Source of the DNA: Stutzerimonas stutzeri
GTDB lineage: Bacteria > Pseudomonadota > Gammaproteobacteria > Pseudomonadales > Pseudomonadaceae
Direction: 5' to 3'
Length of the DNA stretch: 64,000 nt
Assembly: GCF_019090095.1 (NCBI RefSeq)
Contig: NZ_JAGQFP010000001.1
Location: forward strand, 496,001-560,000
Under the pieces are notes generated by a model that ran no database searches, had not been told where the DNA came from, and worked only from the letters and a program-made list of their open reading frames with translations. This document shows, one piece after another, positions 1-64,000 of this stretch. The position numbers and the translations under genes are program-made. How positions within the stretch are numbered: position 1 is the stretch's first letter; each line of letters opens with the position of its first letter.

Positions 1-1
1 C

Positions 2-208
2 GGTGACATCGACGGGCAAAACCAGTCGGTTGCCGCTGCAACCGAAGAACAGACCGCCGTAGTCGAGACGATCAACATGGACATCAGCGAGATCAACCTG
101 ATCAATCAGCGCAGCGTGGATAACCTTCAGGCGACGTTGCAGGCCTGTACTGAGCTCGAGAAGGAAGCTGAGCGCCTGCAGCGCCTTGTCGGTGGGTTCC
201 GGATCTGA
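2..208 (+). CDS. Methyl-accepting chemotaxis protein, C-terminal end (partial)
   Basis: The window opens inside a reading frame that runs without a stop to a TGA at 206-208, giving 68 residues. The residues include AAATEEQTAVVETINMDIS and end in LQRLVGGFRI. This is the usual end of the cytoplasmic signalling helices of a chemoreceptor: a helical repeat with ATEEQ followed by the short 'LVxxFRI' tail. The sensor domain and most of the signalling hairpin lie upstream of the window, so the ligand is unknown. Nothing downstream for about 1 kb is intact, so this is the last healthy gene before a decayed stretch. Confidence 0.85.
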   Translation, partial: GDIDGQNQSVAAATEEQTAVVETINMDISEINLINQRSVDNLQATLQACTELEKEAERLQRLVGGFRI

Positions 209-929
209 TGCCAGCTGCCGTTTCCGGTAACGGATGAACAGGGCAGCGTGTTCGGCTCGCAACGGGTCGAACAATGCCCGGGCTGCCCGCCCGCTGATGA
301 CCGGAATGACGCTCTCACATCGACGAGCGCGGCTCGTGCCAGCGGTATTTTTATGCAGCAATGTGACGCCGCAGACCCGACCCGACCTACACACCGCTGA
401 AGGGTACTGTCAGGACTACTGCGCCTGGCAGGATCCCAATCCAGGTCCGCGCGGCCAACAATTCTCCGTTGGTTGAGGCATATCCCGCAGCGGACTGGTG
501 CAGCATGACCTGATGGAGAACTATGTTCGGATCGCGGTAGCCGGTTGTTCAGCGCTAACCGCCGGCGATTCAATAGGAAATACGCTGTTCGGTAGCATGC
601 CTACGGTCGTGCAATGCCGAGTTGGCGCTGGCCGGGTGGCGTTGCCATCCGCTTGAGCGAGAGCGGAATACCCATCGATGTACTGAACTGAAAACGAGGC
701 ACGGTCGGTACTAGCTTCCCGTCTGCCGACTGAACGCACATCAGGTTGACGCCCGACTGCCACGGGCCATGCCTAACCGACCGCTAACCGTCCCGCAGCT
801 GCCATGCGGCGGATCGGATATTGGTGCCGGGGTTGCGCGAAGTCGCTACTTAAACCTATTGGGGCCGCATCAATGGGCCGCGCCGTTGAGAAAGAACTGT
901 TCGATGACAGTTGCCATTGCCGCCCGGGC
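209..929. other. Gene-poor, probably decayed stretch
   Basis: About 720 bases without a convincing gene. All six frames carry only short ORFs with atypical composition and no family motif that I recognise. Because the next 260 bases hold a recognisable piece of an efflux channel gene, I infer that this stretch is also degraded coding DNA. I could not identify its origin. Confidence 0.5.
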
Positions 930-1188
930 GACAGCGCGAACCTAGACCTGTCCGAAGGACGCCGGGACGCGGCGGTCGCCAAGTACGAAGGCGCCATCCA
1001 GATCGCGTTCCGCGAGGTGGCCGATGCTCTGGCCGCGCGGGAGACCTTGCTACAGGAGGAACGGGCACGTCGCGCACTGGCCACCACCAGTACGGAAGCC
1101 TTGATGCCTTGGAAATCTTGTCGCAGTGGTCGCCAAGGTGTGCTAAGCCATGCAGTGTCTGTCGACGTTTTGTACATCTTCAGTGTGT
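930..1188 (+). pseudogene. Remnant of RND efflux outer-membrane channel (OprM/NodT family)
   Basis: Translation from 930 reads DSANLDLSEGRRDAAVAKYE, then AIQIAFREVADALAARETLL. This is the signature helix of the OprM/NodT outer-membrane factor family, which normally reads like ANLDLAEARKxxAVAQYExxIQxAFREVADxLAARGT. A later segment, RQGVLSHAVSVDVLYIFS, resembles the RYRQGVDSYLxVLDAQRSLF part of the same family. Only about 85 of the roughly 470 family residues remain, there is no plausible start or signal peptide, and the lvaR 3' end overlaps it from the opposite strand. It is a decayed fragment; no companion RND pump or membrane-fusion gene is recognisable. Confidence 0.7.
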
Positions 1189-3132
1189 CGATCGTAGCCG
1201 TCGCCACAATGTCGTCCGGCTAATGCCTAGCCGGCGTGCTGCTTCGTTGAGATTGCCGTGGCAACTTTCCAGCGTTTCCTTTACATGGCGAATCTGTGCC
1301 GCCTTGCCAACCTGTTGCAATGCTGTTTCCCGTGAGGGTTGTTCCCGTGGCGCTGAGCTCGAGAGGGTACTGCACAACTCCGGTAACACGCGGGCTAGGT
1401 ATTGCTCGTCCAAGCCGTCCTCTCGAATGAGTTCGGTCGCCGATAACATCGCACGCTCGATAATGTTTTCTAGCTCTCGTACATTGCCAGGCCAGCGATA
1501 GCGCACCAGGTAAGGCATCAATGCGGTGGGTACGTCTACGGCACCCGGCGGCTGGCCCTGTCTGAGCAGGCGCTGGCTAATGCCCACGCAAATCTGTTCG
1601 ATATCTTCGGGCCGCTCGCGCAGCGGAGTGGTCTGTAGGCGCAAGATATTGAGTCGGTAATACAGATCGCTACGAAACCCTCCTTCTTCAATTGCAGTGT
1701 TCAGGTCTTGATGAGTGGCGGCGATGATGCGCACGTCGATGGAGATCGGTTCGGTGCTACCGAGCCTTAAGACCTCACGCTCCTGCAGCACCCGTAGCAG
1801 TCGAGTCTGTAACGACACGGGCATGTCGCCAATCTCGTCGAGAAACAACGTGCCGTGGTGCGCGGCTTCGATCAGGCCATGCTTGCCGCCCTTGCGCGAA
1901 CCGCTAAAAGCACCTTCTTCATACCCGAACAGTTCACTCTCCAGCAGTGACTCTGGAAACGCAGCGCAATTGATGGCGACGAAGGGATTGTGCCGGCGCG
2001 AGCTTTCGTTGTGGATACCCTGCGCCAGCAACTCCTTCCCCGTGCCGCTTTCACCTGTAATTAGGATGGTCGAATGACTACTCGCAAATTGCTTGGCCAA
2101 TTGCAGCATCTCGCGGTTGGCCTTGCTTCTGCCCTCGAGCTGGTCGAGACGGTAGCGGGCAGTGAAGGCACCCGGACGTCGCGTGGACCGAATACGATGA
2201 TCGGCGCGCTGGACGGCAGCGATGTCCTGGCAGGTCAAGACTAAACCGGTACGTTCGCCGTTTTCCAAGATGGGCAGTAGATTGCTAACTACGGCGTGAG
2301 AGCCGAGGCGTATCACGCGGTTCTCCTCGCCAGTACCGTCCCGCAGAGCTTGTTGCAGGTCCAGTTCAGGACACAGCTGTTGTAACGGGCGGCCCAGTGC
2401 AGCGCTGGGCGGCATCTCCAGCAATTGGGCAAGGGCAGGGTTGAGCGATTGCACTACGCCCTGATTGTCGACCGCAGCCACGCCGCTTGGGATGTGTTGC
2501 AGTACGGCATTGAGATGGCGACGTTTAGCGATCTCCATGCGTTGGCTGTCCAGGATCCCCATGGCCTCCTCAAGGGCCTTGCGCACTGTGTCCTCGCTCA
2601 GCGACAGCACGCCGTGCAGGCCTGCCTGTTCCGCCAGCTCCACAACCGTGGATGAGCCGATGATGCTGCGACAGCCCAGACAGGCGGCTTCTTCGACGGC
2701 CTGTCGAGCTTCTTCCAGCGAGGTATAGACAGCTTGGTGAACCTGAAGCGTGAACAGCGCCCGCATGGCTTGCAGATCGTGGTTAATTCGGTTGTAGCTG
2801 AGCAGGGCCACGTGTGAGGAGTGCTCGCGGGCGTAACTGAGCGCTCGCAACAGATCGTCGCCGCCAACGCGCATCGACAGTACTGGACGCGCTAGGTGCT
2901 TGCGCAGGTAGGCAGCTGTGGCACCGGCACAAACGAATACGTCAGCTTCCCCCCGCTGCTCGATCTCGCGCGCTTGTTGCAGCGCTTCGGATACCGACGT
3001 GTCGAGCACTTGAATATGGGTGTCGTGATAATTCGCCGAAAGCCCGGCCACCAAATGAGCGAGGCGGCTGCGGTGCTCGGGCCGCTGTAGGTGGCTGATC
3101 AATACAACGACTTGAGAGGTTGGCGAGTGCAT
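1180..3132 (-). CDS. lvaR: Sigma54-dependent activator LvaR (PrpR-like) of levulinate catabolism
   Basis: 650 residues. Order of domains: PrpR-type N-terminal sensor (about 8-195), a PAS-like segment (about 205-300, HLNAVLQHIPSGVAAVDNQG), AAA+ sigma54-interaction domain (about 335-560) with Walker A GESGTGKE and Walker B GTLFLDEIGDMP, and a Fis-type helix-turn-helix at the end (LNEAARRLGISRTTLWRRL). The sigma54-contact loop reads GAFSGS instead of the usual GAFTGA; PrpR relatives are known to have GAFTGS. The gene is divergent from lvaA, with a -24/-12 promoter and inverted repeats between them, matching the gene order lvaR/lvaABCDEFG known from P. putida. The sensor domain probably detects levulinate or its CoA thioester (inference). 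The 3' end abuts the decayed efflux remnant but the protein looks full length. Confidence 0.9.
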   Translation of the reverse strand: MHSPTSQVVVLISHLQRPEHRSRLAHLVAGLSANYHDTHIQVLDTSVSEALQQAREIEQRGEADVFVCAGATAAYLRKHLARPVLSMRVGGDDLLRALSYAREHSSHVALLSYNRINHDLQAMRALFTLQVHQAVYTSLEEARQAVEEAACLGCRSIIGSSTVVELAEQAGLHGVLSLSEDTVRKALEEAMGILDSQRMEIAKRRHLNAVLQHIPSGVAAVDNQGVVQSLNPALAQLLEMPPSAALGRPLQQLCPELDLQQALRDGTGEENRVIRLGSHAVVSNLLPILENGERTGLVLTCQDIAAVQRADHRIRSTRRPGAFTARYRLDQLEGRSKANREMLQLAKQFASSHSTILITGESGTGKELLAQGIHNESSRRHNPFVAINCAAFPESLLESELFGYEEGAFSGSRKGGKHGLIEAAHHGTLFLDEIGDMPVSLQTRLLRVLQEREVLRLGSTEPISIDVRIIAATHQDLNTAIEEGGFRSDLYYRLNILRLQTTPLRERPEDIEQICVGISQRLLRQGQPPGAVDVPTALMPYLVRYRWPGNVRELENIIERAMLSATELIREDGLDEQYLARVLPELCSTLSSSAPREQPSRETALQQVGKAAQIRHVKETLESCHGNLNEAARRLGISRTTLWRRLRSTH

Positions 3133-3165
3133 CGCTAGGCCTATTCATATCTGCAAATTGCAATT

Positions 3166-3192
3166 GTGAATCAGATGATTTCACGAGTGAAA
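3166..3192. promoter_or_regulatory. Candidate LvaR upstream activating site (inverted repeats)
   Basis: Two overlapping inverted repeats: TTTCAC-GA-GTGAAA at 3179-3192 is a perfect 6-2-6 palindrome, and an extra GTGAA half site lies at 3166-3170. The cluster is about 80-100 bases upstream of the sigma54 promoter at 3270, the usual distance for an enhancer bound by an AAA+ activator. Assignment to LvaR is inference. Confidence 0.5.
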
Positions 3193-3269
3193 CATTATGT
3201 GCGTCGACGAGCCAGGCGCAAGACGCTGAAAAGCAGCGCTGAAGAGGGTTCTAGCGGGATTCAATAGGT

Positions 3270-3285
3270 TGGCCCGCGCCTTGCT
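3270..3285 (+). promoter_or_regulatory. Sigma54 (-24/-12) promoter of the lva operon
   Basis: TGGCCC-GCGCC-TTGCT matches the consensus TGGCAC-N5-TTGCW with one change, and the invariant GG (3271-3272) and GC (3283-3284) are exactly 10 bases apart. It lies 47 bases before the lvaA start and opposite the gene of a sigma54 activator. Confidence 0.8.
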
Positions 3286-3331
3286 GGGTCTCTCCTGCCA
3301 ACCATGAACCTAAGGCAGGGCCCGAGATTCC

Positions 3332-4390
3332 ATGAGCAGTTCCCCCACCATTTCACTGGCCAGCGAAACATGCGCGGCCAATCCGGACGACCAGCGCCTG
3401 GTGGATTTCATCCGTGAGCACGCTTCGGCAGAGCGGGTAATCCTCCAGGCACGAAAACGCCTGAGTGGCGGTGCCATTCAGGAAAACTGGCAGTTGGACC
3501 TGCTCATCGAGGGCGGTCCCTGGGCTGGAGCCCGGCGTTGGGTTCTACGTAGCGATGCACTCTCCGCACTGCCGGCCAGCCTCGGCCGCGAGCAGGAGTT
3601 CGCGGTGCTCCAGGTGGTTCATCAAGCCGGTGTGAAGGTGCCGCGCCCGTTGTTGCTGTGCCGCGACCTAGGTGTCCGTGGGAGGGTCTTCTTCCTCATG
3701 GAGTATGTGCCCGGAATCAGTGCTGGTCGCATACTCAGCGCCGGCGCCGGTGTTCATGGCCGGGCGCAACTGGCGGCGCAGCTGGGCGCCAATCTGGCGC
3801 GCTTGCATCAGATACGGCCGCCGTGCACGACACTGGATTTTCTCCCGTTGCCGGACACTACACCGGCGCTCGCAACAATCAACAGCTATCGCCGCTACCT
3901 CGACACCCTCGTTGATGCCTACCCGGTGCTGGAGTGGGGCTTGCGCTGGTGCGAGCTCCACGTCCCTCAGAACCGCGCGGCCTGCCTTCTACACCGCGAT
4001 TACCGTACGGGCAACTACCTGGCCGGCGATCTGGGGCTCGAGGCCGTACTCGATTGGGAGTTTACCGGTTGGGGCGATCCTTATGAGGATCTCGGCTGGT
4101 TTACCGCACCCTGTTGGCGTTTCACTCGAGCAGACCTCGAAGCGGGCGGAGTCGGGCAGTTGGAGGACTTCCTGGGTGGCTATCACGACGTGTCATCGGT
4201 GTGTGTCGACCCGGACCAGCTTCACTACTGGCAGGTCATGGCGACCTTGCGCTGGGCGGTGATTGCCCTTCAGCAAGGCCAGCGCCATCTATCCGGGGAA
4301 GAGCCTTCCCTCGAACTAGCCCTGACGGCACGGCTGTTGCCAGAACTTGAACTCGACATTCTGAAGATGACCGGAGCCGAAGCGCCATGA
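3332..4390 (+). CDS. lvaA: LvaA, 4-hydroxyacyl-CoA kinase subunit (APH-fold phosphotransferase)
   Basis: 352 residues of the aminoglycoside-phosphotransferase (APH/choline kinase) fold. The catalytic loop LLHRDYRTGNYL (about residue 223) carries the HxD...N motif and VLDWEFTGWGDPYEDLGWF (about 240) supplies the metal-binding Asp. It is not an antibiotic-resistance gene: it opens an operon with an acyl-CoA dehydrogenase, reductase and CoA ligase in the lva order. In P. putida the LvaA/LvaB pair phosphorylates 4-hydroxyvaleryl-CoA to 4-phosphovaleryl-CoA, and ACAD10/11 in animals use the same kinase fold for 4-hydroxyacyl-CoAs. The stop overlaps the lvaB start (ATGA), so translation is coupled. 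Confidence 0.9.
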   Translation: MSSSPTISLASETCAANPDDQRLVDFIREHASAERVILQARKRLSGGAIQENWQLDLLIEGGPWAGARRWVLRSDALSALPASLGREQEFAVLQVVHQAGVKVPRPLLLCRDLGVRGRVFFLMEYVPGISAGRILSAGAGVHGRAQLAAQLGANLARLHQIRPPCTTLDFLPLPDTTPALATINSYRRYLDTLVDAYPVLEWGLRWCELHVPQNRAACLLHRDYRTGNYLAGDLGLEAVLDWEFTGWGDPYEDLGWFTAPCWRFTRADLEAGGVGQLEDFLGGYHDVSSVCVDPDQLHYWQVMATLRWAVIALQQGQRHLSGEEPSLELALTARLLPELELDILKMTGAEAP

Positions 4391-4800
4391 CCCAGCCCGA
4401 TGCGCAAGCGTTGCTAGAAATCTCCCGCACGACGTTGCTGGAACAGGTGTTGCCAGCGCTACCCGGCGAGCTGCGTTACCCGGCGCTGATGATCGCCAAT
4501 GCGATGGCTATCGCAGTCCGTGAGAGCACCTTAGCTGCTCAGGCCGAGTATCAGGAGTGGGCGTGCCTGGGCGATTTGGTCGACGAGGCACCTGCCACGT
4601 TGCCCGAAATGCGCCGCCAGCTGGTTCGCGACATTCGTCAAGGCCGCCATGACAACCGGCAAAGCTGCCGCAGCCTGATCGCGGCACTACGCCAGGTCAC
4701 CCTCGCTCGACTGGCGATCAGTAACCCCAAGGCTTTGCCCTGTACGGCGTTGGCCACTCCCATCCCTCCGACTCACAATAACAACGAAGGACAGCCATGA
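4387..4800 (+). CDS. lvaB: LvaB, small partner of LvaA
   Basis: 137 residues, mostly predicted helix, without a catalytic motif that I recognise. It sits between lvaA and lvaC with 4-base ATGA overlaps on both sides (4387-4390 and 4797-4800), exactly as in the P. putida lva operon, where the small LvaB protein is required for LvaA kinase activity. The assignment rests on position, size and the two neighbours rather than on a motif. The C-terminal 25 residues are Pro/Asn-rich and look unstructured. Confidence 0.8.
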   Translation: MTQPDAQALLEISRTTLLEQVLPALPGELRYPALMIANAMAIAVRESTLAAQAEYQEWACLGDLVDEAPATLPEMRRQLVRDIRQGRHDNRQSCRSLIAALRQVTLARLAISNPKALPCTALATPIPPTHNNNEGQP

Positions 4801-5969
4801 ATTTCACCCTCCCGGACGAACTGCTTACCTTACAGGCCAAGACACGAGCCTTCATTGCCGAACAGGTCATCCCGTTTGAGAACGACCCACGCCAGGGCCG
4901 CCACGGACCCAGCGACGCGCTGCGCCAAGACCTGATATCTCGTGCGCGCGACGTTGGCCTACTGACCCCCCATGCGAGCCGCGAAATGGGCGGCCTAGGC
5001 CTGAGCCATGCAGCCAAGGCGATCGTCTTCGAAGAAGCCGGCTACTCGCCGCTGGGCCCAGTGGCGTTGAACATTCATGCACCGGACGAAGGCAACATCC
5101 ATCTGATGGACGTGGTCGCCACCGAGGCCCAGAAGGACCGCTGGTTGCGCCCGCTCGTCCAAGGTCATGCCCGCTCGTGCTTCGCCATGACGGAGCCTGC
5201 GCCAGGCTCCGGTTCGGATCCCTCGATGCTGCGCACCACGGCCGTCCGCGATGGCGACGACTACTTGATCAGCGGCCGTAAATGGCTGATTACCGGCGCC
5301 GAAGGCGCCGATTTCGGCATCATCATGGCGCGGATGGAAGATGGTACGGCGACCATGTTCCTAACCGATATGAAGCGTGACGGAATCATTTACGAACGTC
5401 AGTTGGACTCGCTGGACAGTTGTTTCACCGGTGGACACGGGCAGTTGCGCTTCGACAATCTGCGCGTACCGGCAAGCGATGTGCTCGGTGAAATCGGCAA
5501 AGGCTTCCGGTATGCACAGGTTCGGCTGGCCCCAGCGCGCCTAACGCACTGCATGCGATGGCTCGGCGCCGCGCGGCGCGCGCACGATGTTGCGTGCGAC
5601 TACGCTCGCACCCGTGACGCGTTCGGGAAGCCTCTGGGCGCGCACCAGGGCGTAGGCTTCATGCTGGCGGACAACATGATGGATCTGCACGTAGTGCGGC
5701 TGGCGGTGTGGCACTGCGCATGGGTGCTCGACCAGGGGCTGCGCGCGAATGTTGATTCGAGCATGGCCAAGGTGATCAGTGCCGAGGCGTTGTGGCGAGT
5801 GGTTGATCGTTGCGTTCAGGTCCTGGGTGGTCGCGGGGTGACCGGAGATACCGTGGTCGAGCGGATTTTTCGCGACATTCGCCCGTTCCGCATCTATGAC
5901 GGCCCGAGCGAAGTGCACCGCATGAGCCTGGCGAAGAAGCTACTCGACCAGCGCCTGGAGGCTCACTGA
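4797..5969 (+). CDS. lvaC: LvaC, acyl-CoA dehydrogenase-family 4-phosphoacyl-CoA converting enzyme
   Basis: 390 residues of the acyl-CoA dehydrogenase family: N-terminal helical domain, the FAD/substrate motif CFAMTEPAPGSGSDPSMLRT (about 130-150), the middle beta domain, and the C-terminal motif IRPFRIYDGPSEVHRMSLAKK. Family knowledge: in the lva pathway this protein takes 4-phosphovaleryl-CoA, eliminates phosphate to a pentenoyl-CoA and gives 3-hydroxyvaleryl-CoA, which then enters beta-oxidation. It is closest in type to the dehydrogenase half of ACAD10/11. The start overlaps the lvaB stop, and the stop TGA shares a base with the lvaD ATG. Confidence 0.88.
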   Translation: MNFTLPDELLTLQAKTRAFIAEQVIPFENDPRQGRHGPSDALRQDLISRARDVGLLTPHASREMGGLGLSHAAKAIVFEEAGYSPLGPVALNIHAPDEGNIHLMDVVATEAQKDRWLRPLVQGHARSCFAMTEPAPGSGSDPSMLRTTAVRDGDDYLISGRKWLITGAEGADFGIIMARMEDGTATMFLTDMKRDGIIYERQLDSLDSCFTGGHGQLRFDNLRVPASDVLGEIGKGFRYAQVRLAPARLTHCMRWLGAARRAHDVACDYARTRDAFGKPLGAHQGVGFMLADNMMDLHVVRLAVWHCAWVLDQGLRANVDSSMAKVISAEALWRVVDRCVQVLGGRGVTGDTVVERIFRDIRPFRIYDGPSEVHRMSLAKKLLDQRLEAH

Positions 5970-6736
5970 TGAGCCCGGAGCTGACCCGATTGTTTGCGCT
6001 CGACGGGCGTCGCGCACTGGTGACCGGGGCCTCGAGCGGACTGGGCCGCCATTTTGCCCTGACGCTAGCCGCAGCAGGTGCCGAGGTGGTGGTGACGGCC
6101 AGGCGGCAGGCGCCGTTGCAGACGCTGGTCGAGGCTATCGAAGTGGCAGGAGGGCGAGCGCAAGCCTTTGCCCTTGATGTGACCTCTCGTGAGGATATCT
6201 GTCGGGTACTCGAAGCCTCTGGCCCGCTAGATGTGCTGGTTAACAATGCCGGAGTGAGCGACAGCCAGCCCTTTCTGACCTGCGACGATCAAAGTTGGGA
6301 TCGCGTGCTCGACACCAATCTCAAGGGCGCCTGGGCCGTAGCACAGGAAGGCGCGCGACGCATGGTCGCCGCAGGGAAGAGAGGGAGCGTAATCAATATC
6401 ACCTCAATTCTCGCCAGCCGTGTGGCCGGCGCGGTCGGCCCCTACCTGGCGGCCAAGGCTGGCCTGGCGCATTTGACACGATCCATGGCGTTGGAATTGG
6501 CGCGCCACGGTATTCGCGTGAATGCCCTGGCGCCAGGCTACGTGATGACTGACCTGAATGAGGCTTTCCTTGCCAGCGAGGCCGGGGAAAGGTTGCGCTC
6601 GCGAATTCCCGGACGACGCTTCAGCGTACCGGCTGACCTAGATGGTGCCTTGCTGCTGCTCGCAAGCGATGCCGGACGGGCAATGAACGGCGCCGAAATC
6701 ATCATCGACGGCGGGCATTCGTGTAGCAGCCTGTAA
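5969..6736 (+). CDS. lvaD: LvaD, short-chain dehydrogenase (levulinyl-CoA reductase)
   Basis: 255-residue SDR. The cofactor-binding GASSGLGRHFA is near residue 20, NNAG near residue 91, the catalytic Tyr-Lys pair is in YLAAKAGLAHLTRSMALE (about 158), and the family ending MNGAEIIIDGGHS is intact. By pathway position it reduces levulinyl-CoA to 4-hydroxyvaleryl-CoA using NAD(P)H, which prepares the 4-hydroxyl that LvaAB phosphorylates. A GGAGG ribosome site in the end of lvaC precedes the ATG at 5969. Confidence 0.88.
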   Translation: MSPELTRLFALDGRRALVTGASSGLGRHFALTLAAAGAEVVVTARRQAPLQTLVEAIEVAGGRAQAFALDVTSREDICRVLEASGPLDVLVNNAGVSDSQPFLTCDDQSWDRVLDTNLKGAWAVAQEGARRMVAAGKRGSVINITSILASRVAGAVGPYLAAKAGLAHLTRSMALELARHGIRVNALAPGYVMTDLNEAFLASEAGERLRSRIPGRRFSVPADLDGALLLLASDAGRAMNGAEIIIDGGHSCSSL

Positions 6737-6778
6737 CGCGACCTGACGCAACAACAACAAGAAACAGGAGAAGTGTAT

Positions 6779-8476
6779 GTGCCATTACCCGAGCACTATG
6801 CCGATGGGGTGCCTGCCATTATGAATCCGACCCTTGAGCCGGAGCTTGCTCCCAACGACGCCAACCATGTACCGCTGTCGCCGCTGTCGTTTCTAAAGCG
6901 TGCCGCGCATATCTACCCTCAGCGCGAAGCGGTCATCTATGGCTCGCGGCGCTACAGCTACCGTCAACTGCACGAGCGCAGCTGCGCGCTGGCCAGTGCA
7001 CTGGAGCGAATAGGCATCCAGCCGGGCGAACGAATAGCGATACTGGCGCCGAACATTCCGGAAATGCTTGAAGCCCACTATGGCGTACCGGGCGCCGGGG
7101 CGGTGCTGGTGTGCATCAATATCCGCTTGGAGGCGCACACCATTGCCTTCATCTTGCGTCACTGCGGGGCCAGGCTGTTGTTCTGCGACAGTGAGTACGG
7201 TTCCCTGGCTCATCAAGCGCTGGCCATGCTCGACGAACCACCGCTGCTGGTGGGGATCGATGATCGGCAGGCCGAGGGCGCCGAGCTGGATCAGGATCTG
7301 GGCTATGAAACGTTTCTCGCCCAGGGGGATGCCGGGCGCCCGCTGAGCTTGCCGCACGACGAGTGGCAAACTATCGCGATCAACTATACCTCCGGGACGA
7401 CCGGCGACCCCAAAGGCGTAGTTTTGCATCACCGTGGCGCCTACCTGAACGCTTGCGCCGGAGCGCTGATGTTCCAATTTGGGTCCCGCAGCGTTTACCT
7501 GTGGACGCTGCCGATGTTCCACTGTAACGGCTGGAGCCATACCTGGGCGGTCACGCTATCCGGCGGGGCGCACGTGTGCCTGCGCAAGGTCCAGCCTGAA
7601 GCGATCCACACCGCCATTGCCGAGCACGCGGTGACACACCTAAGCGCCGCCCCGGTAGTGATGTCGATGCTCATTCACGCCGCGCATGCCCGCATTTTGG
7701 CCGTGCCGGTATCGGTGATCACCGGCGGCGCTGCGCCGCCCAGCGCGCTCATCGCCGCAATGGAATCACGCGGCTTTAGTATCACCCACGCCTACGGCAT
7801 GACGGAATGCTACGGCCCCAGCACGCTGTGCCTGTGGCAACCGGGTGTCGACGAATTGCCGCTGGAGGCTCGCGCGCAGTTCATGAGCCGCCAGGGCGTC
7901 GCTCACCCGATGCTCGAAGAGGCAACAGTGCTCGATACGGACACTGGCCACCCGGTGCCGGCCGACGGTCTTACCCTTGGCGAGTTGGTGGTCCGTGGCA
8001 ACACTGTAATGAAAGGGTACTTGCACAACCCTGACGCGACCCGTGCCGCGCTAGCCGGAGGCTGGTTGCATACGGGCGACCTCGCCGTGCTTCATCCGGA
8101 TGGCTACGTGGAGATCAAGGATCGAGCCAAGGACATCATCATTTCCGGTGGCGAAAACGTCAGCTCACTGGAAATCGAAGAAGTGCTCTACCAGCACCCC
8201 GAGGTAGTCGAGGCAGCGGTGGTGGCGCGCCCGGATTCGCGCTGGGGTGAGACTCCCCACGCGTTCGTTACCCTTCGCGCCGATGCCTGCGCGACGGTCA
8301 CCGAAGGCGACCTGATCCGGTGGTGCCGGGATCGACTAGCGCATTTCAAGGCGCCAAGGCATGTGTCGCTGACAGAGCTCCCCAAGACCGCCACCGGCAA
8401 GATCCAGAAGTTCGTCCTGCGCGAGTGGGCCCGCCAACAGGAGGCGCAAACCGCCAACGCAGAACCCGAACACTGA
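6779..8476 (+). CDS. lvaE: LvaE, acyl-CoA synthetase (levulinyl-CoA ligase)
   Basis: About 565 residues of the AMP-forming (ANL) ligase family: P-loop YTSGTTGDPKGV (about residue 203), the acyl-binding HAYGMTECYGP, the hinge TGDLAVLHPDGYVEIKDRAK, and the C-terminal catalytic Lys in KTATGKIQKFVLRE. Expected reaction: levulinate + ATP + CoA to levulinyl-CoA. Start choice: a GTG at 6773 is only 2 bases after the AGGAG at 6766-6770, whereas the GTG at 6779 has an 8-base spacing, so I prefer 6779; an ATG at 6821 remains possible. It is separated from lvaD by about 40 bases. Confidence 0.88.
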   Translation: MPLPEHYADGVPAIMNPTLEPELAPNDANHVPLSPLSFLKRAAHIYPQREAVIYGSRRYSYRQLHERSCALASALERIGIQPGERIAILAPNIPEMLEAHYGVPGAGAVLVCINIRLEAHTIAFILRHCGARLLFCDSEYGSLAHQALAMLDEPPLLVGIDDRQAEGAELDQDLGYETFLAQGDAGRPLSLPHDEWQTIAINYTSGTTGDPKGVVLHHRGAYLNACAGALMFQFGSRSVYLWTLPMFHCNGWSHTWAVTLSGGAHVCLRKVQPEAIHTAIAEHAVTHLSAAPVVMSMLIHAAHARILAVPVSVITGGAAPPSALIAAMESRGFSITHAYGMTECYGPSTLCLWQPGVDELPLEARAQFMSRQGVAHPMLEEATVLDTDTGHPVPADGLTLGELVVRGNTVMKGYLHNPDATRAALAGGWLHTGDLAVLHPDGYVEIKDRAKDIIISGGENVSSLEIEEVLYQHPEVVEAAVVARPDSRWGETPHAFVTLRADACATVTEGDLIRWCRDRLAHFKAPRHVSLTELPKTATGKIQKFVLREWARQQEAQTANAEPEH

Positions 8477-8531
8477 CCGAGTTGCGTCAGCTGTACAGCC
8501 ATAACGACAAATAAATAGACCGAGGTGTCCC

Positions 8532-8855
8532 ATGTCCAGCCTGTTATACGCGCGTGTTCGCGCCAGTACCCGGTTTCAGCACCTAGTGGCGCGCAGAAGC
8601 CGTTTTACGCTGAGTCTGTTCCTGATAATCCTGGTCACCTTCTATGGCTATATGGGGTTGGTATCGTTTTGGCCTGAGCTGATTGCAAGGCGCCTGACAG
8701 AGGGATCGAACCTGACCGTCGGCGTCGCTGGCGGCGCTTTCCTGTTCGCATTTTATTGTGGGCTGTCGGGGTTCTATGTGTATCGCGCCAACGGGGAGTT
8801 TGATCGCCTCACCCAGACGCTGATCGCGGGGCTGGATGGGGAGCAAACCGCATGA
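8532..8855 (+). CDS. lvaF: LvaF, DUF485-family inner-membrane protein
   Basis: 107 residues with two hydrophobic segments (about 24-45 and 62-85) and cytoplasmic-looking ends, the build of the DUF485/YjcH family. These small proteins are encoded immediately before acetate-permease-type sodium symporters, and here too the stop overlaps the lvaG ATG. Presumed to be the partner of LvaG in uptake; the molecular role is unknown. A GAGGT ribosome site lies 7 bases before the ATG. Confidence 0.85.
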   Translation: MSSLLYARVRASTRFQHLVARRSRFTLSLFLIILVTFYGYMGLVSFWPELIARRLTEGSNLTVGVAGGAFLFAFYCGLSGFYVYRANGEFDRLTQTLIAGLDGEQTA

Positions 8856-10510
8856 AGGCACTACTAACGTTACTACTGATGCTTCCCTCTGGCCTGCTGT
8901 TGGCGTCGCCTGCATTAGACGGCGGCCAGCGCCAGCCACTAAATCTGCACGCGATTGGCATGTTCATGGTGTTTGTGCTCCTAACCTTGTGCATCACCTG
9001 GTGGGCGGCGCGGCGGACCCGCTCCACCGCGGATTTCTATAGCGCTGGCGGCGGGATCCTTGGCTGGCAGAACGGCCTGGCACTGGCCGGCGACTACATG
9101 TCCGCGTCGACTTTGCTAGGCATTACCGCGCTCATCTACACATCGGGAATGGATGGCTACATCTACCTCATTGCCTTCTTCGCGGGTTGGCCGGTGTTGT
9201 TGCTGTTGATGACCGAGCGGCTGCGCAACCTGGGCAGATTCACCTTCGCCGATATCACCTCGTATCGCCTCGACCAAGCCAAGGTGCGCACGATGGCCGC
9301 CATCGGTTCGCTGACGGTGGTTTGCTTCTACCTGGTGGCGCAAATGGTCGGAGCTGGGCAGCTGATCAGGTTGCTATTTGGCCTGGACTACCACATCGCT
9401 CTCATCATTGTGGGCGCGCTGATGATGCTGTATGTGACCTTTGGCGGCATGGTTGCGACGACTTGGGTGCAGATCATCAAGGCGTTGCTGCTGCTTGTAG
9501 GTGGCTCGCTGGTCTTGTTTCTGGCGATGCGCGAGTTCGACTTTAGCTATGACAATCTGGTTACCCAAGCCATGGATACGCACGCCTTGGGCGAGCGCCT
9601 GTTGGCGCCGGGAAGCCTGCTATCCGATCCGTTGACGGCCCTTTCGCTAAGCTTGGGGCTCGTCTTCGGTACGGCTGGGCTACCGCATATTCTGATGCGA
9701 TTCTTTACCGTCAGCGATGCCCGAGAGGCACGAAAATCGGTGCTCTATGCGAGCGGATTCATCGGCTATTTCTTCAATGTCATATTCCTGCTGGGGCTGG
9801 CATCGATCGTAATCGTCAGCCAGCAGCCGAAATTCTTCGAGGGCGGTGAGCTGGGTGGCACGCTGCTGGGTGGGGGAAATATGGTCGTTATGCACCTGGC
9901 CCAAGCCGTGGGCGGCAATTTGCTGCTGGGGTTTCTGTCGGCAGTTACCTTCGCCACCATTTTGGCCGTGGTCTCCGGCCTGGCTCTGGCCGGGGCGTCT
10001 GCCATCGCCCATGACCTGTATGCACGGGTGATCATGAAGGGCACTGCCAGCGAGGCGCAGGAGCTGCGCGTCACCAAGCTGGCGACCTTCGCCCTTGGGC
10101 TGGTGGCGATAGTACTGGGTCTCGTATTCGAGAATATGAATGTCGCCTTTATGGTCGCGTTGGCCTTTGGCATTGCGGCTTCCGCCAACTTCCCGGTGCT
10201 GTTCCTGTCCATGTTCTGGTCGGGGCTGACCACGCGTGGGGCATTGGCCGGCGGCTACGTCGGGTTGGCAAGTGCAATGGGGTTCGTCATTTTTTCCAAG
10301 CTCGTATGGGTCGATCTGTTGCATTTCGCTGAGCCGTTGTTCCCCTACACCCAGCCTGCGCTGTTTTCCATGCCGTTGGCGTTCTTGGTGGCGTATGGGG
10401 TTTCCTCCCTGGACCGGACAGCGCGAGCAGAGGCGGAAAGGGCGGCGTTCGCCGACCAGTTCGTACGGGGTCAGACTGGCCTCGGCGCCAGTGGTGCAGT
10501 CGGCCATTGA
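8852..10510 (+). CDS. lvaG: LvaG, ActP-like sodium/carboxylate symporter
   Basis: 552 residues of the sodium:solute symporter (SSS) family with about 13 membrane helices. A signal-like first helix (LLTLLLMLPSGLLLASPA) is followed by DFYSAGGGILGWQNGLALAGDYMSAST, the hallmark of the ActP (acetate permease) branch. Expected to import levulinate or related short carboxylates across the inner membrane. It is the last gene of the lva operon and is followed 12 bases later by a perfect 11-bp hairpin. Confidence 0.88.
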   Translation: MKALLTLLLMLPSGLLLASPALDGGQRQPLNLHAIGMFMVFVLLTLCITWWAARRTRSTADFYSAGGGILGWQNGLALAGDYMSASTLLGITALIYTSGMDGYIYLIAFFAGWPVLLLLMTERLRNLGRFTFADITSYRLDQAKVRTMAAIGSLTVVCFYLVAQMVGAGQLIRLLFGLDYHIALIIVGALMMLYVTFGGMVATTWVQIIKALLLLVGGSLVLFLAMREFDFSYDNLVTQAMDTHALGERLLAPGSLLSDPLTALSLSLGLVFGTAGLPHILMRFFTVSDAREARKSVLYASGFIGYFFNVIFLLGLASIVIVSQQPKFFEGGELGGTLLGGGNMVVMHLAQAVGGNLLLGFLSAVTFATILAVVSGLALAGASAIAHDLYARVIMKGTASEAQELRVTKLATFALGLVAIVLGLVFENMNVAFMVALAFGIAASANFPVLFLSMFWSGLTTRGALAGGYVGLASAMGFVIFSKLVWVDLLHFAEPLFPYTQPALFSMPLAFLVAYGVSSLDRTARAEAERAAFADQFVRGQTGLGASGAVGH

Positions 10511-10521
10511 CTCACCACCGC

Positions 10522-10549
10522 CGCGCGGTTGCGCGTCTGCAACCGCGCG
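10522..10549. terminator. Strong hairpin between converging lvaG and small ORF
   Basis: Perfect 11-bp stem CGCGCGGTTGC / GCAACCGCGCG with a 6-base loop, placed between the lvaG stop (10510) and the end of the minus-strand small ORF (10558). No T-run follows on either strand, so it is probably a bidirectional or transcript-protecting hairpin. Confidence 0.65.
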
Positions 10550-10557
10550 TAGCCTTG

Positions 10558-10710
10558 CTAGTGACCTCTGAAGATCTGACCGATGTCCGACACCGGATGC
10601 CCGAGGTGGTGCGACGGTCCCCGGTTGTCGGGTGTGGGCCGGTGACCCAGAAGGGCGATCAGGACAACCGCGATCGTCAATACGGCAATGAGAACCCCAC
10701 CTAGGCGCAT
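10558..10710 (-). CDS. Small single-helix membrane protein, 50 residues, unknown
   Basis: An ATG at 10710 has a GGAGG ribosome site with 5-base spacing, which is better than most genes nearby. The peptide starts MRLGGVLIAVLTIAVVLIAL, a single transmembrane helix, and continues with a polar tail rich in His/Pro/Gly ending in DIGQIFRGH. No family recognised. It is convergent with lvaG and lies upstream (in minus-strand sense) of nothing, as the next minus-strand genes start further right and end at 10778. Could be a genuine small membrane protein; the main support is the ribosome site and the clean hydrophobic segment. Confidence 0.45.
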   Translation of the reverse strand: MRLGGVLIAVLTIAVVLIALLGHRPTPDNRGPSHHLGHPVSDIGQIFRGH

Positions 10711-10761
10711 ATCGTCCTCCAGCGGCTCTAATAATTGTTGTCGTCGCATTGGAAAGGAAAC

Positions 10762-10777
10762 GCACGGCCCACCGTGC
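10762..10777 (-). terminator. Hairpin directly after the imine-reductase-like gene
   Basis: GCACGG-CCCA-CCGTGC forms a 6-bp stem with a 4-base loop immediately after the stop codon at 10778-10780 (minus strand). No strong U-tract follows. Confidence 0.4.
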
Positions 10778-11686
10778 CTAGTGCTCTAGCGCGTCCTCGC
10801 GCGCGAATGACTTCGTGGTGGCTGCGATGTCCTGATCGCCATAGCCCATCGAGGACGCTCGCTGAACGACTTTGCACACCGCGTCGAAGACCGGAGTCCA
10901 GGCTCCCTGTGCATGCAGGGACCGAGCGATGTGGGCGAATGCATCCGCGTGCACATCGAGCCTCGCCTGATCACCCGCGAAGTCCTGCGCTTCGAGCCGG
11001 CGTACCGCTTCCTCGAGCGCGTCAGCCAGGAAGAACCGTGAAGAGTCGAGTAGAAGGCGGGCCGTCTTGGAGGCGGGCAGGCCAAACCGGTCGCTCGCGC
11101 CCACGGCTTCGAAGAACGTCACCATTGCGGCAAATGCATGTGCATGGAGGACGGTCGAAAAGGCCAATGCTTCGTCCCAGGGAAGAAACACTGTATGACC
11201 GGCGAGCCCTTCAAGCAGGACCCGATGCTGCTCGAAGGCATCACGATCGCCGGTATGAATGGTGTGGCTTTCACGGTGGCCGACGTTGCGGGGGTAGGCC
11301 ACGATCAAGCTTTTCACGTAGCGGCCGCCTGCTCGGTTGATGAGAGCTTGAAGCTCCAGACCTTCGTCTTGGGCGTTAGTGGTGAAATCGATGATCGTAC
11401 GATTGGCGAGTGCGTGCTTCACACCCGGCAAGCGGAGCACTTCATGTGTCGCGTGGTTGTCCAGCAGCACGAAGATCGTGGCCGGGCTTGCCGCCAGTGC
11501 ACCTGCTGCGCTGTCGCAGAGATGAGCGCCGGCGGCAACGAGCGCCGCACCCTTCTCGGGCGACCTGTTCCAGATCGCCACGCGTTTGCCTTGATCTAGA
11601 AGCGCTTGCGACATGATCGCGCCCATCGCGCCGAGCCCGATGACAGACACATCAAACTGGAAGGTCTCATCTTTCTTGTCATGCAT
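10778..11686 (-). CDS. NAD(P)-dependent 6PGDH-type oxidoreductase, imine-reductase-like
   Basis: 302 residues. The N-terminal Rossmann fold has VIGLGAMGAIMSQALLDQG (about 15-33) and an NRS motif for NADPH preference (WNRSPEKG). The C-terminal part is helical, as in the beta-hydroxyacid dehydrogenase/imine reductase superfamily. The usual catalytic Lys of 3-hydroxyisobutyrate dehydrogenases (GxxxAxKxxxN) is not visible; the segment AFSTVLHAHAFAAMVTFFEAVG more resembles imine reductases. Reaction unknown: reduction of a cyclic imine would fit the amine-related neighbours. A GAGGGGA ribosome site precedes the ATG. It lies 350 bases downstream of the aminotransferase gene in the same direction. 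Confidence 0.6.
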   Translation of the reverse strand: MHDKKDETFQFDVSVIGLGAMGAIMSQALLDQGKRVAIWNRSPEKGAALVAAGAHLCDSAAGALAASPATIFVLLDNHATHEVLRLPGVKHALANRTIIDFTTNAQDEGLELQALINRAGGRYVKSLIVAYPRNVGHRESHTIHTGDRDAFEQHRVLLEGLAGHTVFLPWDEALAFSTVLHAHAFAAMVTFFEAVGASDRFGLPASKTARLLLDSSRFFLADALEEAVRRLEAQDFAGDQARLDVHADAFAHIARSLHAQGAWTPVFDAVCKVVQRASSMGYGDQDIAATTKSFAREDALEH

Positions 11687-12037
11687 GGTTAAGTCCCCTC
11701 GATTTCACATGATGTCCGACAGCTCAGCCATCGCTTGCAGTAAGCTGCGGTCCAGACCGATCCGCCGCGCTCAGCCAGGGCTCGTTAGCCGGTCGGGACA
11801 CGAGCGATCGCGTCGTAAACGGCATGGATGAGCTTGTTTTCTGAGCGTGTAGCTACCCAACGCACCAGGCGGATCCGGTGCCCTTCGATCGCCTGGCGTA
11901 TGGATTCGGTAGATCAGGCTTCCTGGTCCGTCGATAACCAGAGCGGAGCCGCAACGGCAAGCACGAAAGGGCCCCCCGGCGCGGCTGCCAAGCTGCCTGC
12001 GGCATGTCGTTTGGTACAGGCCGCACGGCTTTTGCAG
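11687..12037. other. Gap with possible gene remnants
   Basis: 350 bases between two minus-strand genes. On the minus strand, short open pieces such as RSENKLIHAVYDAIARV (about 11800-11850) and LDRSLLQAMAELSDIM (about 11705-11755), in different frames, read like protein but have no start and are broken by stops. I could not assign a family. Otherwise no hairpin or operator is obvious. Confidence 0.35.
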
Positions 12038-13291
12038 TTACTGGTGCAGCGCTGCTGCGACCGACTCACTGAAGGCTGCCAGGCCTTCTTCGAGCTGGTC
12101 GGTCGGAGTATTGATCGGTGGCATCAGCTTGATGATTTCCCCGTTTGGCCCGCAACGGTCGGTCAGGACACCCGCCTGCAGAACGCGCTTCTGGGCATCC
12201 TTAGCGAACTCAACGTTGCCGCGGCCGAAATCGATCCCTGCGATCATGCCGCGACAACGTGCGGACGCAACGCCAGGGATTTCCGCCAAACCAGCAACCG
12301 CGCGCTCCATTACTGCGCAGTTGTCGGCCAGCACCTTCAAGAACTTCTCATCGCGCCAAAAGCCGAGCGCGATCTGGGCCGCCAGGAACGCCAGCTGGTT
12401 GCCGCGGAATGTGCCGATGTGGTCGCCGGGTTGCCACACGTCCAGCTCGGGACGAATAAGAACGATCGCCATCGGCAGGCCAAAACCGCCGATCGACTTG
12501 GCGCAAGTGATCAGATCCGGCACGACCTCGGAGCGCTCGAAGCCGAAAAAGTCGCCGGTCCGGCCGCAGCCGGCTTGGATTTCATCGCAGATGAGCAGGA
12601 CCCCGTGCGCCGTGGCCCAGTCGCGCAATCGCTGCAGCCACCCGTTGGACGCCGGGTAGACGCCCGCTTGGATCTGCACGGACTCCACGATCACGGCGGC
12701 AGGGAGTTCGGAGCCGCTGCCCTGGTCACTGGCCAGGCGCTCGAGGAAGCCAATGCTGTCGAACTCGCCGTAGGGGCTGTTCTCGTACGGGACGAACACC
12801 ACGTCGGAGGACAGTCCTGGGCCGCGGCGGGTACGGTTGCCGGTAACGGACAGCGCACCGGCTGTCATGCCGTGGTAAGCGCCGTAGAACGAAACGATTT
12901 TGGTGCGGCCGGTAACCTTTCGTGCGAGCTTCAAGGCCGCCTCGACTGCATCGGCACCGGTCGGGCCAGTGAACTGAACCTTGTAGTCCCAGCCGCGCGG
13001 CTCGAATAGGTCTCGCTTGATCGCCTCCAGAAACAGGCGCTTGGTACTGGTGTGCAGATCGAGCGCATGTGTCACGCCGTTGTTCGACAGATATCCTATT
13101 AGGGCATCGCGCATGCGTGGCTCATTGTGGCCATAGTTCAGAGCGCCAGCCCCAGCGAAGAAGTCCAGGTACTCGCGGCCATCCTCGCCTCGGATTTTGC
13201 TGCCTTGGGCTGTATCGAACACAAGCGGCAGGTCACGGCAATACATCCGTACGTTGGACTCCAGCCTCTCGAATGTCTCGATGTTGTTCAT
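12038..13291 (-). CDS. Class III PLP aminotransferase, diaminobutyrate/EctB-like
   Basis: 417 residues of the class III (omega) aminotransferase family. Visible elements: the cofactor-binding GPTGADAVEAALKLAR (about 108), FYGAYHGMTAGALSVTGN, the Asp in LLICDEIQAGCGRTG (about 235), and the PLP Lys in ITCAKSIGGFGLP (about 262). Length and order match diaminobutyrate-2-oxoglutarate transaminase (EctB, DoeD). No ectA, ectC or doe genes are present, so ectoine synthesis is unlikely. With the adjacent aldehyde dehydrogenase, permease and alcohol dehydrogenase it more likely removes an omega-amino group from a diamine or amino-acid intermediate (inference). GAGGT precedes the ATG by 5 bases. Confidence 0.8.
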   Translation of the reverse strand: MNNIETFERLESNVRMYCRDLPLVFDTAQGSKIRGEDGREYLDFFAGAGALNYGHNEPRMRDALIGYLSNNGVTHALDLHTSTKRLFLEAIKRDLFEPRGWDYKVQFTGPTGADAVEAALKLARKVTGRTKIVSFYGAYHGMTAGALSVTGNRTRRGPGLSSDVVFVPYENSPYGEFDSIGFLERLASDQGSGSELPAAVIVESVQIQAGVYPASNGWLQRLRDWATAHGVLLICDEIQAGCGRTGDFFGFERSEVVPDLITCAKSIGGFGLPMAIVLIRPELDVWQPGDHIGTFRGNQLAFLAAQIALGFWRDEKFLKVLADNCAVMERAVAGLAEIPGVASARCRGMIAGIDFGRGNVEFAKDAQKRVLQAGVLTDRCGPNGEIIKLMPPINTPTDQLEEGLAAFSESVAAALHQ

Positions 13292-13332
13292 GCATTACCT
13301 CTAGAGATGATCGCGGAAATATGGGGTTGGGG

Positions 13333-14757
13333 TTAATGCTTGAACATCACATGGCGCACCACGGTGTAGTCTTCCAGCCCATACATCGACAGGTCCTTGC
13401 CGTAGCCCGACAACTTCACGCCGCCATGAGGCATCTCGCTCACCAGCATGAAGTGGGTGTTGACCCAGGTGCAGCCGTAGCGCAGACGAGCGGCCAAGCG
13501 ATGGGCACGCCCTACATCGGCGGTCCATACCGACGAGGCCAGGCCGTAGTCCGATTCATTGGCCCATGCCAGTACCTGGGCTTCGTCTTCGAATTGAGAG
13601 ACCGTGACCACCGGACCGAATATTTCGCGGCGCACCACCTCGTCGTCCTGCGTTGCCCCAGCCAGGACGGTCGGCTCGTAGAAGAAGCCGTCACCCTCAG
13701 CGCGGTTGCCGCCGGTGACTACCTCGATGTGAGGCAGCTTCTTGGCTCGGTTAACGAAGCCTTCGACGCGCTCCAAGTGCTCCTGTGTAATCAGAGGGCC
13801 CATCTCGGTTGTCGGGTCATCCTGAGGTCCGCACTTTATGCTGGCGACAGCTTCCCCTAGCTTGCGCACGAATTCCGGGTACGCCGCCTTCTGCACATAG
13901 ATGCGGCATGCAGCGGTACAGTCCTGGCCGGCATTGTAGAAACCGAAGCTGCGGATGCCTTCAACGGCGGCGTCGATGTCGGCATCATCGAAGATCAAAA
14001 CGGGGGCCTTGCCGCCGAGCTCCATGTGCATGCGTTTCACGCTGTTCGCAGTGGCTTCGATTATTCGACTGCCGGTGCTCACGGAACCGGTTAGGGACAC
14101 CATGCGAACCTGAGGGTGACTGGTCAGCGGCTCACCCACCGAGGCACCAAGGCCATGGACGATGTTGACTACACCGGCCGGGAAAATGTCGGCAAGCAAC
14201 TCGCCCAGCTTCAGCGTGCTCATCGGGGTGTGTTCCGACGGTTTCAGCACGACGGTATTCCCGCCGGCCAATGCCGGTCCGAGTTTCCAAGCGGCCATCA
14301 GCAGTGGGTAGTTCCACGGTGCGATGGAGGCGACTACGCCTACCGGGTCGCGGCGTATCATCGAAGTGTGGTCCGGGATGTATTCTCCCGCCGCCGAGCC
14401 TTGTAGGCAGCGTACAGCCCCGGCAAAGAAGCGAAACACGTCCGATACGGCGGGCAGTTCGTCATGCAGCACGGCCGAGTAAGGCTTGCCGCAGTTGTCC
14501 GCTTCCAGGCGGGCAAACACCGGCGCTTGGGCGTCGATGCTATCGGCCAGCTTGAGCAGCAGCGACGCGCGGTCTTTGGGCGGCGTTTGCGACCAGGCTT
14601 CAAACGCTGAATCGGCGGATAGCACTGCGGCATGGACCTGCACAGGGCTCGCCTCTGTAGTCTGTACCAGGACGCTGCCCAGGGAGGGATTGTACACAGC
14701 CAGGTTTCCGCCTTCGCCGGCCACCAAGGCACCATTGATCAAGAGTTTTGTTTGCAT
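13333..14757 (-). CDS. patD: Aminobutyraldehyde dehydrogenase (PatD-like)
   Basis: 474 residues, the same length as E. coli PatD/YdcW and very similar along its whole length from memory: [12 protein letters not shown] at the start, [37 protein letters not shown], the catalytic Cys in [16 protein letters not shown] (about 284) and the end [22 protein letters not shown]. Family reaction: NAD-dependent oxidation of 4-aminobutyraldehyde (1-pyrroline) to 4-aminobutyrate or of related omega-amino aldehydes. Start choice: the ATG at 14757 has a GAGGA site 5 bases away and matches E. coli; an ATG at 14772 gives five extra residues. It sits between the aminotransferase and permease genes. Confidence 0.85.
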
Positions 14758-14833
14758 GTCGATCCTCGCCATTGAAGGGCAAGACCAGGGCCTTGCCTTG
14801 TGTCGTCAGCACTTTTGGTTGGAAAGGTGGCCG

Positions 14834-16165
14834 CTAAACGAGAGCGTCTGTTACAGGGGTGCGGAAGAAGCTGGTCCGGCAGGCGAGGTAAACCGCACCC
14901 AGGACGAGCCAGCTAGACCCCATGATCAGTGCGTCGTTATCAAGACTGACTAGCATCCAGCCAGCCGTGGCCAGGCCTATGAGCGGGAAGACAACGCCGC
15001 GCAGCAGGCCTGCCCCATCTCCGACGCGCTCACTGAAGGTCAGCCGCAGTGCACAAAGGTTGACCGCGGTGAAGGCCAGGAAGGCGCCAAAATTGACCAG
15101 AGATGTCGCGGTGGCGATCGTCAGGCCAAAACCCGCAGTGCCGAACAGACCGCAGAGGATGATGTTGAAAGCGGGTGTCTTGTACCGAGAATGCAGCGAA
15201 CCGAACACCTTACGCGGAAGTTGGTTGTCTCGACCGAGCGCGTACAGCAGTCGCCCCACGCTAGCTTGAAACGACATCCCCGCCGCGAAGTGGGCAATGA
15301 TGATCCCTGCCAGGACCACGGCAAAGAACAGGTCGCCGCCGATCATGCGGGCAATCTCGAAGGCGGCCCCGTCCACATGTTCAAAGATGGGAACAGGATG
15401 GGCCAGGTACATGATGTACGAGGAGCCAACGTAGACCGAACCGCCAATCAGCGCGACAAGCAGAATAGCGCGAGGGAGTGTCCGGGCGGGGTCGCGTGTC
15501 TCCTCGCTGAGCGTAGATAGCGCGTCGAAGCCTAGGAACGAATATGCAGCAATGGCGGCACCGGCGACGCTGGTGGCGAATGGCACATCGTCGTTGAAGA
15601 AGGGCCTGGCGGACAGCAATCCGCCAGGGCCGTGAGCCGCAACGATGTAGTGCACGCACAGACCGATGAACACGACAATGATTGCCAGTTGCGCGGCCAT
15701 CAGCAGTAGGTTGAAGCGGTTGGCGACCTGTATGCCCAGGACATTCAGCACCGAGGTGGAGATGATGAACCCGGCGATCCATACCCACTGCGGCACGTCT
15801 GGAAATGCCATGTTGAGGTAGCTGGCGCCGAGCAGCCAAATCAGCATTGGTATAAAGAAGTAGTCAAGCAGGGCTGCCCAACCCACCATGAACCCGAGAT
15901 TCGCACTGAGCATGTGGCGGGTATAGGTGTATGCCGACCCGGCTACCGGAAACACCTTAACCAGACGACCGTAGCTCAACGCCGTGAACACCACACCGGT
16001 CGCTGCGATCAGGTAGGCCATGGCCGTAGTGTTGCCGCTTGCCTGCGTGATCACACCATAGGTGCCGAAGACGATCAGCGGGGCCAGGAACGCCAGGCCA
16101 AACAGCAACAGTGAAAACGGCCCAAGTGAGCGTTTCAACGATGCGCTTGGGATTGATTCGATCAT
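14834..16165 (-). CDS. APC-family amino acid/amine permease
   Basis: 443 residues with about 12 hydrophobic helices. The first helix SLLLFGLAFLAPLIVFGTYG and the following PVAGSAYTYTRHMLSANLGF with the GSAYTY element are typical of APC transporters. Start choice: the GTG at 16180 lies inside the ribosome site, whereas ATG 16165 (MIESIPS) has GAGGGG at 6 bases. The upstream alcohol dehydrogenase gene ends at 16177, so the two are tightly coupled. Presumed importer of the amine, amino alcohol or amino acid degraded by the neighbouring enzymes; the substrate cannot be read from the sequence. Confidence 0.82.
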   Translation of the reverse strand: MIESIPSASLKRSLGPFSLLLFGLAFLAPLIVFGTYGVITQASGNTTAMAYLIAATGVVFTALSYGRLVKVFPVAGSAYTYTRHMLSANLGFMVGWAALLDYFFIPMLIWLLGASYLNMAFPDVPQWVWIAGFIISTSVLNVLGIQVANRFNLLLMAAQLAIIVVFIGLCVHYIVAAHGPGGLLSARPFFNDDVPFATSVAGAAIAAYSFLGFDALSTLSEETRDPARTLPRAILLVALIGGSVYVGSSYIMYLAHPVPIFEHVDGAAFEIARMIGGDLFFAVVLAGIIIAHFAAGMSFQASVGRLLYALGRDNQLPRKVFGSLHSRYKTPAFNIILCGLFGTAGFGLTIATATSLVNFGAFLAFTAVNLCALRLTFSERVGDGAGLLRGVVFPLIGLATAGWMLVSLDNDALIMGSSWLVLGAVYLACRTSFFRTPVTDALV

Positions 16166-16176
16166 GAGTGACCCCC

Positions 16177-17334
16177 TCACGCTACGTGGTGGTAAGCGGT
16201 GGTGATGATTTCCAGATAGGTGTCGACGGTCATTTGCTTGGCATTGCTGCCGTCGGAGAAGTTCTGCTTCGACTTTTCCGCAATGGTCTGGAAGTCTTCT
16301 TCACGCACACCTTTCACCTCGGCGAAGCGGGGAATTCCCAGGTCTCTACTCATGTTGAACAGATACCCGACTGCAGCATCGGCAGCCTCGACCGGCGACA
16401 GGTTGGGGTCGATGCCCAGCGCATAGGCAACCTGCGCATGGCGGGGGATATCGGCATCTCGGTTGTGGCCGAACACGAAGGGGAGAAAAATTGCATTACC
16501 CACGCCGTGTGGCGTGTCGTACATGCCGCCGATGGATTCAGAAATACAATGCACGCTTGCGACGTCTGCGTTACCGAACGCCATGCCCGCGATCAGGCTG
16601 GCCACTAGCATTTGCTCGCGTGCATGCAGGTTGTCGGGGTCAAGTACGGCGGGCTTAAGGTATTGACTGATCAGGCGGATGGCATGCAGCGCCAGGCCGT
16701 CGCTGATTGGGTTCGCCATGCGGCCGGTGTAGGCCTCGATGGCGTGGGTGAGCGCGTCCATGCCCGTTGCGGCGGCAATTGAAGCGGGCAGCGTATCGAG
16801 AATATGGGAGTCGAGTAGTGCCATAACGGGCCCGACCCGGTAGTCCTGGACACTCATCTTGAAATGGCGGACGGTGTCGGTGATCACCGCGAAGCAGGTC
16901 ACTTCGCTTCCCGTGCCCGCGGTGGTCGGGATGGCGACGATAGGCGGAATGGCGTGCTTGAGCGTGAATGAACCCTCGTAGTCTTCGATCCGGCCCTCAT
17001 GGGTCAGCAGCAGGCTGATGGCCTTGGCTGCGTCCATCGCGCTGCCGCCGCCAACGGCGAGGAGACCTTCGATCCCTTTACCCCGGTACATTTGTGCAGC
17101 GTGGTTGATATCTTCGCTGCGAGGGTTGGCTTTGACGTCGGCTATTTCTTCGAACGCAATGCCCGCCGCCTCCAGGCTGGCGTAGACGCTGTTCAACAAG
17201 CCGGCTGCCTTCACTCCGGCATCCGTGATAATCAGGATACGCGTGAGGCCGAGCTCGCTTAAATATTCGCCAGTACGCTCACGCAGGCCTGGCTCCATCA
17301 CGACTCTAGTGGGGAGTAAGAACTTGAAATCCAT
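16177..17334 (-). CDS. Iron-containing (group III) alcohol dehydrogenase
   Basis: 385 residues. The NAD-binding GGGSAMDAAKAISLL is near residue 97, PTTAGTGSEVTCFAVI near residue 137, and the metal ligands lie in LLDSHILD...GMDALTHAIEAY (Asp and His) and SIGGMYDTPHGVGNAIFLP (His). Family role: NAD-linked interconversion of an alcohol and an aldehyde. As first gene of the minus-strand set alcohol dehydrogenase, permease, aminoaldehyde dehydrogenase, aminotransferase, it could oxidise an amino alcohol to the aminoaldehyde used by PatD (inference). Upstream 200 bases contain a T-rich tract but no convincing sigma54 site. Confidence 0.85.
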   Translation of the reverse strand: MDFKFLLPTRVVMEPGLRERTGEYLSELGLTRILIITDAGVKAAGLLNSVYASLEAAGIAFEEIADVKANPRSEDINHAAQMYRGKGIEGLLAVGGGSAMDAAKAISLLLTHEGRIEDYEGSFTLKHAIPPIVAIPTTAGTGSEVTCFAVITDTVRHFKMSVQDYRVGPVMALLDSHILDTLPASIAAATGMDALTHAIEAYTGRMANPISDGLALHAIRLISQYLKPAVLDPDNLHAREQMLVASLIAGMAFGNADVASVHCISESIGGMYDTPHGVGNAIFLPFVFGHNRDADIPRHAQVAYALGIDPNLSPVEAADAAVGYLFNMSRDLGIPRFAEVKGVREEDFQTIAEKSKQNFSDGSNAKQMTVDTYLEIITTAYHHVA

Positions 17335-17530
17335 ACATACCTCTTGCTCATTTTGTAGTTTTTGAAAGGGCAGTTGAGGAGCATCCGCGCCGGCGGTCTG
17401 TCATAGTCGGCGTGTGATGTACGGCTTGAGGGGTACCCACAAGTCGAAATGTTTTTTTTTGTTCTTTTGGGGTTGCGACAAGTCTCCTCGTAGCAAAAAT
17501 GAAGCTTGGCGAAGCCGCACGCGCTCGGCG

Positions 17531-18415
17531 CTAGCTGGCGCTACGCATGTGCCCAGCCATAAGCGCCGTCAGCGTGCCTGTAAGACAAGACGGAAGGTCA
17601 TGTCCCATTCCGGGCAGTAGTACGAGGCTTGATCGTTGAATTGCGGCTGCGGTGGCAAACCCGCCGCTGGTCGAGACCATGCGATCCTTATCCCCGTGGA
17701 TAACCAGCGTCTTGCAACGGATCCGCCGAAGTTCCTCGGTGCGATCGCCTGAATTGATGATCGCGCCAATCTGCCTGGCGGCCCCCAGGTTGCTTGCCTC
17801 TCCGCCGCCTCGCTCCCAGGCCTGCACTGCGTAATCGCGCAGGGCTTGCTCGTTCCATTCGAGTGTCGAGCCAATCAAACCCATGATGTCTAGGTAGTGA
17901 CGTACGCTTTCCTGCTGATTGCGTGGAGGCGGGCGCAAGAGCTGCAGAATGGCCTTTAACGCCGGCTGGCCTACACGTAGCGAACCGGTAGTCGAGAATA
18001 TGGAAGTGAGGGTCTGGATGCGTTCCGGGTAACGCGCGGCGAGCGTCTGGGCGATCATGCCTCCCATCGACATTCCCGCGACGTGGACCGTTTGGAGCCC
18101 TAGCTCGTCCATGAGGCCGATTACGTCCGCGGCCATGTCGCCTAGGTCGTAGCCTGCGGTCCGCTTGCGAAGAAACTGCTGCAGGGCGGTGGGAGGGGCC
18201 ACATCGGTGAAGAACGATCTGCCAGCGTCTCGGTTGTCGAGCGTGATGACCCGGAAGCCGGACTCGACGAGACCACGAATAATCGGTTGCGGCCAGTACG
18301 TCAGCTGCAACCCAAGACCCACGATAAGCACGACAACCGGAGCTTCGTTCTTCCCATGGCTGCGATAGCAGAGCTCACGTCCCCCTGGCAGCTCGCTGAA
18401 CTGGTCAGTGCTCAT
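17531..18415 (-). CDS. Alpha/beta hydrolase
   Basis: 294 residues with the alpha/beta-hydrolase core: oxyanion region [15 protein letters not shown], nucleophile elbow [10 protein letters not shown] (Ser near residue 117), an Asp in [14 protein letters not shown] and a His in [10 protein letters not shown] near the end. Overlaps the start of the upstream flavin monooxygenase gene by 11 bases, so the two are co-translated. A common pairing: a Baeyer-Villiger enzyme makes an ester or lactone and the hydrolase opens it. Substrate unknown. Confidence 0.8.
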
Positions 18416-19937
18416 TGGCGACTGCCTTGTTGTTGCAGCATGACGCTGTCGTATAAGAGCGCTTGGGTACCGTTGAAAACGCTAGGGACTTCTCAGCGAC
18501 TGTACCGCGGCGTAGCAGCTTGACGTCGCGGAAGTAATCCATGGACATCACCCAAGGCTCGCACGTCCCCTGCCGCGGCATGCGGTCCAAGGCGCGTTGC
18601 ACGTAGCCTGCACCGAAATCCAGCAACGGTCGGGTTTCCATTCCGTCCGGCGCTTTGGGCTCGCAAACGTTGTAGCCGTGACTGTCCATGAAGCCGAGCA
18701 AGCGACAGAAATGGTCGCATAGCAGGCATACTTTCAGTGTCCAGGATGAGTTGGTGTAGCCCACAGCGAAAGCAAAATTGGGTACGCCAGAGAGCATCAT
18801 GCCTTTGTAGGCCAGTGTCTCGCTGAGCACTATCGGTTTGCCATCTTTGTGCAGCGTAATGCCGCCGAAGAGCTGCACGTTTAGGCCAGTGGCAGTAATG
18901 ATGATGTCGGCCTTGAGGTGCTTCCCGGATTTAAGCGAGACACCCGACTCGGTAAAGCGCTCGATGTGGTCCGTAACGATTTCCGCTTTACCCGCGCTAA
19001 CAACCTTGAAGAGGTCGCCTTCGGGAACCGAGCACAAACGCTGATCCCAAGGGTTGTACGGCGGGTTGAAATGGACGTCGACCGGGTAGTCTTTAGGCAG
19101 CTCCCTACGAGTCAGCCATAGAAGCAGCTTGCGAGAGAGCTTGGGGAAGCGCTGGCAAAATCCCCAAAAGGAGAGGGTAATCTTGGCGTTCTTGTAGCGT
19201 GTCAGTGCGTAAGCGGTTTGCGCCGGCAGAATCTTGCGTAGGAATGCGGCAACTACATCGTTAGCGGGCTGGTTGATGATGTACGAAGGTGTTCGTTGCA
19301 GCATCGTGATGCTGGCGACCTTGTCCGCCATGGCGGGAATCAGGGTGACTGCGGTCGCGCCACTGCCGATGACCACGACGCGCTTGCCCGTGTAGTCCAA
19401 ATCCTCCGGCCAATGCTGGGGGTGAACGATCTGCCCCTGGAAGTGCTCGGCACCCTCGAAGCGAGGGGTAAATCCTTGATCGTAACGGTAGTAGCCCCCA
19501 GCGCTAAATAGCCAGCGGCATTCGATCGTTCGGACCTGCGACGTGCTTCCATCCTCAACAGCTACTGCCCACAAGCCCTTGTCAGTTTGCCAGTTTGCCG
19601 ACACGACCTTTTGCTTGTAGCGGATGAACTGCTCCAGCTGATGCTCGTCGATGGCTTCACCTAGATACTCGAGAATGTCTGCCGCGTCCGCCAATGACTT
19701 AGCCTTCGTCCAAGGCTTGAAGTCGAAGCCGAACGTGTACAGGTCTGAATCCGAACGGATGCCGGGATAGCGGAAAAGGTCCCATGTACCGCCCATCCGC
19801 TCGCGAGACTCCAGGATTGCGAAAACTTTGTCTGATTGCTCGCGCCGTAAATAGGCGGCCGCGCCGATGCCAGACACACCAGCTCCGATGATCAGTACAT
19901 CGAGCGGCTCAACCGGCAAAGCAGTGTGAACGGACAT
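18405..19937 (-). CDS. EthA-type flavin monooxygenase (Baeyer-Villiger)
   Basis: 510 residues from ATG 19937, which has a perfect GGAGG 4 bases upstream; the open frame extends to 20039 but lacks a ribosome site there. Elements: FAD-binding [35 protein letters not shown], the BVMO fingerprint FxGxxxHxxxWP as [20 protein letters not shown]-binding [15 protein letters not shown], and [12 protein letters not shown]. The pattern is close to EthA-family monooxygenases, which insert oxygen next to ketones and also oxidise sulphur or nitrogen. Together with the overlapping hydrolase, a ketone to ester to acid plus alcohol route is the natural reading. The promoter region carries one of two direct repeats shared with the divergent phyH gene. 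Confidence 0.85.
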
Positions 19938-19976
19938 GTCGCCTCCAAATTGTTTTGTTATAGAGACTGATCGGTT

Positions 19977-20000
19977 GACTTGATCGTTTGAACAGATTAG
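19977..20000. promoter_or_regulatory. Direct repeat copy 1 (candidate operator)
   Basis: GACTTGATCG-TT-TGAACAG, extended to 24 bases, 40 bases upstream of the monooxygenase start. It matches 19 of 24 bases of the copy at 20333-20356 in front of the divergent PhyH gene. Likely a shared regulator site; which regulator is unknown. Confidence 0.45.
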
Positions 20001-20332
20001 GGCTGCGAATGTCGTGGCGCAATGTACAAAAAGCACCATTAGGCGGTTGATTCGGGGCGATCTGCACCTGTGCTGTAGCGATCTACGAGAAGAGGGGCGG
20101 AGTTTCCACCAACGACGGGCTCGCTATGCAGGCTGATCCGACAACAGGTCCGCCGTTCGCGCACCATGTGAACGACTGGGGTGTTTGTCGATGGCTCCTT
20201 GGTGCACCCACTAGCTCAATTGGGCTGTCCTCTAGGGCTACTAGCCATAGAAGGCAGACCAGGCGCGCGATAGATCGTCGAACAGCGATGCACCCAAACT
20301 CCCCGATAGGTGGACAAGTTTGTTGATCATAT
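20001..20332. other. Intergenic region between divergent monooxygenase and PhyH genes
   Basis: Non-coding as far as I can see. Short ORFs lack ribosome sites and family resemblance. It should hold the two divergent promoters; no sigma54 pattern was found. Confidence 0.5.
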
Positions 20333-20356
20333 GACTTAATCGGCTGAACAGGTTTG
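20333..20356. promoter_or_regulatory. Direct repeat copy 2 (candidate operator)
   Basis: GACTTAATCG-GC-TGAACAG, extended to 24 bases, same orientation as copy 1, about 130 bases before the PhyH start at 20489. The pairing of two near-identical 24-mers across a divergent promoter region suggests coordinated control. Confidence 0.45.
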
Positions 20357-20488
20357 GTGATGATGCAGTTCTGGCCTGAGACCACGGTTCGCGGGGTGCA
20401 AGTAGGTGGCGCTGCGTATGCACCTCCGAGCCGGACGCCCAGGCAAACCGGATCAAAACAACGACAAAACCAGACAAGGTATAAGCAC

Positions 20489-21376
20489 ATGGATACCGGG
20501 AAACTTTCGACGGTCAGCAGCGATGCATCGATTGAGCATGTGGTAGAGATCATCAGGCGTGACGGCGGAGTAATCATTTCGGACTTTCTGTCCGCACCGA
20601 CGCTGCAGTCGCTGGCAGAAGAGCTGGAGCCCTACCTGAACGCGACGCCTTGCGGAGCGGACCCGTACTTCGCCGGAGCGCAGACGCGCCGGGTCGGTAG
20701 AATCATCGCGCGCAGCGACACGGCGGTTGAGGTGGCACTCAATCCACTATTTATTGAGTCGGCCAGACAGATCCTGCAGACGCCGACCCATGTTTGGGTG
20801 GGTACCGATCGAGTTGCGATTGAGCCCGATATTCAATTGAGCATTACACAGGCCATTCAGATTGGACCGGGCCAAGGCCGTCAGCCTTTGCACCGCGATG
20901 ACGCTACCTCCCTTTGGCGGCATCCGCAGTATGGTCGAGAGGCCCGTCTGCAAATCATGCTTGCGATTTCGGACTTTACTGAAGAAAACGGGGCGACCCG
21001 TGTCATACCAGGTAGCCATCACTGGGACGACGACAGAATGCCGACGCAGGAGGAAACGGTGGCTGCAGAAATGAAGGCTGGCTCCGCACTACTGTGGCTG
21101 GGATCGGTGTACCACGGCGGCGGTTCCAACAGGTCCGCATACCCCCGCACCGGCCTGACCATGGCATATGACCTAGCCTTTCTGCGTCTGGAGGAGAATC
21201 ACTTTCTATCCATTCCCCTTGAGCGGGTTCGCCAGCTTCCCTCACAGATGCAGCGCCTGCTGGGCTGGAGTGCCAGCTCAACGCTGCTAGGTTGGGTAGA
21301 AATCGATGGCCAGATGCGGGACCCACAAGAACTCTTGGGCATGGCCACCTTTCAGCAGCCCGGCAACGGCTTTTGA
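20489..21376 (+). CDS. Phytanoyl-CoA dioxygenase (PhyH) family protein
   Basis: 295 residues. A non-haem iron, 2-oxoglutarate-dependent fold: the metal-binding HxD appears in RQPLHRDDATSLW (about residue 130), ISDFTEENGATRVIPGSHHWD follows, and the distal His is in GSVYHGGGSNRS (about residue 210), with an Arg (YPRTGLT) for 2-oxoglutarate. Family members hydroxylate diverse small molecules, so the substrate is open. Start choice: ATG 20489 with AAGG upstream; the open frame reaches back to 20354 without a ribosome site. It is divergent from the monooxygenase operon. Confidence 0.8.
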   Translation: MDTGKLSTVSSDASIEHVVEIIRRDGGVIISDFLSAPTLQSLAEELEPYLNATPCGADPYFAGAQTRRVGRIIARSDTAVEVALNPLFIESARQILQTPTHVWVGTDRVAIEPDIQLSITQAIQIGPGQGRQPLHRDDATSLWRHPQYGREARLQIMLAISDFTEENGATRVIPGSHHWDDDRMPTQEETVAAEMKAGSALLWLGSVYHGGGSNRSAYPRTGLTMAYDLAFLRLEENHFLSIPLERVRQLPSQMQRLLGWSASSTLLGWVEIDGQMRDPQELLGMATFQQPGNGF

Positions 21377-21679
21377 TCATGGCGCCGTGACGGGCGACCC
21401 TGTTGATGCGCTGGCAAGGCGATGACCGGGTGATCGGTGCACCGCGGTTTGGGGCAAATGCGCAAGAAGTCGTGCATCTGGTGCAAGCTTCGATTTCATG
21501 CTGCATCATCAGCATCGACAAACAGTAGCGCAGGCAATTTTGCTGGAGCGGAAACAGCGAGCAGCGGTTTGGTTTCCTGTTTCCTCTCTGGCGGCCGGTC
21601 CTGCGAAGGTCTCATTTCGCTGAATGCCTCGGTGCAACTGCACTCTTTCATTCCGTATGTTGGGTTCTGTTGAGTATCC
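21377..21679. other. Intergenic region with an inverted repeat
   Basis: No gene seen. An 8-bp inverted repeat GGAAACAG (21550-21557) / CTGTTTCC (21577-21584) lies about 100 bases before the PucR-type regulator; it could be a terminator of phyH or an operator. Confidence 0.4.
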
Positions 21680-22933
21680 ATGATCAGCGCGCGATCCCCC
21701 TGGCCACGCCCCTCCGAAGCGGTTCGTGAGCTCATGCGCCAAGGCGCCGAGCTCGCGCAGACGCTACCAGCGGATTGGCTCGATTACCTGAACCAGTCCC
21801 TTTTTCCTTCGCCCGAAGACGCGAAGCTGCTCGAGGACCCTGTGATCCTCGCAGCGTTCCGGCGTGCCAATCGCGCAGAGCTGCTGCACTGGGCGAGTGC
21901 CAACCTTCACCGACCCGGAGAACCTGTGGAAGCCTACGTGTCTGCTGACATGGTGGACACGGCCAGGGAGCTAGCGCGCAGGGGAGGGGCGGAATTGTTG
22001 ATTAATGTCGCCCGGTCAACACAAAACGCAGCCTGGGATCTATGGATGAAAATGGCGTTTCGCCTGACTCAGGATCCCGTGTTGCTCGAGGAGTTCTTGG
22101 AGGTCTCGTCGCGGTCGATATCTGACTTCATCAACAAAAATATGCTCGTGGTAACTCAGGTCATCACGGAAGAAAAAAATGCCCAGGCCCACGATGACCC
22201 TCTGGACCGGCGCAGTTGGGTCAGTCGCTTGCTAGATGGCAGAGACGTGAGCGCGGAGCAGTTCAGCAGGCGCCTTGGGTATAGCCTCTCACAAAGGCAC
22301 TATGCTTCCCTCGTCTGGAGCGAAACTCCAGAAGCGGAAATACAGCCGCTCGAGGACATGGCGCGAGCGTTGGCTGGTCTGACGGCGACCTTAGCGCCCT
22401 TGATCGTGTTCGCAGGCCCAGCGACTTTATGGGTCTGGTTCAGCGCGACAAAGCCGCTTGATGTGAATCTGCTGCAGGGTATTGCCCAACAGTTCCCACA
22501 GCTTCGCGCTGCGATCGGCGCGGCTGGTGCCGGAATCAATGGCTTTCGGCGATCACACCTTGAAGCCGTGACGACGCAGAGGTTGATGGGCCGTTTGCCT
22601 GGCGCGCCCGCTGTGGCCACGATCGACCAGGTAAGAATGGTATCGCTGATGACCCACGACGCCCGTGCGGCTAGGCAGTTTGTCCTAAGCACGCTGGGCC
22701 GACTGGCGAGCGAGCCCGTAGCGCTTCAGCGCACGTTGCACGCCTTTCTAGCTAACGGCTGTAACATCACCCGAACCGCTGAAGCACTTGGTTCTCACCG
22801 CAATACGCTACTGCGCCGGCTGGAGCGTGCCCAGGAACTGCTACCTATCCCGTTCGCCGATCATCGCATCCAAATCGCAGCAGCCCTTGAGTTGGTGATC
22901 TGGAGCATGCCGCTGGACGACGTTGAGCAATAG
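21680..22933 (+). CDS. PucR/CdaR-type transcriptional regulator
   Basis: 417 residues. The C-terminal 60 residues are the PucR-type helix-turn-helix: LQRTLHAFLANGCNITRTAEALGSHRNTLLRRLERAQELL. A middle part (about 190-330) resembles the GGDEF-like domain of this family and the N-terminal 180 residues are helical (sensor, unrecognised). Family members control catabolic genes from a ligand-bound state. It follows phyH in the same direction; regulation of the monooxygenase/PhyH set is possible but untested. The ribosome site before ATG 21680 is weak, so the start may differ. Confidence 0.75.
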   Translation: MISARSPWPRPSEAVRELMRQGAELAQTLPADWLDYLNQSLFPSPEDAKLLEDPVILAAFRRANRAELLHWASANLHRPGEPVEAYVSADMVDTARELARRGGAELLINVARSTQNAAWDLWMKMAFRLTQDPVLLEEFLEVSSRSISDFINKNMLVVTQVITEEKNAQAHDDPLDRRSWVSRLLDGRDVSAEQFSRRLGYSLSQRHYASLVWSETPEAEIQPLEDMARALAGLTATLAPLIVFAGPATLWVWFSATKPLDVNLLQGIAQQFPQLRAAIGAAGAGINGFRRSHLEAVTTQRLMGRLPGAPAVATIDQVRMVSLMTHDARAARQFVLSTLGRLASEPVALQRTLHAFLANGCNITRTAEALGSHRNTLLRRLERAQELLPIPFADHRIQIAAALELVIWSMPLDDVEQ

Positions 22934-23181
22934 ACCGTGCCCCCCCGTTTCGCCAGGGATAGGGGAGCGCGTCGCGAATCATGTGGCCTGCCATTAAGTA
23001 GCCCGCTCGGTCATACCGGGTGCCTGGATTTATCAGCTGGTGATTTTCCAGCGATCATCCGACAACAACTGGCGTGATGCTTGGCACGTTTTTCGACGCC
23101 GCCACGATGCAAAAGAAAGCCTCGCCGAGCGTGCCGGTCGACCGGCGTTTAGGCTGAGTGGCTATTCCGGGCTGAGCACAT
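22934..23181. other. Intergenic, no gene seen
   Basis: Follows the PucR-type gene and precedes the remains of the porin pseudogene. No ORF with support; probably part of the deleted 3' portion of the porin region. Confidence 0.4.
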
Positions 23182-23700
23182 TTACTGTCCTATCGACGCG
23201 CAATTAGTAGCAAAACTCATGCGATCGATAAGCAACGCACCCATTGGCTGGCTAGGCCATTGGATGCGTCGAGTCTCATCCGGCAGCCGTAGCCAGGGGT
23301 GTGTGAAGCCTACGTCGAGGGTTTCCGAGTACATATAGATCGGCAGTCGCAGGCGACCGGCGCGTAGTGTCAGACCCTGCGCGGCGGCAAAGGATAGGTA
23401 GGCCCATTCCAGGTTGCCCTTCCAGGTGTCCTGCTCCGATTTAACGGTGGCCTGTACGGTCACGTTCAGCTTGTCGGTCAGTCCATATTGGAGTTAGCCG
23501 CCCAATTTGGACAGTTGGTCACCTCTCCAGACGTCAGTGGTCTGCCCATTTATGCCGAAGCTCCGCCCCTGATCTTCACCGCCCAGGTGGGTGAGGGCGG
23601 CGGTGCCGAAGCCGTTTAGTCGATATTCACCCTGCTCTAGGGCCATGGCCGGCGTACTCGCGATGAGACCTGCGAGGCCGAATACTCTGATGCTTTGCAT
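23182..23700 (-). pseudogene. Decayed outer-membrane porin gene
   Basis: On the minus strand a start at 23700 gives a signal peptide (VFGLAGLIASTPAMALEQGEY) and a beta-barrel start, LNGFGTAALTHLGGEDQG. After QLSKLGG a TAA interrupts the frame (23494-23496), and the same frame then continues LQYGLTDKLNVTVQATVK, LEWAYLSFAAAQGLTLRAGRLRLP, LDVGFTHPWLRLPDE. This alternation of strands is a Pseudomonas porin-like family of about 400 residues. From about 23280 the sequence stops resembling it, so the 3' two thirds are lost. One nonsense codon plus a truncation make it non-functional. Confidence 0.7.
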
Positions 23701-24261
23701 GCGTCTACTGCTCTTGTTGTTGGGGAAGGTCAGATGCGGAACCGGGCCGTGGCAGCGCGCAGGTCACCCCGCTGCTGACCAGCCCATTCGCCCAGGCGTG
23801 CCGCTGCGCCCTCGGCGCCCTCGGCGCCCTGCGAGCTCGCCTGGGTGTACTGCGGCAACACTTCGGTGTCGGTTACGGCGAAGCGGTAGGCCTGGGTGAG
23901 ACGGGGGGCAGCACAACAGGGCCTTGCAGCCTAATGGCAAAGTCCCCGATCGGCCTGGAGTGCTCCCTTGAGCCAATAGCGTCATCGCTACACGCCCCGT
24001 ACCACCACGGTATACGGTGACGATTAATTATCGTATCTACTGTTATTCAAAATACACGAATTTAATATCGTGGCAAGCCGAACTGCGTGAGCCGGCAACC
24101 GCACAGGAGGCGTGCGGCCGAGAGGAGGGCGTCGGTCGAATCGACAGGAGATAAAGGTGCTGCTTTGAAAACGGCGGCTTAGATACAGATGGGCGAGTTG
24201 TGAGAGCAGGGAGCGGCGCCGGAACTGTGCCGGCGCGACGCACCTTGATGCGAGTGAGGAG
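23701..24261. pseudogene. Fragment of an upstream gene and decayed DNA
   Basis: On the minus strand, a frame ending in TGA at 23730-23732 reads RLTQAYRFAVTDTEVLPQYT and QGAEGAEGAAARLGEWAGQQ and ends ATARFRI, just 30 bases before the porin start. It looks like the C-terminus of a real protein, but upstream the frame is broken by stops and continues only in another frame (GDFAIRLQGPVVLP), which suggests a frameshift. I cannot name the family. The rest up to 24261 holds nothing that I recognise. Confidence 0.4.
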
Positions 24262-24966
24262 TTACTGCGAGCCGGCTTTGCCTTTGGATTGACCACTGGC
24301 GGCCGAGGGCGGAGAAATCATAACGATGAACGCATCGAGGAGGGCCTGCCCCCGCTCCGTGCCAAAGCGTTCGGGCTCGATAGGTAGCATCATAAGCCAG
24401 CCATCACTGAACGCGGTGATGTGGTCGGCCAACAGATCGGCGGGTATATCCTGGCGAATCTTGCCCTGGTGCTGCCCTTCCTCCAGTAATGATGTGCAGG
24501 TTCGGCGGAAGTGGGCTTGGCGCTGCCTGATTACGTTGGCAAATGCTGGTTCGTGTCGGGCATGGGTGAGCAGTTGCAGCCAGGCGAGCCAACTGTTCGG
24601 GTCTTCCTGGCTAATCCATTGGTGCCACTGGTGCATCAGCGACTTGATGTCGATCTGATTTCGGTTTACCTCGAGGAGCGCTTCGACCCGGTCAAACAAG
24701 TTCTGTGCCGCGGCACTTACCATCTCCTCCTTGTTGGCAAAGTAATAGGTTACAGCTCCAGTCGTACATCCTGCCTGTTGCGCCACCTTGCGCATCGAGG
24801 CGCCGGCGTAGCCCTCTTGGGCGATCACTGCGATTGCAGCCTTCAACAACTCGGCCCGTTTTGCGAGATGGTCGCCTACGGGACGCCCGCGGCGACCCAT
24901 GGATTTGTTGTCGCTAGCATGGTGGTGTTGAATCTTGGAATTCGGATCAGGGCGCGATTCTGGCAT
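24262..24966 (-). CDS. TetR-family regulator (BetI-like)
   Basis: About 234 residues from ATG 24966 (MPESRPDP); a start at 24900 (MGRRGRPV) would give 212 and an upstream one at 25101 is open as well, and none has a strong ribosome site. DNA-binding part: AELLKAAIAVIAQEGYAGASMRKVAQQAGCTTGAVTYYFANKEEM, a textbook TetR helix-turn-helix. The C-terminal ligand domain contains WLAWLQLLTHARHEPAFANV, typical of the BetI-like branch. The target is unknown; it lies between a decayed porin gene and a second TetR gene. Confidence 0.8.
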   Translation of the reverse strand: MPESRPDPNSKIQHHHASDNKSMGRRGRPVGDHLAKRAELLKAAIAVIAQEGYAGASMRKVAQQAGCTTGAVTYYFANKEEMVSAAAQNLFDRVEALLEVNRNQIDIKSLMHQWHQWISQEDPNSWLAWLQLLTHARHEPAFANVIRQRQAHFRRTCTSLLEEGQHQGKIRQDIPADLLADHITAFSDGWLMMLPIEPERFGTERGQALLDAFIVMISPPSAASGQSKGKAGSQ

Positions 24967-25387
24967 GAGATATTTAGGGGATCGGTCAATCGGAGCGTCA
25001 GTGGCCGCTGTGCGCGTAGGTGTACCGCGACCGAGCATAGAGGAAAACAGTTTGAGAGGGCATCCTTCATCGGATACTAGATGGATGGGGCCGCAGGACA
25101 TTGCAGCACTGGCATTGCTGGCGCCTGAGTTCGACCCAGACGGCGTATCGACACGGTAGCCCCTTTGAACTGGGCGAGGGAAAACGAAGCCTGATCCTCG
25201 CGGGCGGTCTTCAAATTTCCAGTCGGCGGGAGTCTAAGAGCTCGTTGAGCTCGCGCTTGGATGCATTTGAATGCGGCAGGGGGCGTCGATAAAAACATCC
25301 ATGTTTATCAAGATTGCTGGCTGGTGTTTCGCGAGGTGCGCTCAATGGGCGCACCGCCTAGGGTGCAGTAAAGCAGATGGTGCTTGT

Positions 25388-25969
25388 TTAATAGCTTCCC
25401 ACTAGCAGTTTCACCGCCTGGCAGGCCGTCTCGGTCTCCTCCTTTAACCGGTCCAGGTCACCATGGCCTGACCAAGCGAGCAGCAGGCCGTCCATCAGAT
25501 TGATGAGAAGGCGACTGATCGCCGTCAGCTTGGCCTGGTCCAGCTGAGAGCCGGTGATCCGTTTGATCGCGCGCTCTGTCGCCTCCACCGCCATCGCATA
25601 GATCTTCGTGGCCATTTCCGGATTGTTCCGCAGGGTCCAGAAAAACAGCTCTGATTGTGTTCTCGCTAGATCCGGGTGCTCGGTGAACCAATGTATCGCC
25701 CGACGCAGCATCTCCGCGGTGGACTCCGCTGCGGTGCTTCCAACCGGAACGTGCTCCAATGCCTGATGTGGCAAATCGAAGAGCGACTCGTAGACGGCGT
25801 AAAACAGCTCGTCCTTGGTATGAAATACGTAGTGCAGTGAAGCAAGCGGAGAGTTTGCCGCTACAGCGATGCGTCTGGTGGTTGCATTGGCAACGCCATG
25901 CTCAGCAATCACCTTAACGGTGGCTTCGATAAAGTCCTGTCTGCGCAAATCAGCGCCAATCCTCGCCAT
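25388..25969 (-). CDS. TetR-family regulator
   Basis: 193 residues. N-terminal helix-turn-helix: FIEATVKVIAEHGVANATTRRIAVAANSPLASLHYVFHTKDELFYAVY. The ligand-binding half has HWFTEHPDLARTQSELFFW. The promoter side (26144-26157) carries a sequence resembling the inverted core of the direct repeats in front of the monooxygenase and PhyH genes, so this protein is a candidate for controlling them and itself (inference). The neighbours are another TetR gene and the divergent FAD oxidoreductase. Confidence 0.8.
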   Translation of the reverse strand: MARIGADLRRQDFIEATVKVIAEHGVANATTRRIAVAANSPLASLHYVFHTKDELFYAVYESLFDLPHQALEHVPVGSTAAESTAEMLRRAIHWFTEHPDLARTQSELFFWTLRNNPEMATKIYAMAVEATERAIKRITGSQLDQAKLTAISRLLINLMDGLLLAWSGHGDLDRLKEETETACQAVKLLVGSY

Positions 25970-26660
25970 TAGGCCATCTCCATTCTACGGATCACCACCG
26001 CGGTACCGAATTTCGGCAACCGGTGTGGAGTGGTGGTGGATGCTAGCTTGCGGCAGCGCCGCGCCATGACCCTGAATCCTGCAAGCCGGACATGCGCACC
26101 CACTCCTAGCGGCAGGACGCAATTGGCTTTTGAATTCTCAACTTGTTCATTTGATCGGGTCGCTTGATCTGGAGTCTGACACATGATCGCGCGCATCTCT
26201 AGAACGGGAGGGCGCCTGGTTGCGTTTCGGACACTGCTGGAGTCGGGCTCTGCGGGGGCACGACGCGATAAAAAGCACCAGACCAGGTCATCCCCCGGCC
26301 GCGACAGCGAGTACATGTCGATCAGCGGCGTGCAGCCGATGGGCCTTATGACTTCGCCACTGAAAGCGGTATGCCGATGACCCTTGTTGGTTGGTAACTA
26401 TCTCGGTGCGCCGGGCACCGACGTGCAGGTTGTCCAGATCACAGTGGTATGGGGGAAATGTTTTCGCCTGGCGAACTGGGTGCGCTAGACAACGCCGGCA
26501 CGCCTGTTGGCGTACAAAGCGCCAGGCTGCGTCTTCTGCTTCCGGGCCTGCATTTACCGCTACTGACTCACGTCCATGGTCGGCAGGCCTGCCACGCCCC
26601 GCAGACGTCGTATTGACCCACCCCCACTTCTCGGTTGGCGCATCAGCCGCTGGTGCATGC
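25970..26660. other. Intergenic region with possible remnants
   Basis: About 690 bases without a supported gene. On the plus strand a short open piece GNYLGAPGTDVQVVQITVVW (about 26395-26455) reads like protein but stops soon after and has no start. TGTTCATTTGATCG at 26144-26157 resembles an inverted form of the operator-like repeats at 19977 and 20333. Confidence 0.4.
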
Positions 26661-26685
26661 GCTCCCGAGGCGGCGCTTCGGGAGC
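26661..26685 (+). terminator. Hairpin upstream of the FAD oxidoreductase
   Basis: GCTCCCGA / TCGGGAGC, a perfect 8-bp stem with a 9-base loop, followed by TATTT. It lies 100 bases before the FAD oxidoreductase gene; it may end a lost upstream gene or form part of the leader. Confidence 0.45.
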
Positions 26686-26789
26686 TATTTAGGGTAACGA
26701 TCAATATAATAACAACTGTTGCGTAAAGTTCTGTGTAGCAGTACAGTGCCCGCAAATAACAGCTGAACCCTGGGCCAGGAGTGCGGTGT

Positions 26790-28154
26790 ATGAGTCGTGG
26801 AAGTGAATCGGCCAGCGCAATGACAGGGTCGCTGCGCTTTCGGAGAACCGGCGGCTGGGTTGACCGCCCAGCTGATTTGCAGCCCGAACTGGAAGGTCAT
26901 GTCAGTGCAGATGTGATCGTGGTTGGGGCCGGATTTGCCGGTCTGTCTACGGCGCTTGAGCTCACTGCCCGCGGCGCGAGGGTCGTGCTGCTAGAGCAGG
27001 AATTTGGCGGCTTCGGTGCAAGTGGACGTAACGCCGGTTATCTACTTGGCAGCATGGGGATCGAATTCGAGCTCTTCGTCAAGCGCGTCGGTTTTGAACA
27101 CGCTAGGAAGTTCGTCAGCTACTACGACGAGGCGGTTTGCTACGTGGAGCGAAGGCTGACCGAGTTGGGGATAGATTGCGACTACAACCCTTCTGGCGTC
27201 ATCAGGGCTGTCGTACATCCTTCGCAGGAAAAGTGGCTGCGTCGAAGCATGGAGCTTGGTCTTAAGCTGGGATCCGTTACAAGATTCGTGAACTCAGCCG
27301 AGATGCGTAGGCGTGGGATTCCTCCGGCGTTTCTGTTTGGATGCGAGCAACGCGGCGGCACGCTGAATCCCGGCAAATACGTGAGCGGACTACGCCGCGC
27401 GGCACTCCAGGCGGGGGTGAGGCTGTACGAGAGAACTCCGCTTCTTTCTTATAAAGAGGGGTCGGTCGTCACGTGCAAGACCGCACGCGGCAGTGCAAGC
27501 GCACCACTCATGGTTCTGGCGACCAACGCTTACACGCCACAGCTGGGGCTGCTGCGCGACAAGGTTGCTCCGCTACGGGTCTCCGCGATCGAAACGGAAC
27601 CGCTCTCCCAGACGCAACTGGCATCGCTGGGCTGGCAGGGTCGGGAAGGGATCATCACGCCGCATCTGACCATGGAAAGCCACCGCCTGACTGCACACAA
27701 CACCATGGTTTTGACTGTTAAGAAATTGAACTACGTCTACGGCTCGAAGACCCCTAACGTGCCGGATCACGGTGCCTACGACGCTTTAGCAAAGACGCTA
27801 CGCGAGCGATACCCCTCTCTCCAAGGCCTGGGTATCCAGCATTGCTGGAGCGGATACGTCAGCGTGGCGTACGACGCGCTGCCTGTGGTTGGCGCAACCG
27901 GGGCGCAGCAAAACATTCTCTATGTGTCCGGTTGCTCAGGGCATGGTCTCGCCACCCATTCGTTTGTGGGGCAACTGCTTGCCGAGAAAATGCATGGCGA
28001 CGAAACACCACTCTTGGATGCTTTGTGCCACAAGACGCCTTCGACGTTACCTGAGCCGTTCCAATGGTGTGCTCTGAAGGCCACCTTCGCAGCGATTAAA
28101 CAGTATGACGATTGGACGAACCGCAAGGCGCGTAAGACCGCAACCGCGTACTAA
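26790..28154 (+). CDS. FAD-dependent amine/amino-acid oxidoreductase (DAO family, PuuB-like)
   Basis: 454 residues. FAD-binding VIVVGAGFAGLSTALELTARG is near residue 40 and FGGFGASGRNAGYLLGSMG near residue 70, the pattern of gamma-glutamylputrescine oxidase and related D-amino-acid-oxidase-fold proteins. The C-terminal VSGCSGHGLATHSFVGQLLAE closes the FAD site. Family reaction: oxidation of a primary or secondary amine to an imine or aldehyde. Start choice: ATG 26790 with AGGAG 8 bases before; the GTG at 26781 overlaps that site. It stands alone between a TetR gene and a membrane protein gene. Confidence 0.8.
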   Translation: MSRGSESASAMTGSLRFRRTGGWVDRPADLQPELEGHVSADVIVVGAGFAGLSTALELTARGARVVLLEQEFGGFGASGRNAGYLLGSMGIEFELFVKRVGFEHARKFVSYYDEAVCYVERRLTELGIDCDYNPSGVIRAVVHPSQEKWLRRSMELGLKLGSVTRFVNSAEMRRRGIPPAFLFGCEQRGGTLNPGKYVSGLRRAALQAGVRLYERTPLLSYKEGSVVTCKTARGSASAPLMVLATNAYTPQLGLLRDKVAPLRVSAIETEPLSQTQLASLGWQGREGIITPHLTMESHRLTAHNTMVLTVKKLNYVYGSKTPNVPDHGAYDALAKTLRERYPSLQGLGIQHCWSGYVSVAYDALPVVGATGAQQNILYVSGCSGHGLATHSFVGQLLAEKMHGDETPLLDALCHKTPSTLPEPFQWCALKATFAAIKQYDDWTNRKARKTATAY

Positions 28155-28326
28155 GCAATAACAACGCTTCGTGTCTTCGGGCTTCCCTGAAGGGTCGCAA
28201 CCTTGTGCGATAGATGCCGCCAGGCCGCGATCTAACATTATGCAGGACGTGAAGTGACTCGCCACCTTGCAGCACTCGCCTGCTACGGCGAAGTGATGCG
28301 TTAAGTTAAGTGTCTGAGGGCTTATT

Positions 28327-29004
28327 GTGGAAGTGATAAATATTTGCGGATTGGTCACTTGTGTGTTTCTGGCTTTGTCTGGCTGGATCTATGGTGCTAA
28401 GTTTCTTAAGAAGGGGAACTATCTGCTTGGCTTTGAGTGGTGGATCGTCGCCTTCTCTGCGTCGAATTTCGTGATGGCGATGTTGACGGCTTCAGAAATT
28501 AATTATGCCATTACGCTTTTTCTAGATTCGTTCTCGCGCAGTTTTGGTATGCCGATCATTGCTGTCTTGGGACTCATGGTTCTGACGCACAATTATAAAC
28601 CGCCGGTGTCGAAGGAGGTTATGCTGTTTGCGGCTGCGTTTGCTGGCACGTTTGTTGTGTATCTGTCTGACTTCTTCGACGATGTGCGCCCGTACTTTTA
28701 CGTGATTATGTGGTTTATCTATTCCGTATATATGGTCTACTTCATCGCGCGTTTGGCACGTATCGGCGAGGCTGTGCATGCGATTGCTTCGGGGATCGGA
28801 ACGGTCGCCGCTCTTGCGGTGGCGATTGCTTACGACTTCTTCCCCATACCTGGCGACGATACTCATATGATCTTTATGACCCTGGCTTTTACAGTATGGT
28901 CTTATGGGGCGATCCAATTGTATTACGCATATTGTGCGCTGGAGCGCGCTAAGGCAGATGAGAGCCGCCTTTTGGTATCGGTTGGAAGAATGCGCTGCGG
29001 TTAG
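28327..29004 (+). CDS. Integral membrane protein of unknown function
   Basis: 225 residues with about seven hydrophobic segments: ICGLVTCVFLALSGWIYGA, WWIVAFSASNFVMAMLTA, FGMPIIAVLGLMVLTHNY, VMLFAAAFAGTFVVYL, YFYVIMWFIYSVYMVYFIA, AIASGIGTVAALAVAIAYDF, MIFMTLAFTVWSYGAIQLYY. No family is recognised from these. GTG start at 28327 with GAGG 7 bases before. The gene is clearly more AT-rich than the region around it, as is the PQQ dehydrogenase that follows, suggesting common origin by transfer. Neighbours suggest a role in sensing or transport linked to the PQQ system, but nothing in the sequence proves it. Confidence 0.6.
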   Translation: MEVINICGLVTCVFLALSGWIYGAKFLKKGNYLLGFEWWIVAFSASNFVMAMLTASEINYAITLFLDSFSRSFGMPIIAVLGLMVLTHNYKPPVSKEVMLFAAAFAGTFVVYLSDFFDDVRPYFYVIMWFIYSVYMVYFIARLARIGEAVHAIASGIGTVAALAVAIAYDFFPIPGDDTHMIFMTLAFTVWSYGAIQLYYAYCALERAKADESRLLVSVGRMRCG

Positions 29005-29205
29005 TAGATTTTTATCTTAAGAGCGTCTAAGCAATGTCTGGCTGTCGCTATGTAACTTAAGGCGTGCACAGAGAGATATGCTTGGCTCGGAATCTTGATT
29101 TCTCGTGCTGGTTATGGCGCTGATGGTGCTAAGTTATCGATACCATTATCGAAATGGTTAGCGCTCAAGCTTCTGACTGGTTTTCTTCTTCAATAGGCTT
29201 TCAAG

Positions 29206-29281
29206 GCGCAGTGGAATGCTACGGCAGTGGATGCGCTGAGTCGGTCTTCTTTTGCTCCAGGGTAGGCAAAGTTGCTTGCCT
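29206..29281 (+). ncRNA. Structured leader or small RNA upstream of the PQQ dehydrogenase
   Basis: A region with a GCGCA/TGCGC pairing (29206-29236) and an AGGCAA/TTGCCT hairpin (29264-29281) directly before the terminator at 29285. No gene ends close upstream on this strand (the nearest stop is at 29004), so a transcript seems to start in the 29005-29200 interval. Could be an attenuator, riboswitch or small RNA. No known class is recognised. Confidence 0.3.
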
Positions 29282-29284
29282 TTT

Positions 29285-29311
29285 AACCGCTCTTAGGGGC
29301 GGTTTTTTTTG
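29285..29311 (+). terminator. Rho-independent terminator before the PQQ dehydrogenase
   Basis: AACCGCTC-TTAG-GGGCGGTT (one G-T pair) followed by TTTTTT (the T-run is eight long). A textbook intrinsic terminator, but it stands 60 bases upstream of the dehydrogenase ATG and 280 bases after the previous stop codon. Confidence 0.75.
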
Positions 29312-29369
29312 CGTGTTAGAGCTAGCGGGGCTAGGTCGTGCTCTTATTTTTTAGGAACCAGGAGGTGTA

Positions 29370-31442
29370 ATGAAGTTGCTTATCGCTTTCCCACTAACTG
29401 TTGCGTTAGTTGGCTGTGAGGGGCAAAGTTTTCTCAATCGGCAGTCAAATACGGATTGGGAATATCTCGGTAATTCGCACGAAATGCAGCACACATCAGC
29501 TCTCAAAGAAATAAACAGAGAGAATGTCGACTCTCTGGGGCTTGCTTGGTGGGTGGAGTTGCCTGTAAGTGACGGTCTCGTCGGCAATCCGTTGGTCAAG
29601 GATGGCGTTGTTTTCCAAGGGGCGCCAAACGGTCAAATAATTGCTAACGACGTAAAAACCGGGAAGCTGATTTGGCACTTCAAGGATGATAATGCACAGA
29701 ATAATTCCTCATTTGCGGGTTATTGGGGGCGGCGATTCAATCGAGGGGTGGCCCTGAGTGGCAGCAATGTAATCATTGCCTCGGGTGATTGCCGCCTGAT
29801 CGCTGTTGATCAAGCCTCTGGAAAAAAGGTCTGGGAGGCAAGGTCATGCGATTCGGCAGATATGTACGCTATTACGGCCGCTCCGCGAGTTGGAAACGAT
29901 CTCGTCTTCACCGGCAATGCTTGTCTGGATACAGGCATGACTCGCGGCTATGTAGACGCCTTTGATGCCAAAACCGGTGATCATCGTTGGCGTTTCTATA
30001 CTGTGCCTGACGATCCCTCCAAACCACAGTCCGCGCTTTATGAGATGGCTGCCAAAACCTGGGGTAACGATTGGTACGCTAAAACACGCGGCTGTGGAAG
30101 TGTATGGGATGCAATGACCTATGATCCCGAGCTAAATCAGCTTTATATCGGAGTTGGTGGCCCCGCACCTTTTGACCCCTCGAAGCGCGGTGAGAATGCT
30201 GGCGACGAACTGTTCACCAACTCCATTGTGGCGCTGGATGCGGCGACAGGAGAATATAAGTGGCACTTTAAGCAAACCCCGCAGGATGCTTGGAATTACG
30301 ATGCGAGCGTGGGGATTATGGTGGCCGATATCACAGTAGATGGAAAACCGAGAAGAACCGTCATTAGTGTGCCCAAGAACGGTTTCGCCTATGCATTGGA
30401 TGCGAAGAGCGGGAAGTTCATTTCAGGTTCTGCCTATATGCCCATGGAGTGGGCCACTGCTTTGGATACCAGCGGTCGGCCGATTGTCAAACCGCAAGGG
30501 CAGTACTGGCTCAACTCGGCCGAGAGTTATGTGCAGCTTCCGAATGGTCTGGGCGCACATGGTTGGGAGGCATTGGCATTCGACCCTGCAAGCGAAACCG
30601 TCTTCATTCCAGCCATGTCTCAGCCGGTTCTCGTTAGGGATGATCCGGAGTCGGTACTGGGCGGTCAGTCATTTGAGCCGATTGTGCACTCTGATGACGG
30701 AAAGTATGAGACCTATGGCGAGACGGTGGCCTGGGATACGCGTCAGAACACAATCAAGTGGCGCTCACGTTCGCCGCTGCCTATGAATGGTGGCTTGCTG
30801 CATACGGCAGGGGGGCTGGTATTTCAGGGCACCGGGGACGGCCGCATGCAAGTCCTGGATGACGCCACCGGCAAGATTCTGTGGAGCCATGACATAGGCG
30901 GGGCAGTGCGTGCGGCGCCATCGACGGTCATGGTTGATGGGGAGCAGTATGTTCTGCTTCCCACCGGCACAGGTACTGCGGCAGCTACAGGTTCGCTGGT
31001 GTCGGACTTTGCTTCCCTCCCGAAGGCAAGAACGGCGCCACGCTTGCTAGCTTTCAAGCTAGGCGGAAGCAAAGAGTATCCGGCGTTTGCTGAACCGAAA
31101 AAAGTCTCAGCGCCTACCACTCCTCGACAGCCTGAAGAGGCAGCCGCGATGGGTCAGAAGTTGTTCGAGGGAAGTGGTTGTACTGAGTGCCATGGCTACT
31201 TCGGTAACGCAGCAGGGGGCCGAGTGCCTAATCTCATCTACGCGCCTCCACCCAGCTACGAGTTCTTCGAATCCGTTGTTCGCAAGGGCGCGATGTCCAA
31301 AGGGGGCGGTGGCATGCCTGCTTTTACCGACTTTACCGATGAACAACTCCAGGCGATTTTTGCCTACCTGATCAATCAGGCGTGGGATTCCCATGAAGGC
31401 AAGGGCCCGGTTGAAGGGACGCGCTGGAACACCTCTGAGTAG
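29370..31442 (+). CDS. PQQ-dependent quinohaemoprotein alcohol dehydrogenase, lipoprotein
   Basis: 690 residues. N-terminus: MKLLIAFPLTVALVGCEG, a lipoprotein signal with lipobox Cys at 16. Residues about 30-560 form a PQQ beta-propeller (W motifs such as VDAFDAKTGDHRWRF and IVALDAATGEYKWHF); residues about 585-680 are a cytochrome c domain with C604-x-x-C607-H608 and a likely Met ligand in GGGMPAF. The pair of adjacent cysteines usual in methanol and ethanol dehydrogenases is absent: that position reads WGRRFNRGVA. Role: oxidation of an alcohol (or C-H hydroxylation as in lupanine hydroxylase) in the periplasm, passing electrons to the respiratory chain. The PqqU-like receptor is the next gene. 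AGGAGGT precedes the ATG. The gene is AT-richer than its neighbours. Confidence 0.88.
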   Translation: MKLLIAFPLTVALVGCEGQSFLNRQSNTDWEYLGNSHEMQHTSALKEINRENVDSLGLAWWVELPVSDGLVGNPLVKDGVVFQGAPNGQIIANDVKTGKLIWHFKDDNAQNNSSFAGYWGRRFNRGVALSGSNVIIASGDCRLIAVDQASGKKVWEARSCDSADMYAITAAPRVGNDLVFTGNACLDTGMTRGYVDAFDAKTGDHRWRFYTVPDDPSKPQSALYEMAAKTWGNDWYAKTRGCGSVWDAMTYDPELNQLYIGVGGPAPFDPSKRGENAGDELFTNSIVALDAATGEYKWHFKQTPQDAWNYDASVGIMVADITVDGKPRRTVISVPKNGFAYALDAKSGKFISGSAYMPMEWATALDTSGRPIVKPQGQYWLNSAESYVQLPNGLGAHGWEALAFDPASETVFIPAMSQPVLVRDDPESVLGGQSFEPIVHSDDGKYETYGETVAWDTRQNTIKWRSRSPLPMNGGLLHTAGGLVFQGTGDGRMQVLDDATGKILWSHDIGGAVRAAPSTVMVDGEQYVLLPTGTGTAAATGSLVSDFASLPKARTAPRLLAFKLGGSKEYPAFAEPKKVSAPTTPRQPEEAAAMGQKLFEGSGCTECHGYFGNAAGGRVPNLIYAPPPSYEFFESVVRKGAMSKGGGGMPAFTDFTDEQLQAIFAYLINQAWDSHEGKGPVEGTRWNTSE

Positions 31443-31659
31443 GTATCAGGTAGCGGTGCTCGAGGCTGCGCGCCGCTACCCGCACTTCCCTGACGCGGAT
31501 GTGATTGCGCCTAATGCACAAACACGCCCAATAACGATATTTCGTTCGGTATAGCGCCAATCCAATCGTCGGGTTTACTGCGAGGGCTAAGCACGTTTTG
31601 CCTTTTGTTTAGCCTGTGCCGTTAGCTGATGTGGGCGCCGGTAACGCTTGAGGTTTGAG

Positions 31660-33756
31660 ATGTTCAAACGGAATGTAGCAATGAAGTCACTGCCGCTCGC
31701 TTGCGGCATGGTGGCTGGGGCTCTGGCCCATGCTGACGACATGGCCACCGGTGGTGAGGAGTTCCCCCCGCTAGTGATAACAGGCAGTTATATAGCAGCG
31801 CCGTCGCCCTCATCCGCCGATGTCGTTCAGCAGCCTGAAATCTGTGATGGCCAGCTTGGTGTCAACGTCTCCGAAGTCCTGCAGCGTGTGCCCGGTCTGG
31901 TGGTGCAGAATCGCCAGAACTACGCCCAGGATTTGCAGATTTCTTCTCGCGGCTTTGGTGCGCGCGCGGCGTTCGGGGTTCGTGGGCTAAAGCTGCTCAG
32001 CGATGGTATCCCCGCCAGCACGCCGGATGGCCAGGGGCAGGCGGCGACTTTCAACCTCGACGTCGCCGAGCGTTTCGAGGTGTTGCGTGGCCCGGCTGCG
32101 ACCCTTTATGGCGGTAACAGCGGCGGGGTGATTCAGATGTTCTCCCGCGACGGCTACGGCTCGCCCAAGGTGGGCGCTGAAACCACGTTCGGCAGTGACG
32201 GCTTCAACAGAAACCATCTCTCTGCCGAGGGCGGTACCGACCGGGCCGGCTTCGTGCTGGATGCTTCGCGTATGGATACCGACGGCTACCGCGACCACAG
32301 CGCCGCCCGCCGCGACCAGACCTTCGCCAAGCTCAACTTCAGGCCCGACGACGACAGTCGCATGGCGCTAATCTTCAGCAGCCTGGAGCAGAACGATACC
32401 GAGGATCCGATGGGGCAAACTTGGGACGCCTACAAGGATGATCCTCGCTCCGTTGCGGCAGTGGCAGAGACCTTCAACACGCGCAAGAGTATCGATCACC
32501 AGCAGCTCGGCATGAACTACGAGCGCTACTTTGGAGGCGCAACCCTGCAGGTCAATCTGTATGCCGGCCAGCGCAGCGTCATCCAGTATCTGTCGATTCC
32601 CAAAGGCGTTGTCTCCAACTCGCAGCGAGGTGGCGGGGTCGTGGACTTCGACCGCGAATTCCACGGCGGCACCCTGCGCTGGATTCAGCCGGTGTCGGGC
32701 GTTCCGGGCGAGTTGAGCGTCACCACTGGCGTCGATTACGACCGCAGCCGAGACGACCGCCGCGGCTACCAGAACTTCAGTGGCGATGCGTTGGGCGTAA
32801 AGGGCGAGTTGCGTCGCGAAGAGGACGATATCGCCACCAGCCTCGACCCTTACATCCAGGCGCGATGGGAGCTCGGCAACTGGACCATGGATGCTGGTCT
32901 GCGCCACAGCACCATGGAGATGGAGGTGGATGATCATTATCGGGTGAACGGTGATTCCAGTGGTTCGAAAAAGTACCGACAGAACAATCCGTCCATCTCG
33001 ATTATGTACGCCTTTACCCCGGGACTACACGGCTACGTCAGCGCCGGCAAGGGGTTCGAAACGCCCACACAGGCCGAGATGGCCTACGCACCTGGGGTGG
33101 TGGAAAGCATCAACTTCAACCTCGAGCCTGCCACCAGCACGCATTACGAAATCGGCTTGAAAGCCAAGGTTGCCGGCAACACGCGGGTCAACGCGGCCAT
33201 GTTCGAGATCCGCACGGACGAGGAGATCGTCGTTGCCAGCGCCACCGACGGCCGAACCAGCTACCAGAATGCCGGCAAGACCCAGCGTCGTGGCTTCGAA
33301 CTGGGTGTGCAGAGCGATTTGAGCGAGTACTGGCAGGCAACCCTTGCCTATACGCGTCTGGCCGCTATCTACGATGAGGATTTCGCGGCGGGCGGGAGCA
33401 CCATCGAGCAGGGCAACCACCTACCCGGAGTAGCAGGTAATAGTCTGTTTGCTGAACTTGTGTGGAAGCCAACGGACGGCATCAGCATGGGCTTTGAAGG
33501 TCAATACCGCGGCAAGGTGTATGTCGAGGACAGCAACCAAGACAAGCCCGCACCCAGCTATGCGGCATTTAACTGGCGTACGCGACTCGATCAGCGTCTC
33601 GGTCCCTGGCTGTTCCACGAGCTTGTACGAATAGACAACGTGCTGGATCGCCAGTATGTCGGCTCGGTGAAAGTCGCCGACAGCAATGCTCGTTACTATG
33701 AGGCGGCACCGGGGCGCTCCTGGTACCTGGGGGCGGGTGTGGCATACAACTTCTGA
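31660..33756 (+). CDS. pqqU: TonB-dependent PQQ receptor, PqqU (YncD)-like
   Basis: 698 residues: signal peptide (to about ALAHA), plug domain and 22-strand-type barrel ending in F. It matches E. coli YncD/PqqU closely from memory: PGLVVQNRQNYAQDLQISSR in the plug, DGIPASTPDGQGQAATFNLD, LRGPAATLYGGNSGGVIQMF, FETPTQAEMAY, YQNAGKTQRRGFELG, and LDRQYVGSVKVADSNARYYE at the end. YncD is established as the outer-membrane importer of pyrroloquinoline quinone. Start choice: ATG 31660 has GAGG 6 bases before. Its place right after a PQQ enzyme gene strongly supports a cofactor-uptake role; no pqq synthesis gene is seen in this window. Confidence 0.88.
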   Translation: MFKRNVAMKSLPLACGMVAGALAHADDMATGGEEFPPLVITGSYIAAPSPSSADVVQQPEICDGQLGVNVSEVLQRVPGLVVQNRQNYAQDLQISSRGFGARAAFGVRGLKLLSDGIPASTPDGQGQAATFNLDVAERFEVLRGPAATLYGGNSGGVIQMFSRDGYGSPKVGAETTFGSDGFNRNHLSAEGGTDRAGFVLDASRMDTDGYRDHSAARRDQTFAKLNFRPDDDSRMALIFSSLEQNDTEDPMGQTWDAYKDDPRSVAAVAETFNTRKSIDHQQLGMNYERYFGGATLQVNLYAGQRSVIQYLSIPKGVVSNSQRGGGVVDFDREFHGGTLRWIQPVSGVPGELSVTTGVDYDRSRDDRRGYQNFSGDALGVKGELRREEDDIATSLDPYIQARWELGNWTMDAGLRHSTMEMEVDDHYRVNGDSSGSKKYRQNNPSISIMYAFTPGLHGYVSAGKGFETPTQAEMAYAPGVVESINFNLEPATSTHYEIGLKAKVAGNTRVNAAMFEIRTDEEIVVASATDGRTSYQNAGKTQRRGFELGVQSDLSEYWQATLAYTRLAAIYDEDFAAGGSTIEQGNHLPGVAGNSLFAELVWKPTDGISMGFEGQYRGKVYVEDSNQDKPAPSYAAFNWRTRLDQRLGPWLFHELVRIDNVLDRQYVGSVKVADSNARYYEAAPGRSWYLGAGVAYNF

Positions 33757-34489
33757 CCACGTGTTTCATACCATACGATTCAGTCGCTTCGTCGTGACAG
33801 GCACAGGAATGGGTGCGGATCACTGCGGACGGCTAGCGAGCCGCAGCGGATCTGTGCAGACGGCACCGCATGAGCCGAGCGGGATGCTGCGGTGAATGGC
33901 TTTAGCTCCTGAAGCCGCGCTCGCGAGCACTATGCGCAGGCATTTTCAAGCGGATAGGCCGCGTTCTGGCCTGTCATTCGTTTGGTTAGCACACAGCGGT
34001 GATCGACTTGCCCGCCGTCTCTTGATTAAGAGCCATGAAAGTGCGGGACGTTTGAACCCCATCACCCCGATGTGCCGCCAGCCATGCATCGCCAATGCCG
34101 GCCTGGGTTCTGAAGGTCTCGACGGCCTACCACCAGCGCCGTTTACCTGCAACGGACGGTTCGCCCCCCACGGCCTACGCTCTCCTGCCTCGCCACGCAA
34201 CTGCGTCACGAGCACGCACACCTGCCCATAGCTGACTCGTCGAACAACGTTCTCGGAATCGGGGCCGCAACGGCGTTGATGTGCGTATCACCACGATACG
34301 AAATGACGATTAGGTGATCCCGTAGATCTCGGATTTGGATCTTTCGTAACAAGTGTTTCCTAAATTCCCACGTCAGTGGGGCGCGCCGAGAACATTCTGG
34401 TTAAGCATTGAGCAGAGAACCAGTGGATGGCCTGCTGAAACGCCCTAAGCGACTGATAGGTGAGGAAATAGGTCCGACGCGCAAGTTAT
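33757..34489. other. Intergenic region, no gene seen
   Basis: About 730 bases between the TonB receptor and the next operon. ORFs of up to 111 residues exist but have no ribosome site, family resemblance or typical codon use. The last 40 bases lead into a sigma54-type promoter. Confidence 0.5.
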
Positions 34490-34505
34490 TGGCATTTGAT
34501 TTGCT
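34490..34505 (+). promoter_or_regulatory. Sigma54 (-24/-12) promoter of the DUF1329/DUF1302/RND operon
   Basis: TGGCAT-TTGAT-TTGCT, one change from TGGCAC-N5-TTGCW; GG (34491-34492) and GC (34503-34504) are exactly 10 apart. A start point near 34516 is expected. The activator is not obvious: only LvaR in this window is a sigma54 activator. Confidence 0.7.
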
Positions 34506-34520
34506 GTGGAATTGAAGACT

Positions 34521-34534
34521 TGGTCAATTGACCA
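34521..34534. promoter_or_regulatory. 14-bp perfect palindrome at the predicted transcription start
   Basis: TGGTCAATTGACCA lies right after the predicted +1 of the sigma54 promoter. The position suits a repressor; TetR-family proteins encoded nearby would be candidates (inference). Confidence 0.45.
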
Positions 34535-34621
34535 TGTCGAATGACTAACATGCTTGGCGTCGACCGTTCCCTCTATCAGGAAGAAGGTGCCGCCGATCAA
34601 AGCCTACGTGAGGACCATAAG

Positions 34622-36043
34622 TTGAATAATAAAACGGAGCGCTCAGAATTCCGCACCGCTATCAGTCGTAGCGCCAGAAGTCTGCTCGTCGCGATGGCAA
34701 TATCAACTGCAATCTCGTCGGTTCAGGCTGCAGAGAAGGACGCCGCAAGGCTGGGCACCACGCTAACGCCAACCGGTGGTGAGGCTGCGGCAAGCGCTAA
34801 CGGGGTAATCCCGGCCTGGGCTCCACCCGGTCAGCAGGATGTGGGCTGGAGTTATGGTCAGGTGCGAGGGCAGCACTGGAAGTACAAGGACGACAAGCCG
34901 CTCTACAGCATTGACGCACACAATGTCGAGCAATACGCAAGCCAACTGTCGCCAGGTCAGCTGGAGCTCTTCAAAAAGATTCCGGACTACCGCATGGACG
35001 TGTACCCCACCCGCCGTAGCTGCGGGGTGCCGGACTTCGTTGCAGAGAACACGAAGAAAAACGTTGGCTTCGCCACGCTTGATGGTGCCGGGCTGGCATT
35101 GCAGGAGGCGCATGTCCCGGGCGTTCCGTTTCCGATGCCGACAACCGGCGTTGAAGCCATGGTGAACATGAAAATGCGCTACCGCGGGGTCGGCGTGGAC
35201 ATTCCCGAGAGCATCGCCGGGATCTCGCCACGCAAGGGAGGTGGAGATTGGCTCCGCATTTCCAATGATCTGTCCTTCTTTACCCCCTGGGGCAAGAAAG
35301 GTAGTGCATTGTTCTCCTCCGTCGGCCGGATAGAAACCGCCACGTACTTCTCTTTCTTGGAACCGGCTGCCCTGGCTGGACAGTCTGCCGTGCAAATCGC
35401 GATGGCCGGTGAGCAGGCAAGCACCTTCTATTACTTCCCAGGCCAGCGTCGCGTACGGCGCATGCCAGCCTACTCCTACGATGCTCCGCAGATCGGCATG
35501 GATAACCAGTATACCGTCGATGAAGGGAACATCTTTTTCGGCCCCCTGGACCGCTTCGACTGGAAACTGATCGGCAAGCAGGAACTATTAGTCCCGTACA
35601 ACGCTTTTGGCGCCTATGACACTTCCGCCAAGTTCAGTGACATCGCTCAAGACGGCTCGATCGCGCCTGAGTCGCGTCGCTACGAACTGCATCGTGTGTG
35701 GGTCGTCGAGGCCAATGTACGTGAGGGGATGCGTCACCAGGCGCCGAAGCGGCTCTTCTACATCGACGAGGACAGCTGGAACCCCTTGATGGCCGTCGAC
35801 TACGACAAGCAAGGGCAGATCTGGAAGGTGCGTGAGGGATTCCCGATTCCTGTGTACGAGACCGGTGCTTGCGATACCCAGGCCTTGGTGCAGTACAACC
35901 TGGCAGACGGCCGCTACCTGTTCGATTTAGGCACCATCGGCGCGAGTAAGGATATCCACTGGCTGACCGAGAGCGAAGGCAACCCGCGGCATCGGCGCGA
36001 TTTTTACACCTCCGACAACCTGCGCGCCATCAGCGAACGCTAA
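34622..36043 (+). CDS. DUF1329 family outer-membrane-associated protein
   Basis: About 473 residues from TTG 34622, which has GAGG 8 bases upstream and gives a clean signal peptide (RSLLVAMAISTAISSVQAAE); ATG 34541 is an alternative that adds 27 residues. The DUF1329 pattern is recognised from LTPTGGEAAASANGVIPAW at the mature start, the family's 'LTP.GA..AGN..G.IP.W' motif, and IDEDSWNPLMAVDYDKQGQ near the end. DUF1329 proteins are distant LolB-like outer-membrane proteins encoded with DUF1302 proteins. Function unsettled; they occur with steroid, terpenoid and other hydrophobic substrate genes. First gene of a four-gene operon. Confidence 0.8.
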   Translation: MNNKTERSEFRTAISRSARSLLVAMAISTAISSVQAAEKDAARLGTTLTPTGGEAAASANGVIPAWAPPGQQDVGWSYGQVRGQHWKYKDDKPLYSIDAHNVEQYASQLSPGQLELFKKIPDYRMDVYPTRRSCGVPDFVAENTKKNVGFATLDGAGLALQEAHVPGVPFPMPTTGVEAMVNMKMRYRGVGVDIPESIAGISPRKGGGDWLRISNDLSFFTPWGKKGSALFSSVGRIETATYFSFLEPAALAGQSAVQIAMAGEQASTFYYFPGQRRVRRMPAYSYDAPQIGMDNQYTVDEGNIFFGPLDRFDWKLIGKQELLVPYNAFGAYDTSAKFSDIAQDGSIAPESRRYELHRVWVVEANVREGMRHQAPKRLFYIDEDSWNPLMAVDYDKQGQIWKVREGFPIPVYETGACDTQALVQYNLADGRYLFDLGTIGASKDIHWLTESEGNPRHRRDFYTSDNLRAISER

Positions 36044-36064
36044 TAGCGAATATTGGGAGCCGAC

Positions 36065-37738
36065 ATGAAAAGAACAATTGCTAAAGCATCGGGTCTGGTT
36101 ATCGCTTGTACAACCCCTCTGGCTATGGGCTTCACCTTCGAGACGGAGAATATCCGTGGCTCGTTCGATTCAACCCTTGGATGGGGCATGGGAGTGCGTA
36201 CCCAGTCTCAGGGCTGCAATTTGGTCAACGCCGGTGCCGCTGGCGGTGGTGCGCCGGCTGGCTGCTTGGACGCGACCTTCTCGGGAATTGGCGATCAGGG
36301 CAACCTGAACTATGACAAGGGCGACGTGTTCACCCACTACATCAAGGGCGTCCATGAGCTGTTATTGAAGTTTCCCGAAGACTTCACGTTCATGGCGCGT
36401 GGCAGCTGGAAGCGCGACTTCGCCGCCACTCACACTACCGGGACGCTGGGTGCCGAAACCCAGTTCCGGCAGGCGATAGGCTCCGACATCGGCAGCGATG
36501 GGCTGACCAGCGATGCCCGAGACGATTTGAAGTTCAAGGCGCGCCTGCTTGATCTGTGGGTGAGCAAAACCTTCGACGTGGCTGATCACCGGGTGCGCGC
36601 GCGCTTGGGCAACCAAGTGATCAACTGGGGCGAGAGCCTGTTCGCGGTGGGCGGTATCAACGCCACCAACGCCTACGATTTCCAGGCGCTGTCGAGCCCC
36701 GGTGTGCAGCTCAAGGAGGCGGTGCTTCCGGCCCCTATCATCAGCGTCGCCACCGGCCTGGGCTATGGCGTGAACGTCGAGGCGTATTACCAGTTCGGTT
36801 GGAACAAGAGCGAATCGCCGCCGGTGGGCAGCTACTGGTCGACCTACAACGTAATAGGCGAGGGCATGGAGGAGTACGGCTACACCGACGAGGACGCCCG
36901 AGACTCTGGGCAGTGGGGCCTTTCGGTGCGCTGGCAGCCGGAGGAAAGTGACGTTAGCTACGGCTTCTACGTACTGCGCTATCACGACAAGCTGCCGCAA
37001 CTGAGCTACAACCTGAGCACGTTCGCACCCAAGTGGGTCTATCCAGAAGACCGCATGCTCTACGGCATCAGTGCCAATATGCCGATAGGCGACTGGGCGG
37101 TAGGCACTGAACTGTCCTACCGGCCCAAGGAGGCGGTTCCGCTCAACGCTCTGCCAGGGTTTTTGGGGGCCGGGCCATGTTCTGGGCGCGACGGGGAGTG
37201 CTGGAAGGATACCAAGAAGTTCCAGTGGCACCTGACCGGCTTCTACAGTCTGAACCAAGCTAACTCTGCCGACTTTCTCGATTTCACCGGGGCCACCGCC
37301 GGTACTTTGCTGACGGAACTGGTGCTGGTGAAGTACCCAGGCCTGCATGACACCTACGACGGTGAACTAATTTCTGCGGGGGGTAATTCCTGGGTAGAGG
37401 ACGCGTCTCAGTTGATGCCCAAAGCGCATGGCGACTCCACCTCCTCTGGGATTCACGTCGACTTCAGCCTGGCTTACGACAACGTCCTGATCCCGGGCTG
37501 GACGGTAACTCCCGGCATCTACTATCAGCAATCCTTAGGCAATGGGCGCACGCCGTCGGTTTATGCGACCTATACCCGCGATACCAGCGCGATGGACCTG
37601 TACGTGAGCTTTGTGCGCAACCCAGGCAACTGGCAAGTCCGCTTGAACTACGCGAAGTTCAACGGTGGTGACTCCCCTTACGACCAACTGCTGCGTGATC
37701 GCGACTACGTCGGCTTGGCGATTTCGCACTCGATGTGA
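36065..37738 (+). CDS. DUF1302 family outer-membrane protein
   Basis: 557 residues: signal peptide (IACTTPLAMG), then the family start FTFETENIRGSFDSTLGWGM, GNQVINWGESLFAVGGINATN in the middle, and a porin-like end LRDRDYVGLAISHSM. Beta-rich; probably an outer-membrane barrel. It normally travels with DUF1329, an RND-type transporter and a YCF48-like protein, as here. Start ATG 36065 has GGGAG 6 bases away. The stop overlaps the region of the next gene's start. Confidence 0.8.
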   Translation: MKRTIAKASGLVIACTTPLAMGFTFETENIRGSFDSTLGWGMGVRTQSQGCNLVNAGAAGGGAPAGCLDATFSGIGDQGNLNYDKGDVFTHYIKGVHELLLKFPEDFTFMARGSWKRDFAATHTTGTLGAETQFRQAIGSDIGSDGLTSDARDDLKFKARLLDLWVSKTFDVADHRVRARLGNQVINWGESLFAVGGINATNAYDFQALSSPGVQLKEAVLPAPIISVATGLGYGVNVEAYYQFGWNKSESPPVGSYWSTYNVIGEGMEEYGYTDEDARDSGQWGLSVRWQPEESDVSYGFYVLRYHDKLPQLSYNLSTFAPKWVYPEDRMLYGISANMPIGDWAVGTELSYRPKEAVPLNALPGFLGAGPCSGRDGECWKDTKKFQWHLTGFYSLNQANSADFLDFTGATAGTLLTELVLVKYPGLHDTYDGELISAGGNSWVEDASQLMPKAHGDSTSSGIHVDFSLAYDNVLIPGWTVTPGIYYQQSLGNGRTPSVYATYTRDTSAMDLYVSFVRNPGNWQVRLNYAKFNGGDSPYDQLLRDRDYVGLAISHSM

Positions 37739-37746
37739 GGCATGTA

Positions 37747-40161
37747 GTGAATACTCCTGTAAAAGTTAAGTCCGACAAGGAGGAGGGTGGCGTGCTGCCA
37801 CGCCTCGAGCGCTGGCTGTTTCGCCAGCGCTCGCTGGTGCTGGTGCTGCTCGCTTTCTTCACCCTCGGCATGGCTTGGTTTGCCATGCAGCTGCGCATGG
37901 ATGCCGGCTTCGAGAAGCAATTGCCGATTGGCCATGAATACGTCGAGACGTTCCAGGCCTATCGCTCCGACCTGCTTGGAGCGAATCGCCTAACGATAGT
38001 GGTCAAGGCTCGCGAAGGCTCGATCTGGAGCGTGGCGGGCCTCAAAAAGCTGTATGACGTGACCCAGGCGGTAACATTCCTGCCTGGGGTTTCGCGTAGC
38101 AGCGTGCAATCGATGTGGACGCCTAATTCCTTCGTCAATGAAATTACCGAGGAGGGCTTTCGTGCCGAACCGCTGATACCCGGTACCGTAACGCCGGACC
38201 GTCTCGATCAGCACATAATCGACAAGATTGCCAACTCCACGGCCCAGGGCGGCTTCATCGGCACTCTGGTTGCGCGCGATCAGAGCAGTGCAATGATCAC
38301 CGCTGAGCTCAATGAATTCGACGCTAACGGCGAGCAGCTCGATTACGTTGTCTATAACAGGATTCTGGAGCAGCAGATCCGGGCTCAGTTCGAAGATGAT
38401 GACTTCGAAATCCAGATCATCGGCTTCGCCAAACAGATTGGCGACATCGCAGATGGCGCCTCAGCGGTCTTGGAGTTCTGCGTGCTTGCACTGCTGCTGA
38501 CCGCGGCGGCGGTCTACTGGTACTGCCATTCGGTGCGTTTCACTTTATTGGCGATTGGCTGCTCGTTGACTTCGCTGGTCTGGCAGTTTGGCAGTTTGCG
38601 GCTCCTTGGCTTCGGCCTCGATCCGCTCGCGGTGCTGGTGCCGTTCCTGGTATTTGCCATCGGTGTGTCGCACGGAGTGCAGCAGATCAACTACATCGTG
38701 CGGGAAATCGCTTGCGGTAAGAGCGTCGAGGAGGCCGCGCGTTCTAGCTTCAGCGGCCTGCTGGTTCCTGGCACGTTGGCATTGGTGACTGCTTTCGTAT
38801 CTTTCGTCACGCTGCTGCTAATTCCGATTCCGATGGTGCGCGAACTGGCCATTACGGCATCGCTAGGCGTGGCCTATAAGATCATTACCAACCTGGTGAT
38901 GCTGCCACTAGTAGCGTCAATGCTAAACGTGAACGGCGGCTACGCTGCGGCCGAGGAGGCCTCTCGCAAGCGGCGCGCGCATTGGTTGCATGGGCTGGCG
39001 CGGCTCGCTGAGTGGCGAAACGCAAAGATGGTGCTGGGTGTGGCCATGACCGTTTTCGCCGTAGCGGTCTGGCAGAGCCATGACCGGGTCGTCGGCACTC
39101 TGCAGGCCGGTGCGCCTGAACTGCGCGCGGACGCTCGTTTCAATCGCGATGCGGTGTCGATTGCCGGCAGCTACGACATCGGACTGGACTGGCTCAGTGT
39201 GGTTTTCGAAGTTGCGCCAAACCAGTCCGACCAGGGAACCTCGGCTTGTGAGGATGTTGCATTGGGGCAGTATCAAGATCGCTTCGTCTGGGCTATGCAA
39301 GGCGTGCCAGGCGTGCTGTCGGTCGCCTCGTTCTCCACTAGCATGCGCCAGTTCAACGAGGGCTATAACGAAGGGAATCCGAAAATGAGCGCGGTTCCCA
39401 TCGATCCGTTGAACTACTCGGCACTGGCCACCGAAGTGGCGCGGGTTCCAGGGATCATGCGCTCTGATTGCAGCATGACCGCCGTGCATCTGTATCTGGC
39501 TGACCACAAGGCAACGACCATCAATCGAGTGCTCGAGGCGGCGAAGGAGTTTCGAGCCCAAAACTCAACGCCAGGCGTCACGGTGCGGCTAGCGTCCGGA
39601 AACGCCGGTGTGCTGGCGGCCATCAACGAGGAGGTGGAGAAAAGCGAAACGCCGATGCTCCTGTATGTGTACGCCGCCATTGCGTTGCTGGTATTCGTGG
39701 TCTATCGCGACCTGCGGGCGGTGCTGGTGTGTTGCCTGCCGCTGACTATTGGCACCTTCATTGGTTACTGGTTCATGAAGGAATTGCAGATCGGCCTGAC
39801 CATCGCAACGCTACCGGTGATGGTCTTGGCGGTGGGAATCGGCGTCGATTACGCCTTTTATATCTACAACCGTTTACAGCTGCACCTGGCTAATGGCCAA
39901 CCCATTACCAAGGCCGTGGACCACGCATTACTCGAAGTCGGCGTAGCAACCATTTTCACGGCCATTACCCTTGCGATCGGCGTTGCCACTTGGTCCTTCT
40001 CCGAGCTGAAGTTCCAGGCCGATATGGGCAAGCTGCTGGCCTTCATGTTCATGGTCAACATGGTCATGGCCATGACGGTCCTGCCGGCATTTGCTGTCTG
40101 GCTGGAGAGGGCCTTCCCCCGTAAACGTCCAGTGCGCATGGTCGGCGCGCTGGTGCATTGA
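37747..40161 (+). CDS. RND/MMPL-type transporter
   Basis: About 804 residues. Two repeats, each of one helix, a large periplasmic loop and a cluster of five helices: the first helix is LVLVLLAFFTLGMAWFAM, and the clusters are near residues 230-400 and 640-790 (MLLYVYAAIALLVFVVYRD; VLAVGIGVDYAFYIYNR, with the GxGxDY element of MMPL/hopanoid-type RND). It belongs to the smaller RND branch that handles lipids and hydrophobic compounds rather than the AcrB type. Start choice: GTG 37747 with GAGG 6 bases before; GTG 37735 is possible. Works with DUF1302/1329 in moving a hydrophobic substrate across the envelope (inference). Confidence 0.82.
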   Translation: MNTPVKVKSDKEEGGVLPRLERWLFRQRSLVLVLLAFFTLGMAWFAMQLRMDAGFEKQLPIGHEYVETFQAYRSDLLGANRLTIVVKAREGSIWSVAGLKKLYDVTQAVTFLPGVSRSSVQSMWTPNSFVNEITEEGFRAEPLIPGTVTPDRLDQHIIDKIANSTAQGGFIGTLVARDQSSAMITAELNEFDANGEQLDYVVYNRILEQQIRAQFEDDDFEIQIIGFAKQIGDIADGASAVLEFCVLALLLTAAAVYWYCHSVRFTLLAIGCSLTSLVWQFGSLRLLGFGLDPLAVLVPFLVFAIGVSHGVQQINYIVREIACGKSVEEAARSSFSGLLVPGTLALVTAFVSFVTLLLIPIPMVRELAITASLGVAYKIITNLVMLPLVASMLNVNGGYAAAEEASRKRRAHWLHGLARLAEWRNAKMVLGVAMTVFAVAVWQSHDRVVGTLQAGAPELRADARFNRDAVSIAGSYDIGLDWLSVVFEVAPNQSDQGTSACEDVALGQYQDRFVWAMQGVPGVLSVASFSTSMRQFNEGYNEGNPKMSAVPIDPLNYSALATEVARVPGIMRSDCSMTAVHLYLADHKATTINRVLEAAKEFRAQNSTPGVTVRLASGNAGVLAAINEEVEKSETPMLLYVYAAIALLVFVVYRDLRAVLVCCLPLTIGTFIGYWFMKELQIGLTIATLPVMVLAVGIGVDYAFYIYNRLQLHLANGQPITKAVDHALLEVGVATIFTAITLAIGVATWSFSELKFQADMGKLLAFMFMVNMVMAMTVLPAFAVWLERAFPRKRPVRMVGALVH

Positions 40162-40171
40162 GGAGAGCGAC

Positions 40172-41131
40172 ATGCGAAGGAACACTGTTTTGGGAGCGGC
40201 ATTCGCTGCCTTGATGCCGCTGGTCTCACTGCAAGCCGCTCTTTTGACACCGGTGCCGGCTGCATCCTCGACCAATGCAATCGAGGCAACCATGCTAGAC
40301 GCCACGTGGGCGGATAAGCGCATCGTCGCTGTTGGAGACCACGGTGTGGTGCTGTTATCTGACGATCAAGGCATGAGCTTCCACAAGGCGCGTTCAGTGC
40401 CCGTATCGTCCCCGCTAACTGGTGTTAGCTTCGTCGATGCCCAGCATGGTTGGGCGGTTGGGCATTGGGGCGCGATTCTGGCCAGCAAAGATGGCGGCGA
40501 TACCTGGCAAATCCAACGTCTATCCACGGAAGAAGATCGACCGTTGTTCGCGGTGCATTTCTTTAATGCCCGTCAGGGTGTCGCGGTTGGGCTTTGGTCG
40601 TTGGTGTTAACAACTGAGGATGGCGGTCAAACCTGGACCGAGCAGACGCTAGAGGCCCCGCCAGGAGCTAGGCATGCCGATCTGAATCTGTTGGGGCTTT
40701 TTACAGATACTCACGACCGCTTGTACGCGACTGCTGAGCGCGGCCAAGTGCTGCGCTCCGATGACCACGGAAGAAGCTGGCACTATCTAGATACCGGCTA
40801 TGAAGGAACACTGTGGTCTGGGGCAGTGTTATCCGATGGAAGCCTGCTGGTAGGCGGCCAACGAGGCACGCTCTTGCACAGCTCTGCAGACGGCGAGACC
40901 TTTCGCCGTCTGCCTTTGGAAAGCAAAAGCTCGATTACGGCCATTGCTACGTCCGGCTCGAGAGTGCTGGCGGTTGGCCTCGATGGACTGATGGTGCAAA
41001 GCAATAATGGGGGCGAGACTTTTAAGGAGGGGCAGTCGCCTGAGGGCGTTTCTCTGACCTCGGCCGTCTTTGCTAAAGACGGTACTCCCGTTCTGTTTTC
41101 ACGCCGCGGTGTCGTAGCTGCTGAGGATTAG
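40172..41131 (+). CDS. YCF48/BNR-repeat periplasmic protein
   Basis: 319 residues with a signal peptide (AAFAALMPLVSLQAALL). Repeated beta-propeller blades with the signatures ADKRIVAVGDHGVVLLSDDQG, GWAVGHWGAILASKDGGDTW, GVAVGLWSLVLTTEDGGQTW and VLAVGLDGLMVQSNNGGETF, as in YCF48 and BNR proteins. Partners of the DUF1302/1329/RND system carry the same fold. The start ATG 40172 has AGGAG close upstream and comes 10 bases after the transporter stop. Exact role unknown; possibly an assembly factor for the envelope complex. Confidence 0.8.
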   Translation: MRRNTVLGAAFAALMPLVSLQAALLTPVPAASSTNAIEATMLDATWADKRIVAVGDHGVVLLSDDQGMSFHKARSVPVSSPLTGVSFVDAQHGWAVGHWGAILASKDGGDTWQIQRLSTEEDRPLFAVHFFNARQGVAVGLWSLVLTTEDGGQTWTEQTLEAPPGARHADLNLLGLFTDTHDRLYATAERGQVLRSDDHGRSWHYLDTGYEGTLWSGAVLSDGSLLVGGQRGTLLHSSADGETFRRLPLESKSSITAIATSGSRVLAVGLDGLMVQSNNGGETFKEGQSPEGVSLTSAVFAKDGTPVLFSRRGVVAAED

Positions 41132-41147
41132 TCGTTCGCACATGTGC

Positions 41148-41163
41148 GCGCCCATTTGGGCGC
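41148..41163 (+). terminator. Hairpin after the YCF48-like gene
   Basis: GCGCCC-ATTT-GGGCGC, 17 bases after the stop of the operon's last gene. No T-run. Confidence 0.45.
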
Positions 41164-41210
41164 CTCGGCTAAACGCTGAACACTGTGACGTTTCCGATCG
41201 TCAAGCGTTG

Positions 41211-41240
41211 GGGCCCGGTATCACGCCAAGCACCGGGCCC
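41211..41240. other. Strong 9-bp inverted repeat
   Basis: GGGCCCGGT (41211-41219) and ACCGGGCCC (41232-41240) with a 12-base loop. It lies between two plus-strand genes and may be a second terminator of the DUF1329 operon or a leader hairpin for the next gene. Confidence 0.45.
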
Positions 41241-41344
41241 TGTTCGCACCATTGGACTGCGCATGTCGCTCTAGTGGCACACACATGTGGAGCACTCGCG
41301 ATACATGGCCCGATGCCGAGCATCCTTTCAAGGAGGAAATCCCC

Positions 41345-41779
41345 ATGAAGAAAGCTTCTGCTCTGATGTTCACCTTTGTATGGCCGATCATGGCTTGGGC
41401 GCAAGTTGAGACCGATTACACCGTTGCCGAGGCGGCGAGCATGGCCAGACTACTGATGGCCGAAGCCGATACGTTGCATACCAGGGTTTCCGATATTTGT
41501 AACGATGCGCAGGCTACGGGTTTGCTTTATGAAGCAGCCGAAGCGGCAGTGAGGCATATGTCTAGCTGGTCAGGGCACCACAAGAACAGCCAAACCCTTG
41601 CTGCCTATCATGCCTGTCGCCAATCCATGCTGGACGTCCAAAGTCATGCTTATAGCTGCGCTAATGGTGGGTACAAAGGCAAGGCGTCAGACTACATGTC
41701 CCGCCGATGGCTAGAGGATTCTGGCAACTGTGCTGATGCTATTGGTCGTTCAGACCTTCCGCTGGTAGACAGCAACTGA
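41345..41779 (+). CDS. Small secreted protein with four cysteines, unknown
   Basis: 144 residues from ATG 41345, which has a strong AGGAGG. Signal peptide MKKASALMFTFVWPIMAWA then QVETDYTVAEAA. The mature part is helical with four Cys (in DICNDAQ, YHACRQS, YSCANG, GNCADA) that could form two disulphides in the periplasm. No family recognised. It follows the envelope operon in the same direction but after two hairpins, so is probably transcribed separately. Confidence 0.65.
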   Translation: MKKASALMFTFVWPIMAWAQVETDYTVAEAASMARLLMAEADTLHTRVSDICNDAQATGLLYEAAEAAVRHMSSWSGHHKNSQTLAAYHACRQSMLDVQSHAYSCANGGYKGKASDYMSRRWLEDSGNCADAIGRSDLPLVDSN

Positions 41780-42224
41780 CTCTGGACTTGAAACAAACGT
41801 GACGTTCTGCAGAACCAATCTGACCGTAGCATGAGAGTTGGCTTCACAGGCAGCTGTTAGGCGTGCAGGGCAGATTGGTTATTACACGATTGCGTCCACC
41901 CGCGGTTGCGAATAGCAAAAGCTCTAAATTCGGGAGTCGCGTGATATGGCCAAGGCCACTAGTAACCTGTGCCAAGCGACATTGAGCGTCGCTTGTGGTG
42001 TAGTGCGCGCAGGTACGTAGACCATCTGCCGTCTCGATCAAACCAACGCAGTGACCACTCATGCCCTCCCGCTTTGACCGGGCATTTCGCATAATCTATA
42101 TTATGTTAAATAAAGGATCTGATGATCGAAGCCTGTAATCCGGTCGCAGCCACTCTCGCCTTGATACCCACTCAGTTTCCAGTGCCGCGCTGTCATTAAC
42201 GACGCGCGCGGCCTCTCCTGTTGA
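41780..42224. other. Intergenic region, no supported gene
   Basis: 445 bases between the secreted-protein gene and the end of the convergent ltaE. An 82-residue minus-strand ORF (41844-42092) has no ribosome site or family resemblance. An AT-rich stretch at about 42090-42115 (ATAATCTATATTATG) is notable but unassigned. It marks the border between the accessory block on the left and the more conserved genes on the right. Confidence 0.4.
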
Positions 42225-43271
42225 TCAGGGGTTCTGCAGGACGACGCTGCGAATATCCTCGGCCAGTTGGCGCACCCGCTCTTCGCTGGTGTCCCAGGAA
42301 CACATGAACCGTGCGCCGCCGACGCCGATAAAGGTGTAGAACATCCAACCGCGACTCCTGAGGGCCTCCAGCGCCAACGGCGGCATATTGATGAACACTC
42401 CATTGGCTTCGACGGGAAACATCAGCTCCACGCCCGATACGTCGCTGATCAGGCTGGCGAGCAATTGCGCACAACTGTTTGCATGGGCGGCGTATTTCAT
42501 CCATGCCTGGTTTTCCAGCAAGCCGACCCAGGGTGCGGACAGGAAACGCATCTTGGATGCCAGCTGGCCGGCCTGCTTGCAGCGGTACTCGAAATCCTCG
42601 GCCAGCTCACGATTGAAAAACAGGATCGCTTCACCGACGGCCATGCCGTTTTTCGTACCACCGAAACAGAGCACGTCCACGCCTGCTTTCCAGCTCAGCT
42701 CGGCTGGCGAAAGCCCCAGGAATGCACAGGCATTGGCGAAGCGCGCGCCGTCCATGTGTAGATGCAAGCCCAGCTCCTTGCAGGTATCGCTGATCGCGCG
42801 CAGTGCTTCGGGTCGGTACACGGTGCCGATTTCAGTGGCTTGCGTGATGCTGACGACCCGAGGCTTGGGGTAATGAATGTCTTTGCGTTTGAGAGCGATT
42901 TCTCGAATGGCCGCAGGCGTCAGCTTGCCTTGCTCGGTGCGGGCAACCAGCAGTTTGGAGCCGTTGGAAAAGAATTCCGGCGCGCCGCACTCATCGGTCT
43001 CGATATGGGCGATATCGCCGCAAATCACGCTGTGATAGCTCTGACATAGCGAAGACAGCGCCAGGGAATTGGCTGCGGTGCCGTTGAACGCGAAGAACAC
43101 TTCGCAATCGGTTTCGAACAGCTGGCGGAAATGATCGGCTGCGCGCGCCGTCCATTGATCGTCTCCGTACGCTCGGTCATGCCCCTGGTTGGCGCGGGCC
43201 ATAGCTTCCCAGGCTTCCGGGCAGATGCCCGAGTAATTGTCGCTGGCAAATTGCTGATTGGCGTTGGTCAT
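42225..43271 (-). CDS. ltaE: Low-specificity L-threonine aldolase
   Basis: 348 residues of the fold-type I PLP aldolases. FASDNYSGICPEAWEAM at the start, HIETDECGAPEFF (about 92), LHLHMDGARFANA with the Asp that contacts PLP, and the PLP Lys in LCFGGTKNGMAVGEA (about 207) are all present. Reaction: L-threonine (or allo-threonine) to glycine and acetaldehyde. Size and sequence fit the Pseudomonas type (about 346 residues). AGGGG precedes the ATG. Confidence 0.88.
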   Translation of the reverse strand: MTNANQQFASDNYSGICPEAWEAMARANQGHDRAYGDDQWTARAADHFRQLFETDCEVFFAFNGTAANSLALSSLCQSYHSVICGDIAHIETDECGAPEFFSNGSKLLVARTEQGKLTPAAIREIALKRKDIHYPKPRVVSITQATEIGTVYRPEALRAISDTCKELGLHLHMDGARFANACAFLGLSPAELSWKAGVDVLCFGGTKNGMAVGEAILFFNRELAEDFEYRCKQAGQLASKMRFLSAPWVGLLENQAWMKYAAHANSCAQLLASLISDVSGVELMFPVEANGVFINMPPLALEALRSRGWMFYTFIGVGGARFMCSWDTSEERVRQLAEDIRSVVLQNP

Positions 43272-43295
43272 TTGTACCCCTATTGAGTGGCTGCC

Positions 43296-43676
43296 TCAGC
43301 GATTGATCGGCAAAAAAATTACGGTATAGAGTCCCAGTGCGCCGAGCACGAAAACCGAAGCGCCCAGCCAGAAAATCGAAATGGCATCGGCCTGGATGCG
43401 CCCGCTCTTCACGCCGCTGGCGCTACGGGCGTAACGCCGCCGCTGCGTGGTCCATATGCCCAGTGCCGTCGCCAGGGAAAGCGCGACCAGCATGGCGACG
43501 AAGGTCCCGTGATACGGCATCCAGCGCAGAAACAAGGCACTGACTGTGATCATCGTCAGCAGCGTTCGGCCCCAGGCCAACGATGTGCGCTCGGGTTGCA
43601 GGCCCGGGTCTTCATGCAGTGGCGGTGGCGGCGTTCGGGGCTCCAGGCGGCGGCGAAAGGACAGGTGCATGGTCAA
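43296..43676 (-). CDS. DUF202 (YidH-like) inner-membrane protein
   Basis: 126 residues with three hydrophobic segments after the DUF202 signature PGLQPERTSLAWGRTLLTMI. The start overlaps the stop of the upstream paralogue (43673-43676, ATGA), so the two are translated together and may form one complex. No biochemical role established for this family. Confidence 0.75.
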   Translation of the reverse strand: MTMHLSFRRRLEPRTPPPPLHEDPGLQPERTSLAWGRTLLTMITVSALFLRWMPYHGTFVAMLVALSLATALGIWTTQRRRYARSASGVKSGRIQADAISIFWLGASVFVLGALGLYTVIFLPINR

Positions 43677-44041
43677 CCGCGAAGCGCGATGAAGCTGATC
43701 AGAACCAGCGTCACCAATGTGCCGCCGATGGACAGAATCGGGATCAGCAACGGGAACGGCAACGGCCCGCTGTGTCGCATGGCACGTTCAATGGTGAGCC
43801 AGCGTACGCACGCCGTCGAGCTGATGAACATGGCCAACAGCAGCAACGAAACCGATAAAACCTTGCGCACTTCCAGCGTGAAGATGCCGCCGGCAAAAGC
43901 CTCCACCGCTACCCCGCCGGCCAGCAGCGCCAATGATGTACGAATCCAGGCAAGGAAGGTTCGTTCGTTGGCCAGCGTAAACCGCGGGTCTGGCTCCTTT
44001 CCGCCAGACAGCAACCGGTGACTCCAGCGAGTGCGCTCCAT
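43673..44041 (-). CDS. DUF202 (YidH-like) inner-membrane protein
   Basis: 122 residues. DUF202 signature near the start, RFTLANERTFLAWIRTSLAL, followed by two more hydrophobic segments. Start choice: ATG 44041 has GGAGA about 10 bases away; the TTG at 44062 would give 129 residues. Paired with a second DUF202 gene; the pair is divergent from the copper chaperone gene. Confidence 0.75.
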   Translation of the reverse strand: MERTRWSHRLLSGGKEPDPRFTLANERTFLAWIRTSLALLAGGVAVEAFAGGIFTLEVRKVLSVSLLLLAMFISSTACVRWLTIERAMRHSGPLPFPLLIPILSIGGTLVTLVLISFIALRG

Positions 44042-44214
44042 GGGTGATATGTCTCCGAACAAGTGAGGGCCTGGGACCTTGGCCCATTCAAACAGAAACG
44101 CGCGGCCCCTGCAGGTTCCGTTGCAGCCTCTGCGCGGGTGGATCGCACCGTCTGGCTACGGACGCCGGTACGCCATGCTAATGTGCGCCATCGCAAACGT
44201 CCTGGAGAGACTTC

Positions 44215-44706
44215 ATGCTGCTTCGTCTGGTCACCGCTTTCACGCTCGCCGCGACCGCCTTGACTGCTTCGGCAGATGATCATTCCCACGCCCATCACAC
44301 GATGACTGGGGCACCCGTTGCCGAGCAGGTCTGGTCGCGGGCCATGCCGCCGACGGCCCCAACCGGCGCGGTGTACTTTACCCTGAGCAACCCGGGCGAC
44401 GCGCCGGACCGACTGATCGGGGTAAAAACCGCCCGGGCCGAACGAGCCGAGCTGCACGCGCATGTCCATGAAGGCGACGTGATGCGCATGGAGCGTATCG
44501 ACTCGATCGAGGTGCCGGCTGGTGGTGAGGTCAGTTTCCAGCCAGGCGGCAATCACGTCATGTTGTTCAAACTGAGCAAGCCGCTGGTGGCCGGTGAGCA
44601 CTTTCCACTCACGCTGATCTTCGAGCACGCCGGCGAGGTAAGCGTCGACGTGGCCATCGAGGATCAGGCCCCCGCTCCGACTGACAGCGCCCATCAACAC
44701 CATTGA
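44215..44706 (+). CDS. Periplasmic copper chaperone PCu(A)C
   Basis: 163 residues: signal peptide (LVTAFTLAATALTASA) followed by a His/Met-rich stretch DDHSHAHHTM, then the PCu(A)C fold, with AELHAHVHEGDVMRMERID and FQPGGNHVMLF providing the copper-binding His/Met set (H-x-n-M ... H-x-M). Delivers Cu(I) to the Cu(A)/Cu(B) sites of cytochrome oxidases in the periplasm. GGAGA ribosome site 7 bases before the ATG. Stands alone, followed by a GC-rich hairpin. Confidence 0.85.
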   Translation: MLLRLVTAFTLAATALTASADDHSHAHHTMTGAPVAEQVWSRAMPPTAPTGAVYFTLSNPGDAPDRLIGVKTARAERAELHAHVHEGDVMRMERIDSIEVPAGGEVSFQPGGNHVMLFKLSKPLVAGEHFPLTLIFEHAGEVSVDVAIEDQAPAPTDSAHQHH

Positions 44707-44792
44707 GTCGATAGGCGGCGGTCACGGCTAACCGATCCGCGTGCCGCCGCCCTCTTCCATCGTCGTCCAACCCGCACCGCCCGCCGCCCGCC

Positions 44793-44814
44793 GCCCGCCG
44801 CCAGGGCGGCGGGC
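44793..44814. terminator. GC-rich hairpin between copper chaperone and gor
   Basis: GCCCGCCGC / GCGGCGGGC arms with a very short loop, at the end of three tandem CCGCCCG units. Lies between convergent genes, so could end both transcripts. Confidence 0.55.
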
Positions 44815-44830
44815 TTGCGTCACGCGACCG

Positions 44831-46189
44831 TCAGATGCCGGTGGGTGTACGCATGGTCACGAATTCCTCGGCGGCGGTCGGATGAATACCGACCGTGTCG
44901 TCGAAGATGCGCTTGGTAGCGCCCGCCTTCAGCGCTACGGCCATGCCCTGCATGATCTCGCCAGCATCGGGGCCTGCCATGTGGCAACCCAGCACCTTGT
45001 CCGTGTCGGCATCGACCACCAACTTCATCAGGCTCCGCTCCAGCCCCCCGGTCATGGTCAGCTTCATCGGTCGGAACCGGCTCTCGAACAAGACCACCTT
45101 GTGGCCCTGCTTGCGCGCTTCTTCTTCGGTCAGGCCGACGGTCGCCATGTTCGGTAGGCTGAAGACCGCGGTGGCGATGGTGTTGTAGTCGACCGGGCGA
45201 TATTCCTCGGGCTTGAACAGTCGGCGGGCCACGGCCATGCCCTCGGCCAGCGCAACAGGCGTTAGCTGGATGCGACCGATCACATCGCCGATCGCCAGGA
45301 TGGAGGGTGTCGATGTCCGGTACTGATCATCCACGGCGATGAAACCACGATCATCCAGCCGCACATCGAGACCCTCGAGCCCCAAGCCGTCGAGCATCGG
45401 ACGCCGGCCGGTGGCGTACAGGATGCAGTCGGCTTCCAGCGTGCGCCCGTCCTTCAGAACGGCGAGCAAGGTGCCGTCAGGCTGTTTGTCGATACGTGCA
45501 ATGTCGGTGTTGAACTGCAGGTCGATATCTTTCTTGATCAGCTCGTCTTTCAGATGATCCCGTAGCGAGCCATCGAAGCCGCGCAGGAAGAGCTCGCCCC
45601 TGTACAGCAGCTTGGTCTCGGCGCCACAGCCGCGGAAGATCGAGGCGAACTCGACAGCGATATAGCCACCTCCGACGACCAGCACGCGGCGTGGCAGTTC
45701 GTCCAGATAGAAAGCTTCATTGGAGGTGATGGCATGTTCATGACCCGGTATATCCGGGACGAAGGGCCAGCCGCCAGTGGCAATCAGGATGTGCTCGGCG
45801 CTGTATTGGCGCCCGTCGACCTCAACGGTATGAGGGTCGACGAGCCGCGCATGTGCTTGCAACAAGGTGACGCCGCTGTCGACCAGCAGATTCCGGTAAA
45901 TGCCATTGAGGCGTTCGATCTCGCGATCCTTGTTGGCGATCAACGTCTTCCAGTCGAAGGTCGCGCCGTCGATGGTCCAGCCGTAGCCTTGGGCTTGGTC
46001 CAGCTCTTCGGCATAGTGGGCGCCGTAGACCAGTAGCTTTTTCGGCACACAGCCGACGTTCACGCAAGTGCCACCCAGATACCGGCTTTCGGCAACCGCG
46101 ACGCGGGCACCATAGCCCGCTGCAAACCGGGCGGCACGGACGCCGCCGGAACCAGCGCCGATGACGAATAGATCGAAGTCGTAAGCCAT
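44831..46189 (-). CDS. gor: Glutathione-disulphide reductase
   Basis: 452 residues from ATG 46189 ([20 protein letters not shown]). FAD motif at the N-terminus, redox-active pair C42/C47 in [18 protein letters not shown] motif [21 protein letters not shown], and the C-terminal His-Glu pair in [13 protein letters not shown] that completes the active site from the other subunit. Reaction: NADPH-dependent reduction of GSSG in the cytoplasm. GGGAG about 10 bases before this start; the longer frame (to 46279) overlaps the divergent glyoxalase-fold gene and is unlikely. Confidence 0.92.
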
Positions 46190-46262
46190 GAACGGTTGTC
46201 TCCCTTGTAGAACGCACAGCATACCCCGGCTTTGCACACGATTCATTTCGGAGGACTGACGC

Positions 46263-46685
46263 ATGCGCCCTACCCTCACCCATCTCGCATTACACGTTCC
46301 GGACCTGGATGCCTGTATCGCCTTCTATGCCCAGTTTTGCGGCATGCATGTGTTTCACGAACGTGTCGGCAAGGGTTCGCGCATCGTCTGGATGGCCGAG
46401 CCCGGCAAGGAACGCGAGTTAATCTTCGTGATCATGCCCGGTGGGCAGGACCGCGCCCTGGCCGAGAATGACTACAGCCACTTCGGCTTCGCACTGGCCA
46501 GCCGCGGCGAAGTCGACGCCATCGCCGATCGCGCGCGCCAGGCGGGTTGTCTGATCTGGGAACCACGTGACGAGCCCTATCCGGTCGGCTATTACTGCGG
46601 CGTGCGCGATCCCGCCGGCAATTACGTGGAGTTCAGCTACGGACAGCCGCTCGGCCCGGGAGCGGAAGAAATGCCGGCCCCCTGA
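46263..46685 (+). CDS. Glyoxalase/VOC-fold protein
   Basis: 140 residues of the vicinal-oxygen-chelate fold: [20 protein letters not shown] at the start (metal His), [23 protein letters not shown] in the second half, and [16 protein letters not shown] (metal Glu) at the end. Could be a small lyase or dioxygenase-like enzyme; not clearly glyoxalase I (which is longer and has other motifs). GGAGG 8 bases before the ATG. Divergent from gor, so a thiol-related role is possible. Confidence 0.75.
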
Positions 46686-46687
46686 AT

Positions 46688-46717
46688 GCACAAAACCACC
46701 CGAAGGTGGCTTTGTGC
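46688..46717. terminator. Hairpin between converging VOC and galU genes
   Basis: GCACAAA-ACCACC / GGTGGC-TTTGTGC with a CGAA tetraloop and one mismatch. Placed symmetrically between the two stops; likely bidirectional. Confidence 0.65.
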
Positions 46718-46731
46718 GAAACCGGTGATGC

Positions 46732-47571
46732 TTAGAACGCTTTACCGGTCAGGTAGAAGTTCTCGTAGCAGAAGTTGGTGGCGGCGATGTAGCCCTCGGC
46801 GCTACCGCAGTCGAAACGCTGCCCCTTGAACTTGTACGCCAGTACGCAACCGTCCTGCGCTTGGCGCATCAGGGCGTCGGTGATCTGGATCTCGCCGCCT
46901 TTACCTGGTTCGGTCTGCTCGATCAGGTTGAAGATGTCCGGCGTCAGGATATAGCGACCGATGATCGCCAGGTTCGACGGCGCATCTTCCGGCTTCGGTT
47001 TTTCCACCATGTGGCTGACCCGGAAGATGTCGTCCCGGATCATCTCGCCGGCGATCACACCGTACTTGCTGGTTTCTTCCGGCGGTACTTCCTGGATCGC
47101 CACGATCGAGCAGCGGAACTGGTTGTACAGCTTGACCATCTGCGCCAGGACCGGATCGCCATTGAGGTTGATGCAAAGGTCGTCCGCCAGCACCACAGCG
47201 AAGGGTTCGTCACCGATCAGCGGGCGACCGCTGAGAATGGCATGGCCCAAGCCCTTCATTTCGACCTGGCGGGTATAAGAAAAGCTGCACTCGTCGATCA
47301 GCTTGCGAATGCCAACCAGGTACTTTTCCTTGTCGGTGTTGCGAATCTGATGCTCGAGCTCATAGCTGATGTCGAAGTGGTCTTCCAGCGAGCGCTTGCC
47401 GCGACCGGTTACGATCGAAATCTGATTCAACCCGGCCGACAGCGCCTCCTCGACCCCGTACTGAATCAGGGGCTTGTTCACTACCGGCAGCATTTCCTTC
47501 GGCATGGCCTTGGTGGCAGGGAGGAAACGCGTGCCATATCCGGCCGCAGGGAAAAGGCATTTCTTGATCAT
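46732..47571 (-). CDS. galU: UTP-glucose-1-phosphate uridylyltransferase
   Basis: 279 residues from ATG 47571, with AAGGA 6 bases before. Nucleotidyltransferase motif KCLFPAAGYGTRFLPATKAMPKEM at the start, substrate motifs VEMKGLGHAIL and VVLADDL, GRYILTPDIFNLI, and FDCGSAEGYIAATNF at the end. Makes UDP-glucose for lipopolysaccharide and exopolysaccharide. Length is typical of Pseudomonas GalU. Confidence 0.93.
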   Translation of the reverse strand: MIKKCLFPAAGYGTRFLPATKAMPKEMLPVVNKPLIQYGVEEALSAGLNQISIVTGRGKRSLEDHFDISYELEHQIRNTDKEKYLVGIRKLIDECSFSYTRQVEMKGLGHAILSGRPLIGDEPFAVVLADDLCINLNGDPVLAQMVKLYNQFRCSIVAIQEVPPEETSKYGVIAGEMIRDDIFRVSHMVEKPKPEDAPSNLAIIGRYILTPDIFNLIEQTEPGKGGEIQITDALMRQAQDGCVLAYKFKGQRFDCGSAEGYIAATNFCYENFYLTGKAF

Positions 47572-47928
47572 GTGAGTCCTTGAAGAGGAAGGTTCCAGTT
47601 GATGCACTGCGCCTGGATCGGTCAGCAGTCATACCTGCATGTACCGCCGACAGCGGCTGACTAGAGGCTACGACCATCGAAACGACGCGGGGTTCGGCGG
47701 CTATGGATGCTAATTCTGCCTACCGCTTCGTCCGACCGAAGGTCATTGACATGGCCTGGCGCATAGGGTGATCCGGTGCACGAAAATTGCCAAGTGGCTG
47801 CACACTGAAATGAAGCCGATTTCGGTCGAACTGGCCCCTCTCTCGACGGCTTCGCCTGCGGCCTGGTGTCGCAAGCCGGCGCACTGATGGCTGACGGCCA
47901 AAGAAGCGCCCAGTACAGGCCTGCACGC
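47572..47928. other. Intergenic region upstream of galU
   Basis: No gene is visible. It should contain the galU promoter on the minus strand; I see no clear consensus. Confidence 0.45.
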
Positions 47929-47950
47929 TTTACTGACCCAGATCAGTAAA
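47929..47950. promoter_or_regulatory. Palindrome resembling an Anr/Dnr (FNR-type) site
   Basis: TTTACTGA-N6-TCAGTAAA is a perfect 8-bp inverted repeat. Its centre, CTGAC-CCAG-ATCAG (47933-47946), matches 7 of 10 bases of the FNR-family consensus TTGAT-N4-ATCAA. About 250 bases upstream of the haem chemoreceptor gene. Confidence 0.45.
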
Positions 47951-48195
47951 ACCGCAGAAAAATTTCGTTTCGTCGCCTGCCATACCGCTCTTCCGGACAG
48001 GAGCGACTAGGATGTCGCCGGTCCATTGGTGGCATTGCGCCTTCATGGCGCCAAAACAGCAAAACCTTGTCAAGACAAGGGATATACGGCCGATAAGCCG
48101 AGGCGAAAGAAGCAGCTGGCAATCAGCACCCCGCGATGGTCCACAAGGCCATGGGTTGGCTTCGCGTTCGCTGGCAGCAACAGCTAAGGAACCCG

Positions 48196-49818
48196 ATGAA
48201 CACCACCTCTCCCGCTCGACAAATGTCCGTCCAGTCGAAGATCAACCTGGCTTTGCTGGTGGTGTTCGCCCTGGTTCTGGCCGCCTCCCTCCTGCACTCG
48301 GCGGACTCGGAAAAGGACCTCGTGCTACAGGTCGTCGAGCAGCAGACCAAGGACACCGCCGACTCCTATTTCGACAGCATCAACACCATGATGCTCACCG
48401 GGACCATGGCCCAGCGCGAGGTGTTGCGCGACAAGCTGCTGGCTCGCCCTGGCGTCATCGATGCCCGCATCGTACGCGGCGAGCCGGTCACCAAGGTCTT
48501 CGGCCCTGGCCTCGCCCATGAGGCACCGGTCGACGAGAAAGACCGCGCCGCGCTGGAAGGCAAATCGACAATGGAGGTGAGTGACGGCAAGAACGGCCGC
48601 ATTCTCACCGTGATCAACCCCATCCTCGCCCACCAGGATTACCGTGGCACCAACTGCCTGTCGTGCCATCAGGTACCCGAAAATACGGTGATGGGCGCGG
48701 TGCGGATCAGTTATGACCTGTCCGCACTCGATGGGGAGGTCAACCGTAACGTGATGACCTCGGCCGGCATTCAGCTGGCACTGTTGCTGATCGGTCTGGT
48801 GGTGATGGGCTACATCATTCGCCGGGTAATCATCAACCGCATCAACGACATGCGGCACACCATGGAGGCGATGACCCAGGATGAGGATCTGAGCCGCATC
48901 GTCGCCGTTCATGCCGAGGACGAAGTGGGCGCCATGGGCCATGCGTTCAACCACATGATCGGCAAGTTCCGCCACAGTCTCGAGGCGGTGGCCAAGGTGA
49001 CTCACCAGCTCGGCGAAGTATCGGATCGGGTTTCCAGCGTCGCCGAGAAGACCCATTCGGCCGTGCTCGCTCAGCGCAGCGAAACCGACATGGTGGCCTC
49101 GGCCATGAACGAGATGAGCGCAACCGTGCAGGAAGTCGCACAGCACGCCAGCCAGACCGCTGCCGCCTCCAGCGGCGCCGATGAACAATCGAAAGCCGGC
49201 GTCACCCTGGCGACCGAAGCCCTGGACGGCATCGACGGGTTGATCCGCGAAATCGAGCAAGCGGCGCAGGTAATCAAGCAGGTCGAGACCGACGCGACAT
49301 CCATCGGCATGGTCCTCGGCGTCATCAACGGCATCGCCGAGCAGACGAACCTGCTGGCCCTCAACGCGGCCATCGAAGCCGCCCGCGCCGGCGAGCAGGG
49401 CCGTGGCTTTGCGGTGGTCGCCGACGAGGTCCGGACACTCGCGTCGCGGACGCAGCAATCGACCGGTGATATCCAGGCGACCATCGAACAGCTGCAGCAT
49501 GGCGTGCGCAATGCGGTGAAGGTCATGCAAGGCGCCCGGGAGCGCGCCAATGCCGGATCGACCTGTGTTGCCAAAGCCGCGCAGAGCCTCAACGGCATCG
49601 CCGGAGAAGTCGGCACCATCAACGATATGAACATGCAGATCGCCACGGCCGCCGAGGAGCAAAGCGCCGTCGCCGAAGAGATCAACCGCAACATCACCAC
49701 CATCAGCAACATCGCCGACACCACGGCTGCCGATGCACAGCAGACATCGCAGATCAGCGACGAGCTCGTGCACCTGGCCACGGAGCTCAATCGGCTGGTT
49801 GGACAGTTCCGCCTCTGA
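48196..49818 (+). CDS. Methyl-accepting chemotaxis protein with c-type haem motif in its sensor
   Basis: 540 residues from ATG 48196 (AAGGA 5 bases before; an upstream ATG at 48136 lacks one). TM1 (about 17-37), periplasmic sensor (about 38-190), TM2 (about 196-218), HAMP, and the signalling domain with the conserved tip [20 protein letters not shown] and [13 protein letters not shown]. The sensor contains C154-LS-C157-H158 ([13 protein letters not shown]), a c-type haem attachment motif in the periplasm where such attachment can occur. This is the Tll0287-like/DUF3365 type of haem sensor. Probably directs movement according to redox state, oxygen or a gas such as NO (inference). No pentapeptide for CheR tethering at the C-terminus (ends LVGQFRL). 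Confidence 0.88.
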
Positions 49819-49827
49819 ACCATCCGA

Positions 49828-49852
49828 AGCCGGGCGTTATCGAGGCCCGGCT
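49828..49852 (+). terminator. Hairpin after the chemoreceptor gene
   Basis: AGCCGGGC / GCCCGGCT, 8-bp perfect stem with a 9-base loop, 10 bases after the stop. No long T-run. Confidence 0.55.
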
Positions 49853-49891
49853 GTCGCCTGGCCTCGGTCGCTCGCGCCGACTGTCCCGAAC

Positions 49892-49905
49892 TTGATCTGG
49901 GACAG
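49892..49905. promoter_or_regulatory. Candidate Anr box of hemN
   Basis: TTGAT-CTGG-GACAG: the left half is perfect, the right half keeps two or three of five bases of ATCAA. About 105 bases upstream of hemN, which is Anr/FNR-controlled in relatives. Confidence 0.35.
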
Positions 49906-50007
49906 CCGACTCCATCGTTCGAATCAGGGATAATCGCGCCACGATGTCGCAGGCAGCCGACGGCACCCCGTCCAGCCAACCCGCCCAACAACCCAGGTGA
50001 ACCCCAC

Positions 50008-51396
50008 ATGGACCAAACGCCGAGCTTTAACCGCGCCCTGGTCGAGAAATACGACCGTCCCGGTCCTCGCTATACCTCCTACCCGACCGCGCCGCAGTTC
50101 CACCAGGCCTTCGCCATGGACGATTACCGCAGCGCCGCGCAAGCCACTAACGAAGCCGCTTCGCCCAAGCCACTGTCGGTCTACATCCATATCCCGTTCT
50201 GCAAGAGCCTTTGTTACTACTGCGCCTGCAACAAGATCATCACCCACAAGACCGACCGCGCCGTCGAATACCTCGACTACCTGAAGCGCGAGATCAAGAT
50301 GCAGGCTGCGCTGTTCGACCGTTCGCGCAAGCTGACGCAGCTGCACCTCGGCGGCGGTACGCCGACCTACCTCAGCAGCGAGCAGCTGGCCGACCTGATG
50401 GCCGCGCTGCACGAGGCGTTCAACATGGACGACAGCGATAACCATGAGTTCTCGCTGGAAGTCGACCCGCGTACCGTCACGCCCGAGCAGATCCATCAGC
50501 TGCGCGCGCTGGGTTTCAATCGCCTCAGCTTCGGCGTGCAGGATTTCGACGAGCAGGTCCAGATTGCGGTGAACCGCATCCAGACCGAAGAGCAGACGCG
50601 CGACCTGGTCCAGGCGGCGCGCGATGCCCGGTTCAAGTCGATCAGCGTCGATCTGATCTACGGCCTGCCGCTGCAAACGGTGGAGAGTTTCAACGTCACC
50701 CTGGACAAGATCATCGACATCCGCCCTGATCGCATCGCCGCGTACAGCTATGCGCATCTGCCGGATCTGGTGCGCGCTCAGAAGCTGATCCGCCCTGAGG
50801 ACATGCCGCCGCCGGAGCGCAAGCTGGAACTGCTGGAGCTGACCATCCGGAAGCTGACCGAGGCCGGCTACATCTATATCGGCATGGACCATTTCTCGCT
50901 GCCCGACGACGAGTTGGCCCTGGCGCGCGCCAACGGCACGCTGCAGCGTAACTTCCAGGGTTATTCCACCCACGCCGACTGCGATCTGATCGGCCTTGGC
51001 ATCTCCTCCATCGGCAAGGTCGGCGACAGCTACAGCCAGAACGTGAAGGAGCTGTCGCAGTACTACGCTCGCCTGAACGAGGGCCTGCTGCCGGTGCACC
51101 GGGGCTACAAGCTCAGCGAGGACGACCGCTTGCGCCGCGACGTGATCATCTCGCTGATGTGTCATGGGCGCATCGATTTCAGTGAGATCGAACAGCGCTC
51201 CGGCATCGACTTCCGTGACTATTTCGCCGATTCGCTGGCCAAGCTGGACGAGCATGTCGCCGATGGTCTGGTGGAGATCACCGACGATGCCGTGCTCTTG
51301 CTGCCCCAGGGGCATTTGATGATGCGCAACGTCGCCATGGCCTTCGATGCCTACCTCGGCGGCGAGCAGCGCGGTCGCTTCTCCCGCACCGTCTGA
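50008..51396 (+). CDS. hemN: Oxygen-independent coproporphyrinogen III dehydrogenase
   Basis: 462 residues of the radical-SAM family. The substrate segment YDRPGPRYTSYPTAPQF is at the start and the cluster/SAM motif gives C65, C69, C72 and C74 (CKSLCYYCAC), the CxxxCxxCxC of genuine HemN; LHLGGGTPTYLSSEQL and SVDLIYGLP follow. Reaction: decarboxylation of coproporphyrinogen III to protoporphyrinogen IX without oxygen. The presence of C74 and full C-terminal domain separates it from HemW. A candidate Anr site lies upstream, consistent with anaerobic haem synthesis. Confidence 0.93.
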   Translation: MDQTPSFNRALVEKYDRPGPRYTSYPTAPQFHQAFAMDDYRSAAQATNEAASPKPLSVYIHIPFCKSLCYYCACNKIITHKTDRAVEYLDYLKREIKMQAALFDRSRKLTQLHLGGGTPTYLSSEQLADLMAALHEAFNMDDSDNHEFSLEVDPRTVTPEQIHQLRALGFNRLSFGVQDFDEQVQIAVNRIQTEEQTRDLVQAARDARFKSISVDLIYGLPLQTVESFNVTLDKIIDIRPDRIAAYSYAHLPDLVRAQKLIRPEDMPPPERKLELLELTIRKLTEAGYIYIGMDHFSLPDDELALARANGTLQRNFQGYSTHADCDLIGLGISSIGKVGDSYSQNVKELSQYYARLNEGLLPVHRGYKLSEDDRLRRDVIISLMCHGRIDFSEIEQRSGIDFRDYFADSLAKLDEHVADGLVEITDDAVLLLPQGHLMMRNVAMAFDAYLGGEQRGRFSRTV

Positions 51397-51405
51397 CGAC
51401 CTGAT

Positions 51406-51426
51406 GCGCCCGGTTTGGCCGGGCGC
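51406..51426 (+). terminator. Hairpin after hemN
   Basis: GCGCCCGG-TTTGG-CCGGGCGC, perfect 8-bp stem, 9 bases after the stop codon, followed by TCT. Confidence 0.6.
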
Positions 51427-51508
51427 GTCTCGCTACGGGCATTCTTATTCCCTCTTCCCGTCCGGCTGCCGTGCTCTGCATAGCGCAAAACCGCTGATCG
51501 TCTCCCCG

Positions 51509-51543
51509 TTGCCAAATCCCGCAACAACTGTATAAATACACAG
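51509..51543 (+). promoter_or_regulatory. Sigma70 promoter overlapped by a perfect LexA box
   Basis: -35 TTGCCA (51509-51514), 16-base spacer, -10 TATAAA (51531-51536). The LexA box CTGTATAAATACACAG (51528-51543) matches CTG-N10-CAG in full with the preferred CTGT-N8-ACAG and AT-rich centre, and covers the -10. The FAN1 gene starts 20-45 bases downstream. Confidence 0.85.
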
Positions 51544-51563
51544 CCAAACGGGCAGTCTCGCCC

Positions 51564-53231
51564 GTGCATGACCGAACCGGACGTTCGATGCGCCAGGCCC
51601 TGGAAAATCCCTTCTACTACCTAGAGAACTTTCGACAGGTACTTGCCTGGATCGGTGAGCGCCATGGCGACCTGCTGGTCGACCAGGAGCGCGCGTTTCT
51701 GGATCGTTTCAACGACGTCCCGCAAGCCTCGCAAGCGCTGCTGGTTCGCATGGTGATGCGCAAGGGCACCTTGTTCCGTGCCAGCAAGTTGCGTTATGCC
51801 GAGATCGGCTGTCCGCTGGAAGCTGCCACCGCCCTGATCGATCAGGGCTGGATCGACGCCGACCCGACGCTGGATCTGGTTCAGCTGTTCGCCCTGCTCA
51901 ATAAAGACGAGCTGATCCAGATATTTGGCGCCGCAGCGGGCCGCAGCCAGCGCAAAGCCGATCTGTTACAGGCGTTGCTGGCCGAGCAAACCCAGCCCCG
52001 GTCGTTCGGCAACTGGTGTGAGGCACTCGGCGAACGTGCGTTCGGGCTGAACATCGGCGAGTTCTGTGACCGGCTACGGCTGATGTTCTTCGGCAACATC
52101 CATCAGGACTGGACCGAGTTCGTGCTCGCCGACCTGGGCATCTTTCGCTATGAGCAGGTGAGCTTCTCGCCAGCGTCTCGCGCGTTTCAAAGCCGTGAAG
52201 ACGTCAACGCCTATTTGCACCTGCACCGTTGCCGCGAACGTTTCGAGGCAGGTGAGGCGCTGGACGAGGTCGTGGCCGATATTCCTCGCCTGCCCTACGC
52301 CAACGAGTGGCTGGAGCATCGCCGCGGCAAGTTGCTGCTGAGCATTGGCCGCCAGTGCGAACGTATTGGCGACCTGAGCCAGGCGCTGCGTCTGCACGCG
52401 GCCAACGGTTATCCCGGCGCGCGCGAACGGGCGATCAGAGTGCTCGAACGTTGCGATCAACCCGAAGCCGCGTTGCGTCTGGCGAACGAGGCGCATGCCG
52501 CTCCGGAAAGCGAACATGAAGCTCAGCAGTTGCAGCGCATTCTGCCGCGGCTGCGTCGTGCGCTCGGCGAGCCCGTGGTACGTCGCAGCGCTGTGTCCGA
52601 AGCCGAACGCATCGACCTTGTCATCGACCGACAGCCTGGTTTGAGCGTTGAACAAGCCGTGCGGGAGCATCTGTCGCGCAGCGAGGCGCCGGTCTACTAC
52701 GTCGAAAATGCCTTGATCAATTCGCTCCTGGGTCTGCTGTGCTGGGATGCGATCTTCGCGCCGCTGCCGGGCGCGTTCTTCCATCCGTTCCACGCGGCAC
52801 CGGCGGACCTGGCAAGGCCGGACTTCTATGCCCGTCGCGCCGGGCTGTTCGATGAATGCCTGGCCAAGCTGGGCACCGATGAATACCGCGAATGCATTCG
52901 TCGGGTGTTCCGCGAGAAGTTCGGCATTCAATCGCAGTTCGTCAGCTGGGGGCTACTCGACGAGCAACTGCTCGAAGACGCACTGTCTTGCGTGCCCTCC
53001 GAGCACCTGCGCGTGTGTTTTCAGCGCATCCTGCGAGACGTACCGAACCACCGCAGCGGGTTACCAGACCTGATTCAGTTCTGGCCTGGCGAGCGGCGCT
53101 ACCGGCTGATCGAAGTGAAGGGCCCCGGCGATCGTCTTCAGGATAACCAGAAGCGCTGGATAGACTTCGCTCTGCGCCACGGCATACCCATCGCCGTCTG
53201 CTACGTGCAATGGACCGAGGACTTCCCTTGA
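51564..53231 (+). CDS. FAN1-type structure-specific nuclease (VRR-NUC domain)
   Basis: 555 residues (ATG 51564; ATG 51588, MRQALENPFYYLENF, is equally plausible). N-terminal NPFYYLENFRQVLAWIGERH and a SAP-like helical part, a TPR-like middle region (about 230-330), and the C-terminal VRR-NUC nuclease: HRSGLPDLIQFWPGERRYRLIEVKGPGDRLQDNQ, with the catalytic Asp of PD and the ExK of EVK, plus Gln/Asn of DNQ. Bacterial FAN1 (characterised in P. aeruginosa) cuts flaps and unhooks interstrand crosslinks. Downstream XPD-like helicase is translationally coupled. LexA box in the promoter indicates SOS induction. Confidence 0.9.
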   Translation: MHDRTGRSMRQALENPFYYLENFRQVLAWIGERHGDLLVDQERAFLDRFNDVPQASQALLVRMVMRKGTLFRASKLRYAEIGCPLEAATALIDQGWIDADPTLDLVQLFALLNKDELIQIFGAAAGRSQRKADLLQALLAEQTQPRSFGNWCEALGERAFGLNIGEFCDRLRLMFFGNIHQDWTEFVLADLGIFRYEQVSFSPASRAFQSREDVNAYLHLHRCRERFEAGEALDEVVADIPRLPYANEWLEHRRGKLLLSIGRQCERIGDLSQALRLHAANGYPGARERAIRVLERCDQPEAALRLANEAHAAPESEHEAQQLQRILPRLRRALGEPVVRRSAVSEAERIDLVIDRQPGLSVEQAVREHLSRSEAPVYYVENALINSLLGLLCWDAIFAPLPGAFFHPFHAAPADLARPDFYARRAGLFDECLAKLGTDEYRECIRRVFREKFGIQSQFVSWGLLDEQLLEDALSCVPSEHLRVCFQRILRDVPNHRSGLPDLIQFWPGERRYRLIEVKGPGDRLQDNQKRWIDFALRHGIPIAVCYVQWTEDFP

Positions 53232-55483
53232 ACTATCGGGTCGCAGTCCGCGCCTTGTGCGAATTCACTGCCAAAGAAGGGGATCTGGATCTCCGCTTCA
53301 CGCCCGCACCCACTGCGCTGGAAGGCATGGCTGGCCATGCCACCGTGACGGCACGCCGGGCGGAAGATTACCAGCGCGAGGTGACGCTCGAAGGCCAGTA
53401 CCGTGAGCTGCTGGTCCGTGGCCGTGCGGATGGTTACGACCCGGGGCAGAATCGGCTGGAAGAGATCAAGACCCATCGCGGCGATCTTTCGCGGCAGCCA
53501 GCCAATCACCGTCAATTGCACTGGGCCCAGGCGAAGATCTACGGTGCGCTGCTTTGCGCGTCACGCGGACTGGGGTCGCTGAACGTCGCCTTGGTGTATT
53601 TCGATGTGGTCACCCAGAAGGAAACGGTGCTGGCCGAGGCGTTCAACGCTGCCACCCTGCAAGCGTTCTTTGAAGCTCAGTGCCAGCGCTTCATTGCGTG
53701 GGCCGAGCAGGAACTGGCGCATCGGCACGCTCGCGATCAGGCACTGACGACGCTGAAATTCCCCTATGGTGAGTTTCGACGGGGTCAGAGGCAGCTGGCC
53801 GAAGCCGTATACAAGGCCGCCTGCACCGGAACCCACCTCATGGCGCAAGCGCCGACTGGCATCGGCAAGACGCTCGCTACCCTGTTCCCGCAACTTAAGG
53901 CCTTTCCAGGTCAGCAACTGGACAAACTGTTCTTCCTCGCGGCGAAGACCTCCGGTAGACAACTGGCGTTGGATGCGCTGGCGAGCCTGACGACAGATGC
54001 GACGCCGCTGCGGGTGCTGGAGCTGACCGCGCGGGATAAGGCCTGCGAGCATCCGGACAAGGCCTGTCACGGCGAATCCTGCCCTCTCGCTCGGGGCTTT
54101 TACGATCGGCTGCCGGCAGCGCGCGCGGAAGCGATCACCCGCCCGGTGCTGGATCGGGCAGCGCTACGCGAAGTAGCGCTGGCGCACGAGGTTTGTCCTT
54201 ATTACCTCAACCAGGAACTTGCCCGTTGGGTTGATGTGGTAGTCGGTGACTACAACTATTACTTCGATCTGAGCGCCCTGCTCTACAGCCTGACGCTGGC
54301 CAACCAGTGGCGGGTCAGCGTGCTGGTAGACGAGGCGCACAATCTGCTGGAGCGCGGTCGGAGTATGTATACCGCCGAGCTTGATCTCAGGAATTTCAAG
54401 AGTTTAAGGAAGATATCTCCAAACAACGTAAAGAAGCATATCGAACGAATTTTGCGCTGCTGGGGCGAATTGCACGGCCCTCAGACCGCCAGTTATCAGG
54501 TGCAGCCGGAACTGCCCCACAAGCTCATCGGTGCGTTGCAGCAAGCCATCAGCGCCATCACCGATCACTTGACGGAGCACCCAGCTGGCGTCGACCCGTC
54601 ACTGCTGAATGCGTACTTCGACGCGATGCATTTCTGTCGGTTGGCGGAACTGTTCGGAACCCATTCGCTATTCGATTGCACGCTGCTACCGCAGCGCGCA
54701 TCCCTCGGCCGAAGCTCGGTCATCTGTATACGCAACGTATTGCCGGCCCCCTTTCTCGGCCCGCGCATGCTCGAAGCACGGTCCTGTGTGCTGTTCTCTG
54801 CCACGCTCAGCCCCAGGCAGTTCTACGCCGACACGCTGGGGCTGCCGCGCAATCAGGTCTGGATCGATGTCGATTCGCCCTTCCGGGCCGAGCAGCTGGA
54901 AGTTCGCCTGGCACGACACATCTCCACGCGCTATCAGGACCGCGCCGCCTCGCTGGATACGATCGTCGATCTGCTTGCGCAGCAGTATCACCAACGCCCC
55001 GGTAACTACCTCGCGTTCTTCAGCAGTTTCGAGTACCTGCAGCAAGTGACCACTCTGCTAGCGACCAAGTATCCGGCGCTGCCCTTCTGGGAACAGACTC
55101 GCGGGATGCATGAAGCCGCTCGTAGCGACTTCCTTGCACGCTTCACCGGCGAGAGCCGCGGCATTGGTTTCGCCGTGTTAGGTGGCGCTTTTTCAGAGGG
55201 CATCGATCTACCCGGTGATCGGCTGATTGGTGCCTTCATCGCGACCCTGGGTTTGCCCCAGGTCAACTCGATCAACGAGCAGATGAAGGCCCGGATGGAT
55301 CAGCTGTTTGGAACCGGTTACGACTACACCTACCTTTACCCCGGTTTGCAGAAGGTGGTCCAGGCGGCAGGCCGGGTGATCCGGACCACCGATGATCAGG
55401 GCATAGTCCACCTCATGGATGACCGCTTCGCGCGGCCACAGGTCAGATCTCTCTTGCCCAGCTGGTGGGGCGAGGCGCTCTGA
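53228..55483 (+). CDS. XPD/DinG-type iron-sulphur DNA helicase
   Basis: About 751 residues. TTG 53228 is chosen: it overlaps the FAN1 stop (TTGA) and has GAGG 7 bases upstream; an ATG at 53210 would add six residues. An N-terminal PD-(D/E)xK-like nuclease-fold part (about 1-170, GRADGYDPGQNRLEEIKTHRGDL) precedes the SF2 helicase: Walker A APTGIGKTLATLFP (about 208), four Cys for an FeS cluster (ACEHPDKACHGESCPLA...CPYYLN), DEAH in VLVDEAHNLLERG, and motifs V/VI GGAFSEGIDLPGDRL and QAAGRVIRT. Likely unwinds the substrate for the FAN1 nuclease in crosslink repair (inference from coupling). Confidence 0.88.
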   Translation: MNYRVAVRALCEFTAKEGDLDLRFTPAPTALEGMAGHATVTARRAEDYQREVTLEGQYRELLVRGRADGYDPGQNRLEEIKTHRGDLSRQPANHRQLHWAQAKIYGALLCASRGLGSLNVALVYFDVVTQKETVLAEAFNAATLQAFFEAQCQRFIAWAEQELAHRHARDQALTTLKFPYGEFRRGQRQLAEAVYKAACTGTHLMAQAPTGIGKTLATLFPQLKAFPGQQLDKLFFLAAKTSGRQLALDALASLTTDATPLRVLELTARDKACEHPDKACHGESCPLARGFYDRLPAARAEAITRPVLDRAALREVALAHEVCPYYLNQELARWVDVVVGDYNYYFDLSALLYSLTLANQWRVSVLVDEAHNLLERGRSMYTAELDLRNFKSLRKISPNNVKKHIERILRCWGELHGPQTASYQVQPELPHKLIGALQQAISAITDHLTEHPAGVDPSLLNAYFDAMHFCRLAELFGTHSLFDCTLLPQRASLGRSSVICIRNVLPAPFLGPRMLEARSCVLFSATLSPRQFYADTLGLPRNQVWIDVDSPFRAEQLEVRLARHISTRYQDRAASLDTIVDLLAQQYHQRPGNYLAFFSSFEYLQQVTTLLATKYPALPFWEQTRGMHEAARSDFLARFTGESRGIGFAVLGGAFSEGIDLPGDRLIGAFIATLGLPQVNSINEQMKARMDQLFGTGYDYTYLYPGLQKVVQAAGRVIRTTDDQGIVHLMDDRFARPQVRSLLPSWWGEAL

Positions 55484-55620
55484 CTGATAGTCATCACACC
55501 TCTTGCTTGCTGACGACTCGTCGTATCGCTATCGGAGCCACTTCGGCCCATCCCCGCTGTGTGCCCAGTGCGAACAACCTAGACCTTAGTCTGACGCCTA
55601 ACAGTTCTTTACAAATTGCG

Positions 55621-55648
55621 TTGACAAGCGCCGCTCTCTGGCCATAAT
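55621..55648 (+). promoter_or_regulatory. Sigma70 promoter of the OprD-family porin
   Basis: TTGACA (55621-55626), 16-base spacer, CATAAT (55643-55648). About 140 bases before the porin start. The rest of the 304-base gap 55484-55787 shows no gene. Confidence 0.65.
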
Positions 55649-55787
55649 CCCGAATGTCGTATGACGACTGATAACAGATTTCGAGTCGCGACATGCGGTC
55701 GCCTGCCAGCGCCCGCGCTATACCCCACGTTCGCTTTCGGCCTTGCCGCGCGGGGTGGGATTACTCAAAAAAGGGAGCACAACAACA

Positions 55788-57044
55788 ATGACCCCACGCA
55801 ATCCCCTATCTGCCGCTGTATTCGCGGGCACGCTGTCGTTGGCGCTTGGCGTTCCTGCCGTCGCGCATGCGGCGGACGGCTTTGTCGAAGGCACCAAGAT
55901 CACCGTCAACGCGCGCAACTTCTACATCGGTCGCGAGTTCCGTGACGACTCGATCACTGATCGCAGCAAGGCCGAAGAATGGACCCAGAGCTTCATTCTG
56001 AACATCCAGTCCGGCTACACCCCGGGCCCGGTCGGCTTCGGTGTCGACGTGCTCGCAGGGCTTGCGGTCAAGCTCGACGGCGGCCGCGGTACCTACGGCA
56101 CCGGCCTGCTGCCACGCCATCGCGACGGCCGCCCAGCCGATGATTTCGGTCGCCTGGGTGTCGCCGCCAAGGCCAAGTTCTCCAACACCGAGCTGAATAT
56201 CGGCGAAATGATGCCGGTACTGCCGATCCTGCGCGCCGACGATGGCCGCTCGCTGCCGCAAACCTTCGAAGGCGGCATGATCACCTCGCGCGAGATCGAT
56301 GGCCTGACCCTCCATGGTGGCCAGTTCCGTCAGAACAGTCCGCGTGACGACGCCAGCATGGAAGACATGAACTACGGCGGAGGCTTCTCCGACCGCTTCA
56401 ACTACCTCGGTGGCGAATACGCCTTCAATGACAAGCGCACGACCGTTGGTCTCTGGACCGCCGAACTGAAGGACGTCTACGAACAGCAGTACGTGCAGTT
56501 ACTGCATACCCAACCGCTGAGCGCGGATCTGGCCCTGACAGCCAACCTGGGTTACTTCCAGGGTGACGAGGACGGCAGCGCTCGGGCCGGCGAGCTGGAC
56601 AACAAGACCTACTCCGGTCTGTTCGGCCTCAAGGCGGGTGGCAACACCTTCTATGTCGGTCTGCAGAAAGTCAGCGGCGACACCGGCTGGATGCGCGTCA
56701 ACGGCACCAGTGGCGGCTCGCTGGCCAACGACAGCTTCAACAATGCCTACGACAACGCTGGCGAGCGCTCCTGGCAGCTGCGTCATGACTACAACTTCGC
56801 CGCCATGGGCGTACCGGGCCTGACCCTGATGAACCGCTACATCAGCGGCGACAACATCAAGACTGCCGGCGGCAACGACGGTGAGGAATGGGGTCGTGAA
56901 ACCGAGCTGGCCTACACCGTCCAGAGCGGACCGGCGAAGAACCTGAACATCAAGTGGCGTAACTCGAGCTTCCGCTCCGAGGTCAACACCCGTGACCTGG
57001 ATGAGAACCGCCTGATCTTCAACTACCCGATCTCCATCTTGTAA
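55788..57044 (+). CDS. OprD-family outer-membrane porin
   Basis: 418 residues from ATG 55788 (GGGAG about 10 bases before): signal peptide (AGTLSLALGVPAVAHA), then the OprD-family barrel start ITVNARNFYIGREFRDD, GLLPRHRDGRPADDFGRLGVAAKAKFSNTELNIGEMMPVLP, SREIDGLTLHGGQF, and the final strand LIFNYPISIL. Family members are substrate-specific channels for small carboxylates, amino acids or sugars acids. It has its own promoter and a perfect intrinsic terminator, so is a single-gene unit; the channelled compound is not evident. Confidence 0.88.
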   Translation: MTPRNPLSAAVFAGTLSLALGVPAVAHAADGFVEGTKITVNARNFYIGREFRDDSITDRSKAEEWTQSFILNIQSGYTPGPVGFGVDVLAGLAVKLDGGRGTYGTGLLPRHRDGRPADDFGRLGVAAKAKFSNTELNIGEMMPVLPILRADDGRSLPQTFEGGMITSREIDGLTLHGGQFRQNSPRDDASMEDMNYGGGFSDRFNYLGGEYAFNDKRTTVGLWTAELKDVYEQQYVQLLHTQPLSADLALTANLGYFQGDEDGSARAGELDNKTYSGLFGLKAGGNTFYVGLQKVSGDTGWMRVNGTSGGSLANDSFNNAYDNAGERSWQLRHDYNFAAMGVPGLTLMNRYISGDNIKTAGGNDGEEWGRETELAYTVQSGPAKNLNIKWRNSSFRSEVNTRDLDENRLIFNYPISIL

Positions 57045-57097
57045 GCGGCATCCACCCGCTGGACGCAACACTCCTCGCTCCTGTTGCGGAAACTTTT

Positions 57098-57123
57098 GCC
57101 CGTCGTCGTGACGGGCTTTTTTT
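57098..57123 (+). terminator. Rho-independent terminator of the porin gene
   Basis: GCCCGTC-GTCGT-GACGGGC followed by seven T residues. Perfect 7-bp stem. Confidence 0.9.
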
Positions 57124-57336
57124 GTCCGCTGGAACCCGCCGGCAGGAGCCAGCGCTGCGCTGAGAAGGACGAGTGTCGAGCACGGACGGATCCGGCCAGG
57201 TCCCTGAATGTGGGTGTCGCGGCGCGTGTCTCGCCCTAAACGCTTGTACCGCCTGCGACGTCGCGGTCGGTCAGTTGCAGGCGCGCCGCGAAAGAGGTGT
57301 CACCAAACGCGGACATAGGCCCGCGATCAGCGCTGG

Positions 57337-58242
57337 CTATTCCACACGGCTTATCCGGATAGCGCAGCTGGCTTGCAGGCGTTGCCCGGGTGCCAAGGTG
57401 CGCATGCCGTGGGCGCCTGGGTCGTCCAGGCAGAGGGCATTATTGGCGTGGGAAACCGGTTCTACCGCAAAGAAGCCCATCTCGGCCGGCGGCGTGAACA
57501 CCACCAGATGATCGAGCACTTCGCTGGCCTGAAGGCTCAGCTCGATACCCAGCCTTGGCCAGCGAATGGACACCGGCCCACTGCGCCCGGCGAAGCAATT
57601 GTCCAAACCCGGCGCGTGCAACGGCTTGGCCGTGGAAAAGTCCCACGGCGCCGGGATTCCGCTCAGCTGCGACGGCAGCCCTTCTGCATCGTTCTGCCAG
57701 ACCGCTTGCGCTGCGAATTGCAGGTCGCAGGCATCATGACGCATGAAGTAAGGGTGCCAACCGAGCCCGGCCGGCATCGCCCGAGTGTCGCGGTTTTCCA
57801 GGCTCAGATGCAGATCGAGCCCGTTGTCGACCAGCTCCAGGCGGTGTTCCAGATCGAAGGCAAACGGCCAATCAAGGACGCAGTCGCCGTCGGGTCGATG
57901 CGCCATCCGCAGCGTCAGGCGGCTGGCATTCTGCTCGATCAGTGTCCATGGCCGTTTCCACGCCACGCCATGGATCGGCAAGGGATGGTCTTCGGACAGA
58001 CGACGCAGCGGATAGGCGTGGCCTGCGTGTTCGAAGGCGGCGCCACCGACCCGGTTGGAAAAAGGTGCCAGCACGAAGCAGCCGGTACGCCGCACGCTGT
58101 TGGAGCCGTCCCAGGGCCGCAGCAGGTCGATACCGTCATAGCTCAGGTGGGTAATCGCCCCGCCCAGGTTCGGGCACAGAGCCAGTCGCAGCGCGCCCCG
58201 GCGCACCTCGATTTCGGACAAGTCTGGTTGGGGTTCTCCCAT
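57337..58242 (-). CDS. Aldose 1-epimerase family protein
   Basis: 301 residues of the galactose-mutarotase fold. NLGGAITHLSYDGIDLLRPW at the start, FVLAPFSNRVGGAAFEHAG (Asn-Arg of the sugar site), PIHGVAWKRPW with the His acid near residue 95, PAGLGWHPYF with the second His near 175, and EPVSHANNALC near the end. Interconverts sugar anomers; the YihR/LacX-like branch often acts with sugar-acid genes. No ribosome-site oddity; it is a single gene. Sugar specificity not evident. Confidence 0.8.
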   Translation of the reverse strand: MGEPQPDLSEIEVRRGALRLALCPNLGGAITHLSYDGIDLLRPWDGSNSVRRTGCFVLAPFSNRVGGAAFEHAGHAYPLRRLSEDHPLPIHGVAWKRPWTLIEQNASRLTLRMAHRPDGDCVLDWPFAFDLEHRLELVDNGLDLHLSLENRDTRAMPAGLGWHPYFMRHDACDLQFAAQAVWQNDAEGLPSQLSGIPAPWDFSTAKPLHAPGLDNCFAGRSGPVSIRWPRLGIELSLQASEVLDHLVVFTPPAEMGFFAVEPVSHANNALCLDDPGAHGMRTLAPGQRLQASCAIRISRVE

Positions 58243-58422
58243 TTGCCGCGCTCCTTGGGTGAGCGAGTGCCGCTCGCAGATTGGGTGAGGCCTCTCACGA
58301 CCAGAGCTTGTGACTCAGGTCATGAGCGCGCCGTGGGGGTGTCGCTCGTTAAGGTCGACGCCAGGCTTTTGGCCTGGGCCTTTGGCGACTCAGTCGCCTC
58401 GATCTGGACGCCGGGTGGGCGT
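58243..58422. other. Short intergenic region with a hairpin
   Basis: CCAGGC-TTTTG-GCCTGG at 58361-58377 between two minus-strand genes; likely the end of the upstream (2-hydroxyacid dehydrogenase) transcript. Confidence 0.4.
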
Positions 58423-59352
58423 TCAGACGGCTGTCAGCACCTCCGCGCGCTCAAGAAAGGCGTGCAGATTGGCGAACAGCAATTCTTCCATGGCCAGCCG
58501 GGTTTCCTCGGTGGCACTGCCAATGTGCGGCAGCAGGACGACGTTCGACAGATCGAAAAGCACCTGGGGCACATTGGGTTCGGTGGCGTAGACATCGAGG
58601 GCCGCGCCGCCGAGGTGACCCTTCACCAGCGCGTCGATCAGCGCGTTCTCGTCGACCACTGAGCCGCGCGAGACGTTGATCAACATGCCGCCTTTTCCAA
58701 GCGCATCGAGCACCTCGGCATTGATCAGGTGGCGTGTACTCTCCCCGCCCGGACAGGTCAGGACAAGAAAATCGCTCCAGCGCGCCAGCTCCACCAGGCT
58801 GGCCTCGTACCCGTAGGGGCTGCCCTCTACCGGACGCCGGTTGTGATAGCGGACCTGCATGTCGAAACCACTGGAACGCTTGGCCACGGTTTCACCAATG
58901 CGACCCATGCCTACGATGCCAAGGCGTTTGCCGCTGACGCGGGTGGCCAGCGGCAACCCGCCGGCCGGCCATTGGCCGCTGCGTACGAAGCGATCGGCCC
59001 GGGATATTTGCCGCGCGCAGTCAATGAGCATGCCGAAGGCAAGATCGGCCACGCAGTCATTGAGGACATCCGGGGTGTTGCTTACCGGAATGCCGCGCGC
59101 CCGGGCGGCCGTCACGTCGATGGCGTCGTAGCCCACGCCGAAACTGACGATGGCGCGAAGCCTGGGCAGTCGCTCGATCAAGGCGGCGGTACAGCCGAAA
59201 CGTCCGGATGTGACCATGATCTCGATGCGTTCAGCGTGTTGCTGAAGGAGCGTCTCGGGATCTGCATCCCAGAGTCGCAAAACCTCGTGCTCCGCAGCGA
59301 GACGTTGGTTGCATCGTTCGGTAAGCGGGCCGATTTGAAGAATGCAGGTCAC
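58423..59352 (-). CDS. D-2-hydroxyacid dehydrogenase (NAD(P)-linked)
   Basis: 309 residues from GTG 59352, which has GAGGA 6 bases away; an ATG at 59406 would add 18 residues with no ribosome site. NAD-binding GKRLGIVGMGRIGETVAKRS (about 145), substrate/catalytic Arg in LINVSRGSVVDENALIDAL, Glu in YATEPNVPQVLF and His in VVLLPHIGSATEETRLAM. The pattern is that of the glyoxylate/hydroxypyruvate reductase branch. May work with the FAD-linked 2-hydroxyacid dehydrogenase gene upstream, which oxidises such acids. Confidence 0.85.
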   Translation of the reverse strand: MTCILQIGPLTERCNQRLAAEHEVLRLWDADPETLLQQHAERIEIMVTSGRFGCTAALIERLPRLRAIVSFGVGYDAIDVTAARARGIPVSNTPDVLNDCVADLAFGMLIDCARQISRADRFVRSGQWPAGGLPLATRVSGKRLGIVGMGRIGETVAKRSSGFDMQVRYHNRRPVEGSPYGYEASLVELARWSDFLVLTCPGGESTRHLINAEVLDALGKGGMLINVSRGSVVDENALIDALVKGHLGGAALDVYATEPNVPQVLFDLSNVVLLPHIGSATEETRLAMEELLFANLHAFLERAEVLTAV

Positions 59353-59446
59353 AGGTTTTCCTCGATTGGGAGCCAAGGTAGGACGGTTCGATTCGCGGCC
59401 AGCCACCCGGCAGGAATCTCGCGTGTACGAGCGTCGGACGCTGGCT

Positions 59447-60868
59447 TCAGAGCCATTGAAAGAGCTTGCCGGGGTTCATCAGTCCTTGAGGGTCAAGTGT
59501 CGTTTTCAGGGTGCGCATCAGCTGCAGCTCGAGCGGGTCCTTGTAGTGCTGGGCAGCCTCGCGCTTGGCTTGGCCGATGCCGTGTTCGGCGCTGATGCTT
59601 CCGTGAAAGCGCGTCGTGGCGTCGTAAATTATCTGGGTGATTGCCGCCCGTTGCGCCGTAAAGGCGTCGTCGTCCGAACCGGCGGGCTTGCTGATGTTGT
59701 AATGCAGGTTGCCGTCACCGACGTGCCCATAGGCAACGATTCGCACGCCGGGGAAGTCGTCGAGCAAGCGGTTGTCTGTGGCCTGGATGAACGCGGGGAT
59801 AAGACTCACCGGCACGCTGATGTCGTGCTTCAGGCTCGGGCCTTCATGGTTCTGCGCCTCGGATATGCCTTCGCGCAGAGCCCAAAGCGCCGCAACCTGC
59901 GCCTGGTTACCCGCAAGCACCGCGTCGGTGACCCAGCCGCGCTCCAGCGCCTGGCCCATTCCGGTTTCCAGTAGTTCGTTCAGCGGCGCCTCGGGCTGCG
60001 TGTCGCTGAGCTCGATGAGTACGTACCAGGGATGAATCTGATCGAAGGGGTCGCTGCATCCGGTTACATGCCGAAGAACGAACTCCACACTTTGCCGAGA
60101 CATTAGCTCGAAACCGGTCAGGCGATCGCCGCAAAGCCCTCGCACCAGGCCGATGAGTTCGATGGCCGCCTCAGCGCTGGGCAGCGCGACCCAAGCGGTG
60201 GTGACGCTGCATACGGCCGGATACAGCTTGAGCACCGCAGCGGTAATGATGCCGAGCGTGCCTTCGGAGCCGATGAACAGATGCTTGAGGTCGTCGCCGG
60301 TGTTGTCCTTGCGTAGGCCACGCAAGCCGTTCCAGATCTGGCCGTCGGGCAATACCACTTCCAGACCCAGGGTGAGGTCGCGCATGTTGCCGTAACGCAA
60401 TACCGCAGTGCCGCCAGCGTTGGTTGCGAGATTGCCGCCAACCGTGCAGCTGCCCTGCGCGCCGAGGGAAAGAGGAAACAAGCGCCCTGCCTCGGCTGCT
60501 GCGGCCTGGAGGGTCTGCAAGATCACCCCGGCCTCGACCGTGATGGTTTCGTTGGCCGTGTCGATTTCGCGAATCCGGTTCAGGCGAGTCAGCGAGAGCA
60601 CCACCTGGGTACCGCTGTCATCGGGGATCGAACCGCCACACAGACCCGTATTGCCGCCTTGCGGCACCACGGCGATGCGCTGCTCGTGGCACAGGCGCAC
60701 CACGGCGGCCACCTCTACGGTTGTCGCCGGCCGCACGACCAGCGCCGCCTTGCCGCGGTAAGCGTTGCGCCAGTCGCTGAGGTAGCTGGCCATTCGCTCT
60801 GGGTCGCAGACGAGTCCGGCAGGGCCGACGATGGCTTCGAGCGCATGCCGCAAGTTGTGGACGTTCAT
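59447..60868 (-). CDS. FAD-linked 2-hydroxyacid dehydrogenase (D-2-hydroxyglutarate/lactate type)
   Basis: 473 residues from ATG 60868 (GGAG upstream). FAD-binding PCMH domain: VVPQGGNTGLCGGSIPD (about 78-95), LGAQGSCTVGGNLATNAGG, GNMRDLTLGLEVVLPDG and GSEGTLGIITAAVLKLYP. C-terminal domain: AYGHVGDGNLHYNISKP with metal His, SISAEHGIGQAKREA, and MRTLKTTLDPQGLMNPGKLF at the end. Family reaction: oxidation of a D-2-hydroxyacid to the oxoacid with electrons to a flavoprotein or quinone. P. stutzeri has a characterised D-2-hydroxyglutarate dehydrogenase of this type, but the exact substrate of this copy cannot be fixed here. Confidence 0.85.
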   Translation of the reverse strand: MNVHNLRHALEAIVGPAGLVCDPERMASYLSDWRNAYRGKAALVVRPATTVEVAAVVRLCHEQRIAVVPQGGNTGLCGGSIPDDSGTQVVLSLTRLNRIREIDTANETITVEAGVILQTLQAAAAEAGRLFPLSLGAQGSCTVGGNLATNAGGTAVLRYGNMRDLTLGLEVVLPDGQIWNGLRGLRKDNTGDDLKHLFIGSEGTLGIITAAVLKLYPAVCSVTTAWVALPSAEAAIELIGLVRGLCGDRLTGFELMSRQSVEFVLRHVTGCSDPFDQIHPWYVLIELSDTQPEAPLNELLETGMGQALERGWVTDAVLAGNQAQVAALWALREGISEAQNHEGPSLKHDISVPVSLIPAFIQATDNRLLDDFPGVRIVAYGHVGDGNLHYNISKPAGSDDDAFTAQRAAITQIIYDATTRFHGSISAEHGIGQAKREAAQHYKDPLELQLMRTLKTTLDPQGLMNPGKLFQWL

Positions 60869-60954
60869 GGCAACTCCGTGTGGAAAACCGGCAGGTGTTC
60901 CTTGGCAATGACGTTTCAACGAGTTCGCCTTCCTCCGTGGAAACCGAACCCAGG

Positions 60955-61740
60955 GTCGCGGGCAGAGCCCACTCCTACAGGCATTCCACCGACGCTTTTT
61001 GGAGCCTGGCTCTGCCCACGACAGGGCCCACTATTGCGGGCGCCCCCCCTTCCAACAGACCTCCGCCGACGCCTTTGTAGGAGCAGGCTCTGCCTGCGAC
61101 AGGCCCCCTGGTCGCGGGCAGAGCCCACTCCTACAGGCATTCCACCGACGCTTTGTGGAAACCGGCTCTGCCTGCGACAGGGCCTGCGGTCGCGGGCAGA
61201 GCCCACTCCTACAGGTATCCCTCCGGCGCTTTTATAGGAGCAGGCTCTGCCTGCGCCAAGCCCCGTGGTCGCGGGCAGAGCCCACTCCTACAGGTATCCC
61301 TCCGGCGCTTTTGTAGGAGCAGGCTCTGCCTGCGACAGGGCCTGCGGTCGCGGGCAGAGCCCACTCCTACAGGTATCCCTCCGGCGCTTTTGTAGGAGCA
61401 GGCTCTGCCTGCGCCAAGCCCCGTGGTCGCGGGCAGAGCCCACTCCTACAGGCATCCCGCCGGCGCTTTTGTAGGAGCAGGCTCTGCCTGCGCCAAGCCC
61501 CGTGGTCGCGGGCAGAGCCCACTCCTACAGGCATCCCGCCGACGCTTTGTGGAAATCGGCTCTGCCTGCGACAGGGCCTGCGGTCGCGGGCAGAGCCCAC
61601 TCCTACAGGTATCCCTCCGGCGCTTTTGTAGGAGCAGGCTCTGCCTGCGCCAAGCCCCGTGGTCGCGGGCAGAGCCCACTCCTACAGGTATCCCTCCGGC
61701 GCTTTTGTAGGAGCAGGCTCTGCCTGCGACAGGCCCCAGC
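60955..61740. repeat. REP/BIME array, about ten units of 78-79 bp
   Basis: A roughly 27-base element appears alternately in both orientations: GTCGCGGGCAGAGCCC with ACTCCTACAGG, and its inverse TGTAGGAG with AGGCTCTGCCTGCGAC. Forward copies begin at 60955, 61111, 61189, 61268, 61347, 61426, 61505, 61583 and 61662 (spacing 78-79, with one degenerate unit near 61031). The linkers carry GGTATCCCTCCGGCGCTTTT or GGCATCC...GACGCTTT. This is a Pseudomonas-type clustered REP array between the FAD dehydrogenase start and the end of garD. Open frames inside it are by-products of the repeat. Confidence 0.93.
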
Positions 61741-61762
61741 GCCGTCGCCTCGGTTCTGCTTA

Positions 61763-63328
61763 TCAGGTGATCGGGGCCGGGTTGAACAGCACGATGTCGT
61801 TGTGCAGCCTGTGCTGCTCGGCCCAGGTCTTCTTGCGGCCGCTGGCGACGTCCAGGTAGTAGTGGAACAGCTCCCAGCCCAGCTCCTCGAGGGTCGCGCG
61901 GCCGGTGGCGATGCGGCCGGCATCGATGTCGATCAGATCCGGCCAGCGCTCGGCCAGCTCGGTACGGGTCGCCACCTTGACCACCGGTGCCATGGCCAGG
62001 CCGTACGGCGTGCCGCGGCCGGTGGTGAACACGTGCAGGTTCATCCCGGCGGCCAGCTGAAGCGTGCCGCACACGAAGTCGCTGGCCGGCGTTGCGCAAA
62101 AAATCAGCCCTTTGCGATCGACCCGCTCCCCCGGCCCGACCACGCCGTTGATGGCGTTGCTGCCGGATTTGACGATCGAGCCCAGCGACTTTTCGACGAT
62201 ATTGGACAGCCCGCCTTTCTTGTTGCCCGGTGTGGTGTTGGCGCTGCGGTCGGCGGCGCCGCGTTCCAGGTACTGGTCGTACCAGTCCATTTCGGCGATC
62301 AGGGCGTCGGCGACTTCCGTCGACTCGGCGCGGGCGGTGAGCATATACACCGCGTCGCGAACCTCGGTGTTCTCGGAAAACATCACGGTGGCGCCGGCGC
62401 GTACCAGCAGGTCCGAGGCATAACCCAGCGCCGGATTAGCGGTAATGCCAGAGAACGCATCGCTGCCGCCGCACTGCATGCCCAGCACCAGTTCGGACGC
62501 CGGCACCGTCTCGCGGCGGCGCTGGTCGAGCTTTTTCAGCCGCGTTTCGGCCAGAGCCATGATCTGCTCGATCATTTCACCGAACCCGGTGTTGGACTCC
62601 TGCAGGCGATAGAGCCAGGGATCGCGCAGGTCCACTGACGGATCACCCTCGTGCATCACCTGCTCGGCCTGGAGCTTTTCGCAGCCGAGACTGATCACCA
62701 GCGCCTCGCCGCCGAGGTTCGGGTTGCGCGCCAGGTTGCGCACGGTGCGGATCGGGATGTAAGCGTCGCGCGCATTGATCGCCACGCCGCAGCCGTAGCT
62801 GTGAGTCAGCGCGACCACGTCATCGACGTTGGGGTATTTGGGCAGCAGCTCATCGCGAATGCGCTTGACCGCATGTTCCAGCACGCCGGTGACGCACTGC
62901 ACAGTGGTGCTGATACCGAGGATATTGCGGGTGCCTACCGTGCCGTCGGCGTTGCGATAACCCTCGAAGGTGTAGCCCTCCAGCGGGGCGAGCCTGTCCG
63001 GTACGGCATTGGCGCGCGGCAGGCTATCGAGCGGCGGCGCGCTGGGCATCTTCAACTGGGTTTCCTTCACCCATGAGCCACGGCGCAGCGGCTCGAGCGC
63101 GTAACCGATGATCTGACCATAGCGGCGCACGGGCTCGCCTTCGGGGATGTCCACCAACGCCACTTTATGGCTCTGGGGCACGCTTTCGACCGTCACCAGC
63201 CCATCCTCGAACCGCGCACCGGTCGGCACACCGCCATCGTTGACCACAACAGCCACGTTGTCCGCCTCGTTGAGGCGAATGTAACGCGGCGAATCTTGAT
63301 GCTGAATCAGTTCCACGGTGTCGTTCAT
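61763..63328 (-). CDS. garD: Galactarate dehydratase
   Basis: 521 residues, matching E. coli GarD closely in memory: [20 protein letters not shown] SAF domain at the N-terminus, [111 protein letters not shown] and [13 protein letters not shown]. Reaction: dehydration of galactarate to 5-dehydro-4-deoxyglucarate with iron. Neighbouring gudD, encoded in the same direction 217 bases upstream, does the same for glucarate, so the two make a common intermediate. Confidence 0.92.
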
Positions 63329-63397
63329 ATCGGTCTCCGGTCAGGCCGGTTGTTGTTCTGGTCTGGTTCGTTCGCTTTCTGGACCGCTGCGCGACTC

Positions 63398-63457
63398 GTA
63401 GGTGGGCTTTAGCCCACCATTCTTTAGGAGTCACTGGTGGGCTAAAGCCCACCCTAC
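63398..63457. repeat. Inverted-repeat pair (second REP/BIME type)
   Basis: GTAGGTGGGCTTTAGCCCAC at 63398-63417 and GTGGGCTAAAGCCCACCCTAC nearly inverted at 63437-63457 flank a short spacer. A single BIME of a different REP family from the array at 60955-61740, between garD and gudD. Confidence 0.75.
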
Positions 63458-63545
63458 ATTCTGTTCACCCGTGCCCGAACGGGCCTCGGTAGGGACACAG
63501 CTGCGGTCGATCACATCAACCACCGTCGCGAATTGAGCTTCCAGC

Positions 63546-64000
63546 TCATCGCACCAGGCACGGTTTCTTGTTGTTGAAGGTCCACTCCGGGATCAGGTAC
63601 TGCATGGCGATCGCATCGTCGCGCGCACCCAGGCCCTTCTCCAGATACAGCTCATGAGCCTTCTGCAGCGCATTTTCGTCCAGCTCGACGCCCAGCCCCG
63701 CCTTGGCCGGCACAGCCACCTTGCCGCCGACGATCTGCAGCGGTTCACGGGTCAGGTACTGACCGTCCTGCCAGATCCAGTGGGTGTCGATCGCGGTGAT
63801 CTTGCCCGGTGCGGCGGCCGCCACGTGGGTGAACATGGCCAAGGAAATGTCGAAGTGGTTGTTCGAATGTGAGCCCCAGGTCAGGCCCCAGTCGTTGCAC
63901 ATCTGCGCGACGCGTACCGAGCCGCTCATGGTCCAGAAGTGCGGGTCGGCCAGCGGGATGTCCACGGAATTCAGCTGGATGGTATGGCCCATCTGCCGCC
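63546..64000 (-). CDS. gudD: Glucarate dehydratase, C-terminal part (runs off the window)
   Basis: The last 151 residues of an enolase-superfamily sugar-acid dehydratase: [82 protein letters not shown] and [29 protein letters not shown]. Nearly the same as E. coli GudD from memory, with the catalytic His in SHSNNHFD. The frame is open to the window edge (64000), so the N-terminal two thirds are outside. Role: glucarate to 5-dehydro-4-deoxyglucarate. Confidence 0.92.

Follow-up and report, generated by a model that had tools for sequence, protein, structure and literature searches.

Gene pair and promoter

The window, by which we mean the whole 64-kb stretch of DNA analysed here, comes from a Stutzerimonas-like genome and carries two intact, overlapping reading frames on its forward strand, with a LexA-type box lying over the predicted -10 element ahead of them (all features below are on this strand). 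The first frame (51564–53231) encodes a FAN1 nuclease of 555 residues if read from GTG; ATG 51588, which is conserved in relatives, appears the likelier start. The assignment to FAN1, made earlier from the sequence alone, is borne out by three Pfam domains above cut-off, namely the FAN1 HTH (PF21315, 128 bits), SAP (PF18081, 52 bits) and a C-terminal VRR_NUC (PF08774, 119 bits), and residues 11–553 match the P. aeruginosa FAN1 structures 4r89/5y7g with an E value of 4e-196. The VRR-NUC core (53067–53120) shows the PD...EXK pattern as PD...EVK (Asp at 53067, Glu at 53112, Lys at 53118); these residues are identical in the P. aeruginosa protein, and we take them to be catalytic, as in the VRR-NUC family. 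The Pfam scan reported no UBZ domain for the window's FAN1.

The second frame ends at 55483 and encodes 751 residues from TTG 53228 or 757 from ATG 53210. Because the TTG is preceded by GAGGA with a 6-nt spacer, and the same start position is found in 63 of the 72 adjacent pairs of the window genome's family, ATG 53210, the first ATG of the frame, is the less likely start. The stop of FAN1 and the start of the helicase thus share the four bases TTGA (53228–53231), as the sequence-only reading had noticed, and of 105 adjacent pairs, 75 have an ATGA, GTGA or TTGA overlap in this position.

The N-terminal region of the second protein (53228–53752) adopts, in a predicted model, a Cas4/RecB-type PD-(D/E)XK nuclease fold, in which His43, Glu57, Asp74, Glu85, Lys87, Gln107 and Tyr111 (ATG numbering) are invariant in 23 sequences. 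It is followed by an XPD/DinG-type SF2 core with Pfam matches to DEAD_2 and Helicase_C_2, a Walker A motif, GIGKT (residues 217–221; 53858–53872), and a CCCC iron-sulphur site, of which the predicted 4Fe-4S ligands Cys279, Cys286, Cys291 and Cys329 (54044–54196) are likewise invariant in 23 sequences. An FeS helicase with an extra nuclease-fold N-terminus had been proposed, and both parts of that description agree with these data. The label 'XPD-like', in contrast, is right in the broad sense only: the protein fits the EndoDinG subgroup, with its H, E, D, E and K nuclease residues, and is not an XPD orthologue. Nor is it of the E. coli DinG/YoaA type, given NCBIfam scores of 93.6 bits versus a cut-off of 598 for DinG and 92.1 versus a cut-off of 680 for YoaA.

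Upstream of FAN1, a predicted -35 element TTGCCA (51509–51514) and a predicted -10 element TATAAA (51531–51536) are separated by 16 nt. An alignment of the window with nine relatives shows that both are kept or nearly kept in these 10 promoters while the remainder has diverged; the consensus promoter scan, which requires T at position 6, did not report this TATAAA. The predicted LexA box, CTGTATAAATACACAG (51528–51543), overlaps the -10 element, and the claim of a perfect box at this place holds for the CTGT/ACAG arms, the inner bases being not fully palindromic. It also fits the LexA consensus CTGN2TN7CAG that PMC9578287 quotes in one of its tables.

How unusual is such a box? It is the sole match at three or fewer mismatches in the 64 kb, where 0.14 are expected, and at least one match arises in 13 of 100 shuffles; the looser CTGTN8ACAG has two matches in the window versus 0.6 expected. 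Taken by itself, then, the presence of the motif in a single window is no more than mildly surprising; across the genome CTGTN8ACAG occurs 21 times and the reversed pattern 15 times. More discriminating is a matrix derived from 10 other SOS-gene sites in this genome, picked after the neighbouring genes had been seen: CTGTATAAATACACAG is the top-scoring place in the window with 23.6 bits, within the 20.5–26.8 bits of those sites, versus 16.0 for the next-best place. Twelve own-genome box loci were examined, and three that lie by no SOS gene were excluded from the matrix. AT-rich CTGTN8ACAG or CCAG sites precede two radical-SAM genes, a YebG-like gene and a topoisomerase gene, as well as lexA (two), recA, recN, ruvC and imuA. 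The imuA-like gene with a box of its own would belong to the translesion-synthesis side of the response.

Conservation of the pair and its box

Among 398 genomes of the phylum, FAN1 occurs in 55, the helicase in 43 and both in 36, and in 35 of these 36 the two genes are adjacent with FAN1 first; FAN1 stands without the helicase in 19 of 55 genomes, and the helicase without FAN1 in 7 of 43. The helicase follows FAN1 in 72 of 75 genomes of the window genome's family and adjoins it at 105 of the 118 FAN1 loci examined. In 300 genomes of another set, drawn from the order of G370, all 21 with FAN1 also have the helicase, adjacent in 20. The genomes are related, so these counts are not independent events, and the families and orders were inferred from named relatives and from Burkholderia.

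The box accompanies the pair. By a CTG-type box rule, which was fixed when the sites had already been inspected once, 69 of the 75 FAN1 promoters in the window genome's family carry it and six do not, compared with 9 of 1759 background windows; exact arms are found in 21 promoters (4 background windows) and arms with at most one mismatch in 56 (150 background windows). All 13 FAN1 promoters of four further families (f19, f28, f31 and f98) have a CTG-type box, exact in eight, and 10 of the 13 qualify under the literature consensus. The promoter table behind these figures covers FAN1 matches other than ten distant ones. Four named Burkholderia replicons, chosen out of nine plasmid records of which the five from Vibrio were left aside, combine the pair with an exact box.

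The box is also kept where the genes are separated. In G370, in which they lie apart, FAN1 and the helicase each have an exact box; G376 and G445, with the helicase alone, have exact boxes as well, and at all eight Pseudomonas loci where FAN1 lacks a neighbouring helicase there is a box with at most one arm mismatch. This pattern has its exceptions. Among 13 helicase genomes without FAN1, six show no box, and two more, G516 and G595, have weak variants only. No box was found in any of the nine promoters of FAN1 without an adjacent helicase in families f16, f24, f33 and f34, and f10, f15 and f119 have the pair with no clear box. In f12, two of three promoters match, and the matches are not AT-rich. 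Of the eight promoters in f11, one satisfies the box rule and the other seven carry ATGGAT[AG][AC]ATGA[AC]CAG, which may, suggestively at most, resemble the lexA sites of that family. Towards P. aeruginosa itself, the closest N-terminal FAN1 match among 18 genomes is 70%, and the three nearest carry CTGTATAAATAGCCAG.

Operator change with a divergent LexA

Seven genomes of another order have a divergent protein as their sole LexA, with lexA and recA sites of the form GAAC-N4-GTTC (lexA 5/5 read, recA 2/2 read). None of their seven FAN1 promoters has the CTG box; six have GAAC-N4-GTTC, a motif present in 7 of 1759 background windows. Since the operator changes with the LexA type, the operon seems to follow its lineage's own LexA code, and we regard this tracking as strong evidence, read from promoter sequences, that SOS control of the operon has been selected. 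The LexA2-type pattern GTAC-N4-GTGC and the motif GTTC-N7-GTTC, tried in the seven CTG-less promoters, gave no exact match near the gene; G698 has one GTAC-N3-GTGC 295 nt upstream. An eighth genome tested for the operator, G615, has a different, ill-defined motif.

A further candidate partner, protein X, was found at four loci as ORFs of about 290–350 residues with the motif PD[LV]FS...HE[VI]K. Pfam gave no match above cut-off, the PDB none that was credible, and NCBIfam none for the two members searched against it; its nature as a putative nuclease is therefore a matter of motif, and it presumably resembles Caulobacter MmcB in motif only.

Relation to known systems

The closest known systems for the helicase are the EndoDinG subgroup and Finegoldia magna DinG (PDB 9kqh). 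EndoDinG is presented in the relevant section of Cheng 2025 (PMC11981726) as a subgroup of DinG-like helicases; neither FAN1 nor LexA is mentioned in that section, the terms 'FAN1' and 'VRR' are absent from the main text, and the endonuclease activity of a Bdellovibrio member is reported there as unpublished data. For its FAN1 partner, the nearest counterpart is PA1865 of P. aeruginosa, which is a homologue along almost its entire length, shares the PD..EVK core, and is treated in the literature found as a lone nuclease, whereas the window's FAN1 is paired with a helicase. In P. aeruginosa, PA1866 is taken to be the helicase from its gene number only. According to the passages of PMC12796719 on these genes, PA1865 and PA1866 are raised by UV-C, and PA1865 also by ciprofloxacin; neither is in the LexA, Prt or Alp regulon as listed there, and PA1865, which is repressed by hydrogen peroxide, is not counted as a LexA gene by the authors. 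Caulobacter MmcB, an SOS-regulated PD-(D/E)XK nuclease described in part of PMC9578287 as protecting against mitomycin C, differs from the window's protein in not being FAN1.

The pair also recalls human FAN1, FANCJ/XPD and EXO5 in its kinds of parts, that is, a FAN1 nuclease, an FeS XPD-family helicase and an EXO5-like nuclease fold. The bacterial parallel to the eukaryotic crosslink pathway suggested earlier thus holds at the level of the parts only.

Discussion

We consider it likely, with a probability of roughly 0.7, that the operon is a predicted LexA-repressed SOS module whose FAN1 and EndoDinG-type helicase-nuclease clear interstrand crosslinks or similar branched lesions. One predicted LexA site stands ahead of both genes, so joint switch-on by DNA damage is expected. 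Indeed, the proposal that the two are coupled under damage control is strongly supported by the conserved boxes, by the boxes on several split genes and by the operator that changes with LexA type. The role in crosslink repair is plausible from published work on bacterial FAN1. Price 2018 reportedly contains cisplatin phenotypes.

The module might work as follows. RecA-stimulated cleavage of LexA would lift repression, and FAN1 and the helicase would be made together from one transcript, their translation coupled by the start/stop overlap, and act one after the other. The helicase would move 5'-3' along flaps or single-stranded DNA and halt at the lesion; FAN1 would then cut next to the crosslink, on the strand that is flapped or gapped, and the Cas4/EXO5-like domain of the helicase could trim the released strand, yielding a substrate for translesion synthesis and recombination.

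A pair under SOS control might instead serve more generally, in the manner of E. coli DinG and YoaA, on 5' flaps and at stalled or transcription-blocked forks; FAN1 would then act as a flap nuclease. DinG and YoaA are not known to carry an N-terminal nuclease, and in E. coli the two occur without a known FAN1, which counts against this alternative. On its side, DinG and YoaA resemble the window's helicase in being LexA-regulated XPD-family FeS helicases, with fork and R-loop roles in the account given in PMC11981726, and the inducers of PA1865 found published in PMC12796719 are UV-C and ciprofloxacin, not crosslinkers. Bacterial FAN1 is, however, described as a nuclease that unhooks interstrand crosslinks (Gwon 2014 and Jin 2018, as cited in the sections of PMC12796719 concerned), and we hold the general function to be unlikely.

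Could the box be real and one gene matter, the other being an operon passenger? Each gene does occur without the other, yet the helicase adjoins FAN1 at most loci and, in several genomes with the genes apart, each keeps its own box, which makes a passenger quite improbable. An anti-phage or CRISPR-associated system, with the helicase as a type IV CasDinG relative, is suggested by a strong PADLOC match to the typeIV_DinG model (410 bits); as inspection by eye of the ORFs at 47000–60000 found no cas genes, we rejected this very improbable assignment. The chance of a random CTGTN8ACAG before a constitutive operon, which the motif counts might favour, is negligible in view of the own-genome matrix score, the promoter-specific conservation across most of a family and the switch to GAAC-N4-GTTC along with LexA type.

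So far, bacterial FAN1 has served to model the structure of human FAN1, and the literature searched yielded neither a pathway nor a partner for it in bacteria. Relative to that literature, the helicase subgroup is already described, and the novelty lies in its pairing with FAN1 and in the regulation of the pair. A conserved, overlapping pair with LexA-type boxes gives bacterial FAN1 both a partner and an inducer, and offers an answer to the PA1865/PA1866 damage response outside the listed P. aeruginosa regulon. With it, a possible crosslink route independent of UvrABC becomes open to direct testing, and the operator switch is a clean natural test of selection on a gene's SOS membership.

More tentatively, and at somewhat less than even odds, bacteria may possess a dedicated, damage-switched crosslink-repair machine, in which one EndoDinG helicase-nuclease serves as the motor and the PD-(D/E)XK partner docked to it can be exchanged, most lineages using FAN1 and others the undescribed protein with PD..HE[VI]K. 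Selection for the SOS control of this machine would have been strong enough to re-wire the operon from CTGT-N8-ACAG to GAAC-N4-GTTC when LexA changed. A scan of viral contigs turned up three relatives of the helicase in 81 stretches, all three starting at a contig edge.

Results

In the window, FAN1 lies on the forward strand and ends at 53231; it starts at 51564 (GTG) or at the conserved ATG at 51588. The first in-frame ATG of the downstream gene, an EndoDinG-type FeS helicase-nuclease on the same strand (hereafter the helicase), is at 53210, and the start common to relatives is the TTG at 53228, which is preceded by GAGGA with a 6-nt spacer. This TTG sits inside the FAN1 stop, so that the four-base overlap (TTGA) claimed in the sequence-only reading proved accurate. 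Four-base overlaps occur at the same place in 75 of 105 adjacent pairs examined (ATGA 44, GTGA 17, TTGA 14), and this conservation suggests translational coupling between the two genes. As the same reading had proposed, a LexA-type box, CTGTATAAATACACAG (51528–51543), overlies the -10 of the promoter predicted from the sequence (TTGCCA, 16 nt, TATAAA; forward strand). When the window was aligned with nine relatives, the promoter elements and the box were kept or nearly so while the remainder drifted. The genome is 4.9 Mb, and the nearest named FAN1 relatives are from Stutzerimonas.

The bare pattern CTGTN8ACAG is noisy, as it occurs at 21 places in this genome versus 15 for the reversed control pattern. 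Neighbor genes were inspected for twelve sites, mostly AT-rich and with CCAG variants included. Nine precede lexA (which has a second site), recA, recN, ruvC, imuA, a topoisomerase, a YebG-like gene and two radical-SAM genes, all named by eye from translations with only lexA and recA confirmed by separate search; the other three have none of those SOS-type genes behind them. With a matrix built from the resulting ten sites (the nine and the second lexA site), leaving the FAN1 site out, the latter scores 23.6 bits, within the range of the ten (20.5–26.8), and the next best in the window 16.0. It also matches CTGN2TN7CAG, the P. aeruginosa LexA consensus given in PMC9578287. One lexA box ends in CCAG in 9/9 lexA promoters read and the recA box starts with CTGG in three of seven recA promoters; because these forms recur, one-arm variants were accepted as real.

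Two side observations concern sites away from the operon. A second exact CTGTN8ACAG in the window, CTGTGTAGCAGTACAG (26731–26746), scores only 11.8 bits and lies upstream of an ORF (26781–28154, forward) that by eye resembles an FAD-dependent oxidoreductase. Elsewhere in the genome, the reverse strand of G000:C1:1413836–1415294 carries CTGTTTWGCKAGCCAG eight times in nearly identical form, at intervals of about 180 nt (once 360), which suggests a long repeat gene or array.

FAN1 was found in 74 of 99 genomes of the family (taken as Pseudomonadaceae), with one match each. We read 118 FAN1 promoters, 75 from this family (the 74 plus G501, from the 398-genome phylum set) and 43 from others. By a rule that was fixed after a first look at the sites and admits some CTGG/CCAG forms, a CTG-type box (CTGT-N8-ACAG-like) is present in 69/75 family promoters, in 13/13 from f19, f28, f31 and f98, and in 9/1759 other windows from the same loci. 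Exact arms were found in 21/75 family promoters (background 4/1759), at most one arm mismatch in 56/75 (150/1759), and the literature consensus, on either strand within 130 bp, in 69/75 (106/3688) and in 10 of the 13. These counts are not independent events, since the genomes are related. Of 129 relatives, the best 80 were kept, all of them named loci (Stutzerimonas, Pseudomonas, Duganella and kin); in 73 of these the promoter has a box that departs from the core by no more than one base. Four Burkholderia replicons carry the gene pair and exact boxes, CTGTACAAA[CT]GTACAG; five Vibrio records from the same plasmid search were left out. In f10, f11, f12, f15 and f119 the pair is present and the FAN1 promoters read have an odd box or no clear one; in f16, f24, f33 and f34, where FAN1 lacks an adjacent helicase, 0/9 promoters have the box.

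Several of these loci deserve separate mention. Seven f11 FAN1 promoters (L332, L356, L357, L364–L367) share ATGGAT[AG][AC]ATGA[AC]CAG, a candidate operator resembling the odd lexA sites of that family, e.g. CTGTATGCATGAACAC in G426. G107 carries, besides an intact FAN1 elsewhere, a second copy (L144/L145) interrupted by an internal stop codon; this copy has an exact box of its own, CTGTACAAGAATACAG, and is followed by a helicase. At L106 and L107 (G044, G056), FAN1 has neither box nor adjacent helicase, and upstream of it stands the box-like CTGGATAGATACAG or CCGGATAGATACAG, with a spacer two bases short.

The pairing itself is widely kept. The helicase directly follows FAN1 in 72/75 family loci and adjoins it in 72 of the best 80 of 129 relatives. 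Across the phylum, 398 genomes were searched with E-value limits of 0.001 for FAN1 and 1e-60 for the helicase; 55 have FAN1, 43 the helicase and 36 both (Fisher P about 3e-30, kinship among genomes ignored). In 35 of these 36 the two genes are neighbors on the same strand, FAN1 preceding the helicase. In 300 genomes of the order of G370 (taken as Burkholderiales), FAN1 is present in 21, every one of which also has the helicase (adjacent in 20), and 11 have the helicase without FAN1. In G697, G753 and G709 the helicase match is split in two pieces, possibly by insertions or breaks.

Where the genes are apart, several of them carry boxes of their own. G370 has them on different contigs, each with an exact box (CTGTATATGCATACAG, CTGTACATCCATACAG); G376 and G445, which lack FAN1, have an exact box on the helicase, and G493 has one with one mismatch. 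Eight Pseudomonas loci (viridiflava, tremae, caspiana, maioricensis and two further species) with no helicase within about 4 kb keep a FAN1 box in which the arms have one mismatch at most; when the literature consensus was scanned for on the forward strand alone, 3/8 matched. Among 13 helicase genomes lacking FAN1, the box is fair in five, a weak variant in two (G516, G595) and absent from six, which weakens the claim in its general form.

Four FAN1-less genomes from three families have, directly upstream of the helicase, an ORF of about 290–350 aa with an invariant PD..HE.K motif (in fuller form PD[LV]FS...HE[VI]K), which we term protein X (L351:2199–3077; L352:2123–3082; L379 and L384, reverse strand). 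It is an undescribed family. In G347 and G503 it is immediately preceded by the box-like CTGTTTTTATA[CA]TCAG; G516 has a weaker CTGGCTATCGATACAG ahead of the conserved part of the protein, and no box was found upstream of it in G626. Protein X may resemble MmcB. The latter is described in PMC9578287 as an SOS-regulated PD-(D/E)XK nuclease of mitomycin resistance.

A second operator code was found in f99 and f111 (seven FAN1 genomes), where all LexA matches fall under the family cut-off score. The lexA promoters read there, from five of the seven genomes, lack a CTG-type box and have one or two GAAC-N4-GTTC sites each. Likewise, none of the seven FAN1 promoters has a CTG-type box; six have an exact GAAC-N4-GTTC and the seventh, in G709, has GTACGCTCGTTC. 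The motif occurs in 7/1759 background windows and in 0/111 other FAN1 promoters. It also precedes recA in each of the two genomes inspected for it (L456 of G669, L466 of G680), as well as RecG-like and radical-SAM genes (named by eye), and in six genomes it occurs at 62 places versus 11 for the reversed pattern. On these grounds we take it as the SOS operator there.

Discussion

The comparisons establish, at the level of sequence, the operon anatomy, the conserved pairing and predicted LexA-type operators of two codes. Mechanistically, LexA would bind the predicted box and then be released; FAN1 and the helicase would be co-transcribed, their translation coupled, and the two would act jointly, with a crosslink as the probable substrate. 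We favor a role in crosslink and flap processing, because bacterial FAN1 has been described as an unhooking nuclease and protein X may resemble MmcB. The former description is cited in PMC12796719, which also reports that UV-C raises PA1865 (P. aeruginosa FAN1) and PA1866 (taken, from its number, as the helicase), that ciprofloxacin raises PA1865 and hydrogen peroxide represses it, and that the responses of both fall outside the regulons known to those authors.

Within the literature searched, a FAN1 operon following the GAAC-N4-GTTC code is new. The motif itself may not be, since a non-canonical LexA motif in Betaproteobacteria was reportedly published by Sanchez-Alberola in 2015. The operator of a radical-SAM gene may likewise change with the LexA type: two such genes stand behind SOS-type boxes in the genome of the window (L012, L013), and L463, which by eye is probably related to one of them, is preceded by GAAC-N4-GTTC in a divergent-LexA genome.
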